The notes under the pieces are model-generated. The model made no database searches. It saw nothing but the letters and a program-made list of their open reading frames with translations, and was not told where the DNA came from. Made by a program: the position numbers and the translations under genes. DNA of 46,237 bases from an uncultured Hyphomicrobiales bacterium (GTDB lineage Bacteria > Pseudomonadota > Alphaproteobacteria > Rhizobiales > Beijerinckiaceae): the NCBI GenBank assembly GCA_903884435.1, contig CAISEY010000066.1, forward strand, positions 1 through 46,237, read 5' to 3'. Shown here piece after piece: positions 1 to 46,237 of this stretch; within the stretch, counting starts at the first letter, position 1, and every line of letters starts with the position of its first letter.

Positions 1-960
1 GGCAATTCCCTCGCGCTCTACAATCCGCCGACGCGCGTCGCCGAGGAATTCGCCATGATCGATTGCGTGTCGGGCGGCAGGCTGATCGCCGGCTTCCCCG
101 TGGGCACGCCGATGGACACGTGTTTCGCCTACGGGACGAATCCCAGCCAGTTGCGCCAGCGCTATCACGAGGCGCACGATCTCATCGTTCGCTCGTGGAC
201 CGAGGAGAAGCCCTTCGCCTTCAACGGTCGTTTCACCCAGCAGGCGCACGTCAACGTCTGGCCGCGGCCGGTCCAGAAGCCGCATCCGCCGATCTGGATT
301 CCCGGCGGCGGGTCCATCGAGACCTGGGAATGGTGTGTCGAGAACGACTATGTCTACTGCTACCTCTCCTATGGCGGTTACAAGATCGCCCAGGGCACGA
401 TGGAAGGCTTCTGGGACGTCGTCGACAAACATGGCAAGGAGCGCAATCCGTATCGCGCGGGCTTCCTGCAATTCGTCGGCGTGGCCGAAAGCCGCGACGA
501 GGCGATGGACCTCTACACCGAGCCCGCGGAGTATTTTTACGGGCGCTGCCAGCACATCGATCCGCGCTACGCCGGCCCGCCCGGCTACGTGACGGAGGCG
601 ACGCAACGGGCCGGCCTGCAGGGGCAGGTGACCCGGGTCGCCGACCGCTCGAAGCGGGTGCGCGCCACGGAGATGAAGGAAATCGTCGATCTTGGCTATG
701 TCGTCATCGGCAATCCGAACGACGTCGTCGAACAAATCCGCGAGGTCGCGCGCACGCTCAACGTCGGCCAGCTCATGCCGCTGCTGCATTTTGGCAACAT
801 GAGCAGGGAGGTCACGTTCCGCAACACCAGGCTGTTCGCCGAGAAAGTGATTCCCATGCTCAAGGGCCTGTTCAGCGAACACGAGGACCACTGGTGGCCA
901 AAGGCGATGGACGCTTCCTTGCGCGCGCCGATGCGTCCGCTCGCGCCGGTCGCGGAATGA
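1..960 (+). CDS. LLM-class flavin-dependent monooxygenase (5' end outside window)
   Basis: The reading frame is open from base 1, so the gene begins upstream; the ATG at 55 is internal, because the preceding codons (GNSLALYNPPTRVAEEFA) continue the family pattern. The protein matches the bacterial-luciferase-like, F420/FMN-dependent TIM-barrel family: a 'DCVSGGRLIAGFPVG' segment, then 'RYHEAHDLIVRSW' and 'VWPRPVQKPHPPIWIPGGGS', typical of the barrel core. Such enzymes use reduced flavin and O2 to oxidise small organic substrates. The substrate cannot be read from sequence. It heads a same-strand cluster with a hydrolase 37 bases downstream, which fits a catabolic pathway. Family call is firm; function is inferred. 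Confidence 0.88.
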   Translation, partial: GNSLALYNPPTRVAEEFAMIDCVSGGRLIAGFPVGTPMDTCFAYGTNPSQLRQRYHEAHDLIVRSWTEEKPFAFNGRFTQQAHVNVWPRPVQKPHPPIWIPGGGSIETWEWCVENDYVYCYLSYGGYKIAQGTMEGFWDVVDKHGKERNPYRAGFLQFVGVAESRDEAMDLYTEPAEYFYGRCQHIDPRYAGPPGYVTEATQRAGLQGQVTRVADRSKRVRATEMKEIVDLGYVVIGNPNDVVEQIREVARTLNVGQLMPLLHFGNMSREVTFRNTRLFAEKVIPMLKGLFSEHEDHWWPKAMDASLRAPMRPLAPVAE

Positions 961-997
961 GCGCGCCGGCTTTCGCCCCGAAATCCGGAGTTTTATC

Positions 998-1780
998 TTG
1001 AGCGAACCCGTCGCGACCTCCATCGATCTGGATGGCCATTCCCTGCGCGTGTGGAGCAAGGGCAGTGGTCCGAAAATCGGCTTTTTCGCCGGATGGGGAG
1101 GCCTGCCGCGATGGATTCCCTTTCTCGACGCGCTGGCGGAGAGTCGCACGGTGATCGTGCCCTCGCTTCCGGGTTTTCCAGGCGGCGGCAGGGCGCAGCT
1201 CGATCTTGACTCCCATCTCGACTGGGTTGTCGCGGCGCGGCGCATCTTCGTCGCGGCGGGGCTCGAGGGCGCCGATCTCGTGGGCTCCAGCGTTGGCGGG
1301 GGGCTCGCGGCGGAAATCGCGGCCCTGTGGCCGGACAGCGTGCGCGGACTCGCGCTGATTTCGCCGCTCGGCCTTTACAGGGACGACGAGCCCCCGGCCG
1401 ACGTTTTCGCGCGGCGCGCCGACGAATACGCGGGTCTTCTTTGCGTCGATCCCGACGCTTACCGCGCCCTCAAGGCCGCGCCGGACGACGTGGAGGCCGT
1501 CGAGTGGGAAATCGAGCAGGCGCGCGCCAGCGAGGCCGCCGCGCGGATGCTCTGGCCGATCGGCAACACGCGACTCGACCGGCGACTGCCGATGATCTCG
1601 CGGAAAACGCTGATCGTGCAGGGCGACGGGGACCGCGTCGTGCCGCGGTCCTATTCCGGCTACATCGCCGGGGCGATCGCCGGGGAGGCGAGGATCGAGA
1701 TCATCGCGGCCGCGGGTCATCTCGCCGAACTCGACAAGCCGCGCGACGTGGCGAAGGCCATCCTCGACTTCATGAACTAG
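998..1780 (+). CDS. alpha/beta-fold hydrolase
   Basis: 260 residues, starting with TTG at 998 behind a GGAG at 987-990. The catalytic triad is visible: nucleophile Ser98 in G-S-S-V-G (96-100), acid Asp212 in 'GDGDRVVP' and His241 in 'AAGHLAEL'. Length is normal for C-C bond or ester hydrolases of the fold. No signal peptide is present, so it is cytoplasmic. It lies between the flavin monooxygenase and the epimerase gene, suggesting that it hydrolyses an oxygenation product. It resembles meta-cleavage-product and carboxylesterase-like members, but the substrate is unknown. Confidence 0.88.
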   Translation: MSEPVATSIDLDGHSLRVWSKGSGPKIGFFAGWGGLPRWIPFLDALAESRTVIVPSLPGFPGGGRAQLDLDSHLDWVVAARRIFVAAGLEGADLVGSSVGGGLAAEIAALWPDSVRGLALISPLGLYRDDEPPADVFARRADEYAGLLCVDPDAYRALKAAPDDVEAVEWEIEQARASEAAARMLWPIGNTRLDRRLPMISRKTLIVQGDGDRVVPRSYSGYIAGAIAGEARIEIIAAAGHLAELDKPRDVAKAILDFMN

Positions 1781-1810
1781 TCCGGCGCGCCGGAGCAACG
1801 GGAGAGTAAC

Positions 1811-2764
1811 ATGACAACGCTCGTCACGGGCGCCGGCCTCGTCGGCACCTCCTTCGCCCGCCACGCGCTGAAACGCGGCGAGGACGTTGTTTTCTTCGAT
1901 CCGGAGCCGCGCGAGAGCTTCCTCCGCTTCAAGCTTGGCGACCGTGGTTACAGTTTCGTGCGAAAGGACGTGCGCGATCTCCCGGCGCTGATCGAGGCCA
2001 TTCAATCGAGCAAGGCGACGACGGTCGTGCACAGCGCCGGGCTGATTGGCGGGCGCGTGCAGCAATCGCTGGGGCTCGCCTTCGACATCAATGTCGGCGG
2101 CACGCGCAACGTGGCGGAGGCGGTGCGGCTGACTGGCGTGAAGCGCCTCGTGCATATCTCGACCTTCGGCGTCTACGACACGCGCCGCGAGGCGAAGGGG
2201 CCGATCACGGAGGATTTTCCGCGCGGCGCCGGGCGCGGCTATGGCAACTACAAGGGCGCCAAGGAACTTGTGCTCGAGGCTTACCAGCAACAATACAAGT
2301 TCGAATTGCTGATGCTGCGTCCGGCAAACGTCTATGGTTTCGGCCATTTTTTCGCCGGCTCGTCGGGCGGCATGAAAATGCAGGCGCTGTTGCAGGCGGG
2401 CGTCGATGGCGGCAAGGCGAAAATCCCGCTCGCCGAGACGATGGCCAACGAATATGTCTACGCCGACGACATGGGTCGGGCCGCGGACCTCGCCGCGACG
2501 GTGGCGCTGCCGAAGCAGACGATCTTCAACATCGGCAATGGCTACGTGTCGCCCTTCGTCGACGTGGTGAAGACCGTGAAGGAGATCGCGCCGGCGCTCG
2601 ACTACGAAATCGAAGCAGGCGATCCCCCGAACTCGAAGGCGTTTCCGCTGGATATTTCGGCGGCGAAAAAACATCTCGGCTGGGAGCCGAAATTCTCCCT
2701 GCGCGCCGGCTTCGAGGATTTTCTCGGCGAGCTGCAGCGCGCTCGCGCGGCGGGGTTGCTTTGA
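1811..2764 (+). CDS. NAD-dependent epimerase/dehydratase (extended SDR)
   Basis: 317 residues. The N-terminal Rossmann motif is TGAGLVG (6-12) and the catalytic pair is Tyr147/Lys151 in 'NYKGAK', the YxxxK signature of extended short-chain dehydrogenases. 'HISTFGVYD' around 115-123 carries the conserved Ser/Thr region, and 'LRPANVYG' is the usual substrate-lobe motif. Members oxidise or epimerise nucleotide sugars or reduce hydroxy-acyl substrates with NAD(P). There is no sugar-nucleotide neighbourhood here, so a catabolic dehydrogenase role is more likely. Start ATG 1811 has GGGAGAG just upstream. Its stop overlaps the next start. Confidence 0.87.
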   Translation: MTTLVTGAGLVGTSFARHALKRGEDVVFFDPEPRESFLRFKLGDRGYSFVRKDVRDLPALIEAIQSSKATTVVHSAGLIGGRVQQSLGLAFDINVGGTRNVAEAVRLTGVKRLVHISTFGVYDTRREAKGPITEDFPRGAGRGYGNYKGAKELVLEAYQQQYKFELLMLRPANVYGFGHFFAGSSGGMKMQALLQAGVDGGKAKIPLAETMANEYVYADDMGRAADLAATVALPKQTIFNIGNGYVSPFVDVVKTVKEIAPALDYEIEAGDPPNSKAFPLDISAAKKHLGWEPKFSLRAGFEDFLGELQRARAAGLL

Positions 2765-3867
2765 TGCTCATCATCGACAACAAGGCCGTCGAGCGCGTCC
2801 TCACGATGGAGATGACGCTGGAAGCGCTGGAGGAATCCTATCTGGCGCTGGCGCGGCGCGAGGCGGTGTGCCGTCCGCGCGTCGACATCCGCATTCCCAC
2901 CAGCGACCCCGCGAGGAACTATCAATGGGGCACGATGGAAGGCGGCTCCACCAGCGGCTATTTCGCCATCCGCATGAAGTCCGACATCAATTACGAGGAG
3001 ACGCGCCGCGGCGTCGTGACGCAGGAAAAATATTGCGTGAAGCCGGGCCTCTATTGCGGCCTGATTTTCCTCACCTCGACGGAAACCGGCGAGCCGCTCG
3101 CCTTCGTCAACGACGGGCACCTGCAACACATGCGCGTTGGCGGCGACGGCGGCATCGGCGTCAAGTACATGGCCCGAAAGGACGCAGAGGTCGTGGGCAT
3201 GATCGGCTCCGGCGGGATGGCGCGGACCCACATGCAGGCCTTCACGCGCGTTCGCAACATCAGGAAGCTCCAGGTGTTCAGCCCGACGCGCGCGAACCGC
3301 GAGGCCTTCGGGCGCGAAATGGCGGCGAAATACAACATCGAGGTCGAGGTTTGCGACGCGCCGGAGAAGGTCTATCGCGGCGCGCACATCGTCGCGGGCC
3401 TGACGGATTCCGCCATTCCCGTGCTCGATGGCGCGTGTCTCGAAAAGGGCGCGCACATCGTCAATATTGGCGGCAGCGGCGTGCCGGACGAAGCCAGCAT
3501 CGCGCGCGTCGATGTCTATTTGCGTTTCGGCGACACGCCGGCGCCCGTTGGCTATCCCGAGTTTCCCAACGACGCTGAACACATCGCCTGGGAGGCGCGG
3601 CCCGACGCGCCGAAATTCGGCGACGGGCGGAGCGGCAAGAAGGCGCATGGCGTGATGTTGCCGGACAGGCGCGTCACGCTGGCGGACATCGTCGGCGGCG
3701 CGAAGCCTGGCCGGACCTCGGACGACCAGATCACCTGGTCCGAACGCGGCAATCTCCAGGGCGCGCAGTTTTACGCGGTCGCGGGGCGCGTCTACGAGGC
3801 GGCGAAACGCGAAAAACTTGGCCGTGAAATTCCCACGGAATGGTTCCTTCAGGATATTCGCAACTGA
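2764..3867 (+). CDS. ornithine cyclodeaminase / mu-crystallin family protein
   Basis: 367 residues from ATG 2764, which overlaps the previous stop (TGATG), so the two genes are translationally coupled. The family signature is clear: the dinucleotide-binding loop GSGGMA at 148-153, followed by 'FSPTRANREAFG'; further on 'VNIGGSG' and an N-terminal half with 'FVNDGHLQHMRVGG'. Members include ornithine cyclodeaminase, alanine dehydrogenase and delta1-pyrroline-2-carboxylate reductase, all NAD(P)-dependent enzymes acting on imino or amino acids. The protein is slightly longer than typical OCD (about 320-350). Specific substrate unknown. It is the last gene of the first cluster. Confidence 0.85.
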   Translation: MLIIDNKAVERVLTMEMTLEALEESYLALARREAVCRPRVDIRIPTSDPARNYQWGTMEGGSTSGYFAIRMKSDINYEETRRGVVTQEKYCVKPGLYCGLIFLTSTETGEPLAFVNDGHLQHMRVGGDGGIGVKYMARKDAEVVGMIGSGGMARTHMQAFTRVRNIRKLQVFSPTRANREAFGREMAAKYNIEVEVCDAPEKVYRGAHIVAGLTDSAIPVLDGACLEKGAHIVNIGGSGVPDEASIARVDVYLRFGDTPAPVGYPEFPNDAEHIAWEARPDAPKFGDGRSGKKAHGVMLPDRRVTLADIVGGAKPGRTSDDQITWSERGNLQGAQFYAVAGRVYEAAKREKLGREIPTEWFLQDIRN

Positions 3868-3972
3868 GTATTTTCCGCCACTTTTCATCCACAGCCGCGC
3901 CTTGACCCTGTTCGGCGCGCCGCGCCAGATGCCGGCGTTCCGGGCCCCTGTCGGGCCCGATTCGGAGGCGTG

Positions 3973-6288
3973 ATGAAATCGGTCAATCAGCGTATCGCGG
4001 AAGAGCTTGGCGTTCGGGAACAGCAGGTGGCGGCGACTGTCGAACTCATCGACGGCGGCGCGACCGTGCCCTTCATCGCGCGCTATCGCAAGGAGGTCAC
4101 GGGCCAGCTCGACGACACGCAATTGCGCGCGCTCGACGAACGGCTGCGTTACCTGCGCGAACTCGACGATCGCCGCAACGCGATCCTCGATTCCATTCGC
4201 GAACAGGGCAAGCTCGACGCCGCCCTCGAAAAAACCCTCTATGACGCCGACACCAAGGCGCGGCTCGAGGATATTTATCTCCCCTTCAAGCCAAAGCGCC
4301 GCACGAAGGCGATGATCGCCATCGAGGCGGGCCTGCTGCCGCTCGCCGATCTTCTGTTTGGCGATCCCAAACGCGATCCACAGGCCGAGGCCGCGGCTTT
4401 CGTCAGCGAGGACAAGGGCGTGAAGACCGCCCAGGAAGCGCTCGACGGCGCCCGCGCCATTCTCGTGGAACGGTTTTCCGAGAACGCCGAACTCGTCGGC
4501 GCCCTGCGCGAGGAATACTGGAACCGCGGGCAGATGGTGTCGAAGGTTCGCAAGGGCAAGGAGACCGAGGGCGCGAAATTTTCCGATTATTTCGATCTCG
4601 CCCAGCCCTTTGGCAAGCTGAAGGGCCATCGCGTGCTCGCGCTGTTTCGCGGCGAGAAGGAGGAGTTTCTCGATCTCAAGCTCGAGGCCGAGCCCGAGGG
4701 CGACAGCAAGCCCGGCCAGCCCGGCGCCTACGAGCGCAAGATCGCCTTTCATGTCGGAGTCTCCGACCAGGGCCGCCCCGCCGACCGCTGGCTGATGGAT
4801 TGCGTGCGCTGGGCCTGGCGCACGCGGCTGCAAACGCAACTCGCGGTCGATTTGCGCCTGCGCCTGTGGAACATGGCCGAGGAAGAGGCCGTCAAGGTGT
4901 TCGCCGGCAATCTGCGCGATCTTCTGCTCGCGGCGCCAGCCGGCGCGCGCGCGACGCTCGGCCTCGACCCTGGTTTCCGCACCGGCGTCAAGGTCGCGGT
5001 CGTCGATCGCACCGGCAAGGTCGTGGCGACCTCGGTGATCTATCCGCACGAGCCGCAGCGGCGCTGGGACGAGTCGCTCAATGAACTCGCGCGCCTGTGC
5101 CGCGTCCACAAGGTCGAACTCATCGCCATCGGCAACGGCACCGCCTCGCGCGAGACGGACAAGCTCGCGACCGATCTCATCGCGAAGAACGCCGAGATGA
5201 AAATGACGAAAGTCATGGTGTCTGAGGCGGGCGCCTCGGTCTATTCGGCGTCGGAATTCGCGTCGAAGGAATTGCCCGAGCTCGACGTTTCGCTGCGCGG
5301 CGCGGTGTCGATCGCGCGGCGCTTGCAGGATCCGCTCGCCGAACTCGTCAAGATCGATCCGAAATCCATCGGCGTCGGCCAGTACCAGCACGACCTCACG
5401 GAGGGAAAGCTGTCGCGCTCGCTCGACGCGGTGGTTGAGGATTGCGTCAACGCGGTGGGCGTCGACGTCAACACCGCCTCCGCGCCGTTGCTGGCGCGCG
5501 TGTCGGGCGTTGGCGAATCACTCGCGCAGCAAATCGTGCTGCACCGCGATTCCAACGGTCCTTTCCGCAAGCGCGCCGCCTTGAAGGAGGTGCCGCGCCT
5601 CGGGCCGAAGGCGTTCGAATTGTGCGCGGGCTTCCTGCGCGTGCCCGGCGGCGAGGACCCGCTCGATTCCTCCGGCGTCCATCCGGAGGCCTATCCGGTC
5701 GTGCGGAAAATTCTGGAATTCACCAAAAGCGACATCAAGGCGGTGATCGGCAACAGCGCGACGCTGCGCAAGTTGCAGCCAAAACAGTTCGTCGACGAGA
5801 AATTCGGCGTGCCGACCGTCACGGACATTCTGAAGGAACTCGAAAAGCCTGGCCGCGATCCGCGCCCGGCCTTCAAGACAGCGGAGTTCAAGGAGGGCGT
5901 CGAGACGCTTAACGATCTGCGAGAAGGCATGATCCTCGAAGGCGTCGTCACCAATGTCGCGGCTTTCGGCGCCTTCGTCGACATCGGCGTGCATCAGGAC
6001 GGGCTGGTGCATGTGTCGGTCATGTCGAACACGTTCGTGAAGGACCCGCGCGCGGTGGCCAAGCCCGGCGACATCGTGAAGGTGAAGGTCATGGAGGTCG
6101 ACAAGGCGCGCAAGCGCATCGCCCTTTCGATGCGCATGTCGGACGAGCCCGGCAAGCAGCAGCGCCCCGGCGAGGCGCGCCCGGCGGCGCCAGGCCAGCA
6201 ACGGTTCATGCGCACGCCGGAGCCCGCGAAAAGCGCGGCGGGCGGCGCGCTCGCCGAGGCGCTGCGGCGCGCGCAGCAGGGGCGGTAG
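3973..6288 (+). CDS. tex: Tex-family RNA-binding transcription accessory protein
   Basis: 771 residues from ATG 3973, preferred over GTG 3970 because GGAGG at 3964-3968 is too close to the latter. Domains in order: N-terminal Tex helical domain ('[19 protein letters not shown]', then '[12 protein letters not shown]'), YqgF/RNase H-like fold starting at '[18 protein letters not shown]', helix-hairpin-helix segment around '[18 protein letters not shown]', and a C-terminal S1 domain ('[18 protein letters not shown]'). It is full length. Tex is a conserved cytoplasmic nucleic-acid-binding protein affecting transcription and RNA handling. It is the main housekeeping marker in this half of the window. 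Confidence 0.96.
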
Positions 6289-6299
6289 GGGCAGGGCGG

Positions 6300-6340
6300 C
6301 TGGCAAGTCCTGTCTCACGGCGCGAGAGAGGGCTTGCCAG
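6300..6340 (+). terminator. long imperfect hairpin immediately after tex
   Basis: CTGGCAAG (6300-6307) pairs perfectly with CTTGCCAG (6333-6340). The pairing continues inward (T.G, C-G, C-G, T-A, one G.G mismatch, then TCTC with GAGA), giving about 16 pairs around a 7-base loop. It starts 11 bases after the tex stop. No T-run follows directly, but a second terminator lies 10 bases on. It could protect the 3' end or help termination. Confidence 0.55.
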
Positions 6341-6349
6341 GCACGTCAG

Positions 6350-6368
6350 GCCCCGCGCGGGGCGTTTT
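6350..6368 (+). terminator. rho-independent terminator of tex
   Basis: Five-base G+C stem GCCCC/GGGGC at 6350-6363 with GCGC loop, followed by GTTTT. It is the classic layout for an intrinsic terminator and lies 62 bases after the tex stop codon. Confidence 0.6.
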
Positions 6369-6468
6369 CCGGTGAGCGGCTGGCGTGCGCCAGTCGCTGT
6401 CCCGACAAGGATTGCGAACAGGCTGTGTTCGCCGTGCGTGTCCGATCGACATTTAATTTGCCGACAAA

Positions 6469-6503
6469 GTCAGACCAAAAGCGTTATGCGTCAGTTGTCT
6501 GAC
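6469..6503. repeat. 7-bp inverted repeat in AT-rich spacer
   Basis: GTCAGAC at 6469-6475 and GTCTGAC at 6497-6503 are perfect inverted copies 21 bases apart. They lie at the left edge of an AT-rich stretch that contrasts sharply with the surrounding DNA. They could be an operator or a hairpin; nothing shows which. Confidence 0.35.
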
Positions 6504-6581
6504 ATTTGATTTATTTTCATTCATATTCGCGTGAACAATACGATAAATTATAAATAATCAATCGAACTCTATCGAATGTAA

Positions 6582-6609
6582 TTGACAGATTTTATTTGTC
6601 GAGTACTAT
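6582..6609 (+). promoter_or_regulatory. sigma70-like promoter in AT-rich island
   Basis: TTGACA at 6582-6587 and TACTAT at 6604-6609 are separated by 16 bases, close to the housekeeping consensus. The region from about 6450 to 6640 is much richer in A+T than the rest of the window. The predicted start would be near 6616, about 55 bases before the small ORF at 6673. Confidence 0.45.
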
Positions 6610-6672
6610 TAAATTTCGGTAAGAATACGTCGCGATGAAAATAGACGGCGCCCGCTATGAAATGGAGGGCCC

Positions 6673-6843
6673 ATGCGTTTGTTTTTTTGCTGCTTTGGCG
6701 TTTTTTATGGCTACGCCGGGTGGGTGGACACGACCTTCATAAAGCCCTCGCAGCCCCCATCCCTGGAACAGGTTCTCGAGAACGGCGTGCCCGACTGGTT
6801 CGGCGCGACGGCGCGTTTCGCTCGGTTCGATCAAACGGATTAG
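6673..6843 (+). CDS. candidate small protein, 56 residues
   Basis: ATG at 6673 follows a GGAGG at 6664-6668 by the right spacing and ends at TAG 6841-6843. The product begins MRLFFCCFGVFYGYAGW, hydrophobic with two adjacent cysteines (possibly lipoprotein-like or membrane-inserting, although no clean lipobox is seen), then becomes soluble (PSQPPSLEQVLENGVPDW). With the promoter-like site upstream it has all the parts of a short gene. I do not recognise it. An overlapping 35-codon frame starting at 6634 is an alternative, so coding status needs comparative support. Confidence 0.35.
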   Translation: MRLFFCCFGVFYGYAGWVDTTFIKPSQPPSLEQVLENGVPDWFGATARFARFDQTD

Positions 6844-6988
6844 CGAGCGCGGAAAATTCAGTCGACGCGACTGAATTGCCGGTTTTGGCGCGGCCCGTTC
6901 CGGCGGGGTCGTCGTGGTTCGCCGCGCTCGCGGGCCTCACTCTGTCCCGCCTCTCCTCGACGCGCGCCCGGGGGCCGCGTTTTGCCCC

Positions 6989-8011
6989 TCACAATCCCCT
7001 GTAAACCAGCGCCGCCTTCGCCTTCTCCACCATCGCGGGCGGGGTCGCGTAGATTTTGCCGACCAGCGCCTGCAAGTCCTCGCCCGACACGGGCGTCACG
7101 TCGATTTTCAACCGCTCCGCCTCGGCCAGCAAATCCCTGTCGGCCAGTGCTCGCATGAAGGCGCGGCGCAGGGCGGCGAGCCGTTCGGGCGGGGTTTCGG
7201 GGGCCATGATAAAGGGCCTGCCGAAATCCTGCTGGCTGTAGATCAGCTCCATGATCTGGCGGTCTTCCGGCGTTTTCGCGAGATCGACGGTGCGTGGCGC
7301 GTCGATCTTCGGGTCGCCGCGCGCGTTGTCCTGGGTGAGGATGCGGAGAAAGCCCTTTTCCAGCCAGTCGGCGCGTTGCTGGCGCACGGCGGGCAGGCCC
7401 AGCCCGCAGATGCCGGAGACCTCGTTCTTTTCGATGGCGAGGAAAATCTCGCGCGAGCCGGGATAGCCGGAGACGATGCGGAACCTGTGGCCGAGCAGGT
7501 TGTTTTGCACCGCGGGCTGGTCGCGCGAGGAGCCGCCTTCGGCGCTCGCGCCGATGACGAGCTCGCGCGTCGCGAGGTCGGCGGCGGTTTTCACCGGCGC
7601 GTCGGCGCGCGCGTAACACATGTTGACTTCGCTGTTGGCGCTGCCGAGATATTTCAGCGTCGCCGGATCGTGTTTCACCTTTTCGCGCCCGCCGTAGAGC
7701 GGGTCCGTCACCGTGCCCGGAAGGACGATCGCCATCACCGTGCCGTCCTTCGCGGCGACGTTCGCGACATGCGCCGCGACGATGTTGCCGCCCGCGCCGG
7801 TCATGTTCGAGGGCACGATCACGGGATTGCCGGGGATGTATTTCGACACGTGCCGCGCGAGGAGGCGGCCATAGGTGTCGTAGCCGCCGCCGACGCTGCT
7901 GCCGATGTAAAGATTGATCGTCCTGCCCTTGTAGAAGGCCGCGATCGGGTCCTGGGCGGCGGCGGGGAGCGCGAAAGCGCAGGCGGCGAGCGCCGTGGCC
8001 GTGAGTTTCAT
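6989..8011 (-). CDS. TctC/Bug-family tripartite tricarboxylate transporter binding protein
   Basis: 340 residues, reading leftwards from ATG at 8011. A short signal peptide (MKLTATALAACAFALPAAA) is followed by the family motifs 'YKGRTINLYIGSSVGGGYD' and 'YGRLLARHVSKYIPGNP', then 'NMTGAGG', the usual ligand loop. These periplasmic proteins bind carboxylates and normally feed TctA/TctB membrane subunits; none is encoded here, so it is an orphan in this window. It follows the dioxygenase gene by only 10 bases and is probably co-transcribed with it, hinting that the ligand is the dioxygenase substrate or a relative. Confidence 0.88.
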   Translation of the reverse strand: MKLTATALAACAFALPAAAQDPIAAFYKGRTINLYIGSSVGGGYDTYGRLLARHVSKYIPGNPVIVPSNMTGAGGNIVAAHVANVAAKDGTVMAIVLPGTVTDPLYGGREKVKHDPATLKYLGSANSEVNMCYARADAPVKTAADLATRELVIGASAEGGSSRDQPAVQNNLLGHRFRIVSGYPGSREIFLAIEKNEVSGICGLGLPAVRQQRADWLEKGFLRILTQDNARGDPKIDAPRTVDLAKTPEDRQIMELIYSQQDFGRPFIMAPETPPERLAALRRAFMRALADRDLLAEAERLKIDVTPVSGEDLQALVGKIYATPPAMVEKAKAALVYRGL

Positions 8012-8021
8012 CGTCGCCGCC

Positions 8022-8894
8022 TCAGCCCGCGCGCGCGAATTCGCGCACCGTGGTGCGGCGCAGGTCGCGCACGTAGGTCATGTCCTCGAAGTCGGTGGCG
8101 CGGTGCATGGTGCAGCGGTTGTCCCAGATCGCCATGTCGCCGACGCTCCATCGATGCGAGTAAACGAACTCCGGCCGCGTGGCGAAAGCCATGAGTTCGT
8201 CGAGCAGCGCGCGGCCTTCCGCCTCCGGCCAGCCGACGATCCGCGAGACATGCGAGGCGATGTAGAGCGCGCGGCGTCCGGCGCGCGGGTTTTCACGAAC
8301 GAGCGGATGTTGCGCCGGCGGGCGCGCCACGAGTTCCTCCGGCGTCGGCCTGTAGCCGCCAAGCTGGCCGCGCGAACGCCAGATGGAATGTTCCGCGACG
8401 AGGCCCTCGCATTTCAGTTTCAGCGCGGCGGGCAGGGCGTCCCAGACCGCGCGGGTGTCGGTGAACTGCGTGTCGGCGCCGGAGGGCGGCACGATTTTGG
8501 CGTGCAGCATCGAATAGGTCGCGCCGGTTTGCCGAAAGGAGGAATCCGTGTGCCAGAGCGAATTGGCGATCCGGTATTGCCGGGCCGCGTCGTCCTCGCG
8601 CTGGAAGGATCCATCCGCGTGAACGTTGGTGATGGGGAACACCTCCGGCGGCAGTTTGTAGCGGCTCTCTCCGCGGTCGCCGCGCGCCGCGGGCGGCGGC
8701 TCCAGCACGCCGAACAGCCGCGTGAACGCGACCTGGTCTTCGGCCTCGATGTCCTGACCGGTCAGAACGATCACGCCATGTTCGTCCATGAGGTCCTCGA
8801 CGACGGCGCGCAGGGTTTCGTCCGGCTTTCCGGCGTCGAGACCTTCCACGCGCGCGCCAAACAGCGGGTGCAGGGACGTGACTTTGATGGGCAT
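8022..8894 (-). CDS. TauD/TfdA-family 2-oxoglutarate Fe(II) dioxygenase
   Basis: 290 residues from ATG 8894. The facial triad is visible: His115 and Asp117 in 'LWHTDSSF' and the distal His264 in 'NRCTMHRATDF'; the arginine pair in 'RDLRRTTV' near 279 would hold 2-oxoglutarate. The N-terminus 'IKVTSLHPLFGARVEGLD' is typical of the taurine / 2,4-D dioxygenase family. These cytoplasmic enzymes hydroxylate sulfonates, phenoxyacetates or other small acids. Length is normal. The tandem TctC-type gene suggests a carboxylate substrate. The exact substrate cannot be assigned. Confidence 0.9.
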   Translation of the reverse strand: MPIKVTSLHPLFGARVEGLDAGKPDETLRAVVEDLMDEHGVIVLTGQDIEAEDQVAFTRLFGVLEPPPAARGDRGESRYKLPPEVFPITNVHADGSFQREDDAARQYRIANSLWHTDSSFRQTGATYSMLHAKIVPPSGADTQFTDTRAVWDALPAALKLKCEGLVAEHSIWRSRGQLGGYRPTPEELVARPPAQHPLVRENPRAGRRALYIASHVSRIVGWPEAEGRALLDELMAFATRPEFVYSHRWSVGDMAIWDNRCTMHRATDFEDMTYVRDLRRTTVREFARAG

Positions 8895-8968
8895 GGGAGT
8901 CTCCGGCGTTGACGCTTCGCCGAAGGTAGCGCGCTCGGGGGGCGGCGCGCAAACGATGGAACGCCGCG

Positions 8969-9436
8969 TCAGTCCAGCAGGCGCGCGGCGAAGCTCCCGA
9001 TTTCGAAAGAGGCGAGCCCCGCGCCGTTGCGCGTGAGTTTTTCGAGGCAGGCGGCGCGCAGGGCGGGCGCGGAAATCACCGGCCGGCGCGTCACGGCGTC
9101 GATTTCGCAGTCCGGCACGAATGTCGTTTCAAGCAGACGAACCAGCGCGCGCAAGCGGAAGTCAACGGCGAGCGCCGCCAGTGGAACATTGACCGCGGGA
9201 TTCGCCTTTTTCAGCACGGCGACGAGCACCAGCATGCGCTGGTCGAAGTCGCCGCGTCCGAGGTCCGTCATGTCCGCGATGGCGCGCGCGCCATCCGACA
9301 GCATCTGTTCGCGGACTTCAATGCCGTTGATCCGGTCGAGCATGTTGGACCCGCCGCTGGCGAGAGCCGTCTGCTGTTTCGCGCCGGGGTCGATCATCGC
9401 GGAAATCCGGAACACGGGCTGTGCGGGCCGGACCAT
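8969..9436 (-). CDS. protein of unknown function, 155 residues
   Basis: An open frame from ATG 9436 to TGA at 8969-8971, with AAAGG shortly before the start. No family was recognised. The composition is that of a soluble, helical protein (for example 'REQMLSDGARAIADMTDLG' and 'QRMLVLVAVLKKANPAVNV'). No signal peptide or cysteine cluster is visible. Codon use matches neighbours, and the gene sits 74 bases ahead of the dioxygenase gene on the same strand. An internal ATG ('MLDRINGIEV') is a possible shorter start. Confidence 0.55.
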   Translation of the reverse strand: MVRPAQPVFRISAMIDPGAKQQTALASGGSNMLDRINGIEVREQMLSDGARAIADMTDLGRGDFDQRMLVLVAVLKKANPAVNVPLAALAVDFRLRALVRLLETTFVPDCEIDAVTRRPVISAPALRAACLEKLTRNGAGLASFEIGSFAARLLD

Positions 9437-9631
9437 GCGCCTTTCGCCTTAAGCTACAGTTTTATCGAAATTTTCCATGTAATTAAGAAGCATTTACGAT
9501 AACGGGCGGCTAACATCGGGAGGCGCGCGCGAGGCTGTCGGGTCTTCCTTGCGCGGCCCGGCCGCGTGAGTCATGCTGAAGGCAGGGACACGGGCCGTCG
9601 GACCGCGACGGGCGAGCGGGGATGAAACGTC

Positions 9632-10960
9632 ATGCTTTCGCCTGAAGACAACGAACGTCTTTGCCGCGTCGGGCCGGGCACGCCGATGGGCAATCTCTTC
9701 CGCCGCTTCTGGCTGCCCGCGCTTCTTTCGTCGGAAATCGCGGCGCCCGACTCGCCGCCGAAACGCCTGCGCATTCTCGGCGAGGATCTCGTCGCCTTTC
9801 GCGACACGAATGGCCGGACGGGCGTGATCGACGCCTATTGTCCGCACAAGCTCGCGCAATTGTTCTGGGGCCGCAACGAGGAGTGCGGCTTGCGGTGCCC
9901 GTATCACGGCTGGAAGTTCGACGTCGATGGCCATTGCGTCGATTTGCCGAACGTCGAGAACGCCGGCAATGTCCGGCGCAAGATGGGGATCACCGGCTAT
10001 CCGACGCGGGAGGCCGGCGGCCTCGTGTGGGTTTACATGGGCCCCGCCGAAAAAACGCCAAAGCTCCCGGCGCTGGAGTGGACCGCGCTGCCAGCCGCGA
10101 ACGTCGACGTGACGCGCTGGCTGCAATGCACGAACTGGGCGCAGGGCATGGAAGGCGAAATCGATTCCTCGCATGTCTCCTTCCTGCATCGCTCGCTCAG
10201 CCCGGAGACCGCGCTGCCGCCGGAATTCACGTCCTACGGGCCGCCGGCGCCGGTCGATGGCGCGCCGGCGATGACCTTGCGTGAGACGCCCTATGGATTC
10301 GTTTATGGCGCGCGACGCCGCACCATGAGTCCCGACGAATATTTCTGGCGGGTCACGCACTGGCTGGCGCCGATGTTCAGCCTCATCGCCAATCATCGTT
10401 ATCCGCGCTCCGGCCGCGCCTGGACGCCCGTGGACGACGAACACGTCATGACCTTCGGCTATGTGTTTCACGGCGAGCGCGCGCTCACGGACGAGGAACG
10501 GACGATCCTGCGCAAGGGCTCGTTCTTTCCGCCGCTGCTGGGCGAGGCCGCGCCCTGGCGGCTGCCGGATGGCTACGTGATCGACACGTTCAGGCCCGTC
10601 GCCAATCTGGACAACGACTATCTCATCGACCGCGACATGCAGCGGCGCGCGAACTACACGGGCATTTTCGGCGCGAACTCGCAGGACCGTTCCATTCAGG
10701 AGAGCCAGCGTTCCGTGAAGGGCGCGCGCGTCGGCGGGCTTGTCGACCGTTCGCGCGAACGGCTCGTCGCGTCGGACGTGCCCGTCATCACCGCGCGAAA
10801 AATCCTGCTCCGCATGATCGGCGATCTCGAGAACGGCGTCGAGCCGACGCAGCCGCTCGAGCCGGAGATTTACAAGGTTCGGGCCATCGCGGCCCTGTCG
10901 GAACACGCCGAGTTCGACGGGTTCCTGATGGAAAACCGGGAACGGATGCGCGTCTCGTGA
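9632..10960 (+). CDS. Rieske non-heme iron ring-hydroxylating oxygenase, large subunit
   Basis: 442 residues. The Rieske cluster ligands are Cys70/His72 in 'YCPHKL' and Cys89/His92 in 'CPYHGW'. The mononuclear iron site is in 'EIDSSHVSFLH', with Asp178, His181 and His186. The fold is that of phthalate 4,5-dioxygenase-type oxygenases, which need a separate reductase. No reductase or ferredoxin gene is seen in this window. It is followed by a binding protein and a Gfo/Idh/MocA dehydrogenase on the same strand. A homologue at 37392-38663 keeps the same spacing of all ligands. Substrate is inferred to be an aromatic carboxylate. Confidence 0.92.
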   Translation: MLSPEDNERLCRVGPGTPMGNLFRRFWLPALLSSEIAAPDSPPKRLRILGEDLVAFRDTNGRTGVIDAYCPHKLAQLFWGRNEECGLRCPYHGWKFDVDGHCVDLPNVENAGNVRRKMGITGYPTREAGGLVWVYMGPAEKTPKLPALEWTALPAANVDVTRWLQCTNWAQGMEGEIDSSHVSFLHRSLSPETALPPEFTSYGPPAPVDGAPAMTLRETPYGFVYGARRRTMSPDEYFWRVTHWLAPMFSLIANHRYPRSGRAWTPVDDEHVMTFGYVFHGERALTDEERTILRKGSFFPPLLGEAAPWRLPDGYVIDTFRPVANLDNDYLIDRDMQRRANYTGIFGANSQDRSIQESQRSVKGARVGGLVDRSRERLVASDVPVITARKILLRMIGDLENGVEPTQPLEPEIYKVRAIAALSEHAEFDGFLMENRERMRVS

Positions 10961-10992
10961 TCGCGGGACGCCTGAAAAGAACGGAGGGATCC

Positions 10993-12021
10993 ATGGCCTC
11001 GCGTCGTCGCGCCATTCGAGCCGCCTGTCTCGCGCTGGCGGGGTTCCTCGCGCCGGACATCGCGAGCGCCCAGCCAGCGTCCGACTGGGACGCGGTCGTC
11101 GCGGCGGCGAAGAAAGAGGGCGAGGTGGTGGTCTACAGCGCCATCGCCGGCGCGCCGCAGCCTCCGGAAATCGGCAAGCTCTTCGAGACGAAATACGGCA
11201 TCAGGGTGCGCGTGCTCGACGGGCGCCCCACCGAAATTCACGAACGCATCCGCATGGAGAAATCGACGAACCGTCCGGGCGGCGATCTCACGCTCAACGG
11301 TTCGACCACGCTGGTGTTGCTGAAGGAGCAGGGCCTGCTCGGTCCGCGACCGGAGATTCCGAATTTCGGCAAGGTTGTGCTGAAGCCGGCGTCGGACGAG
11401 GAAATTCCGGTCTTCGTTCTCGCCTACGGGCTTGTCGTCAATCCGACGCTGGTTCCGCCGGACCAGGAGCCGAAATCCTGGCGCGATCTGCTCGATCCGA
11501 AATGGAAAGGCAAAATCCTGAGCGACGACATGGCAGCGACCGGCGCCGCCGCGACCTGGTTTGGCGTGATGCAGGACGCCTTCGGCACGGAGTTTCACGA
11601 GGCTTTCGCCAGGCAAAATCTGACCTTCAGCCGCCAGATTCAGGACAATCCGCGCCGCGTCGCGCGAGGTGAATTCGCGATTTACGTCCCGCTGATCCTG
11701 ACGTTCATGGCGAACAACGAGGGCTTGCCGCTGAAGCCGGTGATTCCGGCGGAGGGCGCGGCCTACACGCCGTTTTCGCTCGCGGCCATCGCCGGCGCTC
11801 CGCATCCGAACGCCGCGCGGCTCTTCGCGAATTTCATGCTGGAGCCGGAGGCGCAACTGGTTTTCGCGCGCGATGGCTACGCGCTCGCGGTGGGCGGCCT
11901 GCGGGACAGGACGCCGGAGAAATGGCGCTGGAGCGTCGACGCCAAACTGCTTGGCCACCAGAAGCTCGACGGCCAGGAGGAGCGCCTGAGGCTCGCCGAC
12001 AAGATTTATCACGGCAAGTGA
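10993..12021 (+). CDS. periplasmic extracellular solute-binding protein (iron/polyamine-type fold)
   Basis: 342 residues from ATG 10993, chosen because GGAGGG at 10983-10988 precedes it; an earlier in-frame GTG at 10957 overlaps the oxygenase end without a ribosome site. The N-terminus is a signal peptide (RRRAIRAACLALAGFLA, cleaved near SAQPAS). The body resembles family-1/8 ABC solute-binding proteins: 'AAAKKEGEVVVYSA', 'LFETKYGIRVRV', 'PHPNAARLFANFML'. No permease or ATPase gene is adjacent, so partners lie elsewhere. Its place between oxygenase and dehydrogenase suggests that it brings in their substrate. Confidence 0.85.
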   Translation: MASRRRAIRAACLALAGFLAPDIASAQPASDWDAVVAAAKKEGEVVVYSAIAGAPQPPEIGKLFETKYGIRVRVLDGRPTEIHERIRMEKSTNRPGGDLTLNGSTTLVLLKEQGLLGPRPEIPNFGKVVLKPASDEEIPVFVLAYGLVVNPTLVPPDQEPKSWRDLLDPKWKGKILSDDMAATGAAATWFGVMQDAFGTEFHEAFARQNLTFSRQIQDNPRRVARGEFAIYVPLILTFMANNEGLPLKPVIPAEGAAYTPFSLAAIAGAPHPNAARLFANFMLEPEAQLVFARDGYALAVGGLRDRTPEKWRWSVDAKLLGHQKLDGQEERLRLADKIYHGK

Positions 12022-12032
12022 GGGAAGCGCCC

Positions 12033-13196
12033 GTGTCGACAAGGCCCGTGCGGCTTGGAGTTGTCGGCCTTGGCATGGCCGGCGCGACGATGGTGCAGGC
12101 CGCCGCGCGCCATCCCGGCGTCGAACTCGTGGCCGCCGCGGATCCGGTCGCGCCGTTGCGCGCCGCCTTCGAGCGCGATTTCCATGGCGAGACCGTCGCC
12201 GACGCCGCGGACCTGTGCGCGCGCCCGGACATCGAGGCGGTCTATATCGCGACTCCGCACCAGTTTCATCGCGAGCACGCGATTCTGGCGGCGCGCGCCG
12301 GCAAGCACGTCATTGTCGAAAAGCCGCTCGCGCTGACGCTCGAAGACTGCGACGCGATGATCGGCGAGATCGATCGCGCGGGCGTGACCCTGATTGTCGG
12401 GCACACGCACGGATTCGATCCCGCGGTTCGGGAAATGCGCCGCGTGATCCAGTCAGGCGATGTTGGCGCGCTCGCGCTGATCGCCATGTGGAACTACACG
12501 AACTTCATGTATCGACCGCGACGCCCGGAAGAGCTCGACACCTCGCTTGGGGGAGGCGTCATTTTCAACCAGATTCCGCACCAGATCGAGACGGTCCGGG
12601 TTCTGGGCGGCGAAATTCGCGGGGTGCGGGCTTACGCGCGCCAGCTCGATCCGGCGCGTCCGACCGAGGGTCTGCTCAGCGCCTTTCTGACGCTCGAAAG
12701 CGGCGCGGCGGCTTCGCTCGTCTATTCAGGCTACGATCATTTCGACGCCGACGAGTTGCACGGCTGGATTTCGGAGGGCGGCGCGCCGAAGCCGCCGGAT
12801 CAGCACGGCGCCGCGCGCCGGGCGTTGCGCGCGCGGACGCGGGACGAATCCGTATTGCGCGTGACGCAATTCGGACTCGGCGCGCGCCCTTACAGCCAGC
12901 CGCCGCACCAGCCGCATTTTGGCGAGATGGTCGTGACCTGCGCACGCGCCGATCTCCGGGCGTCGCGCGACGGCGTTCTGGTTTATGGCGAGGATGGCGT
13001 GCGCGAAATCGCGCTCGACGCGCGTCCCGGCGCGCCCGGCCGGCGCGAGGTTCTGGACGATCTCGTGGCGGCGGTCCGGTTTGGAAAAAAGCCGTTGCAC
13101 GACGCGCGCTGGGGGCGCGCGACCCTGGCCGTGGCCCGCGCGCTGCTGCAATCATCGCGGGAAGGCAGGGAGATTTTACTTGAACCTCGCGCGTGA
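12033..13196 (+). CDS. Gfo/Idh/MocA-family oxidoreductase, possibly a cis-dihydrodiol dehydrogenase
   Basis: 387 residues from GTG 12033, with AGGGA at 12021-12025; upstream in-frame codons overlap the previous gene. The N-terminal Rossmann motif is 'LGVVGLGMAG' and the family's lysine motif EKPLAL is present near residue 95. 'TLIVGHTHGFDPAVREMR' and the C-terminal beta-sheet domain also fit. Phthalate 4,5-cis-dihydrodiol dehydrogenases belong to this family, and here the gene follows a phthalate-type Rieske oxygenase. That role is therefore the best inference; a sugar dehydrogenase is the alternative. NAD(P)-dependent, cytoplasmic. Confidence 0.85.
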   Translation: MSTRPVRLGVVGLGMAGATMVQAAARHPGVELVAAADPVAPLRAAFERDFHGETVADAADLCARPDIEAVYIATPHQFHREHAILAARAGKHVIVEKPLALTLEDCDAMIGEIDRAGVTLIVGHTHGFDPAVREMRRVIQSGDVGALALIAMWNYTNFMYRPRRPEELDTSLGGGVIFNQIPHQIETVRVLGGEIRGVRAYARQLDPARPTEGLLSAFLTLESGAAASLVYSGYDHFDADELHGWISEGGAPKPPDQHGAARRALRARTRDESVLRVTQFGLGARPYSQPPHQPHFGEMVVTCARADLRASRDGVLVYGEDGVREIALDARPGAPGRREVLDDLVAAVRFGKKPLHDARWGRATLAVARALLQSSREGREILLEPRA

Positions 13197-13271
13197 CGCG
13201 CCGGGCGCTTCCGTCCGCGGCGCGGCCGGATTCTTCTTTCGGCCGATACGCTCCGTTCCCCGCCATCGCGG

Positions 13272-14156
13272 TCAGGAGCGCAAGCCATCGATCAAGCGCC
13301 GCACGGCGGGACCTGGCCCGGCGCCGTAGACGCAGCGGATTTGCAGCGGGGCGAGCGGTCGCGCCAGATCAAGCGAAACAAGCGCGCCGGAATTCAGTTC
13401 GCCGGTCATGGTGCAACGGGGCAGACACGCGATGTATTGTCCGTGGAGAGCCGCCTCGCGCACGGACGTCGATTCCTGCAGCTCGAGGGCGATCCTGTAA
13501 TCGGACATGCCGATGAACCGGAGCGCGTGATCGACCATCTGGAAGTAACGCGAATGTCGCAACCCCGTGACAAAGGCGTGCGCGCCCAGCTGTTCGGCGG
13601 CGATTCCCTTCGCGCGCGCCAGGGGATGCGTCTTCCCGACCACCAGATGCAGCGATTCGTGTCCGATGATTTCCGAACCCAGCCCGCGCACGGGCCCGGC
13701 GCTCAGGAGGATTCCAAGTTGCACCGCGCCGCTTTCCACGAGAGCCAGAACGTCTTCGATCGTTCCGATGCGCGTGACGACGCGTGAACGCGGATATTTT
13801 TTCGAGAAAAGACCCAGTTGCCGCGGAAGGAACGAGACGGCGAGATCGCGATGCGCCGCGATGACGATCTCGCTGGTCTGTTTCGACTTCAGGCTGGCGA
13901 GGCGCAGGGACGCTTCATCGCTCAGGCGGATGATCTCCGCGGCCATGTCGTAGAAAACGCGGCCAGCCTCCGTGAGCCTCGGGCGCGCGCCGCGATGGCG
14001 AACCAGCAGGGCCTGTCCGACGAGCCGCTCCAGAGCCTTGACATGCGCGCCAACGGAAGGCTGCGCGATGCCGAGCTTGCCGGCGGCGGCGTTGAAGCCG
14101 CCGAGGTCGACGACGAGCTTGAAAACCCGCAAGCGGCGTGGACTGGCGTCGATCAT
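13272..14156 (-). CDS. LysR-family transcriptional regulator
   Basis: 294 residues from ATG 14156, with GAAAGG upstream. The N-terminal winged helix-turn-helix reads 'LRVFKLVVDLGGFNAAAGKL' then 'IAQPSVGAHVKALER', the LysR signature. The periplasmic-binding-like effector domain follows ('SEIVIAAHRDLAVSFLPRQL', 'LVESGAVQLGIL'). It is transcribed divergently from the hydantoinase operon, the usual arrangement for a LysR protein controlling its neighbour in response to a pathway molecule. A long open frame continues upstream to 16265 but only reflects the absence of stops opposite hyuA. Confidence 0.92.
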   Translation of the reverse strand: MIDASPRRLRVFKLVVDLGGFNAAAGKLGIAQPSVGAHVKALERLVGQALLVRHRGARPRLTEAGRVFYDMAAEIIRLSDEASLRLASLKSKQTSEIVIAAHRDLAVSFLPRQLGLFSKKYPRSRVVTRIGTIEDVLALVESGAVQLGILLSAGPVRGLGSEIIGHESLHLVVGKTHPLARAKGIAAEQLGAHAFVTGLRHSRYFQMVDHALRFIGMSDYRIALELQESTSVREAALHGQYIACLPRCTMTGELNSGALVSLDLARPLAPLQIRCVYGAGPGPAVRRLIDGLRS

Positions 14157-14181
14157 GGGCGACCTTTCGAGAGGCCAGGCA

Positions 14182-14207
14182 TATAGCCGCAAGCGTATAG
14201 CCGGAAG
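14182..14207. promoter_or_regulatory. direct repeats in LysR/hyuA divergent promoter
   Basis: TATAGCCGCAAG at 14182-14193 is repeated as TATAGCCGGAAG at 14196-14207, 11 of 12 bases identical with a 14-base period. The pair lies 26 bases upstream of the regulator start, between the divergent genes. It is a plausible binding site for the LysR protein; binding is inferred. Confidence 0.4.
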
Positions 14208-14312
14208 ACTACATGATTCAAGCCCGCGACCCTCTTGATCCGACGCGGGCAAGGGCTCACTCTTCGCGACATCAGGCGTCCGCGCGGGCGCGTCCAGGGA
14301 GGAGTTTCGGGC

Positions 14313-16352
14313 TTGATCGTCGTCGCAATCGACATCGGAGGCACTTTCACCGACCTGATCGGCTTCGACACGGTGGCCGGGCGCTTTCTGCAAGCCAAGA
14401 GCCTCACGACTCCGGACAATCTCGTGCAGGGCATCATCGACTGTCTGCACAAGAGCGGAATCAGCATTGGCGAAATCGCCGAATTGATTCACGGATCGAC
14501 GACCGCCATCAACACGCTCATCGAGCGCAAGGGCGCCCGGACCGGGTTGATCGTCACGCGCGGGACGCGCGACGTGTATTCGGTCGGTCGCGGCAATCGC
14601 CCCGAATCTTACAACCTTTTCTTCCAGCGACATCGTCCGCTCGTGCCGCGCGCGTTGACGCGCGAAGTGAAGGGGCGGCTGCTCGCCTCCGGCGAAACGC
14701 ACGAACCCCTCGACATGGAGTCCGTCGCCGCCGCCATCGAGCACGTCAAGGCGGCGGGAGTGGAGGCGGTCGCGGTCTGCCTGCTGCACTCCTACGTCAA
14801 TCCGGACCATGACAAGGCCGTCGGCGAGGCGATCGCGAAGGCGATGCCCGGCGTCTATCTTTCGCTCAGCCACGAGATCCTGCGCGAGTATCGCGAATAC
14901 GAACGCATGTCGACGACCGTGGTGAACGCCTATATCGGCCCCAGGGTCGGCGGTTACGTCTCGGGCCTCGAGAGCAGTCTCGCGAAGATCGGATTCAGCG
15001 GCAATCTCTCGATCATGCGCTCGAATGGCGGCGTGATGACGCCCGCGGTCGCGACGAGCCGTCCGGTCGCGATGATGGAATCCGGCCCCGTGGGCGGCAT
15101 TATCGCTTCGGCCCGTTTTGGCCAGGAGCTGGGTCTGCTCGACGTTATTTCCTTCGACATGGGCGGGACGACGGCCAAGGCGAGCCTCGTGAAGGACGGT
15201 CAGCCGACGCTGGCGCCCGGCTATTATGTCGGGGGATACGCCAGCGGCCATCCCGTCATGTTGCCCATGATCGACGTCGTCGAGGTTGGCGCCGGCGGCG
15301 GCTCGATCGCCTGGATCGACGAAATCGGTGCGCTCAAGGTTGGCCCGACGAGCGCGGGGGCCGCGCCGGGTCCAATCTGCTATCGCGGCGGCGGCGTGGA
15401 CCCGACCATCACCGACGCCAACGTGGTTCTGGGAAGGCTCGATCCGGACAATTTCCTCGGCGGAACGATGAAGCTCGACGCTCAAGCGGCGCGCGAGGGG
15501 ATCGAACGCGTGATCGCGAAGCCGCTCGGGATGGACACGATGGCCGCCGCGAAGGCGATCATCGACATCGCCGTGTCGAAAATGTCGCTCGCCGTGCGCG
15601 AGGTTTCCGTCGAAAAGGGCTACGATCCACGCGACTTCGCGCTGTTCGCCTCGGGCGGCGCGGGGCCTCTCCACGTTCTCGCGATCGCCCGCGAACTCTA
15701 TATTCCGAAGGTGATCATACCGCTCTTTCCGTCGCATTTCTCCGCTCTTGGCATGTTGCTGGCCGACGAGCGCCACGACTACGTGCGCACCTTCTACGCG
15801 GATCTCTCGCGCGTCGACTTTTCGAATCTGCGGGCGGTTCACGCGGAGATGTCGAACGAGGCGCGGTCGAGCCTGCGCTTCTCGGGCGACGCGGAAGTGC
15901 AGACGCAGCTCGACATCCGCTATGTCGGCCAGGAGTTCACGCTCGCGGTTCCCGTCGACGGGGAGATGCTGAAGGCGGGCGATCGTCAGGCGATCCGCGG
16001 AGCCTTCGACGCGCTTTACGAGCATCGTTATCAGCATTCGTCGCCGGACGAGCCGGTCGAGGTTGTGAACATTCGCGTCGCGGCGGTCGGCAAGCGCGTT
16101 CCTCTGGCGTTTCCGCGCGTCGCCAGGGCCATCGAGGCGACGCCCGCGCGCAGCCGCTCCGTTTACCTCGACGACACGACCACGCCGGCGACGTGTCCGG
16201 TTTTCGAGCGCGAGAGCCTCGCGGCCGGCGCGTCCTTCAAAGGCCCGGCCATCGTGCAGGAACACGGGACGACGACCGTCCTGTTCGCCGGCGACTCCTG
16301 CGTCGTCGCCGAAACCGGCGAATTGATCATCACGGTAGGAGGCCTGTCATGA
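14313..16352 (+). CDS. hyuA: hydantoinase/oxoprolinase family protein, subunit A
   Basis: 679 residues from TTG 14313, chosen for the GGAGG at 14298-14302 upstream and because the ATPase motif VAIDIGGTFTD begins immediately. A second ASKHA-type motif 'SFDMGGTTAK' follows in mid-protein, then 'GAGGGSIAWID'. The length fits the N-methylhydantoinase A / acetone-carboxylase beta / oxoprolinase family. These ATP-dependent cytoplasmic enzymes open cyclic amides or carboxylate ketones together with a B subunit, which is encoded next with a 4-base overlap. The actual substrate is not deducible; hydantoins, lactams and acetophenone-type ketones are all possible. Confidence 0.92.
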   Translation: MIVVAIDIGGTFTDLIGFDTVAGRFLQAKSLTTPDNLVQGIIDCLHKSGISIGEIAELIHGSTTAINTLIERKGARTGLIVTRGTRDVYSVGRGNRPESYNLFFQRHRPLVPRALTREVKGRLLASGETHEPLDMESVAAAIEHVKAAGVEAVAVCLLHSYVNPDHDKAVGEAIAKAMPGVYLSLSHEILREYREYERMSTTVVNAYIGPRVGGYVSGLESSLAKIGFSGNLSIMRSNGGVMTPAVATSRPVAMMESGPVGGIIASARFGQELGLLDVISFDMGGTTAKASLVKDGQPTLAPGYYVGGYASGHPVMLPMIDVVEVGAGGGSIAWIDEIGALKVGPTSAGAAPGPICYRGGGVDPTITDANVVLGRLDPDNFLGGTMKLDAQAAREGIERVIAKPLGMDTMAAAKAIIDIAVSKMSLAVREVSVEKGYDPRDFALFASGGAGPLHVLAIARELYIPKVIIPLFPSHFSALGMLLADERHDYVRTFYADLSRVDFSNLRAVHAEMSNEARSSLRFSGDAEVQTQLDIRYVGQEFTLAVPVDGEMLKAGDRQAIRGAFDALYEHRYQHSSPDEPVEVVNIRVAAVGKRVPLAFPRVARAIEATPARSRSVYLDDTTTPATCPVFERESLAAGASFKGPAIVQEHGTTTVLFAGDSCVVAETGELIITVGGLS

Positions 16353-18088
16353 CAGCGCCAAGGCTCGATCCCGTCACCCTCGAGGTGATCCGCAACGCGT
16401 TGCCGGCGATCGCCAATGAAATGGCGGCTGATCTCCAGCGCACGTCCTACAACATGATGATTTACGAAGTGCGGGACTTCTGCACGGCGCTGCTCGCGCC
16501 CAACGGCGATCTCATCAGCCAGAACGTCGGGGGCGTCTCGCACTTCGTCGCGGATCTCGGCGTTCTCGTCGTCGATGGCATGAAACGTCATGGCGCCGCG
16601 GGGTTCAAGCCGGGGGACGTCGTCATCACCAACCACCAGGCGGTGGCGGGGCAGCATCTCAACAACATCGTCGTCTACATGCCCTATTTCTTCAGGGGCG
16701 AACTCGTCATGTTCGCGATGGTGCGCGCGCACTGGATCGACGTGGGCGGCATGAGCACGGGTTTCGGGGCCGGGCCGACGGTCGCCGATCCATGGCAGGA
16801 AGGTCTGCAACTCGACCAGATCAAGATCTACGAAGAGGGCAAGCTCGACGAAAAGATCTATCGGGTCATCAAGGACAACATCCGCTTTCCCGAATCCTCG
16901 CTCGGCGACATGAAATCGCAAATGGCGGCCTGCCGTCTCGCGACGCGCCGCCTCGACGAGTTGCTGACGAAATATGGCAAGGACACGGTGCTCGCCGGCA
17001 TCGACCGCATTTTCGACGAGACGGAACGAAAGTGCCGCAACGTCGTCGCGAGGCTGCCCGACGGCGTCTACGAAGCGGCCGCCGCGCTCGACGACGACGG
17101 CCTTATCAAGGACGATCCGGTCAAGGTCCACGCCAGGGTCACGATCAACCAGGGGCACATGGTCATCGACCTTTCGGGCTGCTCCGGAGAGCGCAAGGCC
17201 GCGATCAATTCGCGCACTCTCGCCGGGGCCCGGGTCGCCTACAAGGCGCTCACGGCACCGCTGGAGCCCGTCAACGAAGGCTCCTTCCGGGCGCTCGACG
17301 TCATCATTCCAGAGGGCAATATCATGATGGCGCGTTTCCCGGCGCCGATGTCCGGCTGGAGCGCCGTCGTGCCGACCGTCGTCGACACGATCGTCACGGC
17401 TCTCGCTCCCGCCATGCCGGACCGGGTGCCGGCGGGCCATCACGGACTTCTGGGCGGCGCCGTCGTGTTTTTCGGCGTGCATCCCAATACCGGCAAGCGT
17501 TTCGTCGTGCAGAGTCTCGAGGGCGGCGGCTGGGGCGGCCGTCCGATGGAGGACGGCGAGTCCGCGACGGTCTCCGTCTGTCAGGGAGACGTGCGCAACG
17601 GCTCCATCGAAGGCATCGAACTCAAGTGTCCCGTGCTGGTCGAGGATCGCACGTTGCGGCCGGATTCGTGCGGTCCTGGCAAATACCGGGGCGGTCTGGG
17701 CCTCGACGTGCGCGTGCGCAATCTCGTGGAGGGACGATGGAACTTCGAACACACGAAGCGCCAGAAATGCCCGCCCTGGGGCCTTTGGGACGGCAAGGCC
17801 GGCGATTTCGGCGGTTATCTCATGCGCCTGCCCGGCGAGTCGGAGTTCCGTCCGATGAGCGGAGCCCACGTGCCGGCGCCCGTCGGAACCGAAGCCATCG
17901 TTCGCACGGGCGGCGGCGGCGGCTGGGGCAATCCGCTGGAGCGCGACCCGGAGGCCGTGCGCCACGACGTCGTCGAGGAACTTGTCTCGGTGGCGTCCGC
18001 GCTCGATAATTACGGCGTTGTGCTGAACGCCGGGCTTGAAGTCGATGTCGAAGCCACCAGGCGACAGCGCGCCGCGTTGAGCAAATGA
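16349..18088 (+). CDS. hyuB: hydantoinase B/oxoprolinase family protein, subunit B
   Basis: 579 residues from ATG 16349, which overlaps the hyuA stop (ATGA); TAGGAGG lies at 16336-16342. The start 'LDPVTLEVIRNALPAIANEM' and the motifs 'PNGDLISQNVGG', 'GDVVITNHQAVAGQHLNN' and 'RAHWIDVGGMSTG' are diagnostic for the HyuB family, and 'GGGWGGRPMEDGES' carries the conserved glycine-rich segment. Length is usual. Forms an enzyme with the HyuA product. An in-frame extension upstream to 16193 lies inside hyuA and is not used. Confidence 0.93.
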   Translation: MTAPRLDPVTLEVIRNALPAIANEMAADLQRTSYNMMIYEVRDFCTALLAPNGDLISQNVGGVSHFVADLGVLVVDGMKRHGAAGFKPGDVVITNHQAVAGQHLNNIVVYMPYFFRGELVMFAMVRAHWIDVGGMSTGFGAGPTVADPWQEGLQLDQIKIYEEGKLDEKIYRVIKDNIRFPESSLGDMKSQMAACRLATRRLDELLTKYGKDTVLAGIDRIFDETERKCRNVVARLPDGVYEAAAALDDDGLIKDDPVKVHARVTINQGHMVIDLSGCSGERKAAINSRTLAGARVAYKALTAPLEPVNEGSFRALDVIIPEGNIMMARFPAPMSGWSAVVPTVVDTIVTALAPAMPDRVPAGHHGLLGGAVVFFGVHPNTGKRFVVQSLEGGGWGGRPMEDGESATVSVCQGDVRNGSIEGIELKCPVLVEDRTLRPDSCGPGKYRGGLGLDVRVRNLVEGRWNFEHTKRQKCPPWGLWDGKAGDFGGYLMRLPGESEFRPMSGAHVPAPVGTEAIVRTGGGGGWGNPLERDPEAVRHDVVEELVSVASALDNYGVVLNAGLEVDVEATRRQRAALSK

Positions 18089-18148
18089 CGAAGGCGGCGG
18101 CGCGTCGCGCCGCGCCGTTTGCGTGAATGTCGCATCGGGGAGGTCGCT

Positions 18149-19105
18149 ATGCGGGGCCGTCGTCTCGGAATCGTCGCGGCGCTGGCCGGACTTCTGCTCG
18201 CCGGTCCGGGGGCCGTCGCGCAGGAACTCCTCCGCGTCGGCAAGGCGGGCCGCGAGGCCTTTTCCTTCGTGCCGGTCGATGTTGGCGACCAGATGGGTTT
18301 CTTCAAAAAGCGCGGCCTCGCGCTTGAAATTTCGAGCTTCGCGGGCGACGCGCGGCTGCAACAGGCGATGGCCGCGGACGCGATCGACATATCGCTCGCT
18401 TCGGGCCCTGGCATGGCGTTCATCGTCAAGGGCGCGCCGGTGAAGGCGATCGCCGCGTTCGCCGGGCCGCCGTTGCTGTTCGCGCTGGTGGTTCCCGACC
18501 GCTCGGCGCTGAAATCAGCGGCCGATCTGAACGGCCGCACCATTGGCGTCTCCGGCGTCGGGTCCGTGACCCAGTGGCTCGTCAACCAGCTTGCCGTCAA
18601 ACAGGGCTGGGGGCTTGGCGCGATCAAGGTCGTCGGTATCGGCGAGAACGCCGCGCGCGTCGCCGCGGTGAAGGCCGGGAGCATCGATGGCGGGGTCGTC
18701 GACATCGCCTCCGCGCTCAACTACGTGAAATCCGGCGAGGGCCGGATCCTCGCGCGATTTGGCGACGCCGTTGGCGATTTTCACGTTCACGTGATGTTTG
18801 GAACCGAAAAGGCGATCGCGTCGAGACCGAAGTCCCTCACGGCCTTCATCGACGGCTGGTTCGAGACCATCGCGTTCATGCGATCGAACAAGCAAAAGTC
18901 CGTCGAGATCGCGGCCGAGGTCATGGGCGTCGATCTCGATCTCGCCAGCGCCATCCACGACGAGTTGATGCCGATGTTTTCCAGCGACGGCAAATTCAAT
19001 AAAAGGGCGCTGGACGTGCTGGCGAAATCCTTCGTCGAGCTGAAGACCCTGCCAAGCGAGCCGGACATGTCCAGGCTCTACACGGAAGCCCTGCTGCCGA
19101 AGTGA
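18149..19105 (+). CDS. NMT1/THI5-like ABC transporter substrate-binding protein, copy 1
   Basis: 318 residues from ATG 18149, with GGGGAGG at 18137-18143. A signal peptide (MRGRRLGIVAALAGLLLA) leads into 'ELLRVGKAGREAFSFVPVDV' and 'GFFKKRGLALEISSFAGDA', the NMT1/SsuA-type ligand-binding fold. It is clearly paralogous along its whole length to the next gene (compare 'FSFVPVDVG..MGFFKKRGL' with 'FSFVPLDIG..KGFFKKRGL'). It sits between hyuB and the ABC ATPase, so it probably captures the hydantoinase substrate or a related compound for the transporter encoded downstream. Confidence 0.88.
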   Translation: MRGRRLGIVAALAGLLLAGPGAVAQELLRVGKAGREAFSFVPVDVGDQMGFFKKRGLALEISSFAGDARLQQAMAADAIDISLASGPGMAFIVKGAPVKAIAAFAGPPLLFALVVPDRSALKSAADLNGRTIGVSGVGSVTQWLVNQLAVKQGWGLGAIKVVGIGENAARVAAVKAGSIDGGVVDIASALNYVKSGEGRILARFGDAVGDFHVHVMFGTEKAIASRPKSLTAFIDGWFETIAFMRSNKQKSVEIAAEVMGVDLDLASAIHDELMPMFSSDGKFNKRALDVLAKSFVELKTLPSEPDMSRLYTEALLPK

Positions 19106-19116
19106 AGGAAATATCG

Positions 19117-20079
19117 ATGAGACCTTTCGCGCGCCGTACTTTCGCGTTTCTCGCCGGAGCGGCGTTTTCGGCGCTCGCGGCCTTTTCGCCAGCGGGAGCG
19201 CAAACCGTCGTGCGCGTTGGCAAGGCCGTGCCCGAGGCCTTCTCTTTCGTTCCGCTCGACATCGGAACGCGCAAGGGCTTCTTCAAGAAACGCGGGCTCG
19301 ACGTTGAATCGATCGCTTTCGCCGGCGACGCGAAGATGCAGCAGGCCGCCGCCGCCGGCGGCGTCGAGTTCATGCTGGGCTCCGGCCCGGCGCTTGGCTT
19401 CATCGCCAAGGGGTCGCCGGTCAAGGGCATCGCGGCCATGGCCGGGCCGCCCCTGTTGCTCGCCATCGTCGTGCGTCCGGACGGACCCAGGACCGTGGCG
19501 GACCTCAAAGACAAGAAGATCAGCGTCTCGACGCCAGGCTCGCTCACCTATTTTCTCGTGAGCGAAACCGCGCGGCGTCAGGGGTGGGGGCCAAAAGGCA
19601 TCGACATCAAGCCAATGGGCGCCATGCCTGGCCAGATCGCGGCGATGAAGCGCGGCGACATCGACGGCGTCATCACGGACATCGGCAACGCGCTCAATCT
19701 CGAGAAAATCGGCGAGGGACGCATCATCGCGCGGTTCACCGACATCAAGGATTTCCACATTCACGTGATCTTCGGGACGGACAAGGTCATCGCGGAAAAT
19801 CCAGCCGCGATCCGCGCCTTCCTCGGAGGCTGGTTCGAGTCCATCGCGTTCATGCGCGCCAACAAGGACGAGACCGTCAGGATCGCGGCGGAAGTGACCG
19901 ACAAGGATCTGGAGATCACCGCCCGGGTCTACGACGAGTTGATGCCGATGTTCTCGGACGATGGAAAGTTCGATCCAAAGGCGCTCGCCCTGTTGTCCCG
20001 CTCGCTCGTCGAACTTGAAATTCTCAAGACCGAAACGGACATGACGAAGCTCTTCACGGAAGCCTTCCTGCCGAAGTAA
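19117..20079 (+). CDS. NMT1/THI5-like ABC transporter substrate-binding protein, copy 2
   Basis: 320 residues from ATG 19117, 11 bases after copy 1. The signal peptide (FARRTFAFLAGAAFSALAA, ending SPAGA) precedes 'VVRVGKAVPEAFSFVPLDIG'. Both copies share the C-terminal pattern 'DELMPMFS.DGKF' and end with 'LPK', showing tandem duplication. The ligand-side loops differ: for example 'ASGPGMAFIVKGAPVKAIAA' in copy 1 against 'GSGPALGFIAKGSPVKGIAA' here, and the middle segments diverge more. The two may therefore bind related but different ligands for one permease. Confidence 0.88.
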   Translation: MRPFARRTFAFLAGAAFSALAAFSPAGAQTVVRVGKAVPEAFSFVPLDIGTRKGFFKKRGLDVESIAFAGDAKMQQAAAAGGVEFMLGSGPALGFIAKGSPVKGIAAMAGPPLLLAIVVRPDGPRTVADLKDKKISVSTPGSLTYFLVSETARRQGWGPKGIDIKPMGAMPGQIAAMKRGDIDGVITDIGNALNLEKIGEGRIIARFTDIKDFHIHVIFGTDKVIAENPAAIRAFLGGWFESIAFMRANKDETVRIAAEVTDKDLEITARVYDELMPMFSDDGKFDPKALALLSRSLVELEILKTETDMTKLFTEAFLPK

Positions 20080-20115
20080 CGCTCCTCCTGGATCGCCACC
20101 GAGTTGAAGGACGCA

Positions 20116-20934
20116 ATGCAGGACATCGAAAGCGCCGTCCGGATCAGGAATGTCGCCCATCATTTCGGCGAGCCGGGAGACGCCCGGCGCATGCTCGCGC
20201 TTCAGGACACCACGATGGATATTCGTCGTGGCGAACTCCTGGCGCTCATCGGGCCTTCGGGGTGCGGCAAGAGCACGCTTCTGAACATCATCGGAGGGCT
20301 GCTGGCGCCCGGGCAGGGAAGCGTGGACGTTGGCGGCAAGGCCGTCGATGGCCCCATGCCGCGCGAGATCGCCTATGTCTTTCAGGAAAACGCGCTGTTT
20401 CCCTGGAACACGATCATCGAGAACATTCGTCTCGGCATGGTTTTCCAGCGCGTGCCGAAGGCCCTGCACGAGGAACGCGCGCTCCACGCGTTGCAGGCGG
20501 TCGGACTGACGGAATTCGCCAATCATTACCCCGCGCAATTGTCGGGTGGAATGCGACAGCGCGCGGCGCTGGCGCGGGCGCTGAGCCTCGACACGCCCAT
20601 TCTCCTGATGGACGAGCCCTTCGGGGCGCTCGACGAGCAGACGCGGATGGTGCTGGGCGAGGATCTGTCAGTTCTGCTCTCGCGCACGAAAAAGACCATC
20701 GTCTTCGTCACCCACAGTCTGGGGGAGGCGGTGTTTCTGGCCGATCGCGTGGCGGTTTTTTCGGCCCGTCCGGGGCGCGTCAAGGAAATCATCGAGATCG
20801 ACGAGCCGCATCCGCGTCGTCCCGCCTTCATCACGGCCGAGAAGTTCACGAGGCTGCGGAACCAGCTTTACGAACTTCTCCACGACGAGATTCGCAAGAC
20901 CGTGGATCAGGGAACGCGCTCCGGGGGATTTTGA
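20116..20934 (+). CDS. ABC transporter ATPase (nitrate/sulfonate/taurine type)
   Basis: 272 residues from ATG 20116, with GAAGGA at 20106-20111. Walker A GPSGCGKST (46-54), Q-loop Gln90 in 'YVFQENALFPW', signature LSGGMRQ (142-148) and Walker B 'ILLMDEP' with Asp-Glu at 166-167 are all intact, followed by the H-loop in 'VFVTHSLGEA'. It belongs to the SsuB/TauB group. Its stop overlaps the first permease start, so the transporter parts are made together. Energises uptake at the inner membrane. Confidence 0.93.
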   Translation: MQDIESAVRIRNVAHHFGEPGDARRMLALQDTTMDIRRGELLALIGPSGCGKSTLLNIIGGLLAPGQGSVDVGGKAVDGPMPREIAYVFQENALFPWNTIIENIRLGMVFQRVPKALHEERALHALQAVGLTEFANHYPAQLSGGMRQRAALARALSLDTPILLMDEPFGALDEQTRMVLGEDLSVLLSRTKKTIVFVTHSLGEAVFLADRVAVFSARPGRVKEIIEIDEPHPRRPAFITAEKFTRLRNQLYELLHDEIRKTVDQGTRSGGF

Positions 20935-21722
20935 TGAGCGGACCTTTCGGCGCCGACGCGCCAGCCTCGAGGATCGCGCGCTGGTCCGCCCGCGTCACGC
21001 AGGCGACCTTTGTCGCGGGCTTGCTCGCGTTGTGGTTTCTCGCTTCGAACCGCGGCGGCGTCAATCCGCTCCTGCTGCCGCGGCCGCTGATGGTCTTCGA
21101 GGAATTGTCGGACATCCTGCGCTCGGGTGAGTTCTGGCCAGATCTCCTGCTGACGCTCGGCGAACTGGCGGCCGCCTTCGCCATTTCGGGCGCGCTGGGT
21201 CTCCTGACCGGCTTTCTCGTCAGTCTTTCGCCCGCGCTGGTGCGCGTGTTCGAGCCGCTGATCGCCGGCGTCTACGCGGTTCCGATCATCCTGTTCCTGC
21301 CGCTCTACGTGCTCTTTTTTGGACTCGGCGCGCCATCCAAGATCGCCCTCGGCGCGACGATCAGTTTTTTTCCCGTGGCGCTGAACACGATCGCGGGGTT
21401 CGTCAGCGTCGATCCGCTTTGCGTGACGGCGGCTCGCTCGATGGGCGCGAGCCCCGCGATGCTCGTGCGTTATGTCCTCGTGCCTGGCGCGTTCCCGGTT
21501 ATCCTCTCGGGACTTCGCATGGGTTTCACGGTCGCCTTGCTGTCCATCATTGGCAGCGAAACCATTGCCTCGCTCGCGGGACTGGGCCACCGGATCGTCA
21601 ACCTCGCGGAGGCGATGGAGATGGCGCGGATGTTCGCCTACATCGTTTTCGTCATCGGGATCGCGGGTTCGCTGAACGCCGCGGTTTCGCTTCTGGAAAA
21701 GCGGGGCGCGGCGCGGCGATGA
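20934..21722 (+). CDS. ABC transporter permease, subunit 1
   Basis: 262 residues from ATG 20934, overlapping the ATPase stop (TGATG). About six hydrophobic helices are visible, such as 'ATFVAGLLALWFLA', 'ELAAAFAISGALGLLTGFL' and 'IAGVYAVPIILFLPLYVLFF'. The cytoplasmic coupling loop carries the EAA-type motif 'AARSMGASPAMLVRYVLVPGA'. This is the BPD_transp_1 fold of SsuC/TauC permeases. It ends with a 4-base overlap into the second permease, so the channel is probably a heterodimer. Confidence 0.91.
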   Translation: MSGPFGADAPASRIARWSARVTQATFVAGLLALWFLASNRGGVNPLLLPRPLMVFEELSDILRSGEFWPDLLLTLGELAAAFAISGALGLLTGFLVSLSPALVRVFEPLIAGVYAVPIILFLPLYVLFFGLGAPSKIALGATISFFPVALNTIAGFVSVDPLCVTAARSMGASPAMLVRYVLVPGAFPVILSGLRMGFTVALLSIIGSETIASLAGLGHRIVNLAEAMEMARMFAYIVFVIGIAGSLNAAVSLLEKRGAARR

Positions 21723-22495
21723 TCCGGCACGGCGTCATCCTGCGCTTCATGCAGCGCCATCCGCGCTGGTCGCAACTGGGCGTGGTCCTGCTTTTCCTCG
21801 CGGTCTGGGAGATGGCCGCGCGCTTCCTCGTGGACAAGATGTTTCTGTCGCCGCCCAGCCGCGTCTACGGCGAGATTGGCCGTGTCTTCGCCACGAAAGG
21901 CGTGCCGGAGGCGCTCGGCGTCACGCTGATGGAGCTGGGCCTCGCCTTCGCGATCGCGGTCGTCATCGGGCTGGCCGTCGGCCTTTGTGTCGGATTGAGC
22001 CTGTCCGGACGACGCGCCTTCATGCCGATCGTGCTCTTGCTCTACGGCATTCCGCAAATCACGATCCTGCCCCTGTTCATCCTCTACTTTGGCATTGGCG
22101 CGCCGTCCAAGGTGGCCTTCGGCGTCACCCATGGCGTTTTTCCCGTCGTGCTCGCGGTCGTGGCCGGGGTGCAGAACCTCAAGCCGATCCTGATGACGAG
22201 CGCCCGCTCGATGGGCGCGAGCCGCTGGCACGTGCTGCGTTACGTGATTTTTCCGCACATGATCCCGAGCTTCTTCGCGGGCATGCGGCTTGGCATGACC
22301 GGCGTTCTGCTCGGCGTTCTGCTGGCGGAGCTCTATGTTTCCACGGCGGGCATTGGTCATTTCACCAGCATGTTCACCCAGGCCTTCGATCCCACGCGCC
22401 TGCTTGGCCTCGTGTCCATCCTGGCCGTCATGGCCATCGCTATGAACGAGGTCGTGAGGCGCGCCGAGGCCTATTTCTCGCGATGGCGTTCGTGA
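21719..22495 (+). CDS. ABC transporter permease, subunit 2
   Basis: 258 residues from ATG 21719, overlapping the previous stop (ATGA). Membrane segments include 'LGVVLLFLAVWEMAARFL' and 'FAIAVVIGLAVGLCVGLSL', and the coupling loop is 'SARSMGASRWHVLRYVIFPHM'-like, close to subunit 1. The two permeases are homologous but not close copies. Together with the ATPase they complete an importer for the hyu operon. Confidence 0.91.
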   Translation: MIRHGVILRFMQRHPRWSQLGVVLLFLAVWEMAARFLVDKMFLSPPSRVYGEIGRVFATKGVPEALGVTLMELGLAFAIAVVIGLAVGLCVGLSLSGRRAFMPIVLLLYGIPQITILPLFILYFGIGAPSKVAFGVTHGVFPVVLAVVAGVQNLKPILMTSARSMGASRWHVLRYVIFPHMIPSFFAGMRLGMTGVLLGVLLAELYVSTAGIGHFTSMFTQAFDPTRLLGLVSILAVMAIAMNEVVRRAEAYFSRWRS

Positions 22496-22548
22496 GAGAC
22501 GGGGGAACATGGTGGCGTGCCCCGGGGAATGACCAAGGCGAGGCGGAA

Positions 22549-23604
22549 ATGAACACGATGCAAACGAAGATAACTCGCCGCGCTTTCGCTGGCGGAGCGG
22601 CCTCGATGATGGTCCTTCCCGCGCGGGCGCAAACAATGGACGAGCTTTACGCGCGCGCGAAGGAGGAGAAGGAGCTTGTCTTCTACTCCGGCGGCCCCGT
22701 CGTGCCCTACGAGGAGTTCGTTCGCGACTTCGAAAAGGCGTATCCCGGCGTCAGGGTGACGGTCGAAGGAGGGTTCAGCAACGTGCTGAACGACAAGATC
22801 AACGCGCAGATCAAGTCCGGGAAGCTCGGGGTCGACATGGCCTTCTTCCAGACGGTTCAGGATTTCGTCGCCTGGAAGAAGCAGGGCGTCCTGATGAATT
22901 TTCGCCACGCGGGCTATGACCAGCAATTGCCGGCCTACCAGGATCCCGACGGCGCGTTCACCACGACGAAAGTCGTCGCCATCGGGTACGGTTACAACAC
23001 GAAGCTCGTGTCGCCGCCCGACGCGCCCCTGTCGGCGAACGATTTCCTCAAGCCCGGATTCGCCGGCAAGGTCATCACCTGCTATCCGGCGGACGACGAC
23101 GCGACCATGTATCTGTTTTACACGATCGTCCAGAAGTATGGCTGGTCGTGGATGGACCGGTACATGGCGACCAAACCCAACTTCGTGCAGGGCCATCTGA
23201 ATGTCGCGCGAAGCATCGCCGCCGGAGAAAACCTCGTCACGTTCGACGCCACGACCGCCATGGTCGATCTGAAGAGCAAGGGCGCGCCGGTCGAGTTCAC
23301 CGTCTCGCGGGACGATCCGACGCCATTCTTCACGCTGACCGCGGGCATCTTCAAGGACGCGCCGCATCCCAACGCGGCGAGGCTGTTCCAGACATGGTAC
23401 ATGGCTCCGGATCAGCAAAAACGCATCGGCGTTTTTTCATCGCGGAAGGACGTGCCGCCCCCGGCGGGTTTTCAGCCACTCTCGTCTTACCGCGCCGCGA
23501 ACGAATATCGCGAATTCGTTTCGAACGACGCCTTGATGACCGATCTGCGCAAGCGATTCGAGGGCTACACGGGACCGGTTGTCAACAAGGGCGGCGTGCG
23601 CTGA
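22549..23604 (+). CDS. extracellular solute-binding protein (family 1-like)
   Basis: 351 residues from ATG 22549, with GAGGCGGA just before it. The leader 'KITRRAFAGGAASMMVLPA' has a twin-arginine look (TRRAF) and ends in 'ARAQ', so export through Tat is possible. The body begins 'MDELYARAKEEKELVFYSGG' and includes 'HPNAARLFQTWYM', as in iron/polyamine-type binding proteins, and is related to the protein at 10993-12021 rather than to the two NMT1-type proteins upstream. It is 53 bases after the permease and probably belongs to the same operon, giving it three binding proteins of two unrelated types. Confidence 0.84.
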   Translation: MNTMQTKITRRAFAGGAASMMVLPARAQTMDELYARAKEEKELVFYSGGPVVPYEEFVRDFEKAYPGVRVTVEGGFSNVLNDKINAQIKSGKLGVDMAFFQTVQDFVAWKKQGVLMNFRHAGYDQQLPAYQDPDGAFTTTKVVAIGYGYNTKLVSPPDAPLSANDFLKPGFAGKVITCYPADDDATMYLFYTIVQKYGWSWMDRYMATKPNFVQGHLNVARSIAAGENLVTFDATTAMVDLKSKGAPVEFTVSRDDPTPFFTLTAGIFKDAPHPNAARLFQTWYMAPDQQKRIGVFSSRKDVPPPAGFQPLSSYRAANEYREFVSNDALMTDLRKRFEGYTGPVVNKGGVR

Positions 23605-23616
23605 ACAGCGTGCTTT

Positions 23617-23653
23617 CCGGGAAACGGACCGTCCGGAACGGCGGTTTTCCCGG
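23617..23653. terminator. convergent terminator hairpin
   Basis: CCGGGAAA at 23617-23624 pairs with TTTCCCGG at 23646-23653, with a nested GGAC/GTCC hairpin inside. It lies between converging genes (stop at 23604 and stop at 23708). The outer stem carries A-run and T-run sides, so it could act on both strands. Confidence 0.4.
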
Positions 23654-23707
23654 GATCGCCGGGCGGGCGGCCATCGAGCCGAAGCGTCGCCCCCGGGAGA
23701 CCGCCGG

Positions 23708-24838
23708 TCACAGCCGGCGGGCGGCGAGGTCCGCGCCTTCCCGCAGGGCGGCGAGCTTCTTCCATGTCACGACGGGATCTATCTTGCCGTAACCCGCGAA
23801 GGTTCCAAATCCGCAATCGGTGCCGGCGATCACGCGTTCGGCGCCGACGAGGGCCGCGTAGCGCTCGATCCGCTGGGCGATCAGTTCGGGATGCTCGACA
23901 TAGTTGGAGCAACTGTCGATCAGGCCTGGCACCAGAACCTTGTCGTCGGGCAGCCTCGCGTCGCGCCAGACGATCCATTCGTGCTCGTGGCGCGGATTGG
24001 CGGCCTCGAACAGCAAACGGGTCGGACGCGCCTTCAGGATGATCCCGATCACCTTCTCCAGGGCGATGTCGTGATCGTGAGGGCCTTCGTAATTCCCCCA
24101 GCAGATGTGCATGCGCAGCCGCTCCGCCGGGATATTGGCCGTGGCGGCGTTGAGCGCCTCGACGTTTTGCGCGGCGCGTTCGAGGAACTCGGCCTCGCCC
24201 AGATTCTGGAAACCGGTATGCGCGGCCATGGCGAGATCCGGCGCGTCGAGTTGCAGATCGAAGCCGGCGGCGACGATCGCCTCGTACTCGGGGCGCATCG
24301 CGTCGACGAGATCGGCGAGATAGGCTTCGTGAGTTGGATAATATTGATTGGGCTGGAAGGCGGTGACGAGGCCGGGCGAGGCGGCGTTCATGAAGCCGCG
24401 GACATTCCGGCCCTCCTTGCGCATCGCCTCGCCGAAGCGGCGGATGTCGGCTTGCGCCGGGCCGGAATCGACCAGCCGCACCTCGCCGACGCAGGCGGCG
24501 CGGACGAAGCTCTGGCTGCCCATGATGGCGGCGAGTTTCGTTCGCAATTCCGGGAGATCCGCGAGGTCCTTCGCCGGCGTGCGATCGACATGGCCGCCAA
24601 AACCCGAGAGACGGCCCGTGACATAGGTCGAGTAGCCAACCTTCCCGAGTTCGCCGTCGCTGACGATGGAAACGCCCGCCTCGATCTGCGCGCGAATCGC
24701 GCGCTCGATTTCGGATGAGACCAGCGCTTCGAACGCGGTTTCATCGATCGCTTCGCCGTGATCCCGTTTCAACAGCATCGCGGCCAGCTCCGGCGAGCGA
24801 GGCAGGCTGCCGACATGGGTGGTCTGAATGAACGTCAT
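23708..24838 (-). CDS. cobalamin-independent methionine synthase-like (MetE C-terminal type) protein
   Basis: 376 residues from ATG 24838. The start 'FIQTTHVGSLPRSPEL' is typical of the single-domain MetE-like family. Zinc ligands are recognisable: His244 and Cys246 in 'RMHICWGNY', Glu278 in 'LLFEAANPRHEHE' and Cys342 in 'AGTDCGFGTF'. Full MetE is about 750 residues; this is the half-length 'methionine synthase II'-like form, often found in catabolic or methyl-transfer clusters. It may move methyl groups from substrates other than methyltetrahydrofolate. It overlaps the SnoaL-like gene by 4 bases, so the two are co-translated. Confidence 0.87.
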   Translation of the reverse strand: MTFIQTTHVGSLPRSPELAAMLLKRDHGEAIDETAFEALVSSEIERAIRAQIEAGVSIVSDGELGKVGYSTYVTGRLSGFGGHVDRTPAKDLADLPELRTKLAAIMGSQSFVRAACVGEVRLVDSGPAQADIRRFGEAMRKEGRNVRGFMNAASPGLVTAFQPNQYYPTHEAYLADLVDAMRPEYEAIVAAGFDLQLDAPDLAMAAHTGFQNLGEAEFLERAAQNVEALNAATANIPAERLRMHICWGNYEGPHDHDIALEKVIGIILKARPTRLLFEAANPRHEHEWIVWRDARLPDDKVLVPGLIDSCSNYVEHPELIAQRIERYAALVGAERVIAGTDCGFGTFAGYGKIDPVVTWKKLAALREGADLAARRL

Positions 24839-25257
24839 TTGAAATCGACCTTGAGATCGAGAAAGCCGACGCGTTCGACGAAGCGCCAGCCGTTCGCCGT
24901 GCGCGCGAGTCTGTCGCGAAAGCCGCCGGTCAACGCGGGCGACGACGCGGCCGCCTCTCCGGCGGGAGCCGTGTAAAGCAGCATGGAACAGCGGGCGGTC
25001 GCCTCGTCCATCGAGGCCAGATCGACGAGGATGTTCGAGATGAGGTGGCACGACTTGCGCGGCGGGCGGCTCGCGAAGGACGAGAGGATCGCGTCGCGTC
25101 CCACGACGGGTTCGCCGCCCGCGGGCCGGACAAACCGGCCGTCCGCGGTGAATGTCGCGGCGACGGCTTCCCAGTCGCCCGTGTCGTTGAGTAGCGCGAA
25201 ACGCGTGATCAGGCGGGCGATTTCATGTTCTGCGAGCAGGCGATCGAGCGGCGTCAT
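24835..25257 (-). CDS. SnoaL-like / NTF2-fold protein
   Basis: 140 residues from ATG 25257, chosen because GGAG lies at the right distance; an upstream ATG at 25272 is also in frame. The sequence 'LLAEHEIARLITRFALLNDT' then 'GDWEAVAATFTADGRFVRPAGG' is the alpha-helical start and first strands of the SnoaL-like fold seen in scytalone dehydratase and LinA relatives. The fold works as a small dehydratase, isomerase or ring-hydroxylase beta subunit-like module. The C-terminus is 'FLDLKVDFK'. Partnered with the MetE-like gene. Role unknown. Confidence 0.78.
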   Translation of the reverse strand: MTPLDRLLAEHEIARLITRFALLNDTGDWEAVAATFTADGRFVRPAGGEPVVGRDAILSSFASRPPRKSCHLISNILVDLASMDEATARCSMLLYTAPAGEAAASSPALTGGFRDRLARTANGWRFVERVGFLDLKVDFK

Positions 25258-25382
25258 GCCGGATCGCTCCATATTGTCGCCCCGGACACGACCGCGCGCG
25301 GGCTGGCCGGGCGGCCGCGACGGCGCGGCCGCGGCGTCGGGCGTTCCCCGGACGACGCCATTAAATTTCGGGCCATTCGCAT
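25254..25382 (-). CDS. possible 42-residue leader peptide upstream of SnoaL-like gene
   Basis: ATG at 25382 follows a strong AGGGAGG and the frame ends with TGA at 25256-25254, overlapping the SnoaL-like start as ATGA. The product begins MRMARNLMASSGERP and is very rich in arginine and proline. The overlap suggests translational coupling. It may equally be a chance frame in GC-rich leader DNA, since nothing in the peptide is recognisable. Confidence 0.25.
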   Translation of the reverse strand: MRMARNLMASSGERPTPRPRRRGRPASPRAVVSGATIWSDPA

Positions 25383-25736
25383 GCGGCTCGCCTCCCTTTG
25401 TATCAGGCGCGCGCGGCGCCGAAAGGCGCCGGCGTTTCACGCTTTTGACTTATAGGGTCGATGACCGGCGCGGACAATGTCGAGTAACGGAGCGACGGGC
25501 GCCGGTGACGATTGCGTTCCGCGCGCAGCCGTCGCCGCGCCCTGCGCGAGCCGGAAACGACGCGGGGCGCGAGAGCGGGGACATTCCCGGGGCATCCCCT
25601 GCGCATGGCTCTCCGGGACCGGACGACCAGGGTTTCAAACGAAACATGATTTGAGCCGCCTTGAATGGAGGCCCGCGGTCCGGATGTTCTTTTTTCGAAT
25701 GGGACCGGCGTTCCGCCGGACCCTGTCCGGAACAGT
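25258..25736. other. 479-base intergenic region
   Basis: Apart from the possible leader ORF, this stretch shows a 7-bp hairpin CGGCGCC/GGCGCCG with a GAAA tetraloop at 25414-25431, which would lie in the 5' leader of the SnoaL-like gene on the minus strand, and a terminator-like hairpin at 25701-25723. No convincing gene was found between 25440 and 25700. Confidence 0.5.
25701..25723 (-). terminator. GC-rich hairpin after the chimeric gene
   Basis: GGG-A-CCGGCG pairs with CGCCGG-A-CCC around a TTC loop, with one A.A mismatch, 13 bases past the stop of the ALDH-DctA frame. No U-run follows on the minus strand, so it is only a possible terminator. Confidence 0.3.
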
Positions 25737-27188
25737 CTACCGGCCGTTCAGGACGCTTTGCAGAAGCTTGTCGTCGCAGGATTTTTCCCATTTCGCGATG
25801 ACGATCGTGGCGACGGCGTTGCCGATCAGGTTGGTTGGCGTCAGCCCCTGCGACATGAGCCGGTGGATGCCCAGCACGAGCGCGACGCTCGCCACGGGGA
25901 TCGAGCCATGCGTCGACAATGTCGCGGCGAGAACGACAAACGCCGCGCCGGCGATTCCCGCGGCGCCCTTCGCGGTAAGAAGCAGGATCGCCATGAGGCC
26001 GACCTGCTGGGCGATGTCGAGCGGCGTATTGGTGGCTTGCGCCAGAAACACGCTGGTCGTCGCCAGATAAAGGCACGTGCCGTCGAGATTGAACGAATAG
26101 CCGGTCGGAATGACGAGCCCAACGACGCCCCGCTCGCAACCCAGATTTTCCATCTTCGAAATCATGCGCGGCAGAACGGTTTCCGACGACGTCGTGGCGT
26201 AGCAGATCAAAAGCTCTTCCCGGATGTAGCGCAGCAGCTTGAACAGGCTGAAGTCCGCCATGCGGCACACCGGCCCGAGAACCCCGAACACGAAAACGAG
26301 ACAGGTGATGTAGAACCCGATCAACAGCTTGCCGAGCGAGGCGAGCGATCCGAGGCCGAATTTGCCGACCGAAGCCGCCGCGACGCGATCGAGGTCGGAA
26401 TCGGGAAACGCGACCAGCGGGTTCTTGCCGCCGGGTTCGAGCGTGACGTGTTTTACCGACGTTTCCGCCGCCGCCTTCTGAATGGCCATGCCGGACGCCG
26501 CGGAGCCAATGAAGGCGATGCGCTTCACTTTCGGGTGACGCACGAGCGCCTCGCCCGTGTCGCGTCCGCCGGTGACGACGTTGACGACGCCAGGCGGCAA
26601 AATTCTGGCGCACAACCGGGCGAGGATCGAGGCGGAGAGCGGGCTTTGCCCGGAAGGCTTTATCACCATGGTGTTGCCGGTGATGATCGCCGGCGCGATG
26701 CGCGAGGCCGCGAAACCGATCGGATGGTTGAAGGGAATGATGCGCCCGACGACGCCATAGGGGACGCGCAGCGTCATGTGTATGTTTCCGGGCGTCGCCG
26801 GGACGGTCTCGCCCTTGATTTCGTACGCAAGCCCCGCCGCGAAACGCATGCGATCGACGGCGGTCGTCACGTCCGCGCGCATGGGCCCGATCGTGTTGCC
26901 CGTGTCGAGCGCTTCGACGCGCGCGAACTCTTCCGTCTTCGCCAGGATCGCGTCGGCGAGCGCGTTGACGTATTGCGCCCGCCGCTCCATCGAAAGGGCC
27001 GCCCAGGCCGGGAACGCCCTGGCCGCCGCGTCGACAGCCTCGTCCACGTCGCGCTTGCTGCCCGCGGGCGCCTTGCCGAGAAAGGATTCGCCCGCCGGAT
27101 TGGTCGAGGTCAGCCAGCCGCCGTCGCGGCTCTCCACGAGCTTGCCGTCGATCAGCATGCTGCCAACGCTGAAATTGATATCGTCCAC
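25737..27188 (-). pseudogene. in-frame chimera: aldehyde dehydrogenase N-terminus fused to DctA-type carrier C-terminus
   Basis: One open frame of 483 residues from GTG 27188 (GGGAG upstream). Residues 1 to about 273 are an NAD-dependent aldehyde dehydrogenase: 'TSTNPAGESFLGKAPAG', the catalytic-Asn motif 'RIIPFNHPIGFAASRIAPA', 'TGNTMVIKPSGQSPL' and the general-base region 'VTLEPGGKNP'. From V274 (base 26369 downward) the sequence becomes a C4-dicarboxylate carrier of the DctA family: 'VGKFGLGSLASLGKLL', the HP1 motif 'TTSSETVLPRMISKMENLG', 'PTGYSFNLDGT', HP2 'GAAGIAGAAFVVLAATL' and 'NLIGNAVATIVIAKWE'. The dehydrogenase lacks its catalytic cysteine and C-terminal half; the carrier lacks its first five or so helices. 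Neither half should work alone. A deletion or an assembly join explains it. Confidence 0.85.
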
Positions 27189-27276
27189 GTTTTTCTCCCG
27201 GGAAACGTCGCGCCGCGAGCGCGGGGCGGCAAGGGCGCCGACCCTTCGCGGATGGAATTGAGCCTGGTCGCGGCGA

Positions 27277-28521
27277 CTAGTTCGCCCGATCGCGCGCCAG
27301 TTCGTCGAGCGTCCTCAGAAAGCAGCCGAGGCCCGCGCTCCTGAGCGGCGCCCAACGTTTTTCCATGAGTTTGCACTGACGTTTGACGACATTCGCCGCG
27401 TCGTGACTGATGCAATCGACGGGAAACAGGACGATGTCCGCCCGACCGATCATGCCCGGGAGCATGCTCGTCGCTTCCTGCTGGCCGCCGTCGTGATGTT
27501 CGAACGCAATGCCGCGCGCCCCGGCCATGGACGACAATTGCCGCACGCCTCCGGAAAGCCCGCCGACATAAAGAACGCGCAGATCGAGGGGCGGCGAACG
27601 CGACTCGTCGACCGGAGCGTCGATGTGAGATTCCAGCGCGGCGACTTCGCATTCCAGCCGCGCCTCTCGCGAGACCAGGGCGCTCACCCGGGCCTTGAGT
27701 TTCATCACCTCGGCCAGCAGTCGATCACGCTCGGCTTCCACGGTTTGAAGGCGCGACGCGTCCTTCCGGGATTTTTGATCGAGCCGGGCGATGATCTGTT
27801 CGAGGTCTTCCCCGTCGGGCGTCTCCCTGTTCCGGGCCGCGTCCCTGTTCGCCATGATGCGATCGAGCGCCAGCCCCTGAAGGCGCTCCACCTCCGCGGC
27901 GTGCCTGATCGCGGATTGCCGCATGCGTTCTTCCTGCCGCCGGGTCTTTTCGCCCAGGCGCGCGTTCTCCGCCTCGATCTCCGCGAGACGGCGAATGTCC
28001 GCGCGGTTCGCCGCGCCGACAAGATGGGACAGCATGTGAACGTCGCCGAACACGTCCCGCACCAGAGGCTCGGTGGCGAGGGGATGGGTGATGATCGCCC
28101 AGTAGGCGCCGGGGATTTCTCCCCTGGCGCGCGCCTGATCCCAAAGGACCTTCAATTCGGCGACGTCCGCGGCCTTGTCGAAGCGCCTGATCGCCGCGGC
28201 GTGCTGTTCGTCGAGCGCCTTGTGCAGCAACTTCGATCCGATTGTCCGGGCGGAGGCCATGGACACCGCGAGCTTGTGTATCTCGTGATCGGAAAGATCC
28301 TCGTCGCGATGATCGGTGGCCTTGAAGACGAGGCGTCGCAGGGCGGCCGTGCCGAGACAGGTCCCGATAATCGAGCAATGCAGGGTGGTCGACAGGTCTC
28401 CGAGCTTGCGACGACGCTTTTCGACGCGAAAGTTCTCGGGCGGCGTCAACCGCGCCGTCGGAACGACCGCGTAGCTCAGTGGGCGAAATGGCTTTGACAA
28501 TATGCCGAACGGCTGACCCAA
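27277..28521 (-). CDS. DUF2325 domain protein with long coiled coil
   Basis: 414 residues from TTG 28521, which has AGGGAGG in front; an upstream in-frame TTG at 28551 lacks this and would include the palindrome at 28544-28559. The N-terminal third is basic then helical. The middle (about 190-330) is a heptad-rich coiled coil, for example 'LAEIEAENARLGEKTRRQEE' and 'LQTVEAERDRLLAEVMKLKA'. The C-terminus 'LRVLYVGGLSGGVRQLSSM' to 'CFLRTLDEL' is the DUF2325 domain, with a Rossmann-like 'VGG' and 'ADIVLFPVDCISHDA'. Function is unknown. It follows modC on the same strand, linking it to molybdate uptake. Confidence 0.82.
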   Translation of the reverse strand: MGQPFGILSKPFRPLSYAVVPTARLTPPENFRVEKRRRKLGDLSTTLHCSIIGTCLGTAALRRLVFKATDHRDEDLSDHEIHKLAVSMASARTIGSKLLHKALDEQHAAAIRRFDKAADVAELKVLWDQARARGEIPGAYWAIITHPLATEPLVRDVFGDVHMLSHLVGAANRADIRRLAEIEAENARLGEKTRRQEERMRQSAIRHAAEVERLQGLALDRIMANRDAARNRETPDGEDLEQIIARLDQKSRKDASRLQTVEAERDRLLAEVMKLKARVSALVSREARLECEVAALESHIDAPVDESRSPPLDLRVLYVGGLSGGVRQLSSMAGARGIAFEHHDGGQQEATSMLPGMIGRADIVLFPVDCISHDAANVVKRQCKLMEKRWAPLRSAGLGCFLRTLDELARDRAN

Positions 28522-28714
28522 GACGGCCTCCCTCGCTATGATTATATCCAATCAGATATTTTAAAATGCGTCAACGCCACGGATGGCGGTGTGTCCGCGA
28601 AAGCCTGGAAGGCTGAAAAAGTTCCAAAATAGACAATTAACTGCTCACGCGCTGGACCCGTCACGCCCACCGTCGATCATCGATGATATTTATTTGGATA
28701 TATATAAATCCGGA
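28522..28714. other. AT-rich modC-DUF2325 intergenic region
   Basis: 193 bases between modC and the DUF2325 gene, with a run from 28681 to 28710 of nearly pure A/T. It separates the two genes enough to hold an own promoter. Besides the inverted repeat at 28544-28559, nothing definite was found. Confidence 0.5.
28544..28559 (-). promoter_or_regulatory. Mo-box-like inverted repeat before DUF2325 gene
   Basis: ATATC (28544-28548) and GATAT (28555-28559) are perfect inverted halves with a 6-base spacer, 22 bases upstream of the DUF2325 start. AT-rich half-sites with 6-7 base spacing are the general look of ModE boxes, and a clearer one lies in front of modE. Control by ModE is an inference. Confidence 0.35.
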
Positions 28715-29797
28715 TTACCGATGCGCGAGGGAGACGCCCTTGACCTGCGCCCACACGGCCATTCCGGTGACGAGGCCCAGTCGGTCCCATGAACGGCGCG
28801 TGACCCGGGCGAGAAGTCTGGCGCCGCCGTCGGCGAGGGCGAGCACGACCAGAATCTCGCTGGGGCCCAGAGCTTCGCGCCCGACGATGGTCGCGGGCAG
28901 CACGTTCAGAATGCTGCTCGAAGCGGGCGGATCGAGAACAAGGCTGACATCGCTCGCGGCCACCCGAACGCGGCGGACATGACCGGTCTCGACAAATGGC
29001 GAGGGAACGAGGAGGCGCGCTCCAGCGATTGAAAGCGACAGCAGACCGTATTGCGCGTCGTGGCCTTCGACGCGCGCCTCGAAACTCATGGCTGCGTCGC
29101 GGTTGCGCGCCAGCGGCAACGCGGGATCGCCCTGCAACCTTGCGAGCGGGCCCGACGCGATCACCCGGCCCGCTTCCATCAGGACGAGGGAGTCCGCCAG
29201 GCGTTCGATCTCGCTCATGTCGTGACTGACATAAATAACCGGCAAGGCCAGGCGTTCGTGCAACTTTTCCAGAAAGGGAAGTATCTCGTCTTTCGTCAGG
29301 CGATCCAGGGCGGAGAGCGGCTCGTCCATCAACAACAGTTTCGGGTCCGACAGCAGCGCGCGGCCGATCGCCACGCGCTGGCGTTCGCCCCCCGAGAGAT
29401 TTCGCGGCGACCTGTCCAGCAGCGTCGCGATGCCGAGGAGTTCGACCGCTTCGTCGAAGGCGACGGCGCCGTGCGAAAGCTTGTGCCGGGGCGCGCCGTA
29501 AAGCAGATTGCGTCGCACGGACAGGTGCGGGAACAGGCTGGCTTCCTGAAACACGTAGCCAATCGGTCTGCGCCAGGTCGGCAGGCACATCGAGGCGTCC
29601 TGCCAGACCTCGTCGCGCACGCGACACGAGCCACGCAACCTCGTGAGACCGGCGATGCATCGCAAGACGGCGGTCTTCCCGCATCCGGAGGGTCCAGACA
29701 GAGCGGTAACTCCTGTTTCAGGCGCGACAAAAGTCGCGTCGAGCCTGAACGAGCCCAACGCGCCCTGAAAAGAAACATGGATGCCCGCGCCGTTCAT
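28715..29797 (-). CDS. modC: molybdate ABC transporter ATPase ModC
   Basis: 360 residues from ATG 29797, which overlaps the modB stop by 4 bases. Walker A GPSGCGKT (35-42), '[12 protein letters not shown]' Q-loop, signature LSGGERQ (134-140) and '[12 protein letters not shown]' Walker B are intact. A C-terminal Mop/TOBE domain ('[15 protein letters not shown]', '[17 protein letters not shown]') is typical of ModC and binds molybdate or senses it. Energises molybdate import at the inner membrane. Confidence 0.95.
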
Positions 29798-30480
29798 GCC
29801 CTGGCTTTCGCGAAGCGGCGCTCAATCAGCATCATCGAGAGGATGACCACGAAGGCGAAGGCGACCATCCCGGCGGCGAGGATACTGGCTTCCCGCCATT
29901 GGGAGGTTTCGACGTAGTCGAACATTGCGATCGAGAGAACCCTGGTCGAGCCTGGAATATTGCCGCCGATCATCAGGACGACGCCGAACTCCCCGACCGT
30001 GTGCGCGAAGCCGAGAACGGCGCCGGTGAGAAATCCCGGCGTCGCGAGGGGCGCGGCGACGGTCCAGAAAGCTTTCGAGGGCGAGGCGCGCAACGTGGCG
30101 GCGACCTCGAGGGGTCGTTCGCCCATGGCCTCGAAGGCGTTGCGGATGGGCTGCACGACGAAAGGCATCGAATAAAGGATGGAGCCGAGCACCAGTCCCT
30201 CGAACGTAAAGGCGAGCGTGCGGCCTCCCCACAGCGAGGCGACCCGACCGCCGGGGCCCTGGGGTCCCAGCGCGAGCAGCAGATAAAAGCCCAGCACCGT
30301 TGGCGGAAGAACCAGCGGCATCGCGACAATTGTCGCGACAGCCTCCTTCCACCAGGCCTTCGACCTCGAGAGCCACCAGGCGATGGGCGTGCCGATCACC
30401 AGCAGGCAAAGCGTGGTCACCGCCGCGAGCTTGATCGTCAGAAAGACAGGTTGCCAGATGTCGGCGGAAAGGGCTGTCAC
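29794..30480 (-). CDS. modB: molybdate ABC transporter permease ModB
   Basis: 228 residues from ATG 30480, beginning '[20 protein letters not shown]' with five or so membrane helices and the motif '[20 protein letters not shown]' used by ModB/CysT permeases. The coupling loop '[20 protein letters not shown]' contacts ModC. It lies 6 bases after modA and overlaps modC. Length is normal for the family. Confidence 0.95.
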
Positions 30481-30486
30481 GGGAAG

Positions 30487-31242
30487 CTAGCGACCCACTT
30501 CGTAGCCATATTTTTCAATCGCCGCGCGCGCCTCGGGTCCCCTCAGAAACGCGATGAAGCCGGTCGCCGCCTCGTTGCCGGCGCCCTTCCTGAGCAGAAC
30601 CGCGTCCTGCAAGATCGGAGCGTAGAGCTTCTGGTCCACGAGCCAGCGCGATCCCCCCGTGTTGCCCGCGACCTGAGACAGGGCGATGAAGCCAAGTTCG
30701 GCGTTTCCGGAATCGATGAACTGGAAGGCCTGCGCGATGCTGTTGCCTTCGACGATCTTGCTCTTCAGCGTGTCGTACACACCGAGCGCTTTCATCGTTT
30801 CGATCGCGGCGGCGCCATAGGGCGCGGCAGCCGGATTGGCGATGGAAATTTTAGAGAAGGCGGCGCCTTTCAACGTCTCCACGCCCTTCACGTAATTGGC
30901 CGACTTGCTCCAGAGGAGGAGCTTGCCAATCGCGTAGGTGAAGCGACTGTCTCCCATGGCGAGACCATCGGTCACGAGTTTCGCGGGCCGTTCGTCGTCG
31001 GCGGACAGAAAAATCTGGAACGGCGCGTCTTGCGTGATCTGGGTGTAAAATTGTCCCGACGAACCAAAGCTCAGGATCGCCTCGTGCCCGGTCTTCTGTT
31101 TGAAGGCGGCGGCGATTTCCTTCGCGGCGTCCGTGAAGTTGGCGGCGACCGCGACGTTCGTTTGAGCCGCGCCAGCTTCTCCGCCCGCGAGCAAAGCCGC
31201 GATCAGGACGAGCGCCGGTCGTGTCATTCCAGGATAGCGCAT
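30487..31242 (-). CDS. modA: molybdate-binding periplasmic protein ModA
   Basis: 251 residues from ATG 31242, chosen over an upstream TTG because GGAG sits 6 bases ahead. A signal peptide (ALVLIAALLAGGEAGA) is followed by 'TNVAVAANFTDAAKEIAAAF' and 'ILSFGSSGQFYTQI', where the serine-rich loop contacts the oxyanion, then 'PFQIFLSADDERPAKLV'. It is full length. It begins 13 bases after modE ends, so regulator and transporter form one unit. Confidence 0.95.
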   Translation of the reverse strand: MRYPGMTRPALVLIAALLAGGEAGAAQTNVAVAANFTDAAKEIAAAFKQKTGHEAILSFGSSGQFYTQITQDAPFQIFLSADDERPAKLVTDGLAMGDSRFTYAIGKLLLWSKSANYVKGVETLKGAAFSKISIANPAAAPYGAAAIETMKALGVYDTLKSKIVEGNSIAQAFQFIDSGNAELGFIALSQVAGNTGGSRWLVDQKLYAPILQDAVLLRKGAGNEAATGFIAFLRGPEARAAIEKYGYEVGR

Positions 31243-31255
31243 TTCGAACTCCGGT

Positions 31256-32008
31256 TTAATCAATGGCGATGATGACGTGGGCCGCGTCGAATATCGCGTA
31301 AGCGGACTTTCCCGGCGCGATGCCCAGAGACTTCAATCCGCCAGCCGTGAGGCTCGCGGCAATGGTTTTGCCATCGCCGATATCGAGCACGACCTCCGCG
31401 TTGACCGCGGTGGATTCGCAGCGCGCGACCGTCCCCTGGATGCAATTGCGCGCGGACGACCGGGGCGGCGCGTCGCCGGACGCGATGATGACGAAAGGGG
31501 CCTTGATCAGCAAAATAACGGCGCGCCCGACGCACAGACCCAGTTCGCGAACGCTGGGCGCCGTGACGCGCGCGTAAATCGAGGCGTGATCCGACACCGA
31601 AACCTCGACCTCGGCGCTCAGCGCGTCCTGTTCGATCGCGGCGACATGGCCGCGCAAGGCGTTGCGAGCGCTGGTTTTCATGAAATATCCCGTGACGAGA
31701 TCGCGGGGCGAAACGCCGGTTCCCCGCAGGTCCGGCTCGAGCGAGCGCAGGACGCGCGCCATCTCGCCCTCGAGGCGCCCGAACGCCTCGATCACCTGAA
31801 GGCCGGCGGGCGTGAGTTGCGACCCGCCGCCGCTCTTCCCTCCCGAGCGCGTTTGCAGCAGCGGGCGGCCGAACAGGTTTTGCATCGCGTCGAGCGCGTC
31901 CCACGCGGCCTTGTAGGTCAATCCGACCGTCCTGGCCGCGGCGGTTATGCTGCCTTCCCGCGACACCGCCTGAAGCAGGCGAATCCTGTTGCGCCCGACC
32001 GACGCCAC
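31256..32008 (-). CDS. modE: molybdenum-responsive regulator ModE
   Basis: 250 residues from GTG 32008, preferred because AGGAG (plus-strand CTCCT at 32016-32020) precedes it; a longer TTG frame at 32062 has no ribosome site and reaches the operator. The N-terminal winged helix is 'IRLLQAVSREGSITAAAR' with 'TYKAAWDALDAMQ'. Two molybdate-binding Mop repeats follow ('TSARNALRGHVAAIEQDA' and 'SARNCIQGTVARCESTAVN'). ModE binds molybdate and represses modABC or activates Mo-enzyme genes. It heads the mod operon and lies back-to-back with mop. Confidence 0.93.
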   Translation of the reverse strand: MASVGRNRIRLLQAVSREGSITAAARTVGLTYKAAWDALDAMQNLFGRPLLQTRSGGKSGGGSQLTPAGLQVIEAFGRLEGEMARVLRSLEPDLRGTGVSPRDLVTGYFMKTSARNALRGHVAAIEQDALSAEVEVSVSDHASIYARVTAPSVRELGLCVGRAVILLIKAPFVIIASGDAPPRSSARNCIQGTVARCESTAVNAEVVLDIGDGKTIAASLTAGGLKSLGIAPGKSAYAIFDAAHVIIAID

Positions 32009-32063
32009 GGTTTCGCTCCTGAGTGAAATTGTCGCTTCGATGACCAAAGTCGGGCTCGCCAAT

Positions 32064-32090
32064 CGACATATAGATGGACTATATTACCCG
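32064..32090. promoter_or_regulatory. Mo-box (ModE operator) in modE-mop divergent promoter
   Basis: ATATAG at 32068-32073 and CTATAT at 32079-32084 are perfect inverted repeats with a 5-base spacer, flanked by CG at 32064-32065 and at 32089-32090. This matches the general ModE operator layout of TATAT-like halves about 6-7 bases apart. It sits between the divergently read modE and mop starts. Confidence 0.6.
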
Positions 32091-32132
32091 GGTCGCCGCC
32101 ATGGCGAAAGCCCCTGTGACGGGAATCCGGAC

Positions 32133-32341
32133 ATGAAAATCAGCGCGCGCAATCAACTCAAGGGAACGGTGCTCGACGTTGTGAAAGGCGCCTCGACCTC
32201 GCATGTGCGGATTGATACCGGCGGCGCGGCGGTCCAGCCTCCATCACCAGCGAATCGGTTGACGACCTGAAGATCGCGAAGGGTCTGAAGGTGACGGCGG
32301 TCGTGAAATCGTCGGACGTCATGGTCGCGATCGAGGACTGA
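32133..32341 (+). pseudogene. mop: mop molbindin gene with a one-base frameshift
   Basis: ATG 32133 opens with 'MKISARNQLKGTVLDVV', the exact start of molbindins, and continues 'KGASTSHVRIDTGG'. Near 32237 the frame breaks; the other frame then carries the rest, 'ASITSESVDDLKIAKG' and 'VVKSSDVMVAIED', ending at TGA 32339-32341. Restoring one base (likely a G in a CAG-CC run) gives 69 codons, the normal molbindin length. Mop proteins store or buffer molybdate in the cytoplasm. The break may be real or a sequencing error. Confidence 0.85.
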
Positions 32342-32374
32342 GCCGCCGTCCGGCCTTCCCGCGCGGAGAGCGTC

Positions 32375-33413
32375 ATGACTTGCAGCCTTCGAGCCGCCTT
32401 CGTTTCGACGGCGGTGGTTCTGGCCCTCTCGACGGCGGCGGCTGACGCGCGTCAGGTCGTCGATTCCGCCGGACGCAAGGTCGAGATTCCCCGGGCCATC
32501 ACGCGCGTTCACCGCCGGCCCGCCGGCGTCGACGCTGCTTTACACGCTCGCGCCGGAGAAAATGACGGGCTGGATCAGCGCGCCGCGCGACAGGGAGAAA
32601 CGCTTCCCGCCGCCGTCGGTTCGCTCCCTGCCGGAACTCGGCCGTCTGACCGGACGCGGCGACACATTGAACCTCGAGAGGCTGCTCGAGACAAAGCCGG
32701 ATGTCGTCATCGACTTTGGTTCGATCAACGACACCTACCGCTCGCTCGCCGACCGCGTTCAGGCGCAGACGGGAATTCCGTACCTGCTGATTGACGGCCG
32801 CTTCGATAGCACGGCCACGGCGTACCGCCTGCTCGCGGACATTCTCGGCGTGAAGGAGCGGGGCGAAGCCCTGGCGCGCGAGGCCGAGGCGCATTTCGCC
32901 CGCGTCGATCGCGTCGTGGCCGCGACGCCTTCGGCCCGACGCCCGCGCGTGTACCTCGCGCGCGGGCCGGACGGTCTCGAATCCGGCTCGCGCGGATCGA
33001 TCAACACCGAGATCATCGAACGTGTCGGCGCCGTCAACGTGGTCGAGGTCCTTCGCGAGCGTGGAGGCATTGTGAGGGTCTCGCCGGAACAGGTGATCGC
33101 CTGGGCGCCGGACACGATCATGACGCTGGACAAGGCCTTCGCGCGCGCCGCGCCCTCGCGAGCGGAATGGAAGCTCATGTCCGCGGTCGCGTCAGGCAGA
33201 GTTTTCGTGTCCCCCTCCCTGCCATGGGGCTTCATAGACGCGCCGCCATCGGTCAATCGCCTGTCGCGTATGACCTGGCTGCTTCACAAGCTCTATCCGG
33301 CGGCGACGGGCGGCGATCTCGGCGAGGAGACCCGGGCCTTTTACAGGATGTTCTATCAAGTCGAATTGTCGGACGCCGACCTGACCGACATCCTTGACGC
33401 GCCGAACGACTGA
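32375..33413 (+). pseudogene. frameshifted class III metal/chelate ABC binding protein (BtuF/MolA-like)
   Basis: The ATG at 32375 begins a signal peptide (FVSTAVVLALSTAAADA) and the segment 'RQVVDSAGRKVEIPRAITRV' typical of FepB/BtuF-type proteins. At about 32507-32513 the frame breaks; the next frame resumes with 'TAGPPASTLLYTLAPEKMTG' and runs to TGA 33411-33413 through 'LETKPDVVIDFGSINDTYRS' and 'FIDAPPSVNRL'. Length is 1039 bases, one more than 346 codons, so a single indel is enough. Position beside mop and mod suggests molybdate/tungstate (MolA) or siderophore uptake; that is inferred. The downstream permease is also broken. Confidence 0.8.
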
Positions 33414-33521
33414 ATGCGCGACGCGCGAACAATTACAGTGACGACGGGCCTGGCCATGCTGCTCGTGGCCTGCGCGATTGTCGCGGCGGGCGTGGGGCCC
33501 TATCGCATCGCGCCGCTCACG
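33414..33521 (+). pseudogene. truncated FecCD/BtuC-type permease, first ~35 codons only
   Basis: ATG 33414 directly follows the previous stop (TGAATG), the usual operon spacing. The start 'MRDARTITVTTGLAMLLVAC' is the first membrane helix and 'VGPYRIAP' is the conserved loop after it in FecCD permeases. After about 33521 the frame reads into the IS-like segment and ends without matching the family. The permease body (about 300 residues) and the ATPase are missing, so the importer cannot work. Confidence 0.65.
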
Positions 33522-33640
33522 CCGCGTTCGCGAACCAGACGAACCGCCTCGATCTTGAACTCTCTACTGAACCTGCGCCTTTGCATTGCAAACCTCCGGC
33601 TTCATGAAACACCTTATCTTGGTGTCCACGAGACCGGCAG
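33515..33640 (-). mobile_element. IS3-type insertion sequence remnant (start of orfA)
   Basis: Reading leftwards from ATG 33586, the frame begins MQRRRFSREFKIEAV and continues RLVRERGVS, the N-terminus of IS3-group OrfA transposases, then is lost at about 33515 where it meets the truncated permease. The 50 bases upstream on the minus strand ('GTGGACACCAAGATAAGG' region) look like an IS left end. The remainder of the element is absent. The right boundary at about 33640 is an estimate. Confidence 0.6.
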
Positions 33641-33963
33641 CAGGCCAATGCAGATGGTTCTGCCTGGGCTGTGAATCAAAAAAGGCCGCGACTGAATCGG
33701 AGCGGCGAGTAGGCCACAGCCGTCCGGCAACTATCGAGCGCTCGCGCTGGCAAGTCGTCAAAGCATCAATGTCCGTTTCCCCCGAATCAATTTTGAAAAG
33801 AGGAGGTGGCACCGTTGCAATGAGGGTGTACCAACATCGCGTTGACGCTGGCGATGAGCGGCGTTGCGGCCTGTACACAACGCTGTTATCATTGCTGTGC
33901 ACGAAACATCTGGGGCGTGTGCAGATTCAATGACTTAGCTGGTTTATTCCCAGCTGAAAAAGC
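33641..33963. other. unassigned lower-GC stretch before tRNA-Gln
   Basis: About 320 bases between the IS remnant and the tRNA. Frames here are short and have no family resemblance or consistent codon bias. Composition is closer to average GC than the neighbourhood, as expected of inserted or decaying DNA. Near 33938-33966 it contains overlapping inverted repeats. Confidence 0.5.
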
Positions 33964-33966
33964 TGG
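33950..33966 (-). terminator. hairpin abutting the tRNA-Gln 3' end
   Basis: CCAGCT (33950-33955) pairs with AGCTGG (33961-33966) around a GAAAA loop, and overlaps the tRNA CCA end. A second AGCTGG at 33938-33943 can pair with the same CCAGCT, giving an alternative stem. On the minus strand it would form the tRNA trailer; no long U-run follows. Confidence 0.35.
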
Positions 33967-34038
33967 CTGGGGCGGGAGGAATCGAACCTCCGAATGGCGG
34001 AATCAAAATCCGCTGCCTTACCGCTTGGCGACGCCCCA
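33964..34038 (-). tRNA. tRNA-Gln (anticodon UUG)
   Basis: On the minus strand, 75 bases fold as a complete cloverleaf: acceptor TGGGGCG/CGCCCCA, D arm GCC..GGC, anticodon arm GCGGA-TTTTGAT-TCCGC, T arm GGAGG-TTCGATT-CCTCC and genome-encoded CCA. The anticodon TTG (plus-strand 34004-34006) reads CAA, so the tRNA carries glutamine. It borders a decayed IS-bearing region, a common integration spot. Confidence 0.95.
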
Positions 34039-34197
34039 TCAAGGCGGGCGGACCATAATGCGGCGGGTGCGGCGCCGCAAGAGACCCCGGTCTCCTGTTA
34101 TCCCGGTTCTCCATTTTCCGGCGCCCGGATCGATGTCCGGCGGCTTTCCTTCCGGGCGCCGGCCCTGCTATCCTCGCGCATATCTCGGGAGGAACGC

Positions 34198-35220
34198 ATG
34201 AAATTCGTGGTTTATGGCGCGGAAAGGCGGCTGGGTCTGCTGCACGCCGGTCAGGTGTGCGACGTCGCGGGCATGACCGCCAAATACTTGCGGGAAAAAC
34301 AGAACGAACCGCAACCCTTGCCCATGGCCGACGCGCTGACGCCGCCCGATCTCGAGGCCTTCATCGAGGGCGGCGACCGCGCGCTCGACACGACGCGCAA
34401 GGCCGTCGAACACCTGTTTGGCGCGGCGGGATCGCGCGCCGGCGTCGATGGCGAGACGATCACCTTCGACGCCGGCAGCACGCGTCTGCACGCGCCCAGG
34501 CCCGCGCGCGGCCGCGTCGGCTTTTGTGGCGGCAACTTTCCCGCCCACGCCGCCGCCATGGCGGTGAACCGCGGCCGCGACGAGACGCCCGCCGAAGATC
34601 CGCGCGCCATGGTGCGCAAGCGCGGCTTCTGGGGAAGCTGGAAGATCGAGCGCGACGCCCAGGGGCCCGATGGCGTCGTCAAATATCCCAATGGCGTGAC
34701 GCGCTTCGACTACGAGGGCGAACTCGCCATCGTGCTCGGCAAGAAGATCAAGAACGTGAAGGAAGCCGAGGCGCGCAAGGCGATCTGGGGCGTCACACTG
34801 TTCACCGACTGGAGCGCGCGCGATTTTCCGCCGAACGCGATGAACCTCAATTTCGCCCGGGGCAAGAACTTCGACAATTGCTATTCGCTCGGACCATGCA
34901 TCGTCGTCGACGAGCTGGACGCCTATAATGTCGATATCGAGACTTTCGTGAACGGATCGCGCCGCCAGGCGTTCAACACGAGGGACATGGCTTTCACTTT
35001 CGGCGAGTTCCTCGAACACCTGACCTTCGGCCTGACGCTCTATCCCGGCGACATTCTCGCCTCGGGGACGGGGCCGGGCACGGCGATGGATTCGAGCAAG
35101 AAGGACGCGAACGGCAAGGTGTTGCCGGACCTGTTCCTGCAACCCGGAGACACCGTCGAGGTGAAGTCCCCCGGCATTGGCGTGCTGCGCTCGACGATCG
35201 CGCCGATGGATCCGGCGTAG
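34198..35220 (+). CDS. fumarylacetoacetate hydrolase (FAH) family protein
   Basis: 340 residues from ATG 34198, with GGGAGGA at 34187-34193. The N-terminal domain 'MKFVVYGAERRLGLLHAG' leads to the FAH core: 'RFDYEGELAIVLGKK' (metal-binding acidic motif), 'VTLFTDWSARDF', 'GKNFDNCYSLGPC' and 'GDILASGTGPGTAMD'. These cytoplasmic metal-dependent enzymes hydrolyse or isomerise diketo acids in aromatic ring degradation, for example hydroxymuconate decarboxylases and acylpyruvases. It starts a three-gene unit with two binding proteins. Confidence 0.9.
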   Translation: MKFVVYGAERRLGLLHAGQVCDVAGMTAKYLREKQNEPQPLPMADALTPPDLEAFIEGGDRALDTTRKAVEHLFGAAGSRAGVDGETITFDAGSTRLHAPRPARGRVGFCGGNFPAHAAAMAVNRGRDETPAEDPRAMVRKRGFWGSWKIERDAQGPDGVVKYPNGVTRFDYEGELAIVLGKKIKNVKEAEARKAIWGVTLFTDWSARDFPPNAMNLNFARGKNFDNCYSLGPCIVVDELDAYNVDIETFVNGSRRQAFNTRDMAFTFGEFLEHLTFGLTLYPGDILASGTGPGTAMDSSKKDANGKVLPDLFLQPGDTVEVKSPGIGVLRSTIAPMDPA

Positions 35221-35290
35221 GTGCGGCGAAGCCGCCGGAGATCGCGGCGCGCGTGCGGGCGCTGACCGCCGGGAAATGAGGGAGAAACAC

Positions 35291-36325
35291 ATGCGCACGC
35301 GCTTTTTCGCGGCTTTCGCGGTCGTCGTCCTTCTCGCGCCGGCGCCGGCCGGAGCCGCCGACAGGGTCAGCGTCGGCACGACGTTTTCCATGACGGACCT
35401 GCCGTTCTTCATCGGCGAGAAGCGCGGCTATTTTCGCGACGAGAATCTCGAGATGAATTTCGTCAATTTCGATTCCGCCGCGCGGATGATCGCGCCGCTC
35501 GCCTCGGGCGATCTCGACGCGGCGGCGGGCGGGCCCTCGGCCGGGCTCTACAACGCCATCGCGCGCAACATCGGCATGCGCATCGTCGGCGACAAGTCGC
35601 GCGCCGCGCCGGGACGTCACAGCCAGATTTTGCTGGTGCGCAAGGCGCTGATCGACAGCGGGCGCGTGAAGACGCTCGCCGATCTCAAGGGGCTGAAAGT
35701 CGCCAGCGCCGCGCCAGGCTCTTCCGCCATGGGCACGCTGAACCGGATTTACCAGCAAACCGGCATGAAGGAGAGCGACATCGAGCGCGTCTACATGGGG
35801 TTTCCGCAACAGATCGTCGCCTTGCAAAACGGCGCGGCGGACGTGGCCTTTCCCACCGAACCCTTCGCCAGCGAGGCGGTTCGGCGGGGCTTCGCGGTGG
35901 CCTTCATGACCGACGACAAAATTTATCCCGATCACCAGATGTCGGTGATGCTCTATTCCGACAAGTTCCGGACGCAACGTCGCGACGCGGGCCTGCGCTT
36001 CATGCGCGCCTTCCTGCGCTCGGTGCGGGCGCAGAACGACTCCATCGTCGATGGCAAGCTCACCGGCAAGGACGCCGACGAATTCCTGACGCTGATCGCG
36101 GAAAACACCAACGTCAAGGACAAGGTCTTTCTGCGCACGCTGACGATGAGCTACGCGGACGACGACGGTCGCGCGAATGTCGAGAGTCTGAAGGAGGATT
36201 TCGAGGTCTTCCGCAAGGAAGGACTGATCGAGGGCAAGATCAGCGTCGACGAGGCGCTCGATCCCTGGTTCGCGGACACGGCGGCAAGGCAGCTTGGCGA
36301 ACGAAGCGGGCGGTCGCCGCGGTAG
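35291..36325 (+). CDS. NMT1-type ABC transporter substrate-binding protein
   Basis: 344 residues from ATG 35291, with GGAG at 35281-35284. The signal peptide (FFAAFAVVVLLAPAPAGA) precedes 'DRVSVGTTFSMTDLPFFIGE' and 'KRGYFRDENLEMNFVNFDS', the aliphatic-sulfonate/nitrate binding fold. Ligand-site segment 'AAAGGPSAGLYNAIARN' is present. No permease or ATPase follows, so it is an orphan here. Operonic with the FAH-family gene; it may deliver that pathway's substrate. Confidence 0.86.
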   Translation: MRTRFFAAFAVVVLLAPAPAGAADRVSVGTTFSMTDLPFFIGEKRGYFRDENLEMNFVNFDSAARMIAPLASGDLDAAAGGPSAGLYNAIARNIGMRIVGDKSRAAPGRHSQILLVRKALIDSGRVKTLADLKGLKVASAAPGSSAMGTLNRIYQQTGMKESDIERVYMGFPQQIVALQNGAADVAFPTEPFASEAVRRGFAVAFMTDDKIYPDHQMSVMLYSDKFRTQRRDAGLRFMRAFLRSVRAQNDSIVDGKLTGKDADEFLTLIAENTNVKDKVFLRTLTMSYADDDGRANVESLKEDFEVFRKEGLIEGKISVDEALDPWFADTAARQLGERSGRSPR

Positions 36326-36383
36326 GCGCCGGGCGAGCGAAACTCTATTGTCCGGCGCGCCATCGCCGCCGACCGGGGAACCC

Positions 36384-37370
36384 ATGCCAGACCAGATCAC
36401 ACGCCGCCAGACGCTCGCCGCTCTCGCCTCGCTCGCCGCGACGCCCGCCCTTGCCCAGGCCCAGGGCGCGGCCGATTTTCCGAAATCGCAGATCCGGATC
36501 GTCTGCTCCGCCGCCGTCGGCGGCGGCAACGATCTCATCGCGCGCATCATGGGCGCCCATCTCCAGCAGAAATGGGGGCAGACGATCATCGTCGAGAACC
36601 GCCCCGGCGGCGGCAACAACATCGCGGCGGATTTCGTCTACAGGTCCGCGCCCGACGGCTACACGCTGCTGGTCTCGCCGCCTGGACCCGTCACGGTCAA
36701 CAAGGCGCTGTTCACCGACCTGCGCTACGATCCCGACAAGCTCGAGCCGGTGACGATCACCTCCTATATTCCCAACGTGCTCGTTGTCGCGGATACATCG
36801 CCCTTCAAAAACGCGCGCGACTTCATCGCCTTCGCCAGGGCCAATCCGGGCAAGCTCACCTACGCCTCGCAGGGCATCGGGACCACGGGCCATCTCACGG
36901 GCGCGCTGTTCGAGCAGATCATCGGGGTGAAGCACCGGCACGTGCCCTTTGGCGGCGCGGCGCCCGCGCTCACCGACGTGATGGCGGGGCACGTCGATTT
37001 CATGTTCGCGGACATTGGCACGGTGCTGTCGCTCGCGCAGGGCGGCAAATTGCGGATGCTGGCGACGTTGACGAAGGAGGCGCCGCCGCAGGCGCCGGAT
37101 CTGCCGACGATCGCCTCGGTGGGCCTGCCGGACCTGCTTTCGGACACCTGGACCGTGTTCACGGCGCCGCCCGGCACGCCCCTCGCCATTCGCGAAAAAT
37201 ACGCTGCGGCCATGCGCGAGGTGATTTTCCTGCCGGAGGTCAAGGAGCAGCTCGCCCGCATCGGCGTGGTGCCCTGGGGGCTCGGCGTTCAGGAATCCGC
37301 CGATCTCATCCGCGCCGAAACCCGGCGCTGGGGCGATGTCGTGCGCCAGGCGGGCGTGAAGGTGGAGTAG
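36384..37370 (+). CDS. TctC/Bug-family tripartite tricarboxylate transporter binding protein
   Basis: 328 residues from ATG 36384. The leader 'ITRRQTLAALASLAATPALA' includes a twin-arginine-like start. 'IRIVCSAAVGGGNDLIARIM' and 'ENRPGGGNNIAADF' are the family's ligand loops, and 'GTTGHLTGALFEQ' follows. It is the second such orphan in the window (the first at 6989-8011) without TctA/TctB genes. Bug proteins bind carboxylates, including aromatic ones. Confidence 0.88.
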   Translation: MPDQITRRQTLAALASLAATPALAQAQGAADFPKSQIRIVCSAAVGGGNDLIARIMGAHLQQKWGQTIIVENRPGGGNNIAADFVYRSAPDGYTLLVSPPGPVTVNKALFTDLRYDPDKLEPVTITSYIPNVLVVADTSPFKNARDFIAFARANPGKLTYASQGIGTTGHLTGALFEQIIGVKHRHVPFGGAAPALTDVMAGHVDFMFADIGTVLSLAQGGKLRMLATLTKEAPPQAPDLPTIASVGLPDLLSDTWTVFTAPPGTPLAIREKYAAAMREVIFLPEVKEQLARIGVVPWGLGVQESADLIRAETRRWGDVVRQAGVKVE

Positions 37371-37391
37371 GGCGTTTCCCCGGCGATCGCC

Positions 37392-38663
37392 TCAGAACTT
37401 CGCCTTGATTTCCGGTTCGAAAATCGCGCGCCAGTCGTCGCCCGCCTTCACGAAATTGTCGTGCGGGCGCATGTGGCCGTGTGTTTTCGGATCGAGCCCG
37501 CGCGGCGTCCGCCCCGCCTCGACGTCGTGCGTCGCCTCGAGCAGCAGGCGGCGCATGGTGATGATGGCGCGGTCCGTCGAGCCAAGGTGCTCCTTCGAGC
37601 GATCGACGATCGGCCCCATGCCTTCCTGCAAGGCGAAGTCCTGGGTGTTGATGCCGGTGATGCCCGTGAAGATTTTCGTCTTCATCAGGTGGAAATCGCG
37701 CCCGTAATCGTTCGACTTGTTCTTCTTCAGTTTGAACGTGCCGGGGATCATGTCGTCCGGTCCGCGGCCGTAGAAGATCTCGGCCTCGTCGATGTGTTCC
37801 GGCGTCAGTTTCACGCTCTCGTCGTAGCCATGGTGCCAGTTGTAGACGTGGGTCTGCCCGTCGTCGATCGGCGCCCAGATGTGTCCATCGACGACGGGGA
37901 AGTCCTTGCGCTTGCCGTCGAACTTGTGAATGCCGCCGCGCATTTGCTGGAACGGCATGACATAGTGATAGAGCCGCACATAGAAGTTGCCGTCGCCGAG
38001 ATTGCGGTGCGACACGTAGTAATATCCGTAGTCGGTCGTCTCCACGTCGAGCCGGGGCGCGGTGTCGATCTGGCGCATCTCGGTTTTCTTGTCGATGGCG
38101 TTGTTGTGCGCGAAAGAGGAATGCGCGGTGTCGAGCCCGCCCTCGAGCGCCTGCAAATAGTTGCACTCCTCGTAGGTTTTCGAGACATGGCAATGGGTGT
38201 GCGGCACGCGCGTCCATTCGTAGTCCGGCGGCTCCGGCATGTGTTCCTTCGGACCCATGTAGGTCCAGACGACGCCGCCGCGCTCGACCACCGGATAGGC
38301 CTTGATGCTGACGCGCTCCTTCAGGCGCGAGTCCGGCGCTTCCGTCGGCATGTCCACGCATTTGCCGTCTCGGTCGAATTTCCAGCCGTGATAGGCGCAG
38401 CGCAGTCCGCATTCCTCGTTGCGGCCGAAATACATGGGCGCGAGGCGATGCGGGCAATAGGCGTCGACGAGGCCGACGGCGCCCGTCGTGTCGCGATAGG
38501 CGATCAAATCCTCGCAGAGCAGCCGCACCTTGATAGCGGGGCCGTCGTTTTCCGGAAGCTCCGACGAGAGGCACGCGGGCTGCCAGTAGCGGCGGAACAA
38601 TTCGCCGGCGGGCGTGCCAGGGCCGACGCGGACGAGGCGTTCATTGTCTTCGGGTTTCAGCAC
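37392..38663 (-). CDS. Rieske non-heme iron ring-hydroxylating oxygenase, second copy
   Basis: 423 residues from GTG 38663, with GGAGG (plus CCTCC at 38671-38675) 7 bases ahead; longer in-frame extensions upstream lack any signal. Rieske ligands Cys70/His72 and Cys89/His92, and iron-site residues Asp178, His181 and His186 ('GGLDTAHSSFAH'), match the first oxygenase position for position, so the two are paralogues. Beyond residue 110 they diverge, implying different substrates. No reductase gene is adjacent; a convergent binding protein gene ends 21 bases away. Confidence 0.92.
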   Translation of the reverse strand: MLKPEDNERLVRVGPGTPAGELFRRYWQPACLSSELPENDGPAIKVRLLCEDLIAYRDTTGAVGLVDAYCPHRLAPMYFGRNEECGLRCAYHGWKFDRDGKCVDMPTEAPDSRLKERVSIKAYPVVERGGVVWTYMGPKEHMPEPPDYEWTRVPHTHCHVSKTYEECNYLQALEGGLDTAHSSFAHNNAIDKKTEMRQIDTAPRLDVETTDYGYYYVSHRNLGDGNFYVRLYHYVMPFQQMRGGIHKFDGKRKDFPVVDGHIWAPIDDGQTHVYNWHHGYDESVKLTPEHIDEAEIFYGRGPDDMIPGTFKLKKNKSNDYGRDFHLMKTKIFTGITGINTQDFALQEGMGPIVDRSKEHLGSTDRAIITMRRLLLEATHDVEAGRTPRGLDPKTHGHMRPHDNFVKAGDDWRAIFEPEIKAKF

Positions 38664-38823
38664 GGGCGCGCCTCCATTCGGGAATTGCCGGTTTTCGTGG
38701 CGGGAACTTATGCGGGCGCGCGGCTGTTTGTCCATCCGCGCGCGTCCTCTATCTTTCCCTGTGACCCGCGGCGCCGTTCGTGCTACCCGCCGCGCGGCGT
38801 CCGAAAGGAAAATCACCGGTCTC

Positions 38824-40260
38824 ATGGACACAAGCATCCTGAATTCGCGTCCGCCAGCGGCGCGGACGATCCATCCCCTCCTCGTTTCGTCGATCGTCGC
38901 GACGGCGTTCTTCATGGAGAATTTCGACGCGACCGTGATCGTGACCGCGCTGCCGCACATGGCGCTCGCCTTCGGATCGACGCCGGTTTCGCTCGGTCTC
39001 GGGCTCACCTCCTATATTCTCGCCCTCGCCGTGACGCTTCCCGCGAGCGGCTGGCTTTCGGATCGCTGGGGCGCGCGCAACGTGTTTTGCGCGGCGATCG
39101 CGGGGTTCACGCTGGCGTCCGTCCTGTGCGGCCTCGCGAATTCGTTGCCCGGGTTCGTGGCCATGCGCGCCCTTCAGGGCGTGGCGGGCGCGCTGATGTC
39201 GCCGGTGGGGCGACTCGTCGTTTTGCGCGCGACGGACAAGAAAGACCTCGTGCGCGCGATGAATTTCATTTCCACTCCGGGCCTGATCGGGCCGATTCTC
39301 GGGCCGCCGATTGGCGGATTCATCGCGACCTACGCGGACTGGCGCTGGATCTTTTTCCTCAATCTGCCGATGGGTCTGCTCGGGTTCTGGCTCGTGCGCC
39401 GTTTCATTCCGGACGTGCGCGAAGCGGGCGCCCAGCCCTTCGACGCGAAGGGATTTGGCCTCAACGCGGTTGCGCTCGTGACATTGTTGCCGGGGCTCGA
39501 TCTCCTCGGCCATCCTGGCGGGGACAAGTTCGCCGGGGCTGTTCTCGCGGCGGCCGGCGTCGCCGCCGGCTGGGCGGCCGTGGCGCATTACCGGAGGGCG
39601 GAGACGCCGCTGATCGATCTCGCGGCGTTGCGGATCAAGACATTCGCCGTCGCGTCGCTGACGGGCGGTTCGCTGTTTCGCATGTCCATCGCCGCGCCGG
39701 TGTTCGTGTTGCCGCTGTTTCTCCAGGTCGGCCTCGGGCATTCCGCGTTCATCGCGGGATTGCTGGTGCTGGCGCACGCGGGCGGCGATCTCGGCGTCAA
39801 GATCGTCACGACCGCGACGCTGAAAAGGTTCGGCTTTCGCGCCGTGCTCATCGCGAGTTCGGCTTCGTTCGCGGCGCTGATCGCCGGGCTGGCGCTGGTC
39901 GATGAACGAACCTCCGTCGAGGTCATTCTGCTGATCCTGCTGGTGTCGGGGATCGTGCGTTCGCTGCAAATGACGGCGCTTTCGTCGATGCAGTTCGCGG
40001 ACGTGCCGCGTTCGCAAATGACGGGCGCCTCGACCTTCGCCGCGATCAACCAGAACGTGACGCGCGCGCTCGGGATCGCTTTTTCAGCCTTCGCGCTGAA
40101 CGCGGCGACTGAGTGGCGCGGCTCGGGCGCGGCGCCAACCATCGCGGATTTTCACGTCGCCTTCGTCGCGGTCGCGCTGCTGTCCTTCGGAGCGACGCTG
40201 CGTTACCTGACGCTGCCGCGCAACGCGGGGTTGCACGTCAGCGCCGGGCGCGGCGGGTAG
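38824..40260 (+). CDS. MFS exporter, DHA2/EmrB-type
   Basis: 478 residues from ATG 38824, read divergently from the Rieske gene. The first helix 'LVSSIVATAFFMENFDATVI' followed by 'ALPHMALAFG' and motif A 'SGWLSDRWGARN' is typical of 14-helix drug:H+ antiporters, as is motif C-like 'GLIGPILGPPIGGFI'. Such carriers pump out toxic compounds. The pairing with an aromatic oxygenase suggests export of inhibitory substrates or products. AGGA lies about 15 bases upstream, rather far, so the exact start is uncertain. Confidence 0.88.
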   Translation: MDTSILNSRPPAARTIHPLLVSSIVATAFFMENFDATVIVTALPHMALAFGSTPVSLGLGLTSYILALAVTLPASGWLSDRWGARNVFCAAIAGFTLASVLCGLANSLPGFVAMRALQGVAGALMSPVGRLVVLRATDKKDLVRAMNFISTPGLIGPILGPPIGGFIATYADWRWIFFLNLPMGLLGFWLVRRFIPDVREAGAQPFDAKGFGLNAVALVTLLPGLDLLGHPGGDKFAGAVLAAAGVAAGWAAVAHYRRAETPLIDLAALRIKTFAVASLTGGSLFRMSIAAPVFVLPLFLQVGLGHSAFIAGLLVLAHAGGDLGVKIVTTATLKRFGFRAVLIASSASFAALIAGLALVDERTSVEVILLILLVSGIVRSLQMTALSSMQFADVPRSQMTGASTFAAINQNVTRALGIAFSAFALNAATEWRGSGAAPTIADFHVAFVAVALLSFGATLRYLTLPRNAGLHVSAGRGG

Positions 40261-40266
40261 GGAGCG

Positions 40267-42456
40267 TCAGGCCCAGCTCAGGTCGTGCCGGATGAACGGC
40301 GTCGAGCGGACGCGTTTTCCGGTCGCGTACCAGATGGCGTTGGCGACGGCGGCGGGCGCCGGCGGGCCCGCGGGTTCGCCGAGGCCGCCCCATTTGGTTC
40401 CGCCCGACGAAGCAAAGTGAACGTCCACGCGCGGCATCTGGTGGAGGCGCAGGAGATTGTAGCTGTCGAAGTTGGTGTTGGTGAACCGGCCCCTGTCCAG
40501 TTCGAGGCCGCCGAGCCACGCGTGCGACATTTCCCAGCAGACCGAGCTTTCCGCCTGTTCGGTCGCGGTGTGCGGATTGATCACGTTGCCCGCGTCGAGC
40601 ACGATCACCATTTTTTCAATGGTGAGTTCGCCGCGCTTGCTGACATTCACCGTGGCGCAAGCCGCCGCGATCGTGCCGTGCGATTCAACGACGCCGACGC
40701 CCATCCCCTGGCCCTTCGGCAGGTCGGTCCGGAAGCCGGCCTTCTCCTTCAACGTTTTCAGAACAAGCTGATAGTCGGGCAGGTGCTTCGTCATCTCGAT
40801 GCGCCAGTCGAGCGGGTTCCAGCCGCCGGCGATGGCGATTTCGTCGATGAAGGATTCCGCCATGAAGCCCATCTGGTTCGCGCCCGGCGCGCGGTGCGTC
40901 GAGCTGGGAACATGGCTCGCGACGTTGTGCCGGTCGTGATGACGCGCCGGGAAGCCGTAGGACATGCTCGAGATGCCATAATCCGCCGTGGCGCTGCCGA
41001 ACTGGTTGGCGCCGTCCATGGTGAACCAGGCCGCTCGCGTCACGAGGGCCGTTGGCAGGCCGTTGTCGCCAATCGCCGCGCTCAGCCGGGCGACGGCGAG
41101 GGGGCGTTGCTTGTCCTGCGCGAGATCCTCCTCGCGCGTCCACAAGACCTTGACGGGACGCCCCACCTGTTTCGAAATCTCGGCCGCCTGACGCGTCACG
41201 CCGGTGCCGCCCGCGCCATTGCCGCCGAAGCCGCCGCCGAGGAACATGGTGTGCGCGAAGACGGTTTTCGGGTCCACCTTGAGCTGGTCGGCGACCAGCA
41301 AAACCGCGGACGACTGGTCCTGCGTTGGCGACCACACGTCGACGCGATCCTTCTGGACGTGGACCGTGGCGTTGATCGGTTCCATGCGCGCGTGGGTCTC
41401 GAACGGCCGCTCGTATTCGGCGGTCACGACTTTTTTCGCGGCGGCGAGGATTTCGATGGCCTTCGGATCATCCTTCGTGACGAGCGGGCCCTTGACGTCC
41501 ATCAGCCGGCGGCCTTCGGCGAAATAGCCGGCGGTGCTGGTCTTCCCGGCGTCTCCCGCGTCCCATTCGACCGGCATCAGGTCGAGCGCCGTCCGGGCGC
41601 GATACCAGGTGTCGGCGACGACCGCGATGGCGTTTTGCATGTCCGGCTGGTCGCGCTTGCCGGGCACGGCCTTGAGTTCGACCGCGGCGATGACGCCGGG
41701 GCGATTTTTGACCGCGTCGAAGTCGTAGCTCTTCAGCTTGCCCCACGGCGCGGGGCTTGCCTTCACCGCGGCGTAGACCATGCCGGGCACGCGAATATCG
41801 ATGGAATATTGCGCGCTGCCATCGACCTTGTGGGGAATGTCGATGCGTTGCGTCGGCTTGCCCAGGAGCTTCCATTCGGCGGGCGTCTTGATCGCCGGCT
41901 CCCTGTCGAGCTTCACCCGCGCCGCGGCCGCGGCGAATTCGCCATAGGTTCCCGCGTGAGTCCCGGAACTCAGGGTTCCCTGTTTCGCCGTGACGGCGGA
42001 GCGTTCGACGCCCCACGCCTTCGCGGCGGCTTCCTTCAGCCGTTCGCGCGCCGAGGCGCCGGCCAGCATGAGATGTGGATGCTGCAAGCGCACGAGCTGC
42101 GAGCCGTGCGTGCTCATCACCTTGTATTCGTTGTTGTTGCGGACGTGACGGTTGGGGTCGGCGAAGACGGTCTGGATTTTCCCCCATTCGACGTCGAGTT
42201 CCTCGGCGATCAGCATGGCGACGGAGGTGAGGCCGCCCTGGCCCATCTCCGTGTGGGGAATGCGCAGGATCACGGTGTTGTCCGGCTCGATGGCGAGCCA
42301 GGCGTTGACCTCGACGCCTTCGGCGGGCGCGGCCCAGGGCTTCGCCTCGATCCGCGCGGCGCGGGCGACGGGAATGTGAAAGCCAAGCACCAGTCCGCCG
42401 CCCGCGGCGGCGGTGGACTGGATGAAGGCTCGGCGTGAAAGGGTTTTCCGGCTCAT
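40267..42456 (-). CDS. iorB: isoquinoline 1-oxidoreductase-type molybdenum hydroxylase, large subunit
   Basis: 729 residues from ATG 42456, with GAGGGGAAT upstream. The leader 'SRKTLSRRAFIQSTAAAGGG' is a Tat signal (SRRAFI), so the enzyme is probably exported folded. The body has the molybdopterin-binding motifs of the xanthine-dehydrogenase family: 'TMFLGGGFGGNGAGG', 'SSTHRAPGANQMGFMAESFI' and 'GVGVVESHGTIAA'. IorB-type enzymes oxidise N-heterocycles or aldehydes with a molybdenum cofactor. It is encoded 11 bases after its small subunit. The gene letter is by family, not proven substrate. Confidence 0.87.
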   Translation of the reverse strand: MSRKTLSRRAFIQSTAAAGGGLVLGFHIPVARAARIEAKPWAAPAEGVEVNAWLAIEPDNTVILRIPHTEMGQGGLTSVAMLIAEELDVEWGKIQTVFADPNRHVRNNNEYKVMSTHGSQLVRLQHPHLMLAGASARERLKEAAAKAWGVERSAVTAKQGTLSSGTHAGTYGEFAAAAARVKLDREPAIKTPAEWKLLGKPTQRIDIPHKVDGSAQYSIDIRVPGMVYAAVKASPAPWGKLKSYDFDAVKNRPGVIAAVELKAVPGKRDQPDMQNAIAVVADTWYRARTALDLMPVEWDAGDAGKTSTAGYFAEGRRLMDVKGPLVTKDDPKAIEILAAAKKVVTAEYERPFETHARMEPINATVHVQKDRVDVWSPTQDQSSAVLLVADQLKVDPKTVFAHTMFLGGGFGGNGAGGTGVTRQAAEISKQVGRPVKVLWTREEDLAQDKQRPLAVARLSAAIGDNGLPTALVTRAAWFTMDGANQFGSATADYGISSMSYGFPARHHDRHNVASHVPSSTHRAPGANQMGFMAESFIDEIAIAGGWNPLDWRIEMTKHLPDYQLVLKTLKEKAGFRTDLPKGQGMGVGVVESHGTIAAACATVNVSKRGELTIEKMVIVLDAGNVINPHTATEQAESSVCWEMSHAWLGGLELDRGRFTNTNFDSYNLLRLHQMPRVDVHFASSGGTKWGGLGEPAGPPAPAAVANAIWYATGKRVRSTPFIRHDLSWA

Positions 42457-42467
42457 GGCGATTCCCC

Positions 42468-42932
42468 TCAGCTCTTCGCGATGATTTCGGCGGCGCGATG
42501 CACGCCCGCGCGGATGCGCTGATAGGTGCCGCAGCGGCAGAGATTGCCCGACATGGCCGCGTCGATCTCCGCGTCGGTGGGGTTCTTGCGCTTTTCGAGA
42601 AGCGCGGCGGCTGACATGATCTGGCCGGACTGGCAATAGCCGCATTGCGGCACGCCGATTTCGATCCAGGCGCGCTGGACGGCGTGGCTCTTGTCCTTCG
42701 AAAGTCCCTCGATGGTGGTGATTTTCTTGCCGGCGGCGGCGGAGGCCGCGGTCTGGCAGGAGCGCACCGGCTGTCCATCGACATGCACCGTGCAGGCGCC
42801 GCAGGCGGCGATTCCGCACCCGTATTTCGTGCCGGTCAGGCCAAGCGAATCGCGCAAAACCCAGAGCAGCGGGGTTTCGGGCTCTATGTCGACGCTGTGC
42901 GCCGCGCCATTGATGTTGAGTGCGATGGACAT
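42468..42932 (-). CDS. iorA: [2Fe-2S] small subunit of molybdenum hydroxylase
   Basis: 154 residues from ATG 42932, with GAGGAG upstream. The plant-type cluster ligands are Cys39, Cys44, Cys47 and Cys59 ('[13 protein letters not shown]'); the second cluster uses Cys97, Cys100, Cys132 and Cys134 ('[12 protein letters not shown]', 'NLCRCGTYQ'). This is the full pattern of CoxS/IorA subunits, which pass electrons from the molybdenum site. It pairs with the IorB-like subunit; no FAD subunit gene is present, as in the isoquinoline oxidoreductase type. Confidence 0.93.
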
Positions 42933-43056
42933 CGCCCGTCTCCTCTCCCCGTGACGCGCGTTCGCGCGATTTGTTGCTTTGGCGGGCCCGGGCCCGACGA
43001 TCGGCACAAGAGCATGGACGGCGGCGCGAGGAAAGCGCCGCCGCCCGGCGCGAACG

Positions 43057-43764
43057 TCAGTTCGCCGCGAAGCAGTAGAGCAGGCCGGCGCCGCCGGTGC
43101 TCACGAGATCGCGCTGGCTGCAACCGCCGTCGTTCCCGCGCGAGGGGTGCGAGGAATTCCAGGACCGCGCCTGATCCGTGTCGGTGAGGCCGGTCCGGTC
43201 GATATGGCCAAGCATGGCCGCGCCCTTCGTGCTGCTGGTCCAGTTGCCGCAGGTCATGTCCTGGCCCGCCGGGAAGGCGCGGCCGTCCGTCTGCGAACCG
43301 GTGAGGGCGTCGTGAACGTTGGGCGCCCAGCCGACGCCGGGCAGTTTCTGGCCGCGCTCGGTGAGCGAGGTTTCCATGCCCATTTTGTTGCCCGCGCCGT
43401 GGAGGTCGTCGACGCTCTGGGCGATGGCGACGCCCTTGAAGTTCGTCCACGGGCCCTTGCCGATGCGGTCGCGGGCGTTGATCGCGGGCTTGCCGTCCGC
43501 CGGCTGGGTGCTGAGATAGGCCCGCCAGGTTTTGGCGCCCGCGCCGGCGCCCGTGGCCAGCGTCTGGCAATGTTTGTCGGCGCCTTCGAGGCCGCCGAGA
43601 TCCGCGCCCTTGCCGAGTCCCGCGCTCGTGACGAAGAATCCCATGTTGGGCGATTGCGGCTGCGTCGGCGCCGCGGGGGCGGCGGGCTGCTGGGCGCTGG
43701 CGGACGCGGCGGCCAGCGCGGACGCGGAAAACGTCGCGATGAAAATATAACGCATTGCGGTCAT
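43057..43764 (-). CDS. secreted lectin-like protein of unknown role
   Basis: 235 residues from ATG 43764 (GAGGGA upstream). A signal peptide ([19 protein letters not shown]) is followed by a Pro/Ala/Gln linker ([13 protein letters not shown]) and a globular part with four well-spaced cysteines: '[10 protein letters not shown]', '[10 protein letters not shown]', 'GGCSQRD' and 'LLYCFAAN'. The layout resembles secreted proteins often labelled lectin in Rhizobiales; that label is from memory and no sugar-binding evidence is visible. It is periplasmic or secreted. Confidence 0.75.
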
Positions 43765-43959
43765 CTGTGGTTCCCTCTCGCTGGAAGGCCTTGTGCCGGC
43801 GCTTCCTGCGTCGAAGGTAGCATGGATGTAACGCCAGCCGCGGGGCGATCACGCGTTTGTGTTTGCCGCCGAGCCCGGGCCGGAACCGGGGCGGGCGGAA
43901 TCACCCGTGGATTTTCACGCGCCATTGGTCTTATTCTGGCGCGTGGAGAGGAACACGAG

Positions 43960-44958
43960 ATGAAAGCCATTCGCATCCATTCGCACGGCGGCCCGGAAGT
44001 CCTGCAATGGGAGGACGTGGAGATCGCGCCGCCCGGGCCCGGCGAGGCGCGGCTTCGACACACGGCGATCGCGCTGAATTTTTCCGACATCAACATTCGC
44101 CGCGGCGGCTTCTACCAGAAGGATCCGCTGCCGATGCCGCTGATTCCCGGCAACGAGGCGGCGGGAATCGTGGAAAGCGTCGGGCCGGGCGTTACCGCGG
44201 TCAAGCCCGGCGACCGCGTGGGTTACGTCGGCGTCGGGGCGGGCTTCTTCGCCAGAACGGCCGCCTACGCGGAGTTTCGCAACGTGCCGGCGGAGCGGCT
44301 GGCGCATTTGCCGGCGGGCGTTTCCGATTTGCAGGCGGCGTCGGTGATGCTGAAGGGGCTCACCGCCTCGAACATCGTCAACAAGATTTACCGGCCCGAA
44401 AAGGGCGACCTCGTGCTCATTCACGCCGCGGCGAGCGGCGTGGGACTGTTGCTCGTGCAATGGTGCAAGCATTTTGGCGCGGAAGTGATCGGCACCGTTG
44501 GCAACGCGGACAAGGCGAAGATCGCCCGCGAACACGGCTGTGACCACGCGATCCTCTATCGGGAAACGGATTTCGTGGGCGCGGTGAAGAAGATTGCTCC
44601 CGGCGGCGTGCGCGCCGTGCTGGATGGCGTCGGCCTCGACACGTTCCAGAAATCCATGGACTGCACCGCGCCGTTCGGCGTGCTCGTCAATTATGGCAAC
44701 GCCTCCGGCCACGTGCCGCCGATCGACATCATGCAATTGTCGCTGAAGGGCACTTTGTCGATGTGGCGTCCTGGCGTCAGCCACTTCCTCGGCGATCCCG
44801 CCCGGTTCAAGGCGCTTTGCGCCGAGCTTTTCAGTCTCGTCGAAAATGGCGTTCTCAAAACCGTCGCGACCCGGACCTATGCTTTGCGGGACGCCCGCCA
44901 GGCCCATGTCGACGCCGAGGCGGCGCGACACGCCGGTCCCGTCGTGCTGCTCCCCTGA
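43960..44958 (+). CDS. zinc-free quinone oxidoreductase (MDR family)
   Basis: 332 residues from ATG 43960, with GGAGAGGAA upstream. 'MKAIRIHSHGGPEVLQWEDV' is the classic start of Qor-type medium-chain reductases; 'ALNFSDINIRRGG' replaces the zinc ligands of alcohol dehydrogenases. The NADPH loop is 'HAAASGVGLLLVQWCKHFGA'. The enzyme reduces quinones or enones with NADPH in the cytoplasm. A short gap separates it from cytochrome b561. Specific substrate unknown. Confidence 0.92.
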   Translation: MKAIRIHSHGGPEVLQWEDVEIAPPGPGEARLRHTAIALNFSDINIRRGGFYQKDPLPMPLIPGNEAAGIVESVGPGVTAVKPGDRVGYVGVGAGFFARTAAYAEFRNVPAERLAHLPAGVSDLQAASVMLKGLTASNIVNKIYRPEKGDLVLIHAAASGVGLLLVQWCKHFGAEVIGTVGNADKAKIAREHGCDHAILYRETDFVGAVKKIAPGGVRAVLDGVGLDTFQKSMDCTAPFGVLVNYGNASGHVPPIDIMQLSLKGTLSMWRPGVSHFLGDPARFKALCAELFSLVENGVLKTVATRTYALRDARQAHVDAEAARHAGPVVLLP

Positions 44959-45061
44959 GACTGGCGCGGGGGCGTCCCGGCCTGTACAAGACCGTGTGAC
45001 AAAATTCCGGGCTGCCGCGCGACGCGGCAACGCCCAAAGCTCCGACGAGGGGCTGTTTTCG

Positions 45062-45604
45062 ATGAAGGAACACGCCTTGACCGCTCGCTATTCTACCCTC
45101 GCGCAAGCCCTGCACTGGATCATCGCGCTGACGGTCCTCGGGATGTTCGTTCTCGGACTCAGTTTCGATTCCGTGCCGCGCGGCACGAAAACCTGGTGGG
45201 TCAATATTCACACGGTCGTGGGTCTTGTTCTGTTCGCGCTGGTTCTGTTCCGCCTGTTCTGGCGCGTTGGCCACAAGCCGCCGCCGCTGCCCGAAGGCAC
45301 GAGCGACCTCGTGCGGATTTCATCGACCGCGATGCATCATGTCCTCTATTTGTTCATGGTCGTGATCCCGATCATCGGGATCGTCGCCTATGTCTGGCAC
45401 GCGCGGGTGTTTGACTTCGGGCTTTTCAAGCTCGATTTCCACGTGGCGAACACGAAGACGATTTACGAGCCGGCGGAAGACCTCCACAAATATCTCGTCT
45501 TCACGCTGATGGGCCTCGTCGGCGTGCATTTCCTCGCCGCGCTCTGGCATCAGTTCATCAAGAAGGATGGATTGATCCTGCGGATGCTGCCGGGCCGCGA
45601 TTGA
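45062..45604 (+). CDS. cytochrome b561 (CybB-type)
   Basis: 180 residues from ATG 45062. Four membrane helices carry the expected heme ligands: His18 in 'ALHWIIALTVLGM', His50 in 'NIHTVVGLVLFALVLFRLFW', with further histidines at 142 ('DLHKYLVF') and 156/163 ('VGVHFLAALWH'). The family transfers electrons between ubiquinol and periplasmic acceptors and is about 175-190 residues. It follows the quinone oxidoreductase on the same strand, 103 bases on. Confidence 0.92.
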   Translation: MKEHALTARYSTLAQALHWIIALTVLGMFVLGLSFDSVPRGTKTWWVNIHTVVGLVLFALVLFRLFWRVGHKPPPLPEGTSDLVRISSTAMHHVLYLFMVVIPIIGIVAYVWHARVFDFGLFKLDFHVANTKTIYEPAEDLHKYLVFTLMGLVGVHFLAALWHQFIKKDGLILRMLPGRD

Positions 45605-45811
45605 CGCCCGCGGGCCTCCGCGACGGAAATCCGGGGGCGCGCGACCGGGCCGGAGGCGCCGGGACGGCCCTCGCGCGCGTCACGGCGAACCGATCGCCAC
45701 GGGGCCGGATTCCGGCGGCTCCTGAAATTGCAACGGCATTTCCCTCCGGCTATACCGGAACCGCACCGCTTACGCCGACTCGTATCGGCGAGTGAGCCAG
45801 AGGAGATTGTC

Positions 45812-46237
45812 ATGATTTCGGTTACGTTTCCCGATGGCGCGCAGCGTCAGTTTCCCCCCGGCGTCACCGGCCTCGACATCGCGAAGGGAATTTCTCCCTC
45901 GCTCGCCAAACGCACCGTCGCGATGGCGCTCGATGGCGTGGTCGTGGATCTCGCCGATCCCGTTTCGAAAGACGCGAATATCGAGTTCGTCTCGCGCGAG
46001 GATCCGCGCGCGCTCGAACTCATCCGCCACGATTGCGCGCACGTGCTCGCCGAAGCCGTGCAGGCGCTCTGGCCGGGCACGCAAGTGACGATCGGTCCCG
46101 TGATCGAGAACGGATTTTACTACGATTTCCATCGAAGCGAGCCCTTCACGCCCGAGGATTTCGCCGCCATCGAAAAGAAAATGCGCGAGATCATCGGACG
46201 CGACGCTCCCTTCACGAAGGAAGTCTGGAGCCGCGCA
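45812..46237 (+). CDS. thrS: threonyl-tRNA synthetase (3' end outside window)
   Basis: 142 codons from ATG 45812, with AGGAG at 45801-45805; the frame runs off the end of the window. The N-terminal TGS domain '[19 protein letters not shown]' is followed by the start of the editing domain, '[17 protein letters not shown]', whose HxxxH histidines form the zinc/editing site. Charges tRNA-Thr. A housekeeping gene that marks the right edge of the accessory region. No T-box is seen upstream. Confidence 0.96.

Follow-up and report, generated by a model that had tools for sequence, protein, structure and literature searches.

The window, that is, the whole 46,237-nucleotide stretch of DNA analysed here, carries on its minus strand an open reading frame of 483 codons (positions 25737–27188). 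The frame starts with GTG at 27188 and ends with a stop codon at 25737–25739, without internal stop or frameshift, and the sequence ccgggagaaaaac upstream of the GTG is purine-rich and, judged by eye, a plausible ribosome-binding site. Its product falls into two parts: Pfam assigned residues 26–275 to the aldehyde dehydrogenase (ALDH) family Aldedh and then residues 271–467 to the carrier family SDF. NCBIfam models gave the same split: those for DctA begin to match at residue 271, and all 25 models shown score below their own cut-offs. The ALDH part shares 83% and the DctA part 77% protein identity with the nearest intact homologue of each, so this two-family anatomy is not due to chance. The GC3 of the hybrid is 0.84, and its codon use and dN/dS values are still coding-like. 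The original prediction had described an ALDH front and a DctA back in one frame with a start, a ribosome site and no internal stop; the profile matches, the DNA alignments to relatives and the open frame agree with it in each respect, which confirms that the join is present in the sequence. An antisense open frame of 559 codons on the plus strand (25665–27344) spans the entire hybrid and is probably a mirror of the GC-rich coding sequence.

Residues 1–273 (26370–27188, minus strand) derive from the N-terminal part of an NAD(P)-dependent aldehyde dehydrogenase (Aldedh, E 4.6e-77, profile positions 9–259 of 461, short of a full-length match). This part shares 83% protein identity over 264 aligned residues with an intact ALDH of the congener G022. 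The catalytic cysteine of the GQxC motif is absent from the hybrid; all six ALDH relatives inspected read GQSC, and in all six the cysteine lies 11 residues beyond the position of the join, just as expected from the proposal that the dehydrogenase stops short of it. The glutamate of LExGGK, which we take to be the general base, is kept as E251, a column with E in 78 of 85 other ALDH rows. Two motif positions are unusual when compared with these 85 rows, some of which are the same gene taken from overlapping loci: the x of LExGGK is P in the window (L in 63 rows, M in 14, C in 4, G in 2, T in 1 and a gap in 1), and the x of KPSx is G (E in 42, P in 25, S in 16, T in 1 and N in 1). The best NCBIfam ALDH models for the hybrid were of the HpaE and betaine/aminobutyraldehyde types, all below cut-off.

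From residue 274 to residue 483 (25740–26369, minus strand) the frame encodes the C-terminal half of a DctA-type carrier, matching positions 190–387 of the 387-position SDF profile (E 2.3e-48) and aligning to residues 225–417 of the 422-residue GltPh chain (PDB match 1xfh/2nwl). With helix names assigned from GltPh, which presumably hold for this carrier, the part begins just before TM6 and continues through HP1, TM7, HP2 and TM8. The HP1–TM7–HP2–TM8 core is present by both the profile and the alignment. SDF profile positions 1–189 are unmatched in the hybrid, and the N-terminal half of the carrier (TM1–TM5, including the trimer scaffold) is absent. Both matches bear out the reading of V274 onward as a carrier with HP1, HP2 and the last helices that lacks its first half. 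Another truncated dctA, the second remnant of this gene in the genus, was observed in the draft assembly of the congener G043 (locus L113, G043:C218, 1501–1923; locus L176, 10180–11163). It comprises only the last ~125 homologous residues, is 81% identical to the window's, breaks at a different point and adjoins an opposite-strand gene that, by eye, resembles the C-terminal part of a luciferase-like (LLM) oxidoreductase.

The two parts meet at positions 26364–26369 on the minus strand, codons V274–G275. Window positions 26365–27164 aligned to the G022 ALDH gene, 25783–26371 to the G022 dctA and 25744–26369 to the dctA of a further congener, G008. Since the alignments of the two parts to intact relatives overlap only at 26365–26371, the join can be placed at V274–G275, and the prediction of V274 (base 26369) is accurate to within these two codons. 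At the corresponding place, three of six ALDH relatives have Val-Gly (L003, L025 and L026) and the other three Val followed by another residue; the dctA relatives have Val-Gly in 10 of 12 cases and Ile-Gly in 2. With the G022 ALDH and dctA as parents, 7 bases at the join are identical; about 0.1% of joins made at random, and 0.16% of those in phase, have at least as many. When the G008 dctA stood in as parent, the number of identical bases dropped to 2, and because the true parents are lost, the microhomology is no more than suggestive. Exact matches of the G022 ALDH gene extend to at most 12 bases with the G022 dctA and 9 bases with the G008 dctA.

Both parent genes exist as separate, intact genes in relatives, a check that the original prediction had proposed. 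G022 is the one congener with close relatives of both: its ALDH (C1:1,401,080; 81% identity over hybrid residues 8–280) and its dctA (C1:2,031,394; 73% over residues 271–482) lie about 630 kb apart. The dctA genes of G008 and G041 are 77% identical over the shared part and 73% identical, respectively. We examined 165 loci for the parent pair, many of them 3–4 kb long, and 132 had any match. Apart from the window's own ORF (four loci), ALDH followed by dctA as neighbours was found in none of the 165. Only two other loci carried both genes, in the opposite order: in Xenorhabdus sp. BG5 (L044) and X. thuongxuanensis (L046), dctA precedes ALDH on the same strand as a separate gene, with about 450 bases between the matches, forming a natural pair of neighbours. 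The proposal that one deletion joined two neighbouring genes is thus unsupported.

The flanks of the hybrid were also compared with relatives. Upstream lies a DUF2325 protein gene (27277–28551, minus strand; PF10087), with relatives at 40–52% identity in 9 other genomes of the 51 of the genus (E ≤ 1e-40). In three of the six relatives whose region was examined (G024, G022 and G041; L153, L154 and L155), the DUF2325 gene is directly followed on the same strand by an ALDH gene, an arrangement also seen in the window. The ALDH of these relatives is a different one, however, with only about 40% identity to that of the hybrid; DUF2325 and ALDH genes may be recurrently associated. Downstream are genes for a SnoaL-like protein (24835–25275, minus strand; PF13577), 68–80% identical in relatives where found, and a MetE-like (Meth_synt_2) protein (23708–24844, minus strand; PF01717), matched in 34 of the 51 genus genomes, its own included (E ≤ 1e-40), some of these matches being paralogues near 40%. 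The SnoaL–MetE pair (23708–25275) is common in the genus, and the gene upstream of it varies across the five genomes inspected (L146, L148, L150, L161 and L164): purN-purM (G016 and G005), katG (G051), sensor-like genes and an amidase-like gene, names that were read by eye without family search. Because this neighbour changes among the five genomes, the pair may mark a rearranging spot. The flanks of the hybrid showed no synteny with the G022 parent loci beyond weak family matches (TctC at 32–35% and another protein at 30%). Synteny that would demonstrate a local deletion was sought in the parent loci and in the SnoaL–MetE and DUF2325 regions of relatives and was not found.

The join itself was recovered from no other genome. 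The hybrid protein matched 10 of 51 genus genomes (E ≤ 1e-60) and 15 of 397 order genomes (E ≤ 1e-80, the four best candidates scored per genome), and a 145-residue piece centred on the join matched 2 of 385 class genomes and 7 of 398 phylum genomes (both E ≤ 1e-25, at most 10 candidates scored per genome). All four counts include the own genome, and the four samples overlap. Every listed match outside the own genome covers one half only, and none spans the join. The scan of GTDB contigs kept the best 80 of 90 relatives; among 104 loci, the two halves lie together in the window's own three and the two Xenorhabdus loci, and are joined in the own three only. In plasmids, 3398 of 72,556 records matched the hybrid, and in none did one place cover at least 80% of the query. 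A conserved fusion family, for which homologues with the same join had been suggested as the test, was therefore rejected for the genus, order, class and phylum genomes, the loci and the plasmids searched. The titles and abstract openings of the papers listed mention no ALDH–DctA fusion.

We then considered selective constraint in the two halves. In the ALDH part, the window differed from its four closest relatives by a dN of 0.115–0.225, and these relatives differed from one another by 0.114–0.227; the corresponding dN/dS values were 0.07–0.24 and 0.10–0.16, and the higher values of some window pairs come mainly from lower, near-saturated dS. The carrier part gave dN/dS of 0.135–0.216 against 11 full-length rows, compared with 0.075–0.204 for intact dctA pairs of like distance (71–81% identity), among those listed. 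Private changes at otherwise invariant columns numbered 4 of 252 in the ALDH part (2–24 in other sequences) and 4 of 208 in the carrier part (0–5 in others). In a narrow set of four ALDHs, the window had 14 such changes, its two nearest relatives 8 and 10, and the fourth sequence 30; in a narrower carrier set the window had 6 and the others 2–7. Relaxed selection as proof of decay was therefore rejected, with dN like that of intact pairs and private changes within range, and a slight relaxation in the hybrid halves is possible. Apart from a few unusual residues, both halves still appear to be under constraint. The lack of a clear loss of constraint indicates that the join either formed very recently or is absent from the cell.

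The genome from which the window comes is a 5.3-Mb assembly of 461 contigs (completeness 93.5%, contamination 6.88%). Profile searches of the whole assembly (E ≤ 0.001) detected no SDF piece besides the hybrid and, for Aldedh, the hybrid and one full-length gene on contig 266. Neither the missing 3' half of the ALDH gene nor the missing 5' half of dctA was found elsewhere in the assembly by these searches, and no hidden remnant of them was detected in the window, where the other tblastn matches had E 1.2 or worse. Setting aside the genome's self-match, and among the matches listed, the left arm of the contig (8000–26360) matches the same genus at 64–88% DNA identity and the right arm (26380–46237) at 66–84%. 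With both arms matching one genus at similar identity, a cross-taxon contig chimera is not supported.

Taken together, these data make it probable that the hybrid is a one-off gene remnant, a recent and unconserved scar of illegitimate recombination. In such an event, a deletion or rearrangement would have brought the 5' part of one accessory gene, the ALDH, and the 3' part of another, the dctA, together at a Val-Gly, in frame by luck, with loss of the 3' half of the former and the 5' half of the latter. On this reading, which is inferred, cells carry the join, recombination at a short shared sequence produced it, and its product has no activity. The frame would still be translatable, and its product would function neither as a dehydrogenase nor as a carrier, because it is without the ALDH nucleophile and catalytic domain and without TM1–TM5 of the carrier, including the trimer scaffold. 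Moreover, a cytosolic ALDH part ahead of TM6 would make this helix enter the membrane from the wrong side, if its orientation is, as we assume, that of the GltPh topology. The remnant reading is favoured by the clean division into two families, both with intact parents in congeners, the missing halves unfound in the assembly and no join-spanning match among those listed for the other genomes searched. The 7-base identity with the G022 pair, the short exact matches of the parents, the unusual P and G at two motif positions, the 14 private ALDH changes and the truncated dctA of G043 also argue for it. It is weakened by the lack of ALDH–dctA neighbours in relatives, by flanks that are not syntenic with the G022 parent loci, by the dependence of the 7-base match on the dctA stand-in and by the lack of clear constraint loss.

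An assembly artefact, in which a chimeric read or contig join linked ALDH and dctA fragments of the same genus in a draft assembly, is a possible though clearly less probable explanation. The 461 contigs and the 6.88% contamination speak for it, as do halves without clear loss of constraint, parent genes that are never neighbours in the needed order in the 165 loci, the window's own aside, and flanks that match neither G022 parent locus beyond the weak family matches. However, the sequence around the join is without any N, and no exact match longer than 12 bases exists between the parent genes tested. At 12 and 9 bases, such matches are shorter than those on which de Bruijn graph assemblers ordinarily join sequences, which makes a k-mer-graph join unlikely; a chimeric read is a possible source all the same. 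A mis-joined contig would be expected to leave at least one missing half at another contig end, unless lost or unbinned, but neither half was found elsewhere in the assembly. Both contig arms match the same genus, and only one in three random joins on the same strand would be in frame.

A functional soluble–membrane hybrid, in which the coenzyme-binding part of ALDH is anchored to a transport-core fragment of DctA, is strongly disfavoured and very improbable. The open frame with its plausible start and ribosome site and the coding-like GC3 and dN/dS are consistent with it. On the other hand, no hybrid homologue was found in the samples searched, the ALDH cysteine and the first carrier half are missing, and residues at two ALDH motif positions are unusual. 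It is likewise very improbable that, in this one lineage, a recently born protein is made and sits in the membrane, its NAD-binding ALDH part held there by a DctA transport-core fragment and the whole acting, for instance, as a regulator or decoy. The original prediction had listed a deletion scar, an assembly join and, less likely, a functional hybrid; this list stands and its caution was justified, and the single deletion of neighbouring genes is not supported. Separate intact parents and the absence of a same-join homologue in the samples fit decay or an artefact and speak against a functional hybrid.

The hybrid matters little by itself, but it is a clean case of two unrelated accessory genes joined in frame. 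In a draft genome such a join mimics a novel domain architecture, and without a check of relatives it could be annotated as a fusion protein. Should reads confirm the join and the hybrid prove to be expressed, this would be a chimeric gene of very recent origin, captured before it decays.

Residues 1–275 of the hybrid can be aligned with the aldehyde dehydrogenase superfamily (PF00171) across the coenzyme-binding part, and the glutamate of LExGGK falls within this alignment. In contrast to members of the superfamily, the hybrid ends 11 residues before the catalytic cysteine and has G for E/P/S in KPSx and P for L/M in LExGGK. Like DctA and the other dicarboxylate/amino acid:cation symporters (SDF, PF00375; NF002461, below cut-off), it aligns over residues 271–482, from before TM6 to the C-terminus, and retains the HP1 and HP2 sequence, whereas the first carrier half (profile positions 1–189) is missing. 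Recombination between two genes is a general source of chimeric remnants. The hybrid resembles them in its in-frame join of a 5' part and a 3' part at a short shared sequence, and differs in that relatives were not found to carry the intact neighbouring pair that a simple deletion would require.
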